NCBI GenBank assembly: GCA_022496205.1
Contig: WTXD01000064.1
Span: 1-64,000 of the forward strand
Origin: Gloeopeniophorella convolvens
Taxonomy: Eukaryota; Basidiomycota; Agaricomycetes; Russulales
Length of the DNA: 64,000 nt
Reading direction: 5' to 3'
The notes under the pieces were generated by a model. It ran no database searches. It saw only the letters and a program-made list of their open reading frames with translations, and had not been told where the DNA came from. A program made the translations under genes and the position numbers. Positions 1-64,000 of this stretch are shown here, piece by piece. Within the stretch, counting starts at the first letter, position 1, and every line of letters starts with the position of its first letter.

Positions 1-201
1 GGTGAGAACACACAGGCCTGTCAGCTCTAGAAAGTACCTACTTCTCCGACGTACTCAAAAGGCTTCATGCTCCCCGTAAGAGTACTTGCCATCTGTGATC
101 CGGATGGCCCCGGGTATGTATATGTATACTTGGTGGCATTCCTGGAGGCCGGGGACCCTATTCTTGTGCTCTCTCCAGGTTCGTGGCCCCTCTGAATCGC
201 C

Positions 202-1635
202 ATGTCGGATGCAGCAGCAGAAGTGGAGTACTATCTCTACACTCAGTTCCGAAATGGTATAGTTTTCAACCTCTCCGCAGGAATCCTCTATGGTGAGGCT
301 TGACACACCCCTGCATGTCGTCGTGGCAGCTCGAACTGACCTGCTTTCTGTCACTAGGAATGTACTTTGCAATGTACTTCGTCTCAGTTCGGGTGCTCCT
401 GTGTGTTGGGGCTGTCCACCTTTTCCTCGATGTTGTTCAGTACGCTAACTACTGGCATGCAGCTCTGATGGGCCGCTGAGGAAATCTCGTGCCAACACCT
501 TCATGTTCTGCATCACGACCTCCATGTTCATTTCAGGGACTGTGACGATTGTTCTCGGATCTGGATTGATATCTCAGTCCATTCCTTTCATCCTTCAAGA
601 CATCGACCCTTCATTTGGGGCTTGGTCGGATCGCACCACAGATATTGTCATGAATATCTTTGCGGCCATCATGCAGCTGAACGTCAGTGCTTCTGTCTTT
701 GTCTACCCCTCGATTGAGTAGCTGACGTTGTGCAGCCTATTCTTAGCGACATCGTTTGTGCATGGCGCGCTGTCGTCATATGGAGGTGGGACCGCAGGGT
801 CATACTCATACTTACGACTTGCATCCTTGGGACACTCGGTGCGCGTGACGCAGCACACCCACAAAGCCGTGTCTGATGAACATCTTAGTCGCCGCAGGAT
901 ACGATCTGAAGCTTGCTATCGAGGTTCACCCGGGGTCCCAGGACGAGCAAGGCTTACAAGAGGGGACAGTCGCATTGGTGATCGTAGGGCCTATACTGGG
1001 CACAAACTTGCTGTCGACGTCTCTAATTGCTTGGAAAGCATGGTAAGTCCGCCGTGACGCGCGTTTCTACGTTTCTAATCAACTATGGCCTAGGGAATAC
1101 CGTAAACATGTGCAAGTGCATCTCCAACCCGAGAGCCCCTACCAGTGTCTGGAGAATTTTCGTGCTCCTCATCGGGTCTGGGCTCATATACTGCCTCATA
1201 TGGGTAATTGATATCTAACCATATCTCCTAGTAGAATCGTGCACTCAGCAGTTTCATGGTGCTAGATACTCTACCTCTTGACTGTATTTGGGGAGCTCCC
1301 CGGCTCGGGGTCATACATCGTGAACGTCTTCATGCTTTACTTTTCGGTGAGCCTTCTACGCTTGGACTTCCAGACATCGCCTCTAACGGGAACTATAGTG
1401 CATGTACCCGACGGCCATCACGATTATAATGCATTTGCAGTTGCACCTCCATACTGGGAATGAGGCCCACTCTGGGCCCGTGGTACCATCGCGTCAAGCA
1501 GTCCTCACAACCGTGTATTCCGCACCTGTCGGGAGTACTCCGAACACCCGTACAGATACTTTGGCCTCAGAGGAAAGGAGAATTAGGAATTCTAGCTTTC
1601 ATGAGCGCGACGCCAGGCGAGACAGCTTGGTTTGA
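202..1635 (+). pseudogene. basidiomycete multi-pass membrane protein, copy 1 (one apparent frame break)
   Basis: This is a paralogue of the gene at 22903-24350. The start is taken at 202 (MSDAAAEVEYYLYTQF). Exons can be joined through GT-AG introns of about 50-70 nt. Recognisable pieces in order are LSDGPLRKSRANTFMF with a hydrophobic segment (463-682), PILSDIVCAWRAVVIW (about 735), GPILGTNLLSTSLIAWKAW (about 985-1040), then LLIGSGLIYCLIW, ILYLLTVF and a hydrophilic tail ending at 1635. Between the exon piece beginning EYRKHVQVHL (1095) and the LLIGSGLIYCLIW helix the reading frame shifts by one base, which the second copy does not do. That makes this copy a pseudogene or the site of a sequence error. 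Many such multi-pass proteins occur in basidiomycetes. I know no assigned function. Several hydrophobic helices imply a membrane location. Confidence 0.6.
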
Positions 1636-2855
1636 GGAGGCGACACAATCTTTCTTGGAAGTTTCTTGGCGAGTCTTCACGTTCACGATAGTGCATAACC
1701 CAGGCTACGTTGTACATTAGATTCTTAACATCCTCTATGCAGGCACTGGTGGCTTCACCTGCATGAGGATAGCAATATACCTGGGCCCATCGATGGTCCA
1801 TGCCCCTTCATTTGCCTCTTAAATTCTGCGACCTATACATCTGCACTTTCGGGGAGGCATGGTGACCCAGAGCTGAAGCATACCGTGGACTCGGACTATA
1901 CATACTCTACCTTCAGACAGCCGATGTAGACCGTGATGGACAATCGACAAAAGCTTGCCGACACGACCGCGCACGTTCCTGGTACCTGAGTGAGGCCTTG
2001 AGGCGGAGTTCGGCAGGATTCCGGCACCTTGTGGCCCAATTCCAACTTCCGACGCGCTCCGCTGCTCTCCACTGCTCTCCACTGCTGGCAACTGCCTCAG
2101 CAGACTGGCACACCTTCGCGCCACAAACACTCAAGTACTCAATAGCTGTTCGAGAGCCGACGGAGAGGTGCGTCAAGTCTCCATTCAGGAACACTTCATG
2201 AAGGGGGTACCCGGTGCCAGCTTGCTTGGTCTCTCGTTTGCCAGGTGCCTTATCGTTGGCGCTCACTGAATTTTCAATCAACTATGACTGGTGCTGGTGC
2301 TTGTCGTTGTCACGACTCACCAAACTATCACTTGAGCCTGCAGTGCCAGCTTCGACTGTGGCTCACGGAAAACATATGCTGAGACTGGAATAATATGCTT
2401 TGTCACACCACTGTCTCGTCTCTTTGTGCTGCTCCCCCTGCTCCCATTCTACTGCGCGCTCGATAAGGTTACTGCCATCTTCCGTCCCAAGTGTGTCGTC
2501 ACAATCCGCTGGGGGCCGGCTTGCCTATCACCCGCCATGGATGCCGTGGGGCCGCGACGCACTCGCCGGCCTGTGGAAAGGACCATGTTGGATTTGGAGG
2601 GAAAGGCTGCCCGTTGGCTCGTAAAATGCTGATGACTGAGCACAGACTCATGTTATAAGTGTGTTCGAATATATTCACGTGCATGACGGGGCGAAGTACA
2701 TGAGATATCTAACCAATACATGATATGATAGCCCGTAGCAGTACATTAAACAAAGATAATCGAAATGTGCCCCAATCCTAACCCGAATCTGTCCCACTGG
2801 GTTTTATACGTGCGCAAATATATAAGGGGCCGTCTACACCGGAAATTGACAAGAC
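1636..2855. other. intergenic, no supportable gene
   Basis: Short open frames occur on both strands, but none shows a domain, a signal peptide or a convincing exon chain. A small direct repeat of the word CTCCACTGCT lies near 2067-2090. Confidence 0.5.
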
Positions 2856-3318
2856 TCAGTCGTCAACGCCAAGAATCATACGCGTCGTCTCATCAATCGC
2901 GCGCGCGCGCAGCTCAGCCAGCACGGCCGATTGGACAGACGAACACCCGAAGGTATAGCGGTGAAAGAACGTCGGAAGACCTGCCGACATACGGTGATAA
3001 GAGGGCGGCACGGGTATCATACTTACGGTAAGACTTACCACCAGATACGGGCGCCGGCTGCGCTCCCAATATGGGAAGAAGCGCCGTGATCTCCGAGGAT
3101 AGGGTATCAAAGAGCGCGCGCAGCGCGGACAGGGCCTCAGCAGGCTGCGAGAGTCGGCGTACTGTGCCACCCCTTCGTTGGAACTGTGGAGAAGGGGGCT
3201 CCGTTGGGAGACTGGGACCATGGTGCAACTGTTGCAGGTGGTCGCAGGCTAATGGTACGTCTCGAGCCTGCACGAGGATAAGGGCCCGCTCTGCCCCAGT
3301 ACCGTTGGAAGATGACAT
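2856..3318 (-). CDS. hypothetical two-exon protein
   Basis: An open frame starting at 3318 (MSSSNGTGAERAL) continues through a 58-nt GT-AG intron (2981-3038) to a stop at 2856, ending DETTRMILGVDD. The joined frame has a leucine- and alanine-rich stretch (ALRALFDTLSSEITALL) that could be helical, and no recognised domain. It lies directly downstream of the M20-like remnant on the same strand, so it may instead be the 3' part of that decayed gene. I do not recognise the product. Confidence 0.35.
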
Positions 3319-3345
3319 ACCTTGCCGAGCATGATGACAAATACG

Positions 3346-4300
3346 AGTGTGCGCTGGGGTTCGTATCCAGCCCGCAGAAGAGACTCGGCCGCGGTCCTGT
3401 AAGTCAGGTCTCATCAATGGCACGGTTCGGAGCACAAGTGAGGAAACGCACAGCATCCCAACGCCACTCTCGACGTCGGCGAGAGCCTCTAGAAAATCCG
3501 GATGGAACCCACCGCACGCCGAGCCAAATGTTGAAGGGGATGTGTGGCTCTTCGAAGCGGACTGATCATCCTGTACCAGATCAAACGCTATGCATGTTGA
3601 TCAGATGCTAGATCATTGTGCGGGGATGATGCTGCACAGACCGTGGCGGTTCGTGATAAGCACAGGTTTAGAGGCGTGTTCCTTTCCCGGCCAGTGGAAG
3701 ATAATCGCGGATTCAGCCACTTCAATCTTATCGAGTGTTTCGTGACTGCAACGGTGACAGTCGAAGATGAGCACCAAAGACCGCAGCGAGGTAGACACAC
3801 ACGCACACAAGGGGAAAAGCGCTTCCCAGATGCTCCCGCAGCGGAGGGACCAAGCCATGCATGTCGTCACCATCGGTCTCGTATACTTCTCTCCTGTGGA
3901 CGAATTGAACGACACGGAACCGAGACGGGGGATGGTAAACGTACGATATGGCCAGCGCCTCATCATGGGCTCCCTGAGTCCACAGCTCATACGCCTCCGT
4001 ACGGAGAGCAAGAGACACATGACTGGCTACCTGCTCGCGGTACTTCGGGACGGGCAATGCGGGCAAGCGGTAGGGAGCGGTCCCCGGGAGCACGCTCGCG
4101 ACGAACGCGAAACAGCAGAACGCGAGTAAGATTAGGAGTATAGGTTTTCCTGCCGGTGGGAGGGGCTGGACATGCTTCTTGGAGTCGGCCTTTTCAGAGT
4201 GCTGGGCGTCCAACGACGGCATTGCTGCTTCGAGGTCAGGGAGGGCGTAAATGGCGCCCATGGTGTGGTAGGACGCCCCGAGGAGCGGCATGTTTGCCAT
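3346..4300 (-). pseudogene. M20 carboxypeptidase S-like gene, decayed or truncated
   Basis: The start at 4300 (MANMPLLGASYHTMG) opens a frame with one membrane segment (PILLILLAFCCFAFVASVL), the type II anchor expected of vacuolar carboxypeptidase S relatives. Two introns remove the stretches after ALAIS and ALFPF. The next exon reads FHETLDKIEVAESAIIFHWP then SKPVLITNRHG, which matches the family pattern before the first metal-binding motif. The expected HQDVVPV is not there, and the text after NRHG drifts. Further on, SGVGMLCV (about 3455) and AAESLLRAGYEPQRTLVF (about 3350-3410) resemble the helix and strand before the DEExGG motif, and that motif is also missing. I infer a dead or strongly diverged relative of the intact gene at 15448-17884. 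Confidence 0.5.
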
Positions 4301-4986
4301 AGATGGAGGAGGTTGGGGAGGCGGTCGTGGCACAGGCGGCCGGTGTGAGACGGTGCGTTGGGTAGGTGTTGTGGTACATGTCCTTGGTATAGACAGAGGC
4401 GTATATGTGTGTGTTTGCACCACCAATGCTTGGCTGATGCTGTTCGCAGTGGCTCCAACTTGATGCTTGATGCTTGATGTTCTGATGCCTGAATTTGATG
4501 TAGCGATGTCTCCAAGCCGAGCTGGGCACCCGCTCATACCCGGACATTTCAAACTCCTCCACAACCACCCCGCCCGACGCCATTGCTCTTCGACCCTTTG
4601 GCGTGCTTGCCACCAGCGGCCCAGAAGCACTACTACTTAGTTGAGGAGGCTATACTTCTCGGTCCCATTCAGGATCAGTGTGGGAACAAGCATACGCCGG
4701 TAGTCGCACGTCCCTATCTGAACTCAGGGGCGAAGTATTCGATGTTTGCTCACCTGTCGGGGTTGAAGCAACGACGGTTGCTACTATATAATTGTGATAT
4801 ATGACAGAAGAAGCAATTACATATGATATTGCATGACTGTTAATACAATGTTGCATGGTGACCACAAAGCTTTAACCCATCCAGGACTGAATAATACGAG
4901 GCTGCGTGTCCGGAAACAGGGGTCCGGAAGCTCAAACGGAACTCAGATAGTGTTCGCTGCAATTCGGGCGTGAGCATTCGGCACGC

Positions 4987-5253
4987 TCAGACATTTGGCG
5001 ACAAGTATGACTGACCTCGTGATGCGGGAGCATTGGCCAGCCGGTCTGCGTTGTCCGCATCTTTAATGTTCCACTGTGTGGGCAGGCCCGGGACGCGGAG
5101 GTAGTGAGGGCTGCGCGGTGTCGTGGTCCGCGAACGCTGCGACGCAGGCGAACTAGAGCACGAAGTCGAGGTCGGTGATTGCGTATATGGCGACTCGTCG
5201 GAAGTAGTGCTTCGGCGCGAGGGAATGGAGAGTGGGTGGAGATATTGGGTCAT
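4987..5253 (-). other. possible decayed exon, unassigned
   Basis: An open frame MTQYLHPLSIP ends at 4987, with a possible donor (GAG|GTCAGT) near 5025. In another frame the same DNA reads AIYAITDLDF, close to AIYALPDLEA near the start of the gene at 4300. This could be a decayed duplicate of that N-terminus. Support is weak. Confidence 0.2.
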
Positions 5254-6049
5254 GACGATGTTGCTGCAGACACGGAAGCGCGATAGTCTGATGGTAGAGT
5301 GGAAGCGCGATGCGTGTGCGGGTCAGAAGGTGTGGTGGGCGACGGGATGGCTGCCAGGCCAGTCGCTGCCGTCTGCCTCTTATACTTCGTGAGGCCCCTG
5401 GAGTAGTGGCTGCGATGAGCCAAGGCGGTGCAGCGATCATAGATCCACGGCCCCACTCGCAACCACAAGAGAATCGCTTGGCCACGCCGCGATGAAGGAA
5501 AGGGCCGAAAAGGAAGGTGCCGTCAAAGTGTTACACAGCGTGTCTCTGTGGATGCCCCATCGGTTGACACCAACAAGCGCAGTCGTTGGATAAGTTAGTA
5601 TGGCCGATGCACGGGAGGCGGTGCATGGTCACGCTGAGGCATGTTTGACCTCAGGAGCAACCTGACGGCGGGATCAATGTCAGCAGCGTGACACGGTGCG
5701 TACCGCATGTCTCGCATCCATACATATGCAGTTGTTCGAGAAGGCTTCGACCAGGTTTGGTCTGTAGGTCAAATCGCAGGGCGGTGCTGGCGAAGCGTGG
5801 GCCCTTGGGTACCAGAACAGTACTAGAACAGGAAGGAATATTAGACTGGCGTTAGCCATGGCACAACTATTGATGTTTCAAAGGCCCCAGGAATTTGTCG
5901 ATCCATGCTATGGGGGGAATTGAGGTGGAGGTGCTTTCAGCGGTGATGCCAGAACCTCGCGCTGAAACGATTTTTGGCTGCGCCGATTGTGAATGTCCCG
6001 GCCCCGGCAACTGCCGGTAACAACACAAGCGGTTCACGGCTGGATTCAA
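5254..6049. other. intergenic flank of the Mutator-like element, no gene seen
   Basis: No exon chain or domain was found on either strand. The stretch runs up to the 9-bp target duplication that borders the element at 6059. Confidence 0.5.
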
Positions 6050-6058
6050 GCGCCGGCC

Positions 6059-6394
6059 CAGGCTCCTAACCAGCCGGCCTTGGGAGTGTCGCTATGAATC
6101 ACAGTTCCGGGCTTCAATGAGATTGACACGACATGCCTAATTGAGAATTAATCCCACGAAATGTTTTACAATGCGAGACATATGGCAATCTAATCATTAT
6201 ATTGACATCGCTATCTAATCTATTACAAAAGAACGGCTTGATCCGAGATTGAAACACCGATGAACTTTAAGTTGCGCAACACTCCCAAGGACGGCTGGCA
6301 CAAAATGTCGGTTCCCACGCCACTTCAAAACAAAGCCAAAGCAATCTCCGGCGACCGTGGACGGATTTGGAGGGGCTTCCGGCGTGAGGTCACG
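6059..6394 (+). repeat. left terminal inverted arm of the Mutator-like element
   Basis: The arm pairs with 7591-7925 in inverse orientation. The outer 50 bp and the inner 150 bp (6247-6394) are nearly identical between arms, while an AT-rich middle of about 130 bp has diverged. The inner part reads, in opposite directions, as the same peptide (GDCFGFVLKWRGNRHFVPAV). This is a side effect of the inverted repeat rather than evidence of a gene. Confidence 0.85.
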
Positions 6395-6807
6395 TGGTTT
6401 CAGCGATAAGCAGATTCGCTTTGGATTCACTGCACACATCGAAAGACTATAGGGTTTCCACTAGTTACTACAATTCTATTTAACTCCCGTGCTGAACGCA
6501 TCAGTGTCCACAGCCATGTTGGTCGTGCCGCTCGAGCCGGTGATAGGCAGCACATCCGCAGTAAATTGCGCGCATCTGCACCCATCGTCGTGATGGGTTG
6601 CGTGGCCATCGGTGCTATGTCGCAGGACACACGGCCGGTGTCCTGCAAGGCGCGCAGTGTGTGGCCTCCAGCCGCGTGCCCGGTGGCACGCTGTAAGGCA
6701 CGCTGCCGCGCTGGCAGCGACGACGCAGTCCCCTGCGGCATGCATGGAGTGGCGGCCCACCTTGTGACGCGCCAGCATGCTTTGCAACGCACCAGCGATG
6801 GCAGCAC

Positions 6808-7240
6808 GTCTTGAAAAAGCGCGCGGAACGCCAGCGCGTTGGGGCGGGCCGCCGCGTGCCCGCGTGCGTTGAGCATCTGCTTCACGAAGCGGAACGTCTT
6901 GCGCACGTATGCCTTCTCAGTGAAGAGGTCGAGGGTCGAGGGTGCGCTCGGGCTCGGCGGGCGCGGGCAGCGTGCAGGCGCAGATCATCTGCGTGTAGAG
7001 ATGCGGGTCCGGATGCGAGACGTAGCGCATGTGCGCGAAGAGGTCCCAGGCGCACGTGGCGGCGGGGGAGGAGCGCGTGCGGAAAAGCGTGGCGATGAGG
7101 CGCGAATAGGTCGCCATGGGGGCGGGCTTGGGTACGATACCACCATGATAGGGAACAATGGCCGTGACGCCGTGCGACGTGACATCGGCGACGTCCACGG
7201 GAATGCTGTCGGCAGCGGGCACATGAGGGAGCCTGAGGCT
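6808..7240 (-). pseudogene. captured pentatricopeptide-repeat (PPR) gene fragment
   Basis: The minus strand reads PMATYSRLIATLFRTRS, CAWDLFAHMRYVSHPDPHLY and TQMICACTLPAPAEPERTLD, then in another frame DLFTEKAYV, FRFVKQMLNARG and ARPNALAFRALFQ. The spacing of helix pairs and the DLF-M and LYTQMI-type phrases are those of PPR repeats from organellar RNA-binding proteins. The frame breaks where a 7-bp unit (CTCGACC on the minus strand) is present twice, at about 6930-6945. There is no start, no transit peptide and no 3' end. I infer a fragment copied from a host PPR gene elsewhere and carried inside the transposon. Confidence 0.6.
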
Positions 7241-7590
7241 ACAGCGACAGCAGCCTAGTAGCAGCTTCAGGAGCTGCCACTAGGACTAGAAGGATAACAT
7301 AAGTATATTTAAGCGAACAAGCAGTACAGGGCACGATACCGGCTGTCTCAAACCAGCTTCACCACCCCACCTCAAGCTTCTGGCCCAGACCTAGCTCAAC
7401 AAGCTCAACAAGCCCAACCAGCCCAGACACTGGACTTCCTGAAGATGTGGCCGATAAGACCAAGGGCAGAGGCAGCGTGTAAGGTTTTCCAGGACAAGGG
7501 GCGTAGGGTTAGGGATGTGCGAGAGACATCTACAAGACGGCAAGGGAGACGATGAGAGACAAGGGCATCGGTGCTTCAATGATCTCGAGG

Positions 7591-7925
7591 TCGCGTGACC
7601 TCACGCCGGAGGCCCCTCCAAATCCGTCCACGGTCGCCGGAGATTGCTTTGGCTTTGTTTTGAAGTGGCGTGGGAACCGACATTTTGTGCCAGCCGTCCT
7701 TGGGAGTGTTGCGCAACTTAGAGTTCATCGGTGTTTGTATTTCGGAATAGTCCGTCGGCGATGACTTATATAGATAAATTGCTTTGTATGTTTTGCATAG
7801 AAAATCATATTAATATGTCTTTCATAACAAAACATAACATATGATATGTTTTGCATGGAGAAAACTTCAAAGTCCGGAACTGTGACCTATAGCGACACTC
7901 CCAAGGCCGGCTGGTTAGCAGCCTG
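7591..7925 (-). repeat. right terminal inverted arm of the Mutator-like element
   Basis: The arm is the inverted partner of 6059-6394. Its outer end is CAGCCTG at 7919-7925, followed at once by the 9-bp duplication GCGCCGGCC (7926-7934). The inner boundary is near 7591, where the two arms stop matching (GTGACCTCACGCC). Confidence 0.85.
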
Positions 7926-7934
7926 GCGCCGGCC

Positions 7935-8841
7935 CGGGTCTTGGTCGCGGCGCCGCCTGCCCATGTCGGAGCTGCTGTCGTGTCGTGATCGCTCGCCGCC
8001 ACCTTTGGCCCAGACCTCCCTGCAGAGGCTCCTACCGGGCGTGGTCAAGGCCAAGGTAGTTCCCTCATAGCTCAATGCACTGCTTTCACCTACCGGGCCT
8101 TCGAGGCCTCGAAACCTCATGGGCCGTCACCAAAATGCCGGTAATCTCGCGAAAAGGGACCTCCAGTGCCCCCAGCTACAGCCTGAATCCGTATCTGTAC
8201 CATGGCGAAGTGTGGTCCAAAGCGTTTCGTATTGGAGCTTCCAGCATTTATCATTCCTACGTGGCGGCTCGCAACCTTTCGACCTCAACTACGCCCGACT
8301 GTCCCTAATGGTGCCCATAGCCGTGTCTACAGAAACCTGGAGACAAAGTTCACCCTCCTGTGTTGCCTAGGTTCCCTCGTCACTATCTTCGGCGCCCTAC
8401 TCCTACTTCCACATATCTTCCCCCAACCAGACCCAGGTCATCACACGGACCGTTGCATCATAGGCGGACCGGACATATGGGGATTCGGGGCAAAGTAAAC
8501 CCAATCATTCAGGCGGGGGCGCTGAACTGCGCTGGACAAGACTCGCGATACCAAGCCGTAAAACATGCTGTACGTGTGGATGCCCAAGTATGAGTGCCTT
8601 GCTCCTGACGCTAAACGCCTTCTCAACAGTTGCTCGCCCAAACAGCAGGTACTCCGCGCCTCGCTCAATGGGATGCAATGTACCCGCTTGATGACTTCTG
8701 CGTGCGAGTCCGGGATGGCTGTGGCTTCGGCGGCTCGTTCAGCGCTTGCAGCGATGCCGGGCCGCCTAGGTGCGATGCCCTCATGCGCCTTGCGCTGCGC
8801 CTTATAACGATGGGCCGTCCCTAGCCCCCACGACCTCACTC
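7935..8841. other. intergenic between transposon and NLR gene
   Basis: A 98-codon plus-strand frame at 8202-8498 contains one hydrophobic stretch (FTLLCCLGSLVTIFGALLLL). It has no recognised domain and no exon chain, so I do not call it a gene. Confidence 0.45.
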
Positions 8842-11800
8842 ATGTGCAGTATCATCCACCATCCATTCTCGAGCTCGAGCTCTGCCTCCTTCCGGTCGGT
8901 TTTTGACGCTGCGTTGGCAGAATACGCAAAGAAGACAGGCACGGACCTCGCTTCCTATCCACTCACTGGCCGACTCGGAAGCTGTGATTCCGTCGATGAT
9001 GTAATGCTTGTTCTCCAGGAGCAATCAGGGGCGTTGGATAAGCGCAAGGGTGGCCGGGGCGTGCGGTTGATGGAGCGACTGGCACCGACGATTGGCATCG
9101 GACTTGAGCTTAGCAAGGTTTTGGGCGACGGCATTGGTTTGGTGAGTCGATTGGTTTCTTCAGGATACCCGTACGGTCCCAGACGATATTTGTAATCAGG
9201 CATTTCCTCCAGCAACTTTCATATTCAGCAGTATCGCCATCCTTCTTGCAGTGCGTATTTTCCGCAACCCTGTCCATGACGTCACGTGACGAGCGACGAT
9301 GGCAGATTCCAGAGAAAGTCATCAAGAACTACGATGCGCTGGTCGAACTCTTTGATAACGTCGGGAACTTTCTTGGGCGCCTTGGGATATACACAAGGGT
9401 CTCGATTTCAGACGCGCTAACAGGGGTCGTCGTGAAGACGTTGGCGGAAGTGTTGTCAATTCTCGGGCTTGCGAAGAAACAAATTGACGAAGGATTGCTC
9501 AGTGAGTCACAGTGCTTTTCTTCGATGGTGTTTTCATCCAAAATTATCATAGAGAAGTGCGGCAAGATGCTTCTTGGGGGCAGTGGAGATGTTCGTGACG
9601 CCCTACAGAGGCTGGACAGACTCACGAAAGAGGAAGCTCAAATGACGGTGGCACAGATTCTGGACGTGATTCATGGTCTTGTGAATAATATGAAGGTCGT
9701 AATGGAAGGTGGGCAAATGCTTTCCGCACGTCGACGCCCGACCCTGATTTACAAGGGCCAGATAGGGAGACAAGCGCAGACGCTATCCAGCATGCTCTCC
9801 GTACGCTATCCAACTGACTGGTACAGACCTGCGCTAAATTCGGGAACTAGGCATCATGCAGCAAACAGCAAGTGATATCAACAAAATGGAACGTCAGTCG
9901 TTCCGGTCCCACCATCACGTATGTCGGCAGCTGAACCTCGCATAGGAGACAGACTGTTGAATGATTGTCATGCCTGGTTGCATTATCCGAGCCCCTCGAC
10001 AAATCACAATATCGCGCGCAAAACTCACCTACCCGGAACTGCCAAGTGGTTCATTCAAGGAGAGGTGTTTGTTGACTGGAAAACGACGGGTTCCCTGTTA
10101 TGGCTCTACGGGAAATATACGCTCTTCTTTGAGTGCTGCCATTTCCTTATGTTGATCATCAAACTCATAGCGGGGTCCGGAAAAAGTATTATCTGGTACG
10201 TCGATTCTTACATGTGAGGTAACCTGACCTGACCTAATGGCCAGTTCCACGGTCATCGAAGATCTCTCGCACTCTTGCGTTCAGTTGGGGCTGGCGTCTA
10301 TGGCCTACTTCTATTGCGACTTTCGGGATCCCGCCAAGCAGCATCTCCGCGGCCTACTCTGCTCTCTCTTGATCCAGTTCTGCGCTCAATCCGACTCGTA
10401 CTACGACGTCCTCGCTCGTCTCTACTCCAAGTACGCAAATGATCGTCGGGAGCCTAGTGAAGATGATCTTGTCGAGCATCTGAAGGAGATGCTCGAGACC
10501 CCGGACCAAGGCGCAAAGTTCATCGTTTTGGATGCCCTAGACGAGTGTCGCGATTCGGGAATATCATCCCCTCGCGAAGAAGTCCTGGGCTTCTTGAAGG
10601 ATCTTCTCGGCGCAGGCTACTCCAATTTGCGCATATGTGTCACTAGCCGCCCCGAGGAAGATATCTGGAGCGAGCTGGACCCTCTAGTCTCTCACCGCGT
10701 AGCTCTTGATCGGGAGAGTGGCCAGTGGCAGGATGTCGTCGAATACATCAGATGGGCAGTCAACTCGGACAGAAAGATGCGGAAATGGAACGCGGAGGAC
10801 AAAGAGTTAGTCGTCAATACGCTGTCAAGAAATGCCAATGGGATGTGAGTCGCGCCGCTGAGATGACGTACAGCCCTCATTGACTTCACCTTAAAGGTTC
10901 CGATACGTTTTCTGCCAGCTGGACGTGCTACGTGGGTGTCACCCAGCGGACATCCGATCCATCCTTGAGGCGCTCCCCGAAACTTTGGACGAAACGTATC
11001 AAAACACTCTTTCACGGATCGACAAGCAGCAACAGAAATGGGCTCATCGTATTTTTCAATGCTTGATAGTCGCCCAGAGACCGCTTAGTGTCCAAGAGCT
11101 CGCCGAGGTTCTTGCGGTCGACTTCAATCACCGGACCCCAGTGTTGAACGTGAAGCGGCGTTCAGACGACCCAGAACAAGCCATCCTATCTACCTGTCCC
11201 GGGAGTTTCATAACCATCGTCCCCGACGTGGAAGGCACACGGACAGTGCAGTTTGCGCACTTCTCGGTTCAGGAGTTCCTAACTTCAGACCGCCTCTTAC
11301 ACGTACAAGATCAAGCGATCTCCCACTACCTTGTTCTCCCAGAGCCCGCGCATACGGTTCTCGCCCAAGTCTGCCTCAGCGTGCTCCTCCAACTCGACGA
11401 CCGAGTCGACAAAGACATCCTTGACCGAGACTTCCCTCTGGCACACTACGCCGCATGGAACTGGGTGCAGCACGCACAGTTCATGAATGTTACGCAGCAC
11501 CTCAAAGACGCTATGGAGTGTCTGTTCGACGGTGACAAGCCGCATTTTGCAACCTGGATCTGGCTCTACGACGCGGATTTAGGCCGGTGGCACTGCGATG
11601 AATCGGTACATCCGCTGCGACCCGACCAGACGCCACTATATTACGCTGTGCTATGCGGCCTGGTCGCGCACCTAGTTGGGTCCTACCCGCAAGACCTATA
11701 TGCGCGCGGTGGCGCGTACGGCACCGTGCTGCATGCAGCTTCGGCCCTCGAGAATCATGCCATCGTGAAGCTTCTCCTCGACCATGGCGTACCAGTGGAC

Positions 11801-13348
11801 GTGCGGGACTCTTGGGACACCACAGTGTTACAAGTAGCATCGGCGCAAGGGCAAACCGAGATCGCTCGCCTATTGCTCGCCTGCGGTGCAGACGTCAACG
11901 CAAGCAGCAGTTATTACGGCACGGCGTTAATTTTAGCTGTGGACAACCGTCGTCTCGACGCTGTCTGGTTGCTTCTCGACCACGGCGCTCATGCCAGTAC
12001 ACCCGACTCGACGCTCGTCACACCATTGCATGTAGCATCCGCCCACAGACACGTTGAACTCGTGCAAAGGCTTCTGGAGTACGGCGCGGATGTCCATGCG
12101 CGGAGCAAGGACGGCAGGACCCCACTCCACGAGGCTGCAGATGAGAACGCAGTCGAGTTCGTGAGGCGATTCGTTGACCCCAGGACGATCCCAAGTGACC
12201 CGAAAATTTGCGTGGAGATCACACAACTGCTGCTCGATCACGGCGCGGACGTGGATGCGCAAGACAGGCTCGGCACCACGGCGTTACAATTTGCCGCGGC
12301 GAATGCAAACCTCGCACTCATGCAGCTACTCCTCGATCATGGCGCGGATGTCCATAGGCGGGACTCGGATTACAGGACCCCATTGCATACGGCATCAGCG
12401 AGCGAAAACTTCGATGCCGCAGACGCGGTCGAACTGCTTCTACGACACGGCGCAGGCATCGATGCGCGGGACGATGTTCACATGACACCGCTACACCTAG
12501 CGTCGAACTTCGGCCACCTCTCGGTTGTGGAGCTCCTCCTTGGCCAGGGTGCGAAGGCAGATCTGCGCAGTAACACGGGCGTCACTCCATTGCACCTCGT
12601 CTCGGCGCTTGGATACATCCACATCGCAAGTCTGCTCCTCGAATACGGTGCCGACATCCACGCCCAGACCGACCTTTCTGCTACCGCGCTCGATCTGGCG
12701 CTTGAAGGGGAGCACTACGAAAATGCGCTGTTTTTCCTCGACCACGGCGCAGACGTGAATAGGACGGATGCCTGGTCCACTACGGCGTTGCACGTGGCAT
12801 CGGTGCGCGGAAACGAGTTGGCTGTGCAGCTGCTCGTCGAACATGGTGCAGATGTCCATGTTCGGAGCGCCTACTACGGCACCGCACTGCATGCAGCGGC
12901 AGCCTGCGGTCATCCTGGGATCGCGCAACTCCTCCTTTCCAGCGGAGCAGATGTGAACGCCCAGTACCTCGCGCTGGCCACGCCGCTGCATCTGGCATCT
13001 GCTCACGGGCTGGTGGAGGTTGTGCATCTGCTCCTTGATCATGGCGCCGACATGCGCGTACGGTGCAGCGAATATGGGAACCCACTCGATGCGGCCTTGA
13101 ATGGTGGGCACCTCGAAGTTGCCCAGGCCCTCCTTGATCACGGAGCCGACGTCAACGCTCAAGACCCTTGGTCTACCACGGCGCTGCACGTGGCGTCGGC
13201 ACACGGTCGCGTCGAAGTTGTGCGTTTTCTGCTGGACCACGGTGCGGACACCCAAGTGCGAAGTCGGTACTACAAGACGGCGCTGCATGCGGCGTCCAAG
13301 CGTGGGAATAGCGAGGTCGTAGGGTTGCTAAGCGACGTGAGCGCCTAG
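8842..13348 (+). CDS. STAND/NLR protein: Goodbye-NACHT-ankyrin
   Basis: This is a signal-transducing ATPase of the fungal NLR type, about 1,360 residues over about nine exons. The start at 8842 opens SSASFRSVFDAALAEYAKKT and later LQRLDRLTKEEA, the fungal Goodbye N-terminal domain. Introns at 9142-9199 and 9251-9305 and several small ones rejoin this domain cleanly up to LNDCHAWLHYPSPSTNHNIA. The NACHT part follows: Walker A GSGKS at about 10180, KFIVLDALDECRD (Walker B, about 10520-10560), LRICVTSRPEEDIW (sensor) and the FAHFSVQEFL helix at about 11256. From about 11700 to the end there are about 16 ankyrin repeats (TPLHxAS, LLLDHGADV). In other fungi such proteins detect non-self or effector proteins and trigger defence or incompatibility. 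The intron expected inside Walker A has no GT donor (see findings). Confidence 0.9.
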
Positions 13349-14133
13349 AATGGGTGTGTCGACAGTTGTACTTGTTTGGCATGTGCTTATCCGTAATTCG
13401 TGGTATTTTGTATAGTGCAAAGTGCTATGTATGTGGCATCCTGAGAGCGTCGGTTGTGTCTATAACGCTCGATCAATCTCCTCGCTCCCCGGCCAGATCC
13501 GTGTCCCATCCAAGCGTCCACAATTGCGTTTCTGTAAGCGCCTCCAGACACGAGTGATGTGGCTACAGTGTCATTGTATGTGTCCTTGACTTGTGCATGG
13601 GCACGGATACCGGTCGTTCCACGATCTGTAACCAAGTTGATTCGACGCGTTCCATTCCAATGAGACGCACTTTGTCACATCCCCCAGCTTTCGCCCAAGT
13701 CGTCGTCAAGATCGTTGACGCTAGTTGCTCTGTCCTGCACCGCGACCTCACGTATACTTTTTCAACGGAATAGCTTCAACGTCTGCGCATTTCGAGTCCT
13801 GTGACGGGAATTTTCTTGATTGAAGCATAACAAGGCAGATCACTCCAATTGAGGATGAAGTGCAGAGCGTGATCGGGAAGTGTCTGCGCGCGGATCCATG
13901 GTACGTTTGTGACTTGTTCCTCCGCCTTGACTGCGGTCCCAGGCCTATATTCTGTACGCAAATCACCGGTACCCATCGTGTCCAGCCACATCCGGCATTT
14001 CATTTCAGATGTGGGCGAGGTCGTGGTCGCTACTTTGGAGGTTGTTAAAAGGCGCGCATCGACCCCCAATCGTGCAGCACCAGATATTCCCCACCTATTT
14101 TCTCCACCAAGCACAAGGCATCCCTTGCGTATC
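13349..14133. other. intergenic, no gene seen
   Basis: Short frames occur on both strands, without a domain or an exon chain. The stretch separates the NLR gene from the next hypothetical gene. Confidence 0.5.
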
Positions 14134-14957
14134 ATGAGTACCTCGAACTATTCCCGTCCTCCCTTGCGTCTTTCCGATCATGGCCCTCTGATATATCGGT
14201 TCCCCAATTCATGCGAGCGTTCGACATCCGGCTGGCATGACGACGAACCCCTCCCCATTCCCGACCCGAAAATGATTCATCCGCCCCTCCCGCCTTCGTC
14301 TGACTGGACCGACGAACTGCGCGAGGCCTGCGTTGCGTACTCCAGGCTCAATGATTCGGGCATGTCGAAACGCGTCCTTCCCCCCACTGGCCGCCGGAGA
14401 ATGCACCTATCGTTTTGTTCTGGATTCCTCAGGGGGCTGCGGCGAGACGTCAAGCCGATGTACCGACCGGCGGGCGACATGCCGTCAGCTTGGACAGCAC
14501 TGGGAGGGTTGTCCGCCACCCCTCCTACGTCGCCGAGCTGGAAAAGCAAGTTGGACGGCGCAGTAGGACTTCGCTCTACATCCTCGCCCAAGTGGAGGCG
14601 CACGTCAAACCATGGTCAGCAGGACCTCTGGCGCAAGCCTACTTCAAGGTGTTCGCGGATTACTTCTGGAAACCAGAAGACGGGCTCCAGCACTGCGAGC
14701 GTGGCGGGTTTGAAGATGAACGAACAAGACAGGGGTTATGTGTGAGGCACGTTCAACAGTCGCTCAGCGCATACCCGTGGTACCAGGGAATGGTAACGGA
14801 TGCTGAAGCCTGCGTTGTTCTGGAAGCGCTCTTAGAGATCGCGAGGCGAATCAGGACGTATATTGACGAGTTCCTGCAACAGCCAATTTCGCAGCGCGGC
14901 CCAGTGCCTGTTATCATGATCGGGGAGGTGACTCCTCGGCCTGGAATAACCATATAG
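14134..14957 (+). CDS. conserved hypothetical protein with apparent 1-nt frameshift
   Basis: The start is at 14134 (MSTSNYSRPPLRLSDH). The first frame runs through HPPLPPSSDWTDELREACVA to about 14380. The sequence then makes sense only in a second frame: APIVLFWIPQGA, ELEKQVGRRSRTSLYILAQV, HCERGGFEDERTRQG, ARRIRTYIDEFLQQPIS, ending at 14957. The switch falls on a run of six C at 14380-14385, and one more C would restore a single frame. The product would be about 275 residues, soluble and rich in helix. I do not recognise a domain. Whether the break is real or a homopolymer error cannot be told from one sequence. Confidence 0.6.
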
Positions 14958-15447
14958 AAGATGGGCCAATGGATTCCAATCCCCACTCGAGATTGTGTTG
15001 GATTGAGAATATACCAGGGTCTTCTCGTGATGTAAAGAGGATGCTATCGGTTGAACAGTCGCTGGCGACGTACTGTATGTATGTTCATTTGGTCCAATAG
15101 TATGATATACTACTATATGTTCTTTGATTGGTTTATGTTCAATGCACAACAATGTTTACCCGTCCTTTCACCCATGCAATTCCTTCATTCCCTTGTCTGC
15201 CCGGACGCCCGTTTGCCTTGCGCCCGTCAGCACTGGTCTTCCAATTTAGATAACGTGATGTCTCGGCCAGTGCCGGCCCGTGCGAGCTTGCGAGGCGCTA
15301 CGACAAGCGACTGGTTCTCTTCTTGCTTACCACATCTGACGACCCAGCCAGCCCGGCGCAAACGATGATGCCCATCAACTTCTCTGTTTGCGGGAAGCTA
15401 TCTTTCGAGCGCGGGATCGCCGTGCAGCTCAGTGTACCGCCCTCTCC

Positions 15448-17884
15448 ATGGAAGAACCTCGTTCCACCGCCGCAGCTCAAAGCATCAACCACGGACAGTT
15501 TCGTGACAAATCCGAGTACCGTGCAAGCCTGGAAGAGCAATCCGTGCTCACATACCACGAGGCGACGCGTTCCCGCCGTGTGTCATGGTCGAAGAAAACG
15601 TTGCTTTCCCTCTTAGCCACATTCCTCGCGTTTTCCGCGTTCTGGACGAGGCCGGAGGCATTCGCACTCGGGTTACGTGCCCTTCGCGAGAGGGCAGCTC
15701 ACCATCAGAAGGATGGGCAAGTGGAACCGTTGACATGTCCACAAGCTCCGATATTCGTCCTCAAGAGGAATGCGATGTTGGTGGAGCACTACGACGATAT
15801 TCTTGGGTCCGACGCGTTCCAGCAGTGGGCGTATATCAGTTTGGGAGGTTCAGTTCAGATACCGTGCGTCCCAACTTTGATTTTTTTTTTTTTTCGCGCC
15901 GATTACTGAACTGTATGTATGTATGCGCGCTAGAACGGTCACGTTTGACGACATGGATCTGCCGGGCGAGGATTCTAGGTGGGAGACACGTCGAGCCTTA
16001 CACGAGTACCTTGCAGATCGTTTTTCTCATGCGTGCGTTGTCTTTCATATCGGCGAACCTCGGTTAATGCGACTTCGACAGTCACCGTGTTTTGAATAAA
16101 ACCGTGGTCAATCATTTCGGCCTCAGTTTTCACTGGCAGGGTTCGGAAAAAGCCCTCAAGCCTATTCTCTTAACGGGTCACCAGGGTACGTGGACGTGGC
16201 CTCTCCCTCGAGCTGCGCCTGATGCCTCTTAGACGTCGTCCCCGTGGCTTCAGATACGGAGCACGAATGGACTTACCCACCTTTCTCTGGCCATTTTGAT
16301 GGTGTGTACACCATGGTTCATCTCATCTTAGCCATTACTGACATATGCATGTCGCGTTTCCCTAGGCGACCGTATCTGGGGGCGCGGCAGCGGGGACGAC
16401 AAGTCTGGAGTCATTGGAATTCTGTGCGCCCGCATACATTCACGAGCGTTTGAAGCATTCTGACATGAGCGCCATCCAGCACTGCTATTGAGACGCTCTT
16501 GGATGCTGGTTTCCGGCCTTCTAGGACCATCATTCTTGCATTTGGTATGGACGAGGAACGTGGCGGTAAAACTGTAAGCCCTGCTTTTCGTGTCGACTTC
16601 GTTCTGCCAACTCATCTTGGTCTCAAGGGGGGTCCCGCCATGCGCGATTACCTCGTTGGGACCTATGGGAACAACGGGTTTGCTATGCTTATTGACGAAG
16701 GCCGTACGTGAACGGGAGATGCCCTCATTTACTTTAGCACTCACTTTTCCCCAGATGGCCTCGAAGATCGAGATGGTAAGATCTTTTCCAACCCCGCAGT
16801 CTCCGAGAAGGGCTGGACGAACGTGCAAATCGACGTCACAACTCAGGGTGGCCATCCATCCATACCTCCTCACCACACCGTGAGTGTTTGTTTGTCTGTC
16901 ACAATGCAGAGATTAATTGTGGATGCAGAGCATCGGCGTCCTCTCCAGCATCATCCACACTCTCGAGCGTGAACTGCCAGAAGTAAGGTTGGAGCGGTCG
17001 TCTACCGCTTTTACCTCACTTCTATGTAGTGCGGTCCATGACGGCGCATTTCCCTCGCACCTCCGCCCTCTCGTCTCGCGTGCGAGAAGGCATGACGATG
17101 GACTCCGCTCGTTGATAGATGCGCTGTTAGAGCTGGACTCCGGCTATTGGAGCGCCGTCCTCGGGACCACCCAGGCAGTCGATCTTATCAGTGGCGGGGT
17201 GAAGGCGAATTCCCTCCCACGATCCGCATGGGCGGTCGTAGACCATCGCATCGCTGATTGGAGGTAGGCTTCCTGAACTGTATCTTGCTGGCCCCCGTGT
17301 CTAACCCCTGGTATCTTCACGTTCAGCTCCATCCAGGAAGTACAGTCCCGCTACCGCCGCCTGCTTCGCCCCTTGCTAGAAGCATACAACCTGACGCTTG
17401 ACGCCTTCGGTGACGGCGACCCTTCGCAAGACTTCAATGTGCGCCTCAGCATCGCTTACGGCAATGTGCTAGAACCGTCGCCCATCACACCGACAATCGG
17501 CCACAAGCCATGGAACCTCCTTTCGGGTGTGATCAAGGATTCGCTCGCGCATACGCAGAAGGAAGTCGTCGTGTTGCCAGCGTTGGCTCTTGGTCTGTTT
17601 CTGTCCTTTGCAAAAATCATATTGGGCTGACGTCGTGCAGGCAATACGGATACGCGCTACTATTGGCCTCTGACGGAGCACATTTTCCGCTACAGCCATA
17701 TCAATGCGACTGGTTTTCAGGGTGGTCACGATGTTAATGAGGGTGAGAACGTCCTTCTCCAGTCCTCCACTTCAAGATACTGATCGTTCCACGGGTAGCG
17801 ATTCGTGGGGAGGCTTTCATCGAAATGATCAGGTTTTACGGACGTCTGATCCTCGCGGCTGATGAGGGCGATTTGGAAGAGTAA
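15448..17884 (+). CDS. M20 metallopeptidase, carboxypeptidase S / Gly-Xaa type
   Basis: This is a zinc exopeptidase expected in the vacuole or another endomembrane lumen, where it trims short peptides. The start at 15448 gives a hydrophilic head followed by one membrane anchor (LLSLLATFLAFSAF). Eleven or so introns rejoin a full M20 domain. VTFDDMDLPGEDSRWE leads to LLTGHQDVVPV (first metal pair), IWGRGSGDDKSGVIG (bridging Asp), IILAFGMDEERGG (catalytic and metal Glu), AMLIDEG, the dimerisation part SIGVLSSIIHTLERELP, and near the end GNTDTRYYWPL and GGHDVNE, which supply the last histidine. The stop is at 17884. All metal-binding positions look intact. A poly-T run at about 15881-15896 lies inside an intron. 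The gene sits next to the secreted-peptide genes, so a role in peptide trimming is possible but unproven. Confidence 0.9.
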
Positions 17885-18314
17885 GACAAGCTGTTCGTGT
17901 ATCTCTGATTTAGCGCGACGTTGTATAGAGCAGCTTTGCAGCCCAGGCGCTCGCATGCTGTCGCGTGGAAGGCGAAACCTGCAATCTTACGATGTCTTGT
18001 CAATCGTGTCCGCTCCGCATGAGTGTTTTCCACGGAGCCTGCCTTTTTAACGGTTACCTAGCCCAACCTTCAAAGGAACTACGTCGAGCGGATACCGACA
18101 TAATAAATATTTGACATTCTGAAACGCCGTTGCTTCATTACATTCAACCTTCATGCGTCAAACCCACACCGAATTCATCAACACAGAATAGTGTCTTGGT
18201 TTTGGTGAGCAACCGATCTTTACCATACTCGACTATGTTCTTGACGTATTGTGACTGTAGGAACTGCGTTCGTTTAGCTGCCGATTATCAAGCATGGGTA
18301 GTACTTACTATGCT
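17885..18314. other. intergenic between M20 gene and first secreted-peptide gene
   Basis: Nothing recognisable. The two flanking genes converge here, M20 on plus and peptide gene A on minus, so this stretch should hold both 3' ends. Confidence 0.5.
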
Positions 18315-18529
18315 TCAGGGAGGACCACCGCCTGCCTCTTGGAGGTTATTGCGCATACTGTACACATCCTGCTCCGGCGAAGCAGCAGTTGCAGCTACGA
18401 AAAGTAAGCAAGCTGCGTGCGAAGGACCTCTGTGAATGGTCAACCTTCAAGTTTCTCCTCCATGCTCAGAGGCGCAGCGGCGGCGGCGGCGACAAATGCG
18501 AGAAGAAACAAGGATAAAGAGACACGCAT
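18315..18529 (-). CDS. small secreted peptide, family member A
   Basis: The gene has two exons (18529-18445 and 18394-18315) and a 50-nt GT-AG phase-1 intron. The start codon at 18529 opens a signal peptide (MRVSLSLFLLAFVAAAAAA) followed by PLSMEEKLE. After the intron comes AATAASPEQDVYSMRNNLQE and a short tail to a stop at 18315, about 54 residues in all. The mature part has no cysteine. Without the intron the frame stops right after EKLEG, so ordinary ORF calling misses it. Exon structure, signal peptide and the SP-x(4)-Y-x-x-x-N-N tail are shared with the other members. Function is unknown. Confidence 0.7.
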
Positions 18530-20052
18530 GGGGAGTTGCTTACTTTGCACGCTCGAGGAGCTGATGGTCCAACGATACTGAGCACCGGAGACCAGTGGAC
18601 ATTTATACCTTGCGACTGGACTCATGGCTTTTGCAGGTGCCAGGGATCGCAACTCCGAGTGGCACGTACCTTTCGGGGACGGAATCCTGCTACGCGGACA
18701 ATACTCGAGTTAGTCTGATCAGACTAATGTGCTCAGGTATCTCCTCGGTAGTCTCGGGTCACCAATATTCGAACCACGAGGTAGGACTCGCATCGATCGG
18801 TGACTTACACCCCGTTCTCACATGCTTTTACAGTGCTGATGGACGCGCGCTTTCAACATAATTCTCCCCTCCCTGTCCGCCTCGTCAATAGTCAGGTACA
18901 TTCTCATCGGCCATTTCGACGACCGCTGGTTCTCGTCTATACAGAACGTCTGTTTTGTGTCCTTGGAGAAGAGGCGGTGGGAGATATTGGCATCGCCTTA
19001 GACCCGCGCAGCGATTCAACTGCGCTGTGAGCGCTGACACGTACACGCTCGTGAAATGCAGTTCAGGCATGTCATCTTCGATTTCCCGGCGCGTCTGGAA
19101 TGTGTCGCTGAAGTTGTACTTGAAGGTGATTGCCGTGATTCTTTCGGCGGCGCGTGTGTGGCCGAAAACCGCCTTGCTTCTTACAGCATCCCTGAGAACC
19201 AGTCCGCTGCGTATCGTGCGCGGCTCTTGTGCGCGCAATCAGTGATTGCTTTGGTGAGAAAATATGATGCTTTTTGCGAGAGCCTCCCTAAACTGCAATT
19301 TGTACTGAAATGGCCCTTCCCAGCTCGCACCCTGCCGGCGCCAGATGCACGCTCGTGAATCTCCCGGTAGTGCAAAACTAACTTGCGTTACTGGGTGTCG
19401 CGGGGTATGCGCCAGGGGTTCGAAAGCTCACAACATGCCCACAGTGAACCCAAGAGGCGTACACTTTCTGGTCGCTCCTAGATTCAGGAGTCGCGACATA
19501 ACCGTACGAGTCGTTCTTCTTTTACGTTGACTATCGAGTATGACCAAACTCTGGGCCAGGCACGCCAATAGCTGTCCGATCATGACCTCAATTCGACCCG
19601 TGTCTACATCATTTCTTCTCACAAACGGCGCACAGCAGAAGGCGGAACTATCACGATGACTGTATTCATCTTGGGTTCGTGCCCCTGGCGCGCCGCTTTC
19701 GAATCAGGGACCGGGACTACTTGTGTGTGCTATCTTTCTCCCCTTTGCGTGACGCGCCCGGGTGAGGGCAGGGGTTGTGCCCAAGCGAGTTTGAAAATTG
19801 AGCGTGCAGCTTTCAAGGGCATACGAGTCAATTTCGTATCATGCCGGCAATGGGTCCTGATGGCTCCAAATTTGTAGTGCGTACGACTCTTCATCAACAA
19901 CTATACGCTCTCACAGCAATTCCGAAAGCGACCCACAACGTGACCCAGAGCCCTAATCGCCCCTAGCATTCATCGTCATCAATCGTCTACACCACTCACT
20001 TCCGATAGAATAAGGTACAGGCATCATGAAGACCATCTTTGTCGTGTGCTTC
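18530..20052. other. intergenic between peptide genes A and B
   Basis: Plus-strand frames near 18885-19358 include a hydrophobic stretch (VSLKLYLKVIAVILSAARVW). I cannot build a gene from them. They could be the remains of a membrane-protein gene. Confidence 0.35.
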
Positions 20053-20267
20053 TCAATCGTGGTGAACAATATTGTTGTGAACGATATATATGCCACCATC
20101 GGGAGACGAAGCGGCCGCAACTGGACAAGGATAAGGTCAGACAGGGGTGGCGGACATCCATCTAGAAACTGACCTTCAATTTTCTCCTCGAAGGAGAGCG
20201 GCGAAGCCGTAGACAACATGGCTGTCAAAAACAAGATGGCGGTGGACAGAGCGATACGCATGTTCAT
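20053..20267 (-). CDS. small secreted peptide, family member B
   Basis: Exons are 20267-20174 and 20120-20053, with a 53-nt phase-1 intron. Translation can start at 20267 (MNMRIALS) or at the second Met, 20261, which matches the MR start of its relatives. The signal peptide ends near STAS and is followed by PLSFEEKIE. After the intron the tail is VAAASSPDGGIYIVHNN then IVHHD. The whole is about 53 residues, cysteine-free. PLSFEEK-I/L-E before the intron and SP-x(3)-I/V-Y after it are shared with members A and C. Confidence 0.72.
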
Positions 20268-21266
20268 TAGTCTGAGGTGGCGGTCTGTGCGTTGTGCAAA
20301 CCCGATGCTGCTCGTACGTTGGGTACAGCTGCTCTTTATATCGGGGGTTTGTACTGACGCCCGTTACCGTTATTGAAGATGCTGTATGCAGACTATGCCT
20401 TGCCAATGTACAAAACCCCTGTGGCGAGCTAAGTGCCTTAATCTACACAATCAAGACACTAGATCTGAGCGCGCAAGACGTCAGAAAATTCGGTAGGTTA
20501 CTAGTTACTCAATGTGTCCTATCACCAGTCACTAATCACTCCCGTGACGGCTTTTCTAAGTGGTACCCATACATCAAGACCTATCAGTACGGTAATCTCA
20601 GCTCTGGCACAGGGATGGGCTCACGATCGCCAGGATCTGGGTGCGTGGTTGACTTTCTTTCGGGGAGTCTTTTCTCAAGTCTGAGGAAGGTCGAGCGGGG
20701 ATGATTGACTCCGCCGACAACCCAAACGGGTTGCCACCACATTGCAGTTCGCTTCCTGAGGACTTGACAGGTGTCATGAGCACCCCATGGCTGTGAGTGG
20801 CAAGCAATCTTTGACTCGAACTCGCCGCACAAACTCAGTTTCGCACTCCTTAGGCCGCGGGGGGCCCGTAGGGATGAAGCTGATGCGCGAACTCAGCGCA
20901 GCCTAAGTGGTCTCTGCGAGCATCTGTGTTACCTTTGGACAGACACTTCCTAGCTAGTAGGCGATTCTGTGGCCTGCGACCCCATATCCATGTCTGGCAG
21001 GATAACCGATTTTACTAGCCATGTTGACTCTCGAGGCCATCAACACTCATACCATGGCAGCAGCCGCGTCACAGCTTTTGGGTAGAAAATGACATACAAT
21101 ATCTGTAGCAAGCAACATGAATGGGAACAGCTTATGTCACCCATGCCAAACGGCCTTCCAGGACAACTAACCGCAGATTGATCACTTCGTACGAGGTTGG
21201 GTTCACCCGAGCCTAGTTGCAAGAGTTAGGATACCGACGAGTCCTACAAAGATGAGCGAATAAGAC
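20268..21266. other. intergenic, no gene seen
   Basis: A 136-codon plus-strand frame (20294-20704) shows no domain or signal peptide and overlaps the presumed promoter of peptide gene B. It was not accepted as a gene. Confidence 0.45.
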
Positions 21267-21937
21267 TTACAATGGCATCCCAGCGCGCCTTAGGTACGCT
21301 GTCCAGGTGAGCCACTGTTCCATGTTGTCCTCGAAAAACCTCTCGAAGTCCCTACATGTGTGGATCTCTCCGACGCGGTCAACTTCAAAGTTGCGCTTCG
21401 TGAAATCTCCCGGTTCGAGTGTGAGGTCGGGGTGACACAGCGCCTCCTGTCGTAGCACGCCCAGACAATGCAGGTGATGGCCGTACGCCGGGTTTCCAGA
21501 GCGGTCTGAGATCCATTCGCGAACTCTGCGTAGGCAATGCTCCTGGTGGTCCAGCGATACGACCAAGATGCGGTTGTTTGGACCCATGCGGTTGACGCCA
21601 CTTCCAAATCCGGTATCGTACTTCCACTCATCCGCACTGCCAGGTCCACTAGCATGGTAGTGCACGCTTTCCTCGACCACCATCTCCACCGTTCTCTTCA
21701 TGCCTAGGTCAGCAAAAGGTGGGATGTCGTCTCCGGTCATAGCTGTACATTGGATCTGGTCAGTGCCTGTAGTATTATGATGACAGTGCGACGAATAGCT
21801 GACTATAGTCTCTTCGGATCGTGGCGCAACCTTAATCTCTAAATCCGCACGAATAGGAATAGCGTATAGGTAAAGAAAAGGGAGACTATGCTGAGAACGC
21901 AGACGAGCAGAGTGAGGATGCGTGGTTGAGCATGCAT
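21267..21937 (-). CDS. UstYa-like (DUF3328) protein with two HxxHC motifs
   Basis: The C-terminal exon carries both signatures of the UstYa family. VVSLDHQEHCLRRVREWI holds HQEHC, and YGHHLHCLGVLRQEALCHPD holds HHLHC followed by the usual LRQ-x-x-x-C. After them come GEIHTCRDFERFFEDNMEQW and the stop at 21267. A short 41-nt intron (21810-21850) keeps the frame to an upstream exon with a membrane segment (ILTLLVCVLSIVSLFFTYTL). The Met at 21937 gives the single N-terminal anchor usual for this family, while an in-frame Met at 22084 would add a second hydrophobic stretch. UstYa proteins are lumenal oxidases or cyclases in ustiloxin-type ribosomal peptide pathways and also occur in other fungal metabolite clusters. 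Peptide genes A and B lie within 3.5 kb. Confidence 0.78.
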
Positions 21938-22084
21938 CTGAAGGTCGATGTGCGTGAACAGTGGGCCCAAGCGTCGATGATCCATGCGTCGCCTCTTAAT
22001 GTCCAAGATCCATACTCCCACATTCACCGCAATGGCCGTGAGCGCTGAACATTCGATCAGAAGGTAATAGAAGAAGATGTCCAT

Positions 22085-22902
22085 CGCTGTCCTCGACTGC
22101 GGGCGCTACACAGCTGCGTTACATAATTACATACCCTCCGAAGCGCGCCGACGCGTATTCGACAGTTCGGTGCGCGGTGGTGCACATCTTGGCCGACCAA
22201 AGCCACTGAAGGTTTGACAATCGTGGCAGTGATCTCGAAGCACAGTCACAGAGGCTCGTGGATTTGAACTTGTCCCACGAAAACAAGACAAGAAGGCATA
22301 CCGTACTGTAGCGAATCCGCATGGTCAATACCAGGCTGTTTGATATTACCTTATACGGTGAGTGACTAATGATTGGCCGCCTTTCGATGCTCACGGAGCG
22401 AGTCGCGTTGTGTTACCGTCAGTCCACCTCGTCGACTAGCGCCTGACTGACGCCGCTTCGGATAAGCCCTGCTCATTGGGGTGCGCGACCTTGGCGAGAT
22501 TCGCCACTTGTGTTAGTTAGGTCGTAGTTGGCGCTCACACTTTGTATCGCCTCGGTTATTCCTGTTGAACGAGTACTCAGGCACACAATTCTCAGCGCGC
22601 CCACGAAGAGTATCTTCGCTCTGACACGACTAGATCATGCAATTGACATGGCCAACTTCTTTGCACCTATCTCTGAAGGGTGTGCCTTGTTGATCATCCC
22701 ACCCTCTCTGATTGCATTGAGAGGACTTAAACAGGACAAAGTGATTTGACGAGTGATAGGCAACGACACTCTGTCGTCCTGTCACTGTCCTGGTATCCTG
22801 TCGTTTTCAGTATAAGATGTGCTCGCAAGAGCCATTCCTCACTGCCGCCTTACCCCTGGTAAGGAACCTTCTCGGACGCGAGCTATCGTTGCCAGCCTGA
22901 GC
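22085..22902. other. intergenic between UstYa-like and membrane protein genes
   Basis: Two short frames (22119-22394 minus, 22528-22749 plus) show no domain. This is the shared upstream region of two divergently transcribed genes. Confidence 0.45.
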
Positions 22903-24350
22903 ATGTCCGATCCATCCGACCAAGCGGCTGCCATCTACCAAGCGTACAAGACAGGGCTCTATGACTACCTTTTACAGGGATGCTATTCGGTAAGCCGTTA
23001 CCTGTATCACATCACCGCTGCATGGTTCACCGCGCCGCCGCCGCCGCCCCAGGTGCCCATGTCCTGCTGTATGCTGTCTCGACCCACCTCCTTCTGTAAG
23101 GATGCCTCCTTCTCAGCGCAGTACGGGGATTGATTCGTCGTGTTCTCGATAACAGGAGCAACGGGAAAGCCTTGACTTCAGGGCCGCGCACGTTCATGCT
23201 GAGTGTGACGACGATCACATTTCTCCTGGGCATAGGAGTACTTGTGCTTGACGTCTCTCTCAACCTGCAACAAATGGTGTTGACGCTCAACCCTCCGGGC
23301 GGGGGGATATGGTCTACACGTCTTGTTGACATCATTGTGGCCGTTGGCTCCGTCATGATACGAATCATCGTACGTTCCTGCGCTGAATCGTACTGCTAGC
23401 AACATACTAAACAGTGTTGAAGTTTATCATGAGCGACGTCATTTGCGCATGGCGTGCGATGGTCCTTTGGAATAGGGACAGGAGAGTCGTTGCTGTTCTT
23501 CTCCTCTTTCTCCTTGGTACCGTGGGTAAGATTGGTCTCCTCGATCAAACAATCGCGTACTGACGATAACGTTGTGACGGAAGCTGCCGCTGGGTGTGAC
23601 CTCGGTCTCGACTTGGTCCCTCTTTTCAATCCATCTCACCATAGCGCGCATGACGACAGCGCAGTAAAGCGTGGCGAACGCGCTTTGATCATGATCGGCC
23701 CAACTTTGGCGACAAACATCCTTTCTACCTCCCTTATTGCTTGGAAGGCCTGGTACGTGCTCCTCATCTTTGTTTTCTGCCTATGCACTGTAGGTCGGCT
23801 CATCGTACATAACGAAGGTCGCATCGTCGCTCCGTACGCAAGCACCTCGGAGAGGGTAACACCTCGCAAAGGGTAGAGAGAATCCTTGCATTGCTCATCG
23901 AGTCTGGATTCGTCTACTGCTGCATCTGGGTCAGTCCTTTTGTCTCGTCAAATGATGGCGATGATCACTCACTGCCTCGAACTTCCAGATCCTGTACCTC
24001 GTTTCAGCGTTCCGCGTATTACCTCAGGTGGGATTCGATGTCATGGACACGGTCATACCCTTTGCGGCGGTATGTTCATCGATGCGCGCCGCTTTTCTCT
24101 GCAGCTCGCTGATGGTGATACGCAGGGTGTCTATGCACCGATGATCGTTATCCTCGTCTGCATCCAGAGAAGCCCGGTGCAGCACTACTCGACCTTCTCA
24201 ACCGGGATGCAGTTTGCAACCCCGCCACCGATGTCGGAGTCGCACAAGTCGAATGTTACGAACGAACACGTGTACTCCATCCGTCCTCGTGACTACATGG
24301 CGGACTCGGACCCGGAAGTACCTTCGTCGCTGTCAACGAAGGGCTTCTAG
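22903..24350 (+). CDS. basidiomycete multi-pass membrane protein, copy 2 (intact)
   Basis: The start at 22903 reads MSDPSDQAAAIYQAYKTG. Exons rejoin in frame: GPRTFMLSVTTITFLLGIGV, FIMSDVICAWRAMVLWNRDR, MIGPTLATNILSTSLIAWKA, then after an intron ending at about 23817 SHRRSVRKHLGEGNTSQRVE and RILALLIESGFVYCCIW, then ILYLVSAFRVLPQVGFD, and finally PMIVILVCIQRSPVQHYSTF with a polar tail ending at 24350. Five or more hydrophobic helices imply an integral membrane protein. It is a paralogue of 202-1635. This family is frequent in basidiomycetes and has no function known to me. Confidence 0.75.
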
Positions 24351-25344
24351 GACGCTTCCATACGTGATTGTGCACAGCTAGTATATTTATCATTTATGAA
24401 TGTATCTGCCCTTGAAAGATGTGCTTGACACTGCTCAATCACGAGGAAGCATGATCTGTGCAGAGGCCTGTACGCCCGAGTGTCTTGACAACGTCAGTCC
24501 GGCTACTTTCATCTAGAATGTAAAATTACAGTGAAAGTTGAGTTCTCTGAGCGCATTTCAAGTCCTTATCTTGCAGACGCGTCACTTGTCATAGATTGGG
24601 CAACATGTTTGCTGCTTGTTATGGCACCAGCATGAAAGAAGGCGACTGTTACCAGGACCTATGGGAACCTTCGCCCGCTGACAGAAGCTTAGCTGACAGC
24701 GTTGGAGACACGGGCGGATAACTGTGAAGCTGGTATCCTTTGTTCCACCAGAGAAAGAGATATCATTATGGAAGACTATGAGACCATGTGCTGTGCCGCT
24801 ATCAACTGACCAACGACGTCGGCACTGACGTGAGAGTCGTCAGAGCATCATGCACAGTGACACGAGCGCGTGCTGCAAATCAGTCATGACTTAGGGCTAA
24901 GTTCATTCCGGCAGGACTACGATGTCTGGAGCCGAGCATAGAGTTTTCCGCAGTTAGCTCTATGCAAAGCTTGGAGGTATTTGACGCTGACACAACATTG
25001 ACCTAGGCTAGCACACGGGGTAAATATACCGCAGACCAACTTCAGCATCGGGAACGCTTATTCTGCACCGCAATATGCTGCCCCGGCGTCCGATGCCGAC
25101 TCGCAGCGAGTGTTAATCGTCACATAGACTTGAGCTCGAGCGTTGAAAAGCTCGCGAGCCCAGGAATAGATATATACATGAACCCCGCATCAGGCATAAA
25201 CGCATTAATCTGGTTCGCATTGGAAGGAAAGGATCGATTGCTATTCTTACAAGGTTATTGCCTTTGCATACATGAGACAAAAATACCTACCAACGATCTT
25301 TCATCGGCTTTGGATATATAAACGAAGGGTCCTCGCGCTTCAAT
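24351..25344. other. intergenic, no gene seen
   Basis: About 1 kb without a supportable exon on either strand. Confidence 0.5.
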
Positions 25345-25547
25345 CTACACGTTTGAGCTGTAGATGGATAATTCTGGAGACTCTGCAACTGCGGCTGATC
25401 ATCAAGTCAGCAGACGGTATCAAGAAAGATTATCGAAAACGTACCTTCCAATTTCTCTTCAAACGAGAGAGGAATTGCGACGGAGGATGCAGCACAAAGT
25501 GCGAGGAGAAACAATGGCACCAATGATTGCACCGCTAGGCTTCGCAT
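25345..25547 (-). CDS. small secreted peptide, family member C
   Basis: Exons are 25547-25445 and 25394-25345, with a 50-nt phase-1 intron. The signal peptide (LVPLFLLALCAASSVA) is followed by IPLSFEEKLE, then after the intron AAVAESPELSIYSSNV and a stop. The product is about 51 residues with no cysteine in the mature part. PLSFEEKLE matches member B almost exactly, and the SP-E-x-x-I-Y core matches A and B. Confidence 0.72.
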
Positions 25548-26949
25548 CGGGACAACTAGCAGACGGAGCACTACAGCAGTGGGAGCACTAGCACAGGCTT
25601 CCTTTTATCTCTCTCATCCCATAGTTGATGGTAGGACTCGCACGCCAAGGCGCAGAGATGCAGCGACAGCGTGAGGGATGGTGATGAAGCCTGAGGCACG
25701 CAGCAGTCTTAATGTTGGATGATGATAGGTATTTCTAGGTGGTTCATCGGCACGAACAGGTGACCTTTTTGGCGACACTTCTGCAGTGTGTTGGGAATTT
25801 GGACTGATTGATAGATTGCAATGAAGCTTATAAGTTCATATGCCGGGACCGTTGTGACGGGCGCGGTGCAGTTCCAAATTGCATCGTGTGAATAGAAACC
25901 GGGATAGAAACAGTTGGCGTACTCACTGTACGACTTTCGATATTTCACAATTCGCAAGGGGTCCGACATGTAACTCGTGCCTCTGCAATCTACTTCAGGG
26001 ACCTAAATGTTGATGAAGATTGCTGCCAGAGATGGACCACGACGAAAGCAAAGAGACTCGGAAACAGCCGAGCTGGAAGTCGACCGGAGCCCTCCGAAAC
26101 TCCGAAAGACTTTCCGAAACTCCGAAACTTTGCTCGACTCAGAGACTGGCACGTGGTTACCACACGGTCGGGCATTCATTTTGGGAGCGCTCAAGGAGGA
26201 GTCTCTTGAGCTGCCCGGCCAACTGCTCCGTGGAACAATCACTGAGTACGAACAACCGCGATGGAGGGCTTACGCGGGAATACTACCAAAAATTGATGCC
26301 TTAAACCCCAACGTCCGGCTTTCTCTCCTTCGCCATGAGATACATCCACAACCTGCCACCTGCCTCCGGACTGTTGGTGCAAACCGTCGGCGATATACCG
26401 TTATCCCGTTGCACCGGCGTTTTCGGGCCATTCAGTCCAGAGAATGATTGAGTGGATGTTTGACCACATGGTACGCAGTACTTGCTGTCGGAAACGAGAC
26501 AAACCACCCCTTTCTCAGGCTGCACACTTGGAGGACCGATGTCACCGGCGAGAAGCGAGCTTTCTGAGCCGCCTTCGCGCCGCTGCTCAATGCATGGTGC
26601 AATCTCCCCAATGCCGGATCTCCGGGATAGGAACGACATATCCAGAACGAGTCAGGATCACAAGCAATACCTCGCGGTAACCCTCTGTTCGAGGAACAGC
26701 CATGCGTCGCTCTCAGGGCGCTCTCCACCTCGGGAATTGCTCGGGAAGGTCACATCGCTGGACCCTATGCCGTGGTTCTGTATGATGATCCCATAATAGC
26801 GATAATCAGACAACCGAATGACAGAGTGCGGCAAAGCGTCATTTCATTGTCCTCTTTCCACTTCACTATAACGTTAACTGAGTGACCAGCCCTCCCAACC
26901 GAATAGTATCGGTCTGCACTTCCTGAAACCGGAGGCCGCGTATACTGGC
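25548..26949. other. intergenic, no supportable gene
   Basis: Overlapping frames on both strands at 26007-26796 show no domain. A short repeat of the words TCCGAAACTCCGAAA lies at about 26092-26125. An 86-codon minus frame (25709-25969) has no signal peptide or relative that I know. Confidence 0.4.
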
Positions 26950-27162
26950 CTAGTCACTGTTAACAGCAAAGAAGCCGTTCTCATCAGGGGTCAAAGGGAC
27001 ATCTGCTCTCGGATGGCTCATTAGCGATCCGTCACGGAGGGAGGTACTAGATCTTTCGTCACCTCTGGCCTCCCCTCTGGCCTTGTCTTCGGGAGCAGCG
27101 TCATCGGCTGATGCACCGGCGACGAGCGCGAGAAGGAGGAATGTCAGAAAGAACGTGCGCAT
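26950..27162 (-). CDS. small secreted peptide, family member D
   Basis: The best model has exons 27162-27063 and 27002-26950 with a 60-nt phase-1 intron at the family position. The unspliced frame is also open and would give 70 residues. The signal peptide is MRTFFLTFLLLALVAGASA, then DDAAPEDKARGEAR, then after the intron DVPLTPDENGFFAVNSD and a stop at 26950. This makes 50 residues, no cysteine. The TPDENGFFAVN core aligns with SPDKSGFIAHN of member F. The pre-intron part is more acidic than in A-C and lacks PLSFEEK. Confidence 0.68.
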   Translation of the reverse strand: MRTFFLTFLLLALVAGASADDAAPEDKARGEARGDERSSTSLRDGSLMSHPRADVPLTPDENGFFAVNSD

Positions 27163-27754
27163 GTTCGAAAGCTGGTGTCGACTAAGGGCGATGTCTGCCT
27201 CTGATGCCCATGAGCAGGAGTGCATGCTGATTTTATAGGTCCTGTGGCACCCTGCCTGCCGGGTGCAATGTATCTAGCTTGAATGCACCCGGAACAGAGT
27301 GGCCTGGAAGGTAGCCGAATCACCAAATGCAGCCGTCACGAAAATTCGGGCCTTCAGCGCCTCGCTTCAGGGACCCATAGTCGGGCGCCGCTCTGTTCTG
27401 TGTTTCATCGTTTCCTTCTGTACCTTAAGATGGGCTGTGGTACAATCACAGTCCCGCACCTGGGTACGCTGCGACGTACACGAGTAGCTACCCGCGCCTT
27501 ATCCCGGGCCCGCGATGCGTTCAGGACGCCTTCATTCAGCGGTCATTTCCCAGCGTCAACGTAGGTACCCCGCAATCTGTCCTTAACCCCGCTGGCATGC
27601 CAGTGCATGGTGGAGTACATAGGTTGACGTTGGCTGCTGGATGTATCAGGCACAAACACAAACTGTCAGATACCATTCCATCCTATTCGATCGTATCGAC
27701 TGCATGTACCACAATTTCCCGGCGATATAGATGATTCAGGCCCTCCAGCTCAAT
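27163..27754. other. intergenic between peptide gene D and the OYE gene
   Basis: No domain or exon chain seen. Confidence 0.45.
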
Positions 27755-29021
<1,267 letters not shown>

Positions 29022-30301
29022 GGCAGGTAGATCTGAGCGTGAGCTTTGTTGCAGCAAACGTTGAAACGACGCCCATTTTATGTTGTCCGCACCCTTCCCT
29101 CCGCGCCCACCATGACAAACCTGTAAGCAGAAATTATGGAATCGAGACTGAACTTCGATCCCTGTAGGCCTGACTCGATCCCACGCCGCCAGCAACAATA
29201 GACGGCATGACTACACACGTACCTTCACATCGAAAATGCGGCATCGAGCCCAATTCCCATTGCAAACGGATTCTCGACAGTACCGCGAAGACGGTGTACC
29301 GAGTCAGGTATGCCTTGGGATTTGAAAGCTGCATGATTGGGAGATTTCTGGTCAGAAAGAGAGTCGATAATGAAGAGAGAATGCATGAACAAGCTTTCTC
29401 CTCTGGAGTACCAAAACTTCGGCCCGGAGAACAAGGTATGCAAGTATCGGGGCCCGAGAGGACGCGTAATCAGGATGACTACTGCAATGAGTGGCGAGTG
29501 ATGTGCGAAAACGACGCAAGATCCCACCCAGTTCCTACCGCGCTCTGGAACAATGTCGTAGCCGATGTGTCAGCTGGCACGTAAGACTTCCTATGAAGAA
29601 GCTGAAGAATCAGAACAATGCACCGGCAGTGAACCCACCCAACCTTTTCTCTGGCAAGCTCTCTTGAATATTCGGCCCCAGGGACTCGGATCGACACGAC
29701 GCAGAGAAACGCCGATAAGGTATCACGCCCCATGAAGGGAGTAAATCTATTACAAAGCTAACGACACGGGCATATTCATACGCTACGACATCCTCAATAA
29801 CCTATCAGAGCGCCATCAAGCTTGGAGAAAAATAGCCTCTTACAAGAGAAAAAATGCAAATAATGCAAGCGGCAACTTGCAATGTCCAGCGACAAGGATC
29901 GGATTACGCACTAGAATCCTGTTCCTCGGTCGGTCCAGTGCACATACTGATGGGCAACCTTAGACTCTGATTTCGAACGTCGACGGTGACTATTGGGGAT
30001 TGAAGCGTGGGATCGCAGGGTACGTCACACCTCTGCTTGCTTTCTACGACGATAGAACACACATGCACTGCAAATGAGACCACCAAAAAAAGGTGCAGCT
30101 TGCGCCATGTGTCGTGAGTCACGCATCATGACTGTCGGATTTGTCAGTTTAAACAATGCGTTTGTCAGGGGATATAGAGCCCGGTAGACTTGCTGCGAGA
30201 AGATAGATCGGTAAAAACCCCCTGCCAAAACAGAGAGGCGATGAGTTGTTGAAGCAACATCTTATGCACTAGCCACTTACCCGTCGTTCATGTGACCCAT
30301 C
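29022..30301. other. intergenic, weak coding signal only
   Basis: A 72-codon minus frame (29904-30122) has a hydrophobic start (LHLFLVVSFAVHVCS) and an SPIVTVDVRN stretch faintly like the peptide family. It contains cysteines and does not share the phase-1 intron, so it is not counted as a member. Confidence 0.35.
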
Positions 30302-30499
30302 TCAGTCTTTAATGGTAGTGAACCCTCCCTCATTCGGACTGCGCGCGAACGCTACACGATTACACGCATGAGCGAACAAGGAACCGGCGACAAGAAAGAG
30401 AACAGCACCTTCAGCTCTACCCTTCATGTCGAACGGAGAGGCCGCGACGAAGACAGAGAGAGCAAGAATGACGAATGATGTCTTGAGGAAGGAACGCAT
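30302..30499 (-). CDS. small secreted peptide, family member E
   Basis: Exons are 30499-30409 and 30351-30302, with a 57-nt phase-1 intron. The signal peptide (SFLKTSFVILALSVFVAAS) is followed by PFDMKGRAE, then after the intron AFARSPNEGGFTTIKD and a stop at 30302. The product is about 46 residues with no cysteine. A nearer alternative acceptor would give a different tail (VRMREGSLPLK). I prefer the one above because it restores the E-A-x-x-x-SP arrangement of its relatives. Confidence 0.66.
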   Translation of the reverse strand: MRSFLKTSFVILALSVFVAASPFDMKGRAEGAVLFLVAGSLFAHACNRVAFARSPNEGGFTTIKD

Positions 30500-31555
30500 A
30501 GTAGAAATTGACAGTGGTTGGGGTTCGTCACTGAGTACAAGTCTCCATGCTTGTGCCGGGGACACCACTCGTACCTGTCCTAGCACGGACGGCAGCTGGT
30601 TAAGGTTAACAGATGGCTGGCAGAAGCTGTCAGGGGTGGGCCGCAGCCTGACACGGAATTGATTGCTGGCGTTATAGCTCGAGCCTAGATAGGCCCTGTG
30701 TGTTTGTATGCTTGCTCCACCGCGGACGAATAATGGAGTATTGCTATGTTGGGCTTCAGGGGTCTGACAGTAAATCCAGGACATTCGAGCACTCAAATTC
30801 GGGGCAGGAACGGATAGAATTCCGGAGTAGGTGAAAGGGTGGGTGCAATTATCCTCATATTGAAAAGGGCGTAAGAGGTCAAGGAGCATGGGACGTGTTG
30901 GCGGACACGCACTGGTTGCGGCGCGGACGGCCTTGATTGAGACGGCGCTTCGGGAAATGCCGCGTGGATCCAGCGGTGCCGAATGGCCAGCCCAACATCT
31001 CGCCGCATCTTGCCCGCGAGGTATTCAGCAGGTGGTCCGGACTGAACGACAGGATCCAGCTGGAAGCCTTCAATTCGGAATTTCGCCGTGAGAATTCTCG
31101 CCAAGCCAACGCACGAAATCGCGTCGTACCGTGACACTGGTGCCCACCTGGAGTTTCGCACGAGCATCACTGCCTTCTCTTGCTCACGAGATAACTGTTC
31201 GTACTTACTTGTGGCACATTGACATACGAAACGTACACTCTATTCCATTCAAAACCAAAACAACATCAGGGACGCAACATGTTGATATGTCTACACGGGG
31301 CAGCCGTGTTACGGCGTCGATAGAAAATGGATGCTGCATTGTTAGGCGTTATACTCGCACCAAAAGTCGCGACTGCAGTACGCCGAGAGCTTAAATTGCG
31401 ACTCGCTTCAACATCCAGAAGTACAAGAGAATATGAGGAAATATAGGCCATACGGTGTCCGGTGCCACCGTCGAGTACTTCAAAAGCGTCCTGTCGGGTT
31501 ACTAGGTGAGTTTGTCCAGTGGCGAGCAATTGTGCACACTTACCCACGGACTCCC
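30500..31555. other. intergenic upstream of peptide gene E, with duplicated block
   Basis: No gene was recognised. The stretch contains AGGTGAAAGGGTGG at about 30829 and GGCGCTTCGGGAAAT at 30944-30958. Both recur in the same order upstream of member F. Confidence 0.5.
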
Positions 31556-31772
31556 TCAGCCCACGTTGTTATGAGCAATGAATCCGCTCTTATCAGGGCT
31601 CACGCCAAGAGATAGACCCAAGGCTAGACCAATGCGCGTGAGAGGGCGTGGCTGAGCGTAAGAGCTTAAGCTAAAGTGTACCTTCCCGGGCCCTCTCTCC
31701 TGCGTTAAAGGGAACTGCCGCAGCAAAAACGGTCAACGCAAGGACAGAAAACGGTGCCAAGAGCAAACGCAT
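31556..31772 (-). CDS. small secreted peptide, family member F
   Basis: Exons are 31772-31682 and 31623-31556, with a 58-nt phase-1 intron. The signal peptide (RLLLAPFSVLALTVFAAA) is followed by VPFNAGERARE, then after the intron ALGLSLGVSPDKSGFIAHNN then VG and a stop. The product is about 53 residues with no cysteine. The SPD-x(2)-G-F/I core and the HNN that follows match member B (SPDGGIYIVHNN) and member D. Confidence 0.68.
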
Positions 31773-33246
31773 AGCAGCCAGTAACGAGTGCTTATGGGTG
31801 AAGGTGGTATGTTGCTACTGAATCGTCAAGATCAGAGGGCTTTATGCTGCAACCTACACGGTTTTGACCTGGCACCGGCGCCATTTTAGAGTTCCGAGTA
31901 CAGCGGCGCCACGCGCAGCTTTCCCATGGGCGGAACTCCAGTTGGCAGATGGCAGAAGCTGTCACTGGACGGGATGAATGAATCAATCCAGCGGGACCTG
32001 GTCGATAGCGCTATCATGGTATGTAAAGATCAAGATAAGGGAACTTGTTCTAGCTGTGACCCTCAGAGCATCAAAGAATCTTGATGTATTTCAAGCTTTT
32101 GTCCGTGAATAGACTAATTCATCTTAATGCAACGAGTTGATCTCAGGGATTATCCACTATCATGGTACCGGTACCAGTTACATACCAGTTCCAGTTCGTC
32201 AGAATTTGCACGGTAAGGCCGCAGAACCCGGGTTCTCCGACTTTCCTGGAGAAAGACAGGGCACCAACGGAGGTGAAAGGGTGGTTATAATAAGATTCGG
32301 ACTAACAGAGGCGTAAAAGGGTGCGAGGCGTGAAGCTGACGACCGCGACTGATCGAGAGGTTCAACGGACCTGCCACCACGGCTGCACGGTCACCGGTCA
32401 CCGGTCACGGACCACGGTCATGGCCGAGGCGGCGCTTCGGGAAATACCGCCGTGGCCGCTGGCTTGTGTCTTTCCCAAGTTCTTTCCTCAAGCTCAGGTC
32501 CTTTTGCTGCACCCGATCATAGCGACCAGTAACAACCTCCTCAGGTAGTTGTCTAAAACATGGATGCTCAATGATATTTGTACTTAGGCACAGAATAACG
32601 TGAGTCAGGCCAAGCTATATGGATTATAGCCACGTCGCGGGAGTGCTTCCCAAACCACACGGCGTTAATCAGAAGTGTGCGCTGCATCCTTCAGGTGACG
32701 CATTAGACGCTTCTCAACAGCATAATTAACAGTGCACGTTCAGTATCTTGTGCCTTCTGAGGAATGCAAAGCCTCCGTAAAATGGGTGAGAGGGAGGTTC
32801 GGATCGTACTCTCTACGTCCACCGAATATCACGGATCCACAAAAACAACAAGTGGCGTCAAAAAGGAGCGCATTATCGTGAATATACGAAACGGCCGTCG
32901 GCAAGAGTGATTAGCGGTGTGCTGCTGCCAGTCAGAAGACCACAGAGGGTTTTATAGCACGAGCTCCCCAGAGTTCAGGCATCGGCGCACAATCGGCGCA
33001 AGCCTTACTTCCATGTCTATTCCCAGCGGGGGCTTCTCTGCTCACAGCATAATATCACCGTTGTCTCGATTTGGGTCCGTCTTCGATATTGTACTGACGG
33101 GAATAAAACGACCTCCCCCCTCCCCCCCATTGTACCCTTAGGAATACCCATGCGCCCTCGTATATCTGTCACTTAGCGGCTGGAAAAATCGAGGCGGCAA
33201 CACTGCTTCGCCGTGACTCTGCCTCATCGTCCAGCCCCTGATGAGG
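31773..33246. other. intergenic upstream of peptide gene F
   Basis: No gene seen. The block near 32268-32445 repeats elements found upstream of member E: GGAGGTGAAAGGGTGG at about 32268, then GGCGCTTCGGGAAAT at 32431-32445. Confidence 0.5.
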
Positions 33247-33484
33247 TCAAGTGAGTCTCTCCTCGATCGAGGGCCGTGCGAAGAAGCCTTTGTGGATCGA
33301 GATCCTGGTATTCTCCAGGGATAAACCACGAAAATGAGTTAAAGAGCAGAAAGTGCGGTATTTGTTGCGGAGGCTGACCGTCGGCTCTGCCATGCTTTCC
33401 CCTCGAGACTCGAGCGGCTGCGCCGTGGTGATAGCGGCGCGCGGCGAGTGCGAGGAGGTATGAAGGGACACAGAAGACGCGCAT
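33247..33484 (-). pseudogene. frame-broken relative of the small secreted peptide family (H)
   Basis: The start at 33484 opens MRVFCVPSYLLALAA, a signal-peptide-like beginning. One base later in register the DNA reads AAITTAQPLESRGESMAEPT, like the PLSxxEKxE part of the family. A possible intron then leads to SIHKGFFARPSIEERLT and a stop at 33247, where GFFA recalls member D. The 1-nt shift between the two halves makes it a decayed copy or a sequence error. The relationship rests on short similarities. Confidence 0.4.
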
Positions 33485-34433
33485 GGTGATGCGGTTCCAG
33501 TCCGAAACGGCGTCGAGATAGTTCGCAAGCTAATACGTATGTTTCTTCTGAGGACGGGGTCTTTGTACATCGAAGGCCTTGAGTGATATGAGAAAAGCTG
33601 TTATGCGAGCATGTGCATCTGTTTTCTGCTCTGTTAGTGTTTCCATTGCCACCCGGATCGGCGTTTGCGGCTACGGAGGAGCGTGCAATTGCCGCTATAG
33701 GGGAGGCAGTGATGGGTAGGCGCCAAAACGAGAGCTGATCCAGTTGGACCCGGTTCACGAAGAGGGAGGCTGTAGTATCTTTGGGCCTACGCGTGAGATA
33801 AAGGTAGTGAGAGTTCTCACAAATCCAGCGCCGCATTGAGGACCAGATGCCATGTACGCCGCCGAGTGCGAGAAGGGAGACCGTCTTGACCGAAACATTC
33901 ATAATCGGTGACAGCGAGCGCCATTTGCGAGCGTGGAACGGTACCTAGAACGACGTTACACGAGGATGGCTTCAGTGCTACTAATGAGAGCAAGTGCCAG
34001 CTACAAAACGGAGGCCCCAAAGGCACCAGTCCATACATCAACGATAGCTCCCGCATGTGATGAACAATGTATGATCATCGTACTACTGGTTCACAGATAT
34101 GTGGCATGGTATCCCAGGAGCTTCCAGCGACCGGGAGCAATGTTTGACGTTACATAGGCGCAGCCGAGAGCTGGATCCGTGATGGCAGCCTGTGTGGACG
34201 TTGCAGCTGTGCAAGCAGAAGCAAAGAATGGACGATGTCAAAGCCTATGTGCAACCCTCACAACCCTGGACCCTGATGAGGCCTGACGTAACATAATCGC
34301 ATGCACCGGCGTCACGCTCTGCGCGGCCCGGGGACATGGACAAGGCGGGTGTATTGTAGGCAACCCGCACGGTGCATGGATTCTAAGCTACGTTCTGCTC
34401 AACACGTGTCGACGTCATATCTCCGTTGCTCAT
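33485..34433. other. intergenic, no supportable gene
   Basis: A minus-strand frame at 33339-33902 begins with a signal-peptide-like stretch (MNVSVKTVSLLALGG). The rest is not protein-like and no exon chain was found. Confidence 0.4.
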
Positions 34434-36504
34434 TCAACCAATTCATTTTCAGTTGCGCGCACCAGCGACGCTGCTGCTTCCGAGCGTGGGCGAATGTGGC
34501 ACTTGAATGGCTTCACGTAGCTAATATCGGGGTTCGTCAACCCTCTGCTCTACCCCGCGGAAGAAATTGTAGATTGAGACTTACGCAACTAGCCCTGACG
34601 AATATTCTTCATCGAGTGGGCTACCCTTCACTGGGACCAAATCGAAGGCGGCCAGTATCCCGGAAATTGTCGCCCAGACGCTTGACCGAGCCATGTACCT
34701 GCCTGGACACTCGCGGCGTCCGAAGCCGAATGCCTGATCTGGGAAGCGAGGCGCATCTGGTGAAAGCCAACGCTCGGGTGTGAATTTATCAGGCTCCGGG
34801 AATATTTTAGGATCACGGAAGATGGCCCTAGGGAGAGGTTTAGTATCCAATAGACGATCGGCAGGCGAAGTCGTACCAGGTGTTACCTATGATGGTTGCG
34901 CCTGCGGGGATGAAATGTCCATCATAGGTATCTGACTGGGTGGTGCAGTGAGGCACGGCTGTGTTGCAATCGTATCAGTAGTGCCCTCCCCATTGAAAAA
35001 CATAGACATGCCAAGAGGTAGAACTGGATGCCAGCGTAGAGTCTCTTTAAGCACTGCACCCACGTATGGCAGGGCGTCATGGTCTGCGAAATCTGGAAGG
35101 CGCGACGTGCCAACTGCTCTATCAATTTCCGCCTGCGCTTTGCGCTGAACGTCTGGGTATTTAAGCATTGCAAGCATGAATGTCAGCAGCGCAGACACTG
35201 TCTGCGACGAAGTTCAACAAGCAAAGATCTTGTCGGAATGTCACTGAGGGTCACGCACAGTATCGGCACCAGCCATATACATGATTCCGGGCACAGCCTT
35301 TGAGGCGAAGACATCTTCCGCAGTCGGGTCGCTGTCCAACGTTGAGATCATCGCGGCCGCGACACTAGGCACAGCTGTTCCATTGGCCTGGTTTGCGTAT
35401 GAGTCGGTGGGATCGTCAATAGCAATTGCACATACCAGGGCAGCTTTTACTTCTTTATAGGGTCGCTCTATCGAGTCGACCGCAGCAGACTGCGCCTTCA
35501 GAGCCTCGCGCTTCAACCCGAAGCCGGGGAACCAGTTGGGCAGGTGCTTTACTGCAAACAGCCTGTTAATTTCTACTCTATTCGATTGGTTCGAGATTGC
35601 TTACGCCAAGGAATGTTGTCAAAGAGGAATGCGGTGTTTGTTGAGGCAAGGGCCAGCGCTTTCAAGGTTTGTTCTGCAGACGTCACGTACGGGTCGTTCT
35701 CGGGACGAACATCAATCCCATATGCAATAGATAATATGGTTTGTCCGGCCATGCTATGCTCGGATTGAAGTTATGATACTCGTAAGTCGTACACGAAATC
35801 GATCAACTCACTGTCTGAGGTGTTGCGGAAAGTCGCCCGGTTTGGCGAGTAAGCTACGGAGAAGGCGGTGAGTAGCTCTTTGTTCGAGTGGCTCGTATTC
35901 TTTTGCGGCTGCAGGATGGAAGTTGATGTGGAATTTGGAACGCAGATAACGCCAGTGCCTTCCGTATGGGAGAAGCCCAATGTTGTACGTCATACCAAGG
36001 CTACATAGGATGAGTAAAACGTTTGTGACTTATGCGCTGTCGAACGTACAACTCAAGCAGAGCAACCAATGGGGGTCTGGCAGCCATTTTAGCGGACCGT
36101 GTAGGAGAAGCATGTAAGTGAGCCATACCTGTCAGAATAGATGGAAGAGCGCCTCTCGAGTAGCTGTTTTGTTGCCTCCATAGAGTTGAGGATGATGATG
36201 TGCGACCCAAGGACATCGACGTGCACCACGTCAGAACCTTTATATGATTCAGCGAACGCCTTAAAGGACTTGAACAATCCAAGAAGGCTCAGCTGTTCAT
36301 ACCGAAATCGTCTGACCATCTTTTGTACACAACCCATTCTTCGCGCGAAGGCATGTCCAGCAAGTTACCAATAATTGGCAGCCGTCTGGGGCCCGGGGGA
36401 TAGGAAAGACGACGTCCTCTAGCGCGAATCACGAAGAGTGCCAAGCTCGCAGATAGTGCCGCAATGGTGAAGAGGACCTCGACTCTCGTAAGATCAACCT
36501 CCAT
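34434..36504 (-). CDS. cytochrome P450, array copy 1
   Basis: This is an ER-anchored monooxygenase of about 500 residues in many exons. The start at 36504 gives a membrane segment ([17 protein letters not shown]) and the hinge [18 protein letters not shown]. Following exons read [32 protein letters not shown] and [19 protein letters not shown]. The oxygen-binding helix is AGADT joined by splicing to [24 protein letters not shown] supplies ExxR, FTPERWL the PERF motif, and [14 protein letters not shown] the heme-cysteine loop. After a GT donor the last exon [14 protein letters not shown] ends at 34434. All key residues are present. It resembles basidiomycete P450s often annotated as O-methylsterigmatocystin oxidoreductase-like. 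The substrate is unknown. Confidence 0.9.
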
Positions 36505-37583
36505 GACGGTAACTGGTCCCATGTCCCACGAGCCCCAAATAGATGCAGTGGGTGAGTTGTTTTCCTTTGTCTTCACGTTGCTCTTATATACGAGAAGCAC
36601 ACATACCGGAGCCCGATGAAATGTGTTGACTTTTCGAGAAGCGCGGCAACGAAGTTTGTTCTGTGAGCAATGCCATGACGAATACGGCACCAGGGATCGA
36701 ATGCCAGGGGCTTGGGCTAAACCTTTGTCGTTGGCGCGGCTCTGTTACCACATCAGCGTTCCTATATACGTACGTGCCAGAAGCCATCTGGCTTGCATCC
36801 CCGATTCCGAAATGTTGACATGAGACTCACCATAAATCAGCTATAAGTAGCCCGCCGCGCTGAGAGGCATATCAAATGATACTGCTTCCAGAAGCACAAC
36901 AGCCTGGGAACGATGCGCACACTGTTCTAGGAGCAGAAGGTGTCCACGAGAACGGGAGTGACATGCATGAGAAACAATGTCTTGGAGTCTATGTGCATCT
37001 ACACTTTCTCATATTCGATGAACTCAGGGGGCGACGGAGGAGATAAGTATAGAGGCCAGGAGATCGGCAACGGTGCATACATGTGACGTATGATATAGGC
37101 GTCATCCGTGAATGTCGTACGGACAGGCTCACTATTGAATTTCAAGCTCTGGGTCGTGGGCGTCCTTGGTCAAGTGGGTATTGAGATATTAAAGGCGAAG
37201 GCGCACCACTGGGTTATGTAATGTTCGCGAAGACGCATCAACTCATAAATATCGTGAGAATGTAGTATGCGCCAGATGACCACGAGGCCGAACACGCTGC
37301 TGGTGGCTAGTGACTAAGTGGAGATGATCTTGAACCGATAATTGGGATCTCGGGGCGCCGAGGACCTAAATCGGGTTCCAGCTGAGTCGGGCGGGCGGAG
37401 GGGTGCGGAGCTGAAGAGAACTCAGAGATGACATTGAAACCCTCTCTTCCTGAGCGGTCTTGCCACCTTGACGTGATTTCTCGACTATTCCAGCTCCTTC
37501 AGCACCGGGGAAACATGGAGAAAGACCTTTTTATATTGGAGTTGCTACGGATACAGATTCAAGATAGATTAACCGAAATTGCC
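36505..37583. other. intergenic between P450 copies 1 and 2
   Basis: No gene seen. This should include the promoter of P450 copy 1. Confidence 0.5.
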
Positions 37584-39731
37584 TCAAAGAGCGTATACGA
37601 AAAATACCATGTGGGTAATCGTGGTAGACAGTTTCTGATCAAAGGGTAAACATTCGCCAATAGCCCGAGACAGCGTATTCGCCGTGGCGGTGCTGACCCC
37701 ATCGACGGGTATGTTGGCAGTGGCCCGCACAAGCTCTTCTGTTGCTTTCGAGCGCGGACAGATGCGGCACTTGAATGGTTTGACATAACTATTTTGTCAC
37801 ATTAGCCTACTCTCTGTCGATGGATAGGAAGCATCGAACTCACGATACAATCCCTGATGAGTACTCCTCAACGAGAGGACTCCCCGAAACAGGAGTCAAA
37901 TCGAATGCGGCCAGTATCCCAGACATTGCGGCCCAAATGCTTGATCTAGCCATGAACCGGCCTGGACATTCGCGACGTCCGGAACCGAATGCTTGATCTG
38001 GGAATTCTGGCGCATCCGGCGAGAGCCAGCGCTCAGGTATAAACTTATCAGGTTCCGCGAAGACTTAGGGGTCACGTAAGACAGCTCTGAAAGAGGTTGA
38101 TGCGAGAAGGTAGAATCAAAAGATGAAGCCGCACCATGTATTTCCTATGACGGTCGCGCCTACGGGAATGAAATATCCGTTATAGGTGTGAGGTTGCGTG
38201 GTGCGGTGCGGTATGGCTGTAACACGGCTTCGTTAGTGAACGACTTCGAATTTGTGAGGAGCAAGCATATACCGAGGGGAAGAACAGGATGCCAGCGCAA
38301 GGCTTCCTTGAGTACTGCATTCACATATGGAAGCGAATCCTGGTCTGAAAAATCTGGAAGACGCGAGTTGCCGACTACGTTGTCTATCTCTGCTTGTGCC
38401 TCACGCTGAACCTCAGGATACTTCAGCATAGCGAGAATGAACGTTTGCAGAACAGAGACTGTCTATAGAACAGTTCATCAGTGTCGTTCTGCCAGTGAAC
38501 AGCGTTGAGTCGGCGTACGGTATCTGAACCAGTCATATACATGATTCCAGGCACGGCCTTTGAGGCCCACACATCTTCCGGGGTTCCAACTTCGATATCA
38601 TGTTGCCCGTAACAGATGGTGTGGCTGATCCGGTGATCTACGCTACTGAGATCTGACCGGTTATAAGATGAATTCGAAGACTTACGACGGCGGCCTTCAC
38701 TTTGTTGTAAGGTCTCTCCATGGAGCTAATCACACCCGGGTACGCCCGAAGTGCCTCACGTTTAATTCCGTTTCCCGGAAACCAGGCCGGTATACGCTTC
38801 ACTGTAGAAAGCTGATCAGTTGTTCATACCACTGAAGATGAGCGTGACTTACGCCAAGGGATATAGTCAAAGAGGAAAGCTCCTCTCGAAGAAGCAAGAG
38901 CCACCGCCCCTAGGGCCTCCTCCGCAGACGCCACATACGGATCGAACGTTGATTCCGTATGCGATCGATAAGATGGTCCGGCCAGCCATGCTTTCCATGG
39001 TCATAAGTAGTCACTCTCCGAATATGACCCCATTTGACCTACTGTCTGAGATGTTGAAGGAAACCATCGGGCTTGGTAAGCAAGCTACGAAGAAGCTGAT
39101 GAACAGCCTGTTGCTCAAGAGGTTCATACGCCTTCGCAGCTGTAGGGTGGAAGTTCAAGTGAAACTTATGGCGCAGGTAGCGCCAATTCTTGTCATATGG
39201 CAGAAGCCCGATCCTATACGTCATGCCGATACTGAATACGATGAGCGGCGAATGTCGGGGTACACTGAATCGGTGGACGTACAATTCGAGCAGAGCAACC
39301 AAAGGAGGCCTGTCGACTCCTATGAACATGCTATATATGCAAGCGGTAGCTCGCAAGTGAGCCATACCTGTCAGAATATATGGAAGATCGTTTCTCGAGT
39401 AGTTGCTTTGACGCCTTTACAGAGTTGAGTACGACGATGTGCGACCCCACAACGTCGACGTGAACCACGTCAGAACCTGTACAGAGTCAGTTTTGACGAC
39501 CATAGTCTATATCGTTAGATGCGTGCACATACCATACTTATCTGACCACTTTTTGTACAACACCCATTCTTCACGCGAAGGGATGTCCAGCAGATTCCCG
39601 ATGACGGGAAGGCGATTAGGGCCAGGTGGGTACGGCAAACGACGCCGATACGTGTAAATGGAAAACAGTACCGAGCTGGCTAACAGGGCCGCAGCCACGA
39701 AGAGGATGTCGAACCAAGTGAAGCCGAACAT
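37584..39731 (-). pseudogene. cytochrome P450, array copy 2, pseudogene
   Basis: The layout matches its neighbours: anchor FDILFVAAALLASSVLF at the start (39731), hinge [52 protein letters not shown], last exon YVKPFKCRICPRSK. Four independent lesions are visible. About 11 nt are missing after SIAYGINV (about 38947) compared with copies 1 and 3, breaking the frame. A second frame shift lies just before PEDVWASKAVPG (about 38580). A TAA stop interrupts the exon that should read RDP-x-VFAEPDKF (about 38066). The heme loop is FGSGRRECPG with Ser replacing the conserved Phe. The oxygen helix also drifts (TGSDT). This copy cannot make an ordinary P450. Confidence 0.85.
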
Positions 39732-40646
39732 GTAGATGGCCAGCACTCTATTGAGATAGTAGAACGTCAGCGGTGGGTACGCCCGGAGCAGCGACCACAG
39801 TTCCATTTATCGAAAATCCTCAGGTGCTCACCGGCACCACTGGAATTGCCAAGGGGGCACAACGCGTTCGGAATTTTGAATGGACGCGGTGGTGGCTGCT
39901 CCGCTGGATGTCTCTGAGTGGATCCAGCAAACTAGGACTTGCCAAAGACTGCTCCAAAACAAGGCCGACTCGGAGCGCAAGGCCTGCCAATGAACTCGTG
40001 TATGTTACGAATGGGTTCGAGACATTCAGCGTGGGGAAAGATGAATAGTAACCGAAGCTTTCGAGTCAATGGCTCTGCCCTCTGGGCGCGATGAGATGCC
40101 TAAGACGATAGCTGAGAAGCAACCGAGAAGCGCCGGGACCAGCACATTTCTCCATCACATGACGATGGCTCCTGCGAATGTGCGCACTTGTGCATGTGTG
40201 AGACAAGACCTTGAGAGGTCTTCATTTTCGAGTTTGGACCTGAGTCTGAGCTCGCTCCTGGTCGATGGCAAAAGGACGGGTGGCAGTTCGCGACGGGGTT
40301 CACGAGGCGACGCGCGACGGCCCAAATTGTGATTATGTAACGATTCCAACAAGGGGTGAATTTAAGCGGAGATGAACATGCGCGGAGGTACGGACTCTCA
40401 ATATCAGGGGCACAGAAACCCCGAAGTCATCTTGATGATGGCCGCAGGCAACGACGGTGCCCTTGCGACTCGCACCAGCTCAGAAAATACTTCAAAGAAG
40501 CTCCGGTGTCCCCTGGACCCCGACCACGCTTGGCACCTTCTAAAATACATGAACGATACTGCGATTACCGACTAACTAAGGTCAGATCGGGACAAATTCC
40601 AACTTTGATTGCTCGGGTCGATGCTTTTCAACGCGGCTGCGTCAAC
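39732..40646. other. intergenic between P450 copies 2 and 3
   Basis: Short frames on both strands without domains. No gene called. Confidence 0.5.
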
Positions 40647-42707
40647 TCATTCGATGGGCATGTTTGCTGTTGCCTCAACTAGTGCTGCTGCTACTTCCGA
40701 TCTCGGGCGGATGTGACAAACGAATGGCTTGACATAGCTACCATAGCAGGCACGTCAGCCCTGTTTGCGTCACCAGAATCAACGAAGTGCAGCTCACGAT
40801 ACCATCCCCGATGAATACTCTTCATCCGGGGGATCACCCTCAACGGGAGTCAGATCAAAGGCGGCGAGGATTCCGACGATTGATGCCCAAACGCTTGCTC
40901 GAGCCATAAACCGACCTGGACATTCGCGACGTCCGAATCCGAACGCCTGATCCGGGAACCGAGGGGCATCATGAGACAACCAGCGCTCAGGTATGAACTT
41001 ATCTGGCTCCGGAAAAGCCTCTGGGTCATGAAATATAGCCCTAAGGAACATTAGTATGACACGACAGGATGGGTTAAAAATGAAGTCCCACCAAGTATTT
41101 CCTATAACAGTTGCACCCGCGGGGATGAAGTATCCGTTATAGATGTCATTTTGCGTCGTGCGGTGCGGTATGGCTAAGATACAGCCATATTAGACGAATT
41201 CATACACGCTGAGGACACACGCATACCCAGGGGTAAAACGGGATGCCAGCGCAAAGCTTCCTTGAGCACTGCATCCACATATGGGAGTCCATCTTGGTCT
41301 GAGAAGTCTGGAAGACGCGAGTTGCCGACTAGTTTGTCTATCTCCGCTTGCGCCTTGCGTTGGACTTTCGGATATCTCAGCATTGCGAGCATGAACGTCT
41401 GAAGGACGGACAATGTCTAATAGAACGATTCAACAACGCGGCTCTGTTTAGCTATAGGATTGGAATGACGTACAGTATCAGCCCCAGCGATATACATATT
41501 TCCGGGCACTACTTTTGAGGCCCATACATCTTCAGGTTTTGAATCTTCGTCAAGCTCGGAGATCATGCTGGTTGCAACAGAAGGTGCAGCTGATCCAGCG
41601 ACCTGTTGCAATATGTTATAATCGGTGACAAATAAGGTTTAGCACACTCACAAGTGCGGCCTTCACTTCGTTGTAGGGTATCTCAATAGAGGCAGCCACG
41701 ATTGGGTATGCTTGAAGGGCCTTACGCTTCAGACCGGCACCTGGGAGCCAGGCCGGTATGCGTCTAACTGTCAAGGATCCTTCAACCGTAAATAGTCTAT
41801 CAAGACTGGCTACGCACGCCAAGGTATACTGTCAAAGAGAAGGGCTTCCTTGGATGCGGCCAGGACCACTGCTTTCACGACCGCCTCCGCGGACGCCACG
41901 TATGGATCGTTCTCAGGTAGAACATCGATGCCGTAAGCAATCGACAAAATGGTTTGTCCGGCCATACTTTCACGGCCGCCTTGAGCTAGTGTACTCCCAC
42001 ACGTCCCTGTCAAACTCACTGTCTGAGGTGCTGCGCATGGCCGTCTGGGTTGGAGAGTAAACTGCGGAGAAGCTGGTGGGCTGCTCGCTGCTCATGGGGT
42101 TCGTATGTCTTCGCGGCTGCAGGATGAAAGTTCATATGGAACTTGTGTCGCAGGTGGCGCCACTTTGTCCCGTATTCGATGAAACCGATGCTCCATGACA
42201 TGCCAATGCTGCGTATTATGAGTAGCGAACGTCGAGGGAGGTGTGTTACCATACGTACAACTCGAGTAAAGCAACAAGCGGAGGCCTGTTAACTACCTTC
42301 AGCCGTTTATGCGTGGTAGAGAAGTTCAAAGTGAGCTGCACCTGTCGGAATATATGGAAGAGCGCTTCTCAAGCAGCTGCCTTGTCGCCTCCATAGAGTT
42401 GAGTATGACGATGTGTGATCCAAGCACATCGGCGTGAACTACATCAGAGCCTGCGTGAGCCCGTCAGACTCCTTATTTTCTTCAGTAGGCGACGCGGGAC
42501 GATACCAGACTCGTCTGACCACTTTTTGTACACGACCCATGCTTCGCTCGACGGCATGTCCAGCAAGTTGCCGATGATGGGAAGACGCTTGGGGCCTGGC
42601 GGGTAAGGTAGGCGACGCCTGCCCCGGGTGTGACTGGCGAACAGCACCCAGCTAGCTGATAGCGTTGCAACGACTAAGAGGATGTCCAGCCAAGTAAGAT
42701 CAAGCAT
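40647..42707 (-). CDS. cytochrome P450, array copy 3
   Basis: The start at 42707 gives MLDLTWLDILLVVATLSASW and the hinge [18 protein letters not shown]. Exons then read [76 protein letters not shown] (oxygen helix), [14 protein letters not shown] (ExxR), HRTTQNDIYNGYFIPAGATV, FIPERWL and [14 protein letters not shown] (heme loop). The last exon [14 protein letters not shown] ends at 40647. No lesion was seen. It is closest to copies 1 and 2, so these three came from recent tandem duplication. All four P450 genes point the same way. Confidence 0.9.
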
Positions 42708-43642
42708 GATAGGTCTGGCAGAATGAGACGTGGCCAGTGGATGGGCCCTTCAGATATTTATCCCGTTTAAGAGGCATGAAAAGAGCTCGGACATAATGCG
42801 CCGCTTGAGAGTTCTGAGCAAGTTCTGAGGCAAGACCTCGTGTCGATGGCAGTTCGTAGAAAACTGCCGAAGGGAACGTATCAGACGCCAGAGACGGAGT
42901 GCCCAAAGGATAGAAGTCGGGGCGCTCGTTGGTGCATGTCAGCTACCGCATTTCTGTATATTTGGCCCGCGCATACTATAAGCTTGGAACCTGGACCTGG
43001 GCATGAGCTTCCAGAAGTTCGTGAGCAATAGTCGATAATTGGAACGGGAGTTAACAGAATGACATACATCCATGCCTAACTCTTGCCACAAGATGAGAAC
43101 TAAAGGCCGGCCCAGGTGACTTCCAATATTTTCGTTTTCGTCGTCTGCATGTGGCGAACTGGTCACCGGTCACCCACCGGACCCCCTGGGCCAAATGATT
43201 GCTGAGATAACAGTCAATTGAAGAAGAACTATAGACCATGTGAAGATGACGGTTTGATGGCGATGGCTCTAACATGGCACTTGGCAGCATCAGCGCGAGG
43301 ACCTTGAATAGATTCGAAGCTCTCGCGAGGGAAAGATGGACTTGGCCCAGAAAATATGTGCGCTGTACTCGACATCGTACAAAACGGCCACAAGTGAACC
43401 GAGAGTGTTCGAGACGCTGCCAAGCTACCAAGTCCAGCGCTAGCCAGGAATTCGCGCGGTGCTTATCGGACTATGGTCGCGACAAGTCCCCTCGCGATAA
43501 GCTATGTTAGACATGGCTCTACATATCAACTGGGACTCGTGAACAGCGGAGGTGTGAGAAACGTATTGGAGTGGTGGTCCACATGGGATGTCCGGATGAT
43601 TTGTACGTACTAGTCCTCCACATTCAGTTCATGCCGCTCGAA
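42708..43642. other. intergenic between P450 copies 3 and 4
   Basis: No gene seen. The stretch includes the presumed promoter of copy 3. Confidence 0.5.
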
Positions 43643-45681
43643 TCACACCACCCCGTGATCTGTCGCCCTGACCAACGAAGCTGCCGCCTCGGATCGTGGG
43701 TGAATACGAGCCTGGAACGGCTCGGGATGACTTCCGGGGAGGTTAGATTGAAAGGCCTGAGAGTGTGTAGGAGACGTACGATACGATGCCTGATGCATAC
43801 GCTATTCTGGGGAAGGCATCTTTGACAGGCGCGATGTCGAACACAGCAAGCATGCCCGCGATAGTCGCCCAAACACTGTCACGCGCCATGAAGCGTCCCG
43901 GACACACTCTTCTTCCGAATCCGAATGCGTATTCTGGGAAGCGCGGGGCGCCCGGAACGAGCCATCGCTCCGGTTTGAACCTTTCAGGCTCTGGGAAAAC
44001 GGTAGGCTCCCACATCATAGCCCTGATATCGTTCAGCTCGCAAACCACGGAAATGCAGTCGGAAAGACATACCAGGCATTCGGTATGATGATCGAACCAG
44101 CAGGGATGAAGTAATCATCGTAGACATCGTTCTGCATAGCTCTGTGCGGGACGGCTGCGGAAGGGCTTTGAGTATCGTGACGCTACGAGAGATAAGACCA
44201 AGTAACGCACCCAGCGGAGTGACGGGATGCCAACGCATAACCTCTTTGACCACTGCGTTGACATATGGGAGCTCGTCTTGGTCTGAGAAATCTGGAAGAC
44301 GCAAGCCGCTAGTGACGGCATCGATCTCTGCCCGAGCCTTTTGCTGCACCTCCGGGTACAGGACCATCGCGAGTACAAAGGAACGTAGAGACGATACGGT
44401 CTTTCAATCTTAGTCAGAGTCCGTAGGTTATAGCTGCAGTAAAACCAACGTACAGTCTCGGCGCCGGCCAAGTACATTATCCCTGGTACAGCCTTCGTGG
44501 ACCATACGTCGTCTTCGGTTGAGTTCTCGTCGAGCTGCGAGAGCATCTTTGACGTGACTGAATCTCCAGCAGTGCCGGCATCCTTGAAACAGTATGATGA
44601 TTCAGGGCGACATGACAACCTCAAAACTTACCAAAGCCTCCTTCACCTCGGCATGTGGAACTGCTATTGCGCTCGCCACCACCGGCTTCCACTTGCGAGC
44701 TTCCTTCTTGAATCCTGCCCCGGGGAACCAGCTTGGCATGTACACCACTGTTCATATTTCAGCATTTTTCTCTCAAGAGTGGACAAGAGTAGTCACGCCA
44801 GGGAATCTGATCAAACAACATAGCTCGTGATTCGGAAGCAAGCGATGACACATCGCCAATTTGCTCGGCAGCGGCGATATGTGGGTCGCCTTCCGGTAGG
44901 ACGTCGATCCCATAGGCAATTGATAAAATGGTTTGCCCAGCGAGACTATTTTCTGTGTATTTGAGCGGGAAGACGCGACCGAAGAGCAGTGTGACCCACT
45001 GCCGGAGGTGTCCAGATACATTGTCCGGGGTAGAAAGCAAGGCCCGTAAGAGATGGTGCACGGCTTTCATCTCGGTCGGCCGATACGTTTTTGCCACGCC
45101 AGAATGAAAATAGGCATGGAATGCGCGTCGAAGGCGGCGCCAGCGGCCACCGTAAGGTAGCAGGCCGATATTGAAGTCCATTCCAAGCCTGAACGGCGAT
45201 CAGTACAAAGCGGCCTTTTAGCGACGGAACTCGCAGTTGAAGCAGTGCGACCAGTGGCGGCCTGGGATAGATCCTTAGGATGTTCCTTGGTGGAAATTTG
45301 GGAGGACGTACCTATCGGAATAAATTGACGAGCGTCTTTCAAGTAGTTCGTTTGCGGCCCTCTCTGAGTTGAGTATCACGATGTGGGAGCCCAAAACATC
45401 GACATGTATGACATCGGAGCCTCAGAACGCGATCGACGTCAGGACTACCGATCAGATATGATATGCCCATGCTCATGCTTACCGAATTTCTCCGACCACT
45501 CCTTATAAGTGACCCATTCCTCGCGAGAAGGCATGTCGAGCAGATTGCCAATGATTGGAAGGCGCTTGGGTCCCGGTGGGTATGGTAAGCGACGCTTTCT
45601 CAGAATACCTGAGAGCAGTGACACGCTCATAACCAAGAGGACAGAAACAAAGAGGACATCGAGCTGGGTGAAAGTGCCCAT
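43643..45681 (-). CDS. cytochrome P450, array copy 4
   Basis: The start at 45681 gives MGTFTQLDVLFVSVLLVMSV and the hinge [18 protein letters not shown]. Exons read [74 protein letters not shown] (oxygen helix, Glu instead of the Asp of the other copies), VKEVMRWHPVTPLG, HRAMQNDVYDDYFIPAGSI, FKPERWL and FGFGRRVCPGRFMA. The last exon HPEPFQARIHPRSE ends at 43643. It is the most diverged of the four. All essential motifs are present. Confidence 0.9.
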
Positions 45682-46506
45682 CGCAGAGTATGTCGTTGAG
45701 AGGGCAAAGCTAAGACGCTTTCCCAGGGTGTGTTCCATTATATAGATACCGGATGCCATTGGCGGTTCCACCGCACACCACTGAATTCGTGCGAATGTCG
45801 TGCGTCTTTGCGGGATCACGAGTTCACATGCGGAGGCACACCGTTGACAGTTCTATGCTGGCAGCAACACGCGGTGGTCCGCACTGACCATCCGCGAGTC
45901 CAATTGCCAACAGAATCTACCGGTCCTGCTTCTGCAATCGATGTCAGCCGTGCGCAGCTCCCAAAGGGTGCGAGTCCAAGACTCACCGGCGCCCGACTTG
46001 CTTCGATTCACAGACTCGCTTCGCAAATATGCCGAGGAGCGCTGAAACACCAGACGCTTGCATACTAGTGCACCCCCAGCATTGCCATTGGCCAGGAGTG
46101 AGGCTTCAACGTTTAAACCTTCACCACTGGTTATTGTGTGATCATCTGATATTCTGGGGTCGTCATTCTTCAACTTGGCACTTGAGCCGATATTATTGAT
46201 ATGTGCTCTGCCAGGGCCACGGCATTATCGTCCCGCACGCGAGGAGTGCTGTTGCAGAGGTGATCGCAGGGTGTGCTGGAGGGACATGTTTCACAAGTTG
46301 TAGTAGCTGGCAAAAGCTGCGCCCGGCAGCAAACGTGGTGACAGGACGAGAGCGGTGGGACCCGGGCCGTATCCCGAGTCTTCATCCTCTTCCTTGCCAC
46401 ACGTGATCTAGATTTTCGCGCTCGCGCTCAGTGCGTGAATAACAACGCTCTCTCAGATATTCAACTTGTTTCTACCACGGCGCCTTGGTAGACCCGCCGC
46501 AACGTT
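45682..46506. other. divergent intergenic region between P450 array and core genes
   Basis: No gene seen. It separates the minus-strand P450 array from the plus-strand housekeeping block and should carry both promoters. Base composition turns clearly more GC-rich to its right. Confidence 0.5.
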
Positions 46507-49500
46507 ATGGGTCGCCTTCGCAAGGACAAGGGAGGGAAGAAGGGTGCCCCCAACGAAGCCGCTCCTTCCAAAAAGGCCAAGTCAAAGTCTGCGACGAAGA
46601 ATGTCCTCAAAGAACAGGTGCTAGCGCTCGGAGGCGACGAGGCGGATGTCGAGCTTCTCAGGGACGTTGATGACGATGCTGCAGTGCAAGGGAGTGGGAA
46701 ACAAGACGTGCGTCGTTGATCTGCTTCATGTGCCCCGCTCCTAATGACCAAACTACATACAGAAAAAGCTCTCTCGGGACGTGTCAAAGCTGCTGCGCGA
46801 ACTGAAGCTACCCTCTGGGAAGGCCGACGCAGAGGTAACCGAAGCAAAGAGCAAAAAAGAGAAGGAGAAGGGCAAACGCAGCAGGCCAGCGCAATCAGAT
46901 GCGCCCAGCGGAGCATCACAGGCCGAGGTCGGATCGCGTAATGCTGGGCCCAAGCCTGTGAAGCTCGACGATACCAAGTCGAGTGCGACGACGGTAGGCG
47001 GCGGTCTTTCAACCATGGCACCGCATTGACATATACCAGAAATCGCAGAAGGGCAAAAAGGGGAAGCGTAGCGCAGAGGACGCATCGCCTGGCAAGCCTG
47101 TTGCGAAGAGAGGCGAAAAGGTTTCGGAGCCTGCTAAACCTCCAGCGAGCGAACTTCCTACTCCTTCCGTCCCTGTAGCGTCCTCGTCCAAGTCAAAATT
47201 GCTTGTTCCAGGCGCTCCGGACTGGTACAATTTCCTCCCGCCACTACCTACGTCCTCGAAGCCCGTGCCCACGCCGTCTGCGACCCAACTCTCCGCCTTC
47301 CTCAGCCGCGCTTCCTCCTTGCACGCCTCTGAGATTACCAATTTTGCAGCCGGACTGGGCGCCTCAGGGGGGTCCGCGTCCGACCAAGCCTTCCTGCGCA
47401 ACATCCTCGCTGGCGGCACGCTGAGCGATCGACTCAGCGCGCTCACGCTTACGGTTCAGGGCGCGCCGCTGCACAACACCCGCGCGCTGGAGACGCTCAA
47501 AGGCATGGCAGAGAAAGGAAGGGGTGGTGTCAACACGGCGCAGGAAGGAGACAAGGGAAAGGCGAGGGCTGCAGGCAGAGAGGAAAGACTGAAGGCGGCA
47601 AGAGCGATCATGGATTGGTGGGTTGGCGGCGGCGCACCGAGCCGTAAATTAAAGTGCGTAGCATCTGCCTCGGGACGGCGCAAGCGTTGATTGCCCTATG
47701 TCGGAAGGTACTTCCGCGATCAGCCTTTGCTGCACCCAGACGTAACCGACCAACACCTTGTCCTGTGGTACTACGAGGATTGGCTCAAAAAGTTCTTTTT
47801 TACCTTCCTTCAGATACTCGAGGTACGCTTTGATGGTCTTCTCCTAAAACATAGCTCATGGTTGAAACAGGCCTTTTCGCTGGACACCCTGGTGTATGTC
47901 CGCACTCAATCACTCGCTTTCATCTCCACCCTTCTTCGATCCACTCCTGAGCAGGAGCACAATCTTCTGCGACTCCTCGTGAATAAGCTAGTACGCTGGC
48001 TCGCTTCTTTGGACTGAGTTATTCCTTGACATTTGCATCTTTTTAGGGAGATACAGAGAGTTCCGTCTCTGCTCGTACATCATACTATATTCTCCAAGTC
48101 CTCCAAGAACACCCCGCAATGAAGTCCGTCATCATCCGCGAGACGACCGCCCTCATCATGCGCCCAACCCCACCCCCGACATCCGCCTCGCTCTCCGCAC
48201 CCTCCCAAGCCAAGCCAAACACGCACATCCGGTTCTCCGACGACCCAAAACCACCCTCCAAAGCCGCCCCGACAAAGCCCGAAAAGAGCACCTGGCACGC
48301 CCACGCGCGCTACTACGCCGCCATCACGTTCAACCAGATCGTGCTGTCCACGTCCGACGCGGACCGCGCGGCCGCGCGCACGCTCATCGATGTCTACTTC
48401 CAGCTCTTCCGCGAGGTCGTGGGCGAGCGGCAGGCCGAGCCCGCCGCCGAGGACGACGCGCCGGCGCCGGAGGAGCTCAAGGACAAGCGCAAGGAGAAGG
48501 ACAAGAAGCCGCGGCCGAAGAAGGGCAAGGGCCAGGGCACGGGCAAGGAGGTGCGCGGCGCGGCGGGCTTCGCGGAGGTCGAGGACGCGAGCGCGAAGCT
48601 GGTCAGCGCGATCCTGACGGGCGTGAACCGCGCGCTGCCGTACGCGCGCTTCGGCGGCGCCGACGTCGAGTGCGTGTCTCCATCTGCCGTCGTGCACCCG
48701 AGACCCCCCGCGAGACGGACTGACGGCTTGTGCGGCTGGGCAGGTTCGCCCGCCACATGGACACGCTGTTCCTCCTCGCGCACACGTCGACCTTCAACAT
48801 CTCCCTGCGCGCGCTCAGCCTCATCCAGCACGTCGCCGCCTCGCTCCCGGCCGCGTCGCCCGTGGTCGCGCGGTACCACCGCGCGCTGTACGCGGCGCTG
48901 CTCGACGCGCGCCTGCACACGACGCGCAACCAGGCGCTCTTCCTGAACCTGCTGTTCAAGAGCCTCAAGGGCGACGCGGAGCCCGCCCGCGTGATGGCCT
49001 TTGTCAAGCGCTTCTGCCAGGTGCTCGCGGGCGGGTTCGGCGGCGCCGAGTTCGTCGCAGGCGGCCTGTGGCTGCTCGGCGAGGTGCGTCCTTCCTATTC
49101 GCTGCTCTGCGCCATGCCAGGGTCCCGATCCCGCTGCTCCAGCTGTTCGATGTGGCGCCGGGGCTGCGTGCGCTCATGGACAAGCGCCCGCGTCGGTGGC
49201 AGAGGGCGCAGAGTACGACGCTCACAAGCGCGACCCCCTGTACGCGCACGCGGAATCGTCCGCCCTCTGGGAACTGGTGCGTCGCCCCCCTCTACGCCCC
49301 GTCCCCCGAAGCCCGCACCAACTAAACGTGCGCGCAGACGCCCCTGACGCACCACGCGCACCCGACCGTCGCGCTCCTCGCGCGCCAGCTGCTGTCCGAC
49401 CAGCCGCTGACGAGCAGCCCGGACCTGACGCTATACACGCTCGCGCACTTCCTCGACCGCTTCGTGTACAAGAACCCGAAGAAGCTGGCCGCGCGCGGCG

Positions 49501-50479
49501 CGAGCGCGATGCAGCCGTCCGCTGCGGGCGGCGCGGACGGCGTGCGCAGGGTGCGCGCGGACGTGCAGGAGACGCCGCTCAACGTCGACGGCTGGTGGCG
49601 CCGCGGCGAGGGCGGGGTGCCCGCCGATCAGGTGCGTCGTCGACCCTGCTTGCTTTGCGAGGGGGGCACGCGGTGGTGCTCACGCGCGGGGGGCGCAGGT
49701 GTTCTTCCAGCGGTACTTTGCGCAGAAGCACGCCAAGGAACGGGCGATGGCGGGCAAGGCCGAGAAGCGCAAAGCCAAGCGCGATGGCTCCGATGCCGAG
49801 TCGGACGAGGACGAGGACGAGGATGAGGCGGAGGGTGATGCTCTGCCTGACGAAGAAGACGCTGGCAGCGGGGACGAGGACAGTGACCCTGAGGAAGCAG
49901 AAATCTGGAAGGTTCGCGATGCTGAGCACTCGGTCTTGGTAGCCAAGTGCTAACTTCGGATCTGCATAGGCCATGCGGGTGTCGATGCCCAAGGTCGGCG
50001 ACGACGACAACGACGACGATCTCATGGCAGAGAGCGACGACCTCCCATCCGGGATGGACGACAGCGACGAAGATTCCGCGCTCGGCCCCGACCTCGACGA
50101 CGACGATGACGACGACGCGTCTCCAGACGAAGCCGAGGAAGACGTCGAAGAGGACGCCGAAGAGCCTTCGGACGCTTCGGAAGACGGAGGGGACGACTCT
50201 GACGCGCTCTCGCTCGCCGAGGCATCCGACGCTGACGACCTGGTCGATCTCGACGCGGAAGTTCCCTCCGGGCTCATCGAGTACGACGGTCCCGCCTCTG
50301 ACGAAGAGGAATGGACGGGCCTCGGCGCCGGCGCCGGCGAGGGCAAAAAGCGGAAACGCAAGGGCGAAGAGAAGGAGGGCGCGCGGGGGCGGAAGAAGAA
50401 ACTGCGTTCGCTCCCGACGTTCGCGAGCTACGATGATTACGCGCGGATGATTGAGGACGCCCCGGAGGATGACCTGTAG
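46507..50479 (+). CDS. Noc1/Mak21-type 60S ribosome biogenesis factor (CBF/Mak21 domain)
   Basis: A nucleolar factor needed for early large-subunit assembly. The start at 46507 gives a lysine-rich head (GRLRKDKGGKKGAPNEAAP). Exons then read GAPDWYNFLPPLP, RKLK spliced to YFRDQPLLHPDVTDQHLVLW and YYEDWLKKFFFTFLQILE, AFSLDTLVYVRTQSLAFIST and ILQVLQEHPAMKSVIIRET. The CBF domain follows: TTRNQALFLNLLFKSLKGD, LWLLGE, then KRDPLYAHAESSALWEL, TPLTHHAHPTVALLARQLL, LTLYTLAHFLDRFVYKNPKK and VFFQRYFAQKHAKER. The C-terminus is a long acidic tract (about 49790-50330) and a basic tail ending ASYDDYARMIEDAPEDDL at 50479. Order and motifs fit the family over its whole length. Flanking introns are short and in phase. 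Confidence 0.9.
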
Positions 50480-51041
50480 TAACTTAGCTGGCCGCGAACG
50501 ACTATCTTCCGTTACTCATGCCTGACTAAGGTCTGCCTAAGCAGACTAGCTGGCCGCCTCCATCAGCCAGCACGAAAGGAGAACGGGATCGTAGCGCAGT
50601 CCCTTCTGTGTATCTTGTTGGAGTATCAATCTTGTTCGGCAATGGTGTCAAGTAGCATGTGACCTTCGCAGCGGGTATACAGTAGGTCTTGTACAGTTCC
50701 TCACGCGTTTGTAACGAGCTCAGTCAAACGCGAATCTTCCCCGCTGCGACAGTCACACCCCGCTTTTCACAACAATATCTGAGATTGAGAGATTGCACCT
50801 TATGTACACAAGTACGGTACATCTGAAATGATCTAGAGGTAGGCGAGTAGGACCAAGGGGAAACCTGGGGAAGCCGGCCGAGTTCTGCTGAGTGAGCGCT
50901 AGTGAGAGCACGTAATCCAGAGTCAGCTTTGTGCATGCCGGCGGCGGCATCGATCCGTTCCGCTGCCAGCGCTGCAGACGGATAAATTTGAACGTTGCCT
51001 GGGCTTCACTTGCCCCGCACCCCTCACCCACCAACCACACA
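50480..51041. other. intergenic between Noc1-like and ARD genes
   Basis: No gene seen. Minus-strand frames here lack domains. Confidence 0.5.
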
Positions 51042-51783
51042 ATGCGCGCATACTACTTTGACAACGTCCCCGGCGACCAGCGCCTCAAGCACGACTCGGG
51101 GCGGCCCGTCGACGCGGAGTACCTCCGCAAGCTCAACGTCCTGCACTGGACCGTCCCGCTGGACATCCCGGGCGGCTGGGAGGGCGAGATCGACAAGATC
51201 GCGCGCGAGCGCAGCTACAAGAACCGCGACATGATCAACGTGACGAAGGAGGGGCTGGGCGACGCGTACGAGGCGAAGCTCAAGATGTTCTTCGAAGAGT
51301 GCGCGGCGCGCCGTTTCTCGGTGTCGCGGAGCGGGCGTTGACCGTGGCTCTGGGCGTTTGATTTGACAGGCACATGCACGAGGACGAGGAGATCCGCTAC
51401 ATCCTCTCTGGCGCAGGGTTCTTCGATGTTCGGGGTATGCCAGCCCCTGATGTTAACCTCCACTGTATGATTGCTGACGGGGATCTGCAGAGCACCCAAC
51501 CGACGAGTGGATCCGCATCCATGTCCTTCCGGGCGACCTCCTGGTCCTCCCCACCGGCATCTACCACCGCTTCACCCTCGACGAACTGAACCAAATCAAG
51601 GCTCTGCGCCTGTTCAAGGTGCGCATCCGACGCTTGCGTATCCTCCGCAGTACCAATACTTAATCTACCTCTCCTTCTCAGGAGGAGCCCAAGTGGACGC
51701 CCTACCCGCGCAGCCAGGACACGGAAGCCAGCCGCTTCCGCGCGGAGTATGTCGAGTCGCTCAAGAGCGTTGCTGTGGCGTGA
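51042..51783 (+). CDS. ADI1: acireductone dioxygenase, methionine salvage
   Basis: A cupin metalloenzyme that oxidises acireductone in the methionine salvage pathway, in cytosol or nucleus. The start at 51042 gives [20 protein letters not shown]. Exon 1 ends MFFEE and a GT-AG intron joins it to [20 protein letters not shown]. This supplies the two His and the Glu that bind Fe or Ni. The fourth ligand is the His of [13 protein letters not shown]. Two more introns lead to [10 protein letters not shown] and the stop at 51783. The total of about 180 residues is normal for the family, and all metal ligands are present. No neighbouring salvage gene was seen. Confidence 0.95.
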
Positions 51784-52171
51784 GCGCGTCGTCGGCGTCT
51801 GTGGGCAGTTTCTGACTGGATCTGTACGTATGTACGTGTTGTACAATGAAGGCTGTTGTCCGGATCGTGTCCACCTCGGGTTTGGAGTCCTGGCAACGTG
51901 CAACGGATGCATTGATGGTCTACTGATCGTAGCGTCCATCAGGTGATATGTACTGTACGTGTTTGCCGCAGCTGCAGCCCGTGTGAGTCCAAGACGAAGG
52001 CGCAACCTAATACGACTGAGTCAATGATGTCTTACCTTTTCCGTGTCCTAGGACTCAGAAGTTCCAGGCCATACGGTCCATCATATCCCGTCTCCTTGCG
52101 GGCGCTCAGTGAACGCACTCTCTTCTCCCTACCACCTCCCTTCAAGGTCTTCAGTCTCGCTACACTAATCA
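51784..52171. other. intergenic between ARD and F-box genes
   Basis: No gene seen. Confidence 0.45.
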
Positions 52172-54810
52172 ATGGACGATCCGGGATCGAGCACACCTTT
52201 TGACGGCTATGACGACTTGGCAGATCTCTGGAACCAGCCCAACGGACAACGTCAGTCCTTCCCCCCTAGCATAGGCTCGTCTCCCGCTAACCACCACCCA
52301 GATAACCCGCCCGGAGAGTGGGGAAGCACCAACACCCCGACGACCCCGCCCGCCTTGCCAGAGCCACCATACTACCTCCTGGAGCCGATGGCAGGCACCA
52401 GCAAGCGAAGGGCCGGGGACGACGACAGTCCAAGTGCGTCACCCTCCGCAGCCAAACGCACACACATCACCGAAGCGCACCCTGACCCTCCAGCTGCGCT
52501 CTCGATGTCCGGGGACTCATGTAGCTGGCCAACTACACCCAGCGCCACACCCCTACACACCTGGCGCCAATCGCCACACCCTACCGCGCGCTTCACCCTC
52601 CCAGACCTGACACCAGCACCAGCGCCCATCGTCCCCGGCCCGATAAACCGCCTCCCCCCGCGATCCTCACGCGCATCTTCCTCCACCTCGCGCGCGCGTG
52701 CTTCCCGCTCACCCCCGGCTCCTTCAATCCGCGCGCCACGCACCTCGCAGCGACGCACGTGAACAGCCTCTGGCGCACCGTCGCCCTCAGCCCGCTCTGC
52801 AGCGCGTTCTGGGCGTACCTGCCCCTCGCGCTCGGCGCGCGCTGGACGCAGACGGCGCTCGAGCGCGCTGCCGCTGCGCCCGTCCACGTGACGCTCTGGG
52901 CGCGCACGACGTGGCGCGCGGCGTACCGCGCCGCCGCGGGGCTCGTCATGGGCGCGCACACGCACCGCATCGCGTCGCTGGTGCTGAAGGACGAGTATGG
53001 CTATGGCGAGGCGGCGGACGAACGGCTCGTGCGGCAGATCGGGGGCGCGCTGGAGGCGTGCAGCTTCCTCGCGCTGACGCATCTCGAGCTCGCGGGGCTG
53101 CAGCTGGCCGTGGAGATGTTCGGGGGCCGGACGCCGCCGGCGCTGCGCTCCGTGTCGCTGTCCCGCTGCGGCGTCAGTGCGTCGTGCACGCTGTTCGGCG
53201 CGCCGCGCAGTGCGGGAGACGACTCGTACATGCCGTCGTCGCAGCTCTCGAGCCTCGCGCTGAAGGAGTGCAACCTCCCCACGGAAGAGCTGCTCTGGAT
53301 CCTCGCGCGGATGCCCCACCTGCGGGCCCTCGAGGTCGAAGGCCTCCTCAAGCTCGCGGACGGGAACACCAACATAGACGAGGAGCACGGCTTCCTCCGC
53401 GCCGCGCTGCCCGAGCTGGACGACCTGAAAGTCCAAGGCCGCGCAGCGGCCATCATCCCGCTCCTGCGCCACCTGCAGCTCAAGCAAACCGTCGCGGCCG
53501 ACGTCGAGCTCCACGACACCTGGCCGCACAACACGCTCCCGCCGCACACGTTCCACGGCCTCGCCGCGCTCGTGTACGACCGCGTCTACCCCGCCGCGTC
53601 CTCCGGCGGCGTGCGCTACGACCGCCTCGCCGTGGACGTGTCCGGCGCGCACGGCACGGTCGGCATGACGCTCATGCACCCGTCCTGGACGCCGCACAAC
53701 CGCGCCGGCATGCCGCCGCGCCTGCGCATCGCGCTGGCGCTCCGCAGCGCCGCGGAGTGCGAGTGCGGCCTCGACGGGGGCAAGGGCAAGGGCAAGGCGG
53801 GCGCGGCGGACGCGGACGCGCTGCACGCGCTGCCGCCCGCGCAGTGGCTCCGCGTGATGCTCCCCGTCGCCGACATCACCTCGCTCGAGCTCAGCGGGCC
53901 GCTGCACGACCTGCGCGCGCTGCGCACGCGCGTCGGGCCGATCGCGCGCATCACCGCGCACGGCGACGCCGCGCACGCGCTGCTGCGCGCGCTCAACGAC
54001 TCCACCAGCGGCGCGCCGGCGTTCCCCTTGCTCGACGCGCTGATCCTCGAGGGCGTGAGCTTTGGCGCGCGCCTCGACGGCGTGCGCGGGGTCGTCCGCG
54101 CGACGCCCGTGGTGGTGCTCGAGCGCGGCAAGCCGCGGCGCCTCGCGCGGCACGCGACGCTCGGCGGGGCGCTGCTGCGCGCGGTGCTGCTGCGGGCGCT
54201 GCTGGGCTTGCCGCGCGTGCGCGTGTGGGTGCTCGGGAGCATGGTTGCGCCGCACGAGCTCGCGGCGCTGCGGAACGCGCTGGGCGTCGAGGAGGTGCTG
54301 TGGGACGGGCGCGCGGTGTTCCCGCCGGGGGCGGGGCCGGAGCCTGAGCCCGAGCCTGAGCCCGGGATGCCGCTGGCGCCGGCGCTTGGGGGCTGGGGTG
54401 AGGATACGACGCTTAGGCCGCCGCGCGTGGGTTGCCTGGTGCAGGGATGCCTATGGTTGCTTATAACGGGACGGCCAGGGCAGGGCAGATGGACCCGTGG
54501 GGACACAGTGCACCGTGGTAGCTGGGCTGCTGAAAATAGTCGACAACCGGCCTGTAATGGAAGAGCTGTGCATCGACGTTGGAAACGGAGTGCGTGTGAT
54601 GTAATTATAGCTGGGTGCGTAGAGCGCTGCCCTTGGTTCCCTTTGGTTCGAACGAGTGTAAGATGGATGTGGGCAAGTGACGACCGAATGCGAATCGAAT
54701 GCTTCAACGCGCGTTGCGCCGACTCGAGGAAAAAAAACTGTCGGGAGTACGACATGTCTGACATCTCAGACACTTCGGTGCGAAGGTACTGCGGGCTGAG
54801 GTGGACGTAG
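52172..54810 (+). CDS. F-box-like protein with leucine-rich region, apparent 1-nt frameshift
   Basis: The start at 52172 gives MDDPGSSTPFDGYDDLADLW, a small intron, then a Pro/Ser-rich stretch. INRLPP followed, one frame over, by AILTRIFLHLARACFPL and THVNSLWRTVALSPLCSAFW is a typical basidiomycete F-box. It recruits SCF ubiquitin ligase or acts as an adaptor. The switch falls on a run of six C (52654-52659), and one extra C would make the F-box continuous. Downstream are leucine-rich phrases (LTHLELAGLQLAV, LRSVSLSRCG, LSSLALKECNLPTEELLWIL). The open frame ends at 54810, but the last 130 codons or so look less protein-like, so the true end may lie near 54420. GC is very high, which creates long open shadows on both strands. 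Confidence 0.65.
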
Positions 54811-55164
54811 GGGGGGGGGATATGGGAGTCGCAGCGGCTAATGGAGCGGCTTTGATACGCGGGGAAGATGCTGGCGGTGTTGGTGGCCGGGCCGCACTTG
54901 CCCAGTCGATGCCGACAAGTTCACATCGCCGTTGTCCAGATACATAACCGAGTTGGTAACTGTCACTGGCAACCCCGACCAAGAGATCTCGGATATCACA
55001 GCCATGTTTGATTTCTATCTAACTATATCATCCCCTTAATCCAGTCCCGCGTAGTCCCATTCCCTTTCCCTTTCTCCCACCGTTCGCTCTGAGCACCCCC
55101 CAGACCGCTGTGCGGTCCGACTAGCACTTTAAGCTCAAGCGCTTAAGCCCGCACTGCCGCCAAG
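54811..55164. other. intergenic between F-box and Ras-like genes
   Basis: A run of about ten G at 54809-54818 follows the F-box frame. No gene seen. The start of the next gene could lie in this stretch. Confidence 0.4.
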
Positions 55165-56491
55165 ATGTCGAGCATCCTCGCTTCCACCGTTCGTGCCCTT
55201 CTGCGAATGGGTGTCTGTGTGAGCACGCTGAGAACCCCCCGTATGACGCGCAGTCGCAGTACGAGATCACCCTTGGTTACAACCTGCTGGTCATCGGCGC
55301 CCACGGTAAGCGCGCGCGCCCCGTCGCCGCCATGCACACTCACCCCTCCCGCCGCCGCAGACGCCTACGGGATGCGCGAGTCCATCTCCCGTTCATGCGG
55401 GAGCCCATGTCAGACAGCGAATCCCCTCTCTTCCTCCGTGCGTCGCCGATTTCCGAACTCCGGGCCCGCATATAATAGATCCCCGTCGCTCACCGCGCCG
55501 CGCCCACAGGCGAAAACCAAAAGCCCATCGCGCTGGGCGACAACCGCGTCCTCGCGCTCGACATCATCGCCCGGCCCGGCGCCGAGTTCCACGAATGCAC
55601 CGGGTAAGGCGGCAACTCGACCGATGATCGCGAGCCCGGGTCCAGTTGCGCGTTATCTATCAGTATCAGAGGGCTGATGGTGCGGACCGTGTGTGCAGGG
55701 ACATAGTGCGGACCCACGGCGTCCTGCTCGTGTACAGCCCCACCTCGCGCGCCTCCTTCGAGCACGTCCTGCGCTTCCACGCGCACCTGCGCCGCTCAAA
55801 TGGGCCGCCGTGCCCGCCGTGCTCTTCGCCAGCATCCCCAAGCGGCGCGGCACGCTCCAGGTCGACGCGCAAGGTCCGCCCCCGCATCACCACCTGACCT
55901 GCAGCTGACGCGTCCGCCGCCGCAGACGGCCGCGCGTTCGCAGAGCGCCACGGCGTGCAGTTCGTCGAGTGCTCGCTCGTGCACCCCTTCCCCGTCCCGT
56001 TCATCGAGCTGCTCAACCTCGTGCGCATGCAGCACGAGCGCCGCACGCCCGTGCAGACCTCGCTCGGCGCGGAGCTCGTCGGGCGCGTCGCGGGCGTGCT
56101 GCGCCGGCGCGCGCGCTCGGCGTCGAGCAGCACGACGGGGAGCTCAGAGGCGTCCGATGTGCTGACGCAGGCGGAGGAGGCGGAGGCGTGGGGGTCGGCG
56201 GTCGCGGCGGCGCGTGATCGTTTCGTATGTCCGGCGGGGGCTGCCCCATGCGTTCCGCCGCGAGGGATCAGGCCTCCGGTCAGGTGCTGCAGGGCAGTCG
56301 TCGCCGAGCGAGACCTCCCTTTCGAGTGCCTGATCATGCATCTCTCCGGGGTCCGGTGTATGAGTGTACGCTTTGTTCGCCACTTTGCCTTCTTGTGCAC
56401 TGTACGTGTTTACCATCTTTGTTCCCTACGCAATGTATCATATGCACCGACGTCACCATGCGCACGCGACCCGGGGGTGAGGGGCAATTAA
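55165..56491 (+). CDS. Ras-like small GTPase fold, G motifs degenerate
   Basis: Exons read ENPPYDAQSQYEITLGYNLL and VIGAHG (beta-1 and the start of a P-loop, about 55240-55305), QKPIALGDNRVLALDIIARP (beta-2/3), then DIVRTHGVLLVYSPTSRASF and EHVLRFHAHL (beta-4 and helix). KWAAVPAVLFASIPKRRG follows at the position of the NKxD loop, and GRAFAERHGVQFVECSLVHP and FIELLNLV at that of the SAK loop and last helix. The fold order is that of Ras, but neither GKS/T, NKxD nor SAK is visible, so nucleotide binding is doubtful. Frame continuity fails at about 55792 (CGCCGCT, where one extra C would repair it) and near the second exon. The start is uncertain, as the Met at 55165 is in a different frame from the beta-1 exon. 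Confidence 0.5.
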
Positions 56492-56586
56492 AGAAGCGAT
56501 ATCATTCGAACTTACAGCCCGCCCAGGCAATTTAACTATCATACAGTATCAAAGACGGGCCTAATTCAGGATATACAGCACAAACG

Positions 56587-57102
56587 TCATTTCACTTCGT
56601 TCCACCCATCACTGCTCGTTCTCAGGCGGCGCCTCCAGGGTGCTGGAGCCGCCCCGTCTATATCAGGCCCCTCACGATCGCGTTCCTCCGGTATGTGCGC
56701 CTGCGCCTGCGTCTGCGGCTCGCCAAGACGCAGCACGTGCTCCGCAACGCCCAGCGGACTGCTCTTGAACCGCGAGCCCTTGGCCGCCGCCGCGCCCGCC
56801 GCGTGCGCGGCCGGGCGGCGCGCGCGCAGGAGCGCCTCGGAGAGCGAGGGCGCAGGCGAGGCGCTGCGGGACGCCGCGGCGGTCGCCTGGCGCATGCGCG
56901 CGGCGTCGTCGGGCGCCGCGGGCGGGGCGGCGGGCGCGGGGAGGGCGAGGTAGGCGGGCGCGGGCGTCGCGGGGAGGTCTGTCAGGGGCGGCGGGCTCAG
57001 CACGATCTCGGGGGCCTTCTCGTCGATGCGCGGCGAGTCGTCCGGCGTGCTAATCTTTTCCTTCTCGTCGCCGGGGGGTGGCGGGAAGATGGGCGGCGGA
57101 GG

Positions 57103-57137
<35 letters not shown>

Positions 57138-59841
57138 GCAGGACGGTGTCGCGCGGGACGGGGGGCGCCGAGCGGCTGCGGCCGGTGAGGAACGAGAGGC
57201 CTTTGAGCGCGGGGATGGCGATGGGGCGCAGGACGGGCGTGCCGCCCACGCTAGGCGAGCGCTGGGTTGGCTGTGCGGGCGCGAGGGCGGGGTGCGCTGC
57301 GTCCGGGCGCGCGGACAGCTGGGGCGCGGAGCCTTTGCGTTTCAGGGGCGGCGCGGCGTGCAGGTTCTGGGAGCTGTACTGCGGCGGGACGTAGGAGGAC
57401 ACCTCGCCGTGGCGTGCGCCTTCGTTGTCGAATTCGTCGTATATCTCCTCGCCTATGAGCTCTGAATGGGGGTGTTATTACGCCTGTCTCGGTAGAGTCG
57501 GGTATGTATGTATGGTGCCCACCTTCGAGAACGTCCTCGAGCGTGATGATGCCGAGGGGAGCAATGTAAGGGTCGAAGCCGAGGAGGAACTGAAGGGTGC
57601 TTGCTCATTAATCTCCGTCGCATCGATCGCATACATCCGCGGTCTGCTCACCTCGTCGGCACCTTCCTTGCCGAGAACGGCGTCCGCAGGCATGCTCTGC
57701 TCCAAACCGGGCGCGAACGCAAGCTGAACGAGGCTGTCCTTCTTTGAACGAGGCTGGCTGCCCTGGACCCCGGGTGCAGACTCGGGCTCGGGCTTGGGCT
57801 CGTGGTGGACAGTGCCCATCTCGACGTCTTCGATGCGGACCCGCTTCTTACTGCCCTTGCGTTTCTTTCTGAATGAGAACGACGTCTGCCTTCGTCCTTG
57901 TCCGATCCGGCTTCGCCTGGGAGCGTGCCGTCGCGGTCGCTGGTGCCGGTCACGCTGCCGTCGCTGGTCAGGGAGCGATCCGAGCCCCGCCTCTTGGCCT
58001 TCTTGCGTTTCGAGCGGGGGCCTCGAGCCTCTTCCTCGTCCGAGGATGAGTCAGAGGATGAGTCAGAGATGCCGACGCGATTCTTGATACGCTGCGTGAG
58101 GCCTTTCTTCACAGCTTTCTTCACAGAGGAAGCCTTCTCAACCGAAGTCCGCGATACAATGGCCATATGAGAGCGGCCTTCTTGGAAGACATCAAGGACG
58201 CCGAGCAGGGGCTCGTTCTTGGCGATAGTGGGGACTTTGTGCAACGGGAGGCTGCGCACGGGGACCGCGTCCCCGGGGTCGAGAAGAACACACTGATCGA
58301 CGTGTAAGCCAAGCGTGTGAAGCGGAGGACAAAGAGCGACTGTACCTGTTTGACCAGAAGTACGCCTACGATTCGCTTCACCTTGACGGTCTGGCCGTCG
58401 GTCGTGGGCAGGTCGACCTCCTCGTACACCGGAACTCGGCTGTGACCCGTAAGGCAAACCTTCCGGAGCGTTTCATAATCGAGCTTGGCGTCAATGGACA
58501 ACATGAAAACATTCTCAATCTTGGTCATTGACTGTCAGGAACCCGCACTGTCAGCACATGATTATTAAGGAAAGGCTCGAGTACGTACCTGCATGGCGGT
58601 CTTCTCCTGGAGGTCGAGAGTTGCACCAATAATGGTGACAGTGTCAGAGCGCAAGTCTCCACCATACTCTCCGACAGACGAATGGAGTGCAATGAGTTCC
58701 TTCAGCTCTGTGAGACAAACATGAGCAGGAGGGGATGATTGAGCAACGGAACTTCTGACCAGCACGACGGTAGATAATGCCGTGATGGGGGCCAAGCGTC
58801 AATTCCAAGAGTTTCGCGATAGGCCAGGCGACGATTCCCTGTATGCGGACAGTCAGCGATGATTAGTGGCCACAGAGCTAGACGCACAAGGGTCCAGAGG
58901 AGAACGCGCACGAACGGCACCATCTTGGCGCCGATGTAAAGGCCATGACGAGTGCAGACTGACTGCGGGATAATCTCTGCGAAGCTGGGAGAGAGAGGTC
59001 AGGTGATATCCGTGGGAGTCGATAGGACACCAAAGCCGATCGCGTCTGTGCCAAGATAGTGCATGCCGAGCCCGATCCTCCAGCATCGTCTCCCATCAGA
59101 GACTAACGTGGACAGCACCAGACTGCAAAACGCAACACGACTGCTTCGGTTGCTGGCTGACGGACGTAGGACAGAGGAGCGGCTGGGGTGACGTCACCCA
59201 ACGGGAAGACATTGACGCCCAATAGCCTTCCCGGCCCCGACAACGGCACGTAGTCCAGTGAAAGTTGACACGGCAAACAAAGGCACGACCGCATTCAGAG
59301 ACGAATAAGAGTACTGAAACTCACATGACGATGAGCACCGTGCTGACAATGACACTCTGCACCCCTCCCCCAAGGATGGGATCCGAGATGACGGGGAGTG
59401 TCTCATTGGTGATCATATTCGCGAGAAGCAGCGTTACGAGGAGCAGGTGCCCATTCTGACGGATAGGCATGATCTTGTTCGCGTATTTGCGCTGCTTGCT
59501 GCGCAGCGGGGAATGAGATAAGCGCGGGGTATGACGACGGAGGGGGGTGACACGACGTACGGGGTGCCGCTTATACTCAACACATGAAGCTGGGTCTCGT
59601 CGAGCGACATATAGCCCAATGTCAGACCGGCAAAGATGCCGGAGAGTATGACAAGGACTGGCATGAGGACCGCGCCGGCGATGAACGCGCCATCGTGTTT
59701 GTCGCTGTCGCGCTTGACGAACTGGTGCGTGGCCGCACTGGATATGTCAGGTATGCTGGGCACATGTTGGGAAAGAGATGCGGCAAGAGACCAGAAGAGA
59801 GAAGGGGAGGATATGGACGGTATCAAAGGCGGGGGTACCAT
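56587..59841 (-). CDS. CNNM/Mam3-type membrane protein (DUF21 plus CBS pair)
   Basis: A relative of yeast Mam3 and animal CNNM proteins, linked to metal-ion homeostasis at vacuolar or plasma membranes. The start at 59841 gives a short lumenal head, then ILSGIFAGLTLGYMSLDETQ and LHVLSISGTP, the first part of DUF21. Further exons add membrane helices and FAEIIPQSVCTRHGLYIGAK, AELKELIALHS and GATLDLQEKTAMQ. The CBS part includes TKIENVFMLSIDAKLDYETL, GHSRVPVYEE, VKRIVGVLLVKQ, VPTIAKNEPLLGVLDVFQEG and PLGIITLEDVLEELIGEEIYDEFD. A Ser/Asp-Glu tract (about 58020-58080) interrupts the CBS pair. The tail carries about thirteen Ala encoded by GCC-type repeats (57103-57137) and proline runs. The stop is at 56587. 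Introns are short and in frame. Confidence 0.88.
57103..57137 (+). repeat. GGC trinucleotide run encoding poly-alanine
   Basis: About eleven to thirteen GCG/GGC units in a row inside the CNNM-like coding region, read as Ala on the minus strand and followed by a proline run. Length probably varies between strains. Confidence 0.85.
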
Positions 59842-59955
59842 AAGTTGTCGGTTCGGTGTGCCGCGTTCTCGTGCCGCCCGACCTTTATAACTCACAGCAC
59901 CACCGCTTGCCACGCTCACGTAAGCGCCCTTACGTCCCTTTTTCAACCCACCCCG

Positions 59956-60393
59956 ATGCACCTGGCGATTTGTCCACTCAACGTCAGCCTCGCCCTGTCC
60001 TTCTATTGTGCCCTTGCACCCGCCAGCATGCGGGAAGCAAGCTTGGACCCAGTGTTCTCAACTGATGATGTAGATGCCCTCGTTGCGAGCCACGAGGCGG
60101 CTGGGCGACTGTTGCCGCCATGGCCTCGGGCCCGGGCGATCGCCGCAGCGGAGGCTGCAGCGCTTTTCTACCAGGTGCGGCACCGTTTCGCTCCAGCACC
60201 CGGTGAACTGACCGCACGGCCTCCCCAATCGAGGTTCGCAAGTAGCACGAGCAGGTGCGCCCACGATGCGTGCACATTGCAAGCAGACGTCGTCCTCGCC
60301 ACAAAGAAACGACGTCGCGCTCATCAATTAAGTTACATCAGACCCCAATTTCTCGGAAATTATTATTCATACGAAACGGACACGCAGAAATGA
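59956..60393 (+). CDS. hypothetical protein, single exon
   Basis: An open frame from a Met at 59956 (MHLAICPLNVSLALSFYCAL) to 60393, about 145 residues. The first 20 residues or so are hydrophobic and could be a signal peptide. The middle is alanine-rich (RARAIAAAEAAALFYQV) and the tail is basic. It faces away from the CNNM-like gene with 114 bp between starts, so the two could share a promoter. No domain was recognised. It may be an open frame without function. Confidence 0.35.
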   Translation: MHLAICPLNVSLALSFYCALAPASMREASLDPVFSTDDVDALVASHEAAGRLLPPWPRARAIAAAEAAALFYQVRHRFAPAPGELTARPPQSRFASSTSRCAHDACTLQADVVLATKKRRRAHQLSYIRPQFLGNYYSYETDTQK

Positions 60394-63300
60394 GTCCCGG
60401 TGGTGCAAGTGCGGAGGCTCCATGGAACATGGTGCGGTCATTTTTGCCTGCACAGCCTCGTCTCATGCAGCTTCCCGACTTCAATGTCGCGACGATTCAT
60501 TTCAGATAGCGAGACTGACGTGTACAGATTACACAACTCTGCGGTATCGATGTTAGGAAAACGGGACCCGTGCCAGCACTTGTCTGCTGACAAGAAAAGT
60601 TGAAACTGAGAACAAACGTCGGTGGCGAGCTGGGGGTGTGGCTACAACACAAACGTCCTGGACACAAACCGACCTCAAATAATAGGAGAAATGAGCACTC
60701 GTTCATTACACATCACCAGTAACGGCATGTGTTACGCCTCTACAGAGACTCAACAAGGTGACGTGAGTGCTCAGTGCATCCTTATCGGTACGACATCGAA
60801 ATTCCTCTTATCCAGAGCCGGAATAATCGCACGTTTGTGCCCCACGAATCCCAGGCATTCCCTTGCTCAGTAGTCGCCGTGGTACAAGGGAAGCTATCGT
60901 GCGTGAGTCCCAAGTCCTCTGCGGTGTGCTTGACCATTTGCTGGCGAGGCTGATTCGAGTACGTTGCGCTGCAACGCATCGATGTCCTTCATGTTTTCAT
61001 TTCGTTTTGCGGAAATATGTGTCGCAAAACCACGAATACGGCCTTACTTATCAGATATCAAGGTTCAGCAACTCGATCGCAACTTCTATCAGAGCTTGCG
61101 TTTAAATCGGACGCGCATGTCGGCCGAGTACCTTCCGTTCCAGCGGCTGTGATCTTTCCCTGTGGCATCCCTTGCTCGAGACTGTCTCCTTCTCGAACGA
61201 CTGGAACGTCTGCGGTGCGCTCGGCCGAAGAAACGACGCCGCGGTCCAAGGCACCATCCTGTGAAGAGTCCTGCATGAAGCCCCTGCATGCGCAAGCCGC
61301 GTCCCAGATAAGGAGACGCCGTCTCGCGTTCACACTCGCCTTGCCTTCGCTGGCGCGCGGTATAGGTACCAGGCGAGCGGACCAGCCGAAGCTGGCCATA
61401 TCTGGGTATGTTCTAGGCCGGAACCCTGCGCATTTGGCTCGGCACCTCGCTCGGGAGGCGCCGGTCGAACGCCCATTCCCTTCTGCCTTCCGCAGCCTCT
61501 ATCTGACTGCCATCTGGACAGTGCACGAGCCGTCGGCATTGCGTCGGGCCAAGGTGCGAGCGCCTGCCCAGGATGCAGGGTACGGCACAACCCTGGAGCC
61601 GCGGCAGTATCACGAGCGTGGCACCGAATCCTGGAGGTAGTCTTCGACAGGCCCTTGCAGAGGTGTGCAGGCGCGCCGTCCTGGCCTGCTGCTACGGAAG
61701 CTCGCGCCGAATGGCGGCCGCTCGGAGCGAGTCGGCGTGAAGTGGCTGCCCTTCACGGCATCGTCTACGTAGGGCACGGCGCATGACGGAAGCCAATTCC
61801 GGGTCTGCTGCCAAACCCCCGCTCTAGTGGTGGCACATTCGCAGTTGCCAACTGCGGACCTTGAGATGACATCTGTCATGTTCCTGCTTTTGACTCTTCC
61901 CCGCATTCTCCTCGCGCGGGGTTCTTCCTGCATCGGCGCTGCCAGCCATCTGGACCACACGCGGGGTAAGCGAGCGCGTGGTCAGCATGACCGCACTGAT
62001 TGCGGCAGCGGTGATGACGATATGATCCCATGACCGAGTTGTACGCAATCTATGGATAACCCTCCACCAGGGCGTTGACGATGCGTTCTCGTCTCCTAGA
62101 CGCGAAGCCTCACGTGCGTTACACACTCTGTGGGCGTAATGGTATTGCCACCTTGCGCATCCTGATTTAAAGACATGCTATACCCATAAATGTGTGGTCA
62201 CAGACAGAATGGAGAGATTGAAACATCACCTTTAAACGTTAACCTCTCGGTTGTTACAGTAGGAGGCGCAGAAGAGATGAACGGAAAATCTGATGCACTT
62301 TACGCTCTTCATGCACTGCTACGAACCATTTCGCCGCACGGGATGCTGACGAAGATAAGTTACAGAAGCTGCCGTGCTAGACTAATAGAACGTTGCGCGT
62401 CCCAGATGAGTTTCAATGCCGGAGCCTACATGGGTATGTCGCGCTTGCCACCCGTATCGCATTAGGTGGCGTCGATTGGAGGGGCCACCTTGGCGTTGTC
62501 CGTTGCAGTAATTAGAGTTTAAGAACTGCACGTCATTGGAAAAACGAGCCCAAGTCCGGCTCCTGCACTCCGCGAGCTCAGGGGTAACTATTCGTGGCAC
62601 GTTGCCATGACCCATCTGAGGCCGCCCACACCACCATCCCAGGATCGCATGGGCGCATCGTCCCACGGCATGCTTCGGGAATGGACCACATGTTGACTGC
62701 CAGTGGCCACCCCCGCATGCAGGAATGCTAAGATAAGGGAACGATTGGAAATGATAGCGCTGGACAGTCAACGGGTGGCGCAAGGTCCCAGAGCTGCCAA
62801 GTAGGCTATCCACGAGATACATCTACTTCTTCGAGGGCCAGAAGCAGGAAGCAGTGCAGACGCCGGGCATCTGTCCCAGTTAACGGGGACAAGCCGGCGC
62901 ATCCCAGTCTCCACGACCCCATTTTGAGTCTCGAGCAGAGAAGGCGCGAATGTTCCTGAGGTGGAAAGCCAAAGCGGGCGAGAGAATCGAGACGGATGGT
63001 TCCTGGAATGAGGGGCTCACTTGATCAGGCTCGTGCTTCAGCGGGTCACCTGCGCGCGGACTTGACAGTCGTGGGACGAGCGAAGCGACTGCGCAGTGAG
63101 ACGCGGGCGAGGAACAGAGCTGGTTGCCATGGGATAATTTAAGGGTGTGGCCGTCGTCACTCGCATGTTATCAGGCCATCGGGACACGCAGTCTGCTGGG
63201 TGCGACCATGGTGGACTGGTGGCGCGCTCATATCGGTCACGTTCGCTGTGGTCAGGGACATGGGCTCGGGAAGCACCGCTTCTGACTGCGTGACGTATCT

Positions 63301-63795
63301 GTAGCATCTTTTCGACTCAGTCCAGGAGTAACCTGTCACCTAATTTGTTCAAAACTGCCAACCGTACTAATTGAGCTCACCTGATAGTTTGCTTTATTTG
63401 TGGGAGGCCGGCGAGATACTCCCATGGATGTACGCCAACTCACAGACATACTGAATACCAGTTGTCAAGAGGTGGGCCGTGGCAAACGGACTCATGCGGT
63501 CGGCGGTACAGTGCTTGTCACCGACGTAGATAGCGCCCTGAAAGTAACCACAACACCATGGCAAGGTTGATGTAAAATTTTGTAAGGACCAAAGCTCTAT
63601 CTCCGCTGCTTTCCTGGAGGGTGCACGATTGTGGTCATGGGGCGTATCATCTCCACAAGTCTCGCACGTTTTCAAAGATACAGTTTAAGCTTTTATTTTA
63701 CGCCCTGTGTGAAGCAGCGTCTTTCAAATGAGCCCTCGGAGGCGAAGATGTGCGTGCCTTGGACAGGGGAAGCTTCTTGAGCTCTGATCTTTCTC
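60394..63795. other. long stretch without a supportable gene
   Basis: About 3.4 kb with many short frames on both strands (for example 61017-61640 plus and 62382-62822 minus). None has a domain, a signal peptide or a consistent exon chain. It could hold decayed transposon or gene remains that I cannot identify by eye. Confidence 0.45.
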
Positions 63796-64000
63796 TCAGT
63801 AGAAATTCAAGTTCTCTGGCTCAGGAGAGCGAGCCTCCAGATTCGGCACATGAGCAAGGCCATCTGTAGAAAATAATCAGGGGAACTCAGCGCTGTGGGT
63901 GGCGCAACTTGCATTCGATAGCAGTCGCGGGACGGGCGGCAGTGACGGCTGCCTGCAGCACAAGGACTAAGATAGAAATAGAGGCGACGAGGAAACGCAT
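63796..64000 (-). CDS. small secreted peptide, family member G, with GC-AG intron
   Basis: The start codon occupies the last three bases of the window. Exons are 64000-63913 and 63863-63796, joined by a 49-nt intron with a GC donor (GCAAGT) and AG acceptor. A GT donor one base further in gives the wrong phase. The signal peptide (MRFLVASISILVLVLQAAV) is followed by TAARPATAIE, then YGLAHVPNLEARSPEPENLN then FY and a stop. The product is about 51 residues. The mature part is cysteine-free and has the E-A-x-SP arrangement of its relatives 32 kb away. The promoter lies outside the window. Confidence 0.6.

Follow-up and report, generated by a model that had tools for sequence, protein, structure and literature searches.

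Sequence analysis of 64,000 nucleotides of a contig from the wood-inhabiting crust fungus Gloeopeniophorella convolvens (contig C366; this whole stretch is referred to as the window) confirmed that six small loci, A-F, form a real family of tiny secretory-type precursor genes hidden from annotation, and we estimate a probability of roughly 0.5 that their products are single-core precursors, free of KR/RR sites, that are modified by a UstYa (DUF3328) oxidase. An earlier note on this DNA had recognized tiny peptides with secretion-type N-termini and counted modified-peptide precursors among its options, but had overlooked the UstYa gene and a second group of members; of those options, modified-peptide precursors are the best supported because a UstYa gene lies between B and C and the second group (C366:65-93 kb) contains two UstYa matches. 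The note had also placed the host in Polyporales, which is incorrect, as the species belongs to Russulales.

According to the proposed scheme, A-F are part of a tandem gene family with birth-and-death turnover, each gene encoding a signal-type N-terminus, a short leader and a single short tail that would represent one RiPP core. The precursor would enter the secretory pathway, and a membrane-bound UstYa encoded in the cluster would cross-link the tail through an aromatic side chain, a step of the kind performed by UstYa homologues in ustiloxin, phomopsin and asperipin biosynthesis. Further tailoring by neighboring old-yellow-enzyme (OYE) and P450 enzymes is possible, the tail would be released by a protease other than Kex2, and diversity would stem from gene copies rather than from repeats inside one precursor.

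Structure and recognition of the micro-genes

All six loci share a minus-strand orientation, a hydrophobic start, one phase-1 GT-AG intron and a short Cys-free tail (Table 1), largely as proposed in the earlier note, and the predicted products indeed have about 46-54 residues with no Cys after residue 18. Their signal-type character was predicted by a hydrophobicity rule only. Some details required revision: the acidic stretch described as PLSFEEKLE in A-C reads PLSMEEKLE in A and PLSFEEKIE in B, and the claimed stop of exon 1 shortly past the donor is present in A, C and F but not in D and E, where the frame stays open through the intron, or in B, which has a 104-codon ORF. The earlier note held that these genes escape gene callers; locus B does have a public model of 77 aa, P0057, which is spliced differently with a junction that appears by eye to be non-GT-AG. 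Other GT-AG combinations are also possible at every locus, and several members have weak donors (GTTGAC, GTGCTG, GTACAC).

Table 1. Features of the window; a slash between exon products marks the intron
Feature	Position (strand)	Predicted product	Intron	Length	Remarks
Micro-gene A	18315..18529 (-)	MRVSLSLFLLAFVAAAAAAPLSMEEKLE / AATAASPEQDVYSMRNNLQEAGGGPP	18444-18395, 50 nt	54 aa	Weak donor GTTGAC
Micro-gene B	20053..20261 (-)	MRIALSTAILFLTAMLSTASPLSFEEKIE / VAAASSPDGGIYIVHNNIVHHD	20173-20121, 53 nt	51 aa	
UstYa (DUF3328) oxidase, main exon	21267..21740 (-)				Between B and C; PF11807 E=4.4e-10, 40.2 bits vs. cut-off 25
UstYa gene, N-terminal region	21780..22085 (-), approximate limits				Membrane segment; frame disrupted in window haplotype relative to C41
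Multi-exon multi-pass membrane protein gene	22903..24350 (+)				Paralogues at C366:68.1-69.3 and 85.9-86.95 kb
Micro-gene C	25345..25547 (-)	MRSLAVQSLVPLFLLALCAASSVAIPLSFEEKLE / AAVAESPELSIYSSNV	25444-25395, 50 nt	50 aa	
Micro-gene D	26950..27162 (-)	MRTFFLTFLLLALVAGASADDAAPEDKARGEAR / ADVPLTPDENGFFAVNSD	27062-27006, 57 nt, or 27062-27003, 60 nt (acceptor 3 nt on)	51 aa	
Inverted-duplication arm	27260..34276 (.)				Carries OYE gene, E and F; other arm C366:96000-87596; blocks at 73-89% identity
FMN-dependent OYE gene	27883..29198 (-)				Between D and E; PF00724 E=1e-65 on one ORF
Micro-gene E	30302..30499 (-)	MRSFLKTSFVILALSVFVAASPFDMKGRAE / AFARSPNEGGFTTIKD	30408-30352, 57 nt	46 aa	
Micro-gene F	31556..31772 (-)	MRLLLAPFSVLALTVFAAAVPFNAGERARE / ALGLSLGVSPDKSGFIAHNNVG	31681-31624, 58 nt	52 aa	
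Remnant of another member	32830..32873 (-), approximate limits				Exon 1 start only; counterpart is gene at C366:89892(+)

Application of a strict rule (hydrophobic N-terminus, phase-1 intron of 45-75 nt and a tail matching [ST]P[DEN]x2-4[FYWI]) to the 64 kb yielded six loci, all on the minus strand and all starting with MR, whereas 200 order-3 Markov resamplings averaged 0.05 (maximum 1), a comparison that overstates the case since the tail motif was derived from the same six genes. With the tail motif removed, the rule gave eight rows in the contig's next 32 kb (seven loci plus one in-frame artefact; null mean 0.03, maximum 1, n=200), no matches at other loci totalling 79.6 kb (including a few kb that entered twice) and six rows in the window, namely B-F (5/6) plus one artefact (null mean 0.04, 100 resamplings), A being missed with its donor under the threshold; the scans themselves required phase 1 and, in the later ones, a Cys-free tail. 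The loci at 77138, 78538 and 79519 had already been found by looser motif scans before this rule was fixed, while those at 65049, 72756 and 75371 were first found with it and 92760 was found later. Genome searches with exon 1 revealed two further loci with fitting second exons. Predicted members number at least six in the window, eight further along the contig and two elsewhere in the genome, the counts being lower bounds because the exon-1 queries lack sensitivity (that with B failed to recover A and C in the window, and that with 89892 failed to recover F). The counts leave out alternative splices of one locus, rows from the looser scans that lacked MR or fitted poorly in other ways (L003, L004, L029:936, L032 and L029:4632, the last being a UstYa start), the artefacts starting with an in-frame MK within E and within its copy, and alleles on C41, C52 and C142.

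Across the listed members, an MR start followed by a hydrophobic stretch is universal (16/16), the leader ends in E at the intron at 12 of 16 loci, and the predicted products span 43-64 aa. Every listed member has one short tail and repeated cores are absent; the tails, mostly with an aromatic residue, follow SP[E/D]..G[F/Y] and variants, and Y, F or W occurs within the last 25 residues of all 19 sequences (members or alleles). None of these 19 contains KR, RR or RK after residue 18, and KK occurs at the end of two (one gene, two alleles). As far as tested, the family matches no named one, in agreement with the earlier note: Pfam gave nothing above cut-off for five member sequences (best sub-threshold E=0.052), nor did NCBIfam, a prokaryote-oriented library, for seven (best E=0.19). 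Among 5.8 billion proteins, a first alignment of the family retrieved no relatives at E<=1 among 440 candidates, and a tighter A/B/C/T alignment (623 candidates) matched solely the family's own locus-B model P0057 (E=0.046). Precursors this short are rarely annotated, so absence from protein databases says little. These searches showed no relative outside this genome.

Enzyme and membrane-protein genes around the members

UstYa proteins are cyclisation enzymes of ascomycete RiPPs. The window gene (21.3 kb, inside group 1, the A-F group) encodes two HxxHC motifs (HQEHC and HHLHC), whose H, H and C are invariant in this protein and 16 aligned relatives (of 55 found, among them P0005, P0007, P0008 and P0037 from Multifurca, Lactarius, Lactifluus and Russula); two such motifs are a criterion for a DUF3328 protein in the available excerpt of PMC12048977. 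Its main exon carries no substitutions relative to C41, which holds the other haplotype (0/474, vs. 39/3046 outside coding sequence, p=0.007), and the disrupted N-terminal exon may represent either a null allele or an assembly error. Of the two matches inside group 2, the one at 83.0 kb resembles the window UstYa and the one at 81.7 kb has diverged, with neither exact HxxHC motif. When the UstYa protein P0022 was compared with PDB sequences, 17 chains matched at E<=10, none named UstYa; the best match was a designed repeat protein (7.8e-6, no stretch passing alone) and was set aside. P450 exons occur a few kb past F, the second ORF of the OYE gene matches PF00724 under the cut-off (6.3e-4), and an OYE paralogue is located at C366:94-95.4 kb.

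The principal competing explanation, which we regard as rather unlikely, is that the peptides are unmodified linear signals or small effectors, freed by signal peptidase and trimming, with UstYa a chance neighbor in a secondary-metabolism region. It draws on the position of two members away from UstYa, since T (on C370) is 29 kb from that contig's nearest UstYa match and U (on C113/C142) has none on its contigs. It also draws on structure-only scans near UstYa matches on seven other contigs (C45, C18, C101, C268, C7, C388 and C370; stretches of 3.2 kb on C388 to ~17.5 kb on C370), which revealed no fitting micro-genes; rows set aside there were an intronless one on C370 and a C101 locus with both two-exon and intronless readings and Cys in the leader. 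Moreover, UstYa is multi-copy (19 matches in the genome, 16 without three haplotype duplicates), so that chance adjacency is not negligible. Nevertheless, UstYa lies inside both dense C366 groups, and the tails lack Cys and mostly carry an aromatic residue, all of which speaks against this explanation.

The distant T and U and the seven stretches also count against the UstYa-modified reading itself, as do the disrupted N-terminal exon in the window, the lack of tyrosinase matches (PF00264) on C366 (genome matches are only on C257, C361 and C204), of multi-core repeats and of KR/RR sites, the missing exact motifs at 81.7 kb, and, as described below, the partial duplication between the two groups and the similar divergence of intron and coding sequence in E.

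The adjacent multi-pass membrane proteins raise the alternative of an autocrine system in which the peptides are their ligands, which appears improbable. Its paralogous genes do lie in or near both groups, but the membrane-protein family is large and scattered (C373, C7, C1, C2, C361, C232, C41), gave no match on C370, C113 or C142 at E<=1e-5, and has no Pfam match.

Duplication and selection among members

Groups 1 and 2 on C366 arose in part by duplication of one another and, therefore, are not independent; D lies outside the duplicated arm, the other arm having been read only as far as 96000. The near-copy of E at C366:92760(+) differs by nine synonymous and four non-synonymous changes (Fisher p=0.0003), with 9/13 changes at third positions, and this comparison indicates that the spliced frame of E is under purifying selection. 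Intron and coding sequence nevertheless differ at similar rates (6/57 vs. 13/141), and exon 2 (84% identity) is barely better kept than the flanks (81%). At the counterpart of F, C366:91315(+), the tail is kept and exon 1 is frameshifted. Comparison with C41 revealed an A allele that differs by a D to H change in the tail and by a single in-frame Ala within its signal, and an identical B peptide; the single substitution in 321 bases of A and B is too few to test.

In the M group (72756, 75371 and C52:16852) leaders are kept and tails have diverged (tail dN 0.27-0.35, dS 0.27-0.58), a sequence pattern that is as expected of precursor cores. The rapid tail change described in the earlier note therefore holds for some members; it is not general, because the tails of two allele pairs show zero non-synonymous changes. 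These fast-changing M-group tails with kept leaders, together with the divergence at the locus 72756/C52:16852, would also fit antimicrobial or defensive secreted peptides whose variety arose through conflict with competitors. Typical antimicrobial peptides are cationic, unlike these products (net charge 0 to -6 after residue 18), and E is under purifying selection, making a defensive role hardly probable. Finally, a chance pattern or misread non-coding repeats, with which the weak donors, the segmental duplication behind some members (a process by which any sequence would be copied) and the similar intron and exon rates in E would agree, is most improbable given the null scans, the members outside the window and the synonymous bias in E.

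Relation to known fungal peptide systems

With dikaritins (ustiloxin, phomopsin, asperipin-2a; ascomycete UstYa/DUF3328 RiPPs) the family shares secretion-type precursor-like genes beside two-HxxHC UstYa oxidases in groups 1 and 2 (T and U have no UstYa nearby), two UstYa genes in group 2, mostly aromatic putative cores and the P450 exons beyond F. It differs in that each of its many genes carries a single core, instead of many repeats in one precursor, in its 43-64 aa products without KR/RR Kex2 sites, in its basidiomycete host and in the lack of a match on the contig to tyrosinase, an enzyme reported for ustiloxin and phomopsin clusters in the portion of PMC7329392 available. Victorin and epichloecyclin precursors (PMC9233826, in part) have short cores with cross-links via aromatic side chains, as proposed here, but are multi-core, ascomycete and thought to be Kex2-processed. 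Lichen UstY clusters (excerpts of PMC12048977) resemble the present case in having UstY homologues without a findable repeated-core precursor; they are ascomycete, with signal-peptide candidates bearing putative Kex2 sites, and those excerpts describe no micro-gene family.

Among basidiomycetes, the MSDIN/cycloamanide precursors of Agaricales also form a one-core-per-gene family with a kept leader and a variable core. They have no signal peptide and undergo head-to-tail macrocyclisation by prolyl oligopeptidase, whereas the present family has a signal-type N-terminus, another leader and UstYa.

Tentatively, basidiomycetes may make UstYa-cyclised RiPPs from hidden one-core, Kex2-independent micro-precursors in gene arrays, and the A-F family may be the so far missing source from which a class of ring-shaped fungal peptides is made. 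If true, gene finders and Kex2-repeat surveys would be blind to such micro-precursors, which would explain why basidiomycete UstYa seems substrate-less. With a defined precursor type of another layout at hand, the question of basidiomycete UstYa cyclisation becomes directly testable, and we offer as a search rule the combination of an MR signal, a phase-1 intron and a short tail, located no more than tens of kb from UstYa. The results also suggest that mushroom gene catalogues may overlook entire secreted-peptide families.

Among the matches listed in the retrieved literature on fungal taxonomy, ecology and genomes, neither DUF3328 nor UstYa occurs. Kex2 repeat precursors (KEPs) are comparable as secreted precursors, some adjoining DUF3328 genes. 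According to the available part of the 2020 survey (Umemura 2020, PMC7329392), a DUF3328 neighbor was found for 103/1680 (6.1%) basidiomycete KEPs, so few that their cyclisation "might hardly occur" in Basidiomycota; this low fraction makes other substrates of basidiomycete UstYa plausible. The same survey demanded repeats separated by Kex2 sites and would, therefore, be blind to the micro-genes described here. In Pleurotus, 16 UstYa-like genes, six of them developmentally expressed, are called probably involved in dikaritin production in the excerpt of PMC8893723.

Micro-gene family and its members

The six minus-strand loci A–F, proposed in the earlier note as a hidden family of micro-genes, share one predicted architecture (ATG, exon 1, phase-1 intron, exon 2, stop), and the proposal is borne out. 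A strict scan of both strands of the window returned these loci only, and the same pattern, its motif having been learned from A–F themselves, gave a mean of 0.05 loci per Markov resampling (n = 200) vs. six in the real sequence. Alternative GT-AG combinations are possible at every locus, the family solution being the one common to all six. A possible extra member lies at the window edge (63796-64000, minus strand; MRFLVASISILVLVLQAAVTAA spliced to HGLAHVPNLEARSPEPENLNFY over a 70-nt phase-1 intron), with a weak donor and with the chosen splice as one among several possible.

A rule based on structure only, free of any tail motif (MR/MK, hydrophobic N-terminus, A-x-[PAS], phase-1 intron of 46-72 nt, Cys-free tail, plus acceptable donor, acceptor and branch site), recovered B–F in the window while missing A, found seven more loci in the 32 kb of contig C366 that follow the window, and gave zero matches over 79.6 kb of other loci. 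Four of the eight additional loci (77138, 78538, 79519 and 89892) were already known from looser scans before the rule was fixed; 79519 is the least certain of the eight, as its tail is unlike those of other members. When the entire assembly was searched with five exon-1 peptides as protein queries, matches fell only on C366, on C41 and C52 (haplotype contigs of C366), and at two new loci, on C370 and C113; the C113 member has an equal match on its allele contig C142. At both new loci the predicted phase-1 splice is present among several possible splices, and the second exons lie outside the query sequences. The micro-peptide family is real, and unnamed in the libraries searched.

Features on C366 and elsewhere in the assembly
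Feature	Location	Strand	Remark
UstYa (PF11807) main exon	window 21267-21740		profile match
UstYa of group 2 (loci at C366:65-93 kb)	C366 83.0 kb		resembles window copy
Diverged UstYa partner, group 2	C366 81.7 kb		without exact HxxHC motifs
Micro-gene loci	C366: 65049, 72756, 75371, 77138, 78538, 79519	-	structure-only scan
Micro-gene locus	C366: 92760	+	structure-only scan
Eighth micro-gene locus	C366: 89892	+	under structure-only threshold; from looser donor or motif
New member	C370:53682	-	exon-1 match E=0.0046; predicted splice PLSFDEKLE to VSRAQAPGKGVYSDQNGR
New member	C113:93281	+	exon-1 match E=8e-4; predicted splice YDQVE to AAAVTPVEDKAIPDGVRW
P450 exons	window 34887-35198, 43984-44367		
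P450 match	window 44759-45181		sub-threshold
Multi-pass membrane protein	window 22903-24350		paralogues in group 2 region

Duplication and sequence change

An inverted duplication has window 27260-34276 as one arm and C366:96000-87596 as the other. Member E has a near-copy at 92760; the counterpart of F at C366:91315 retains SPDVSGFIAHNNAD, with exon 1 frameshifted; and the window counterpart of 89892 is a mere remnant near 32873. An old-yellow-enzyme gene between D and E likewise has a second copy in the other arm. E and its near-copy differ by nine synonymous and four non-synonymous changes (Fisher p=0.0003), and third positions hold 6/8 of the tail changes; this synonymous excess and third-position bias support translation of the predicted spliced frame of E. 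By overall identity the exons do not stand out (intron 6/57 changed, CDS 13/141).

Rapid change of the tail, as earlier suggested, is seen among 72756, 75371 and C52:16852, which combine a conserved leader before the intron (dN 0.03-0.13) with a divergent tail, the putative core (dN 0.27-0.35), but it is not general, since the tails carry zero non-synonymous changes in the allele pairs 75371/C52 and 77138/C52. 72756 and C52:16852 probably occupy corresponding positions on two haplotypes as copies of a single micro-gene; they differ strongly (79% identical in DNA, the C52 copy being equally near 75371 at 80%), while alleles read beside them are 93-100% identical.

UstYa neighbours and a possible maturation route

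The modified-peptide option of the earlier note is partly supported: in the most likely reading, to which we give about even odds, the micro-peptides would be single-core substrates of their neighbours of the UstYa (DUF3328) oxidase family. The window UstYa main exon carries 0/474 substitutions between haplotypes vs. 39/3046 outside listed coding sequence (p=0.007). Its named relatives include proteins from Multifurca (57% identity), Lactarius (54%), Lactifluus (55%) and Russula (51-57%), and more distant ones from Mycena and Favolaschia (40-44%), both HxxHC motifs being invariant in the window protein and 16 aligned relatives (16 of 55 found). The N-terminal exon of the window copy is disrupted relative to C41, and this may mark a null allele or stem from faulty assembly; C41 also carries numerous small differences near its end.

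In ustiloxins, phomopsins and asperipin, UstYa homologues are described as cross-linking side chains of the core (PMC9233826; PMC7329392), and a step of the same kind is proposed here at the aromatic residue of the micro-gene tails. Otherwise the route would depart from those systems, with one core per gene and with KR, RR and RK absent after residue 18 in 19/19 member or allele sequences; tail release would need a protease other than Kex2. As a guess, the pre-core dipeptides E-A / x-A / S-P would be suitable substrates for a Ste13-like dipeptidyl aminopeptidase.

Among 19 PF11807 places in the genome, frequently close pairs (C45, C101, C268, C18, C7, C366/C52), the stretches read on seven other UstYa-match contigs contain no micro-genes, and two members are distant from every UstYa match, so that the link is based on one contig, whose two micro-gene groups are partly duplicates of each other and thus not independent. 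No description of single-core UstYa precursors in basidiomycetes was recognised by title and abstract start, in literature that covered few subscription papers and excluded preprints.

Host, haplotypes and other window genes

The host appears to be Gloeopeniophorella convolvens (Russulales) and not, as previously supposed, one of the Polyporales; under this name stand the public proteins P0022 (the window UstYa) and P0057 (a gene model at locus B). C366 spans 141,770 bp of a 36.7 Mb source assembly (404 contigs), the window being its bases 1-64000. Three blocks of C41:14662-32856 match window 2779-22615 at 97-98.5% identity, as expected of a haplotype contig, and the first 2.9 kb of C41 also match window 3086-6014 at 81%, as a duplicate. 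P0057 (window 20024-20310, minus strand) has its N-terminal 20-odd residues in common with B, which is part of the basis for the host's identification. Its exon 1 stops at PLS before a different frame; the junction looks non-GT-AG by eye, and P0057 may therefore be the product of a transcript or modelling artefact. Window 9246-13348 (plus strand) holds a gene of STAND-like type, made up of NPHP3/NACHT-type and ankyrin-repeat ORFs; a Goodbye-domain match there is sub-threshold.
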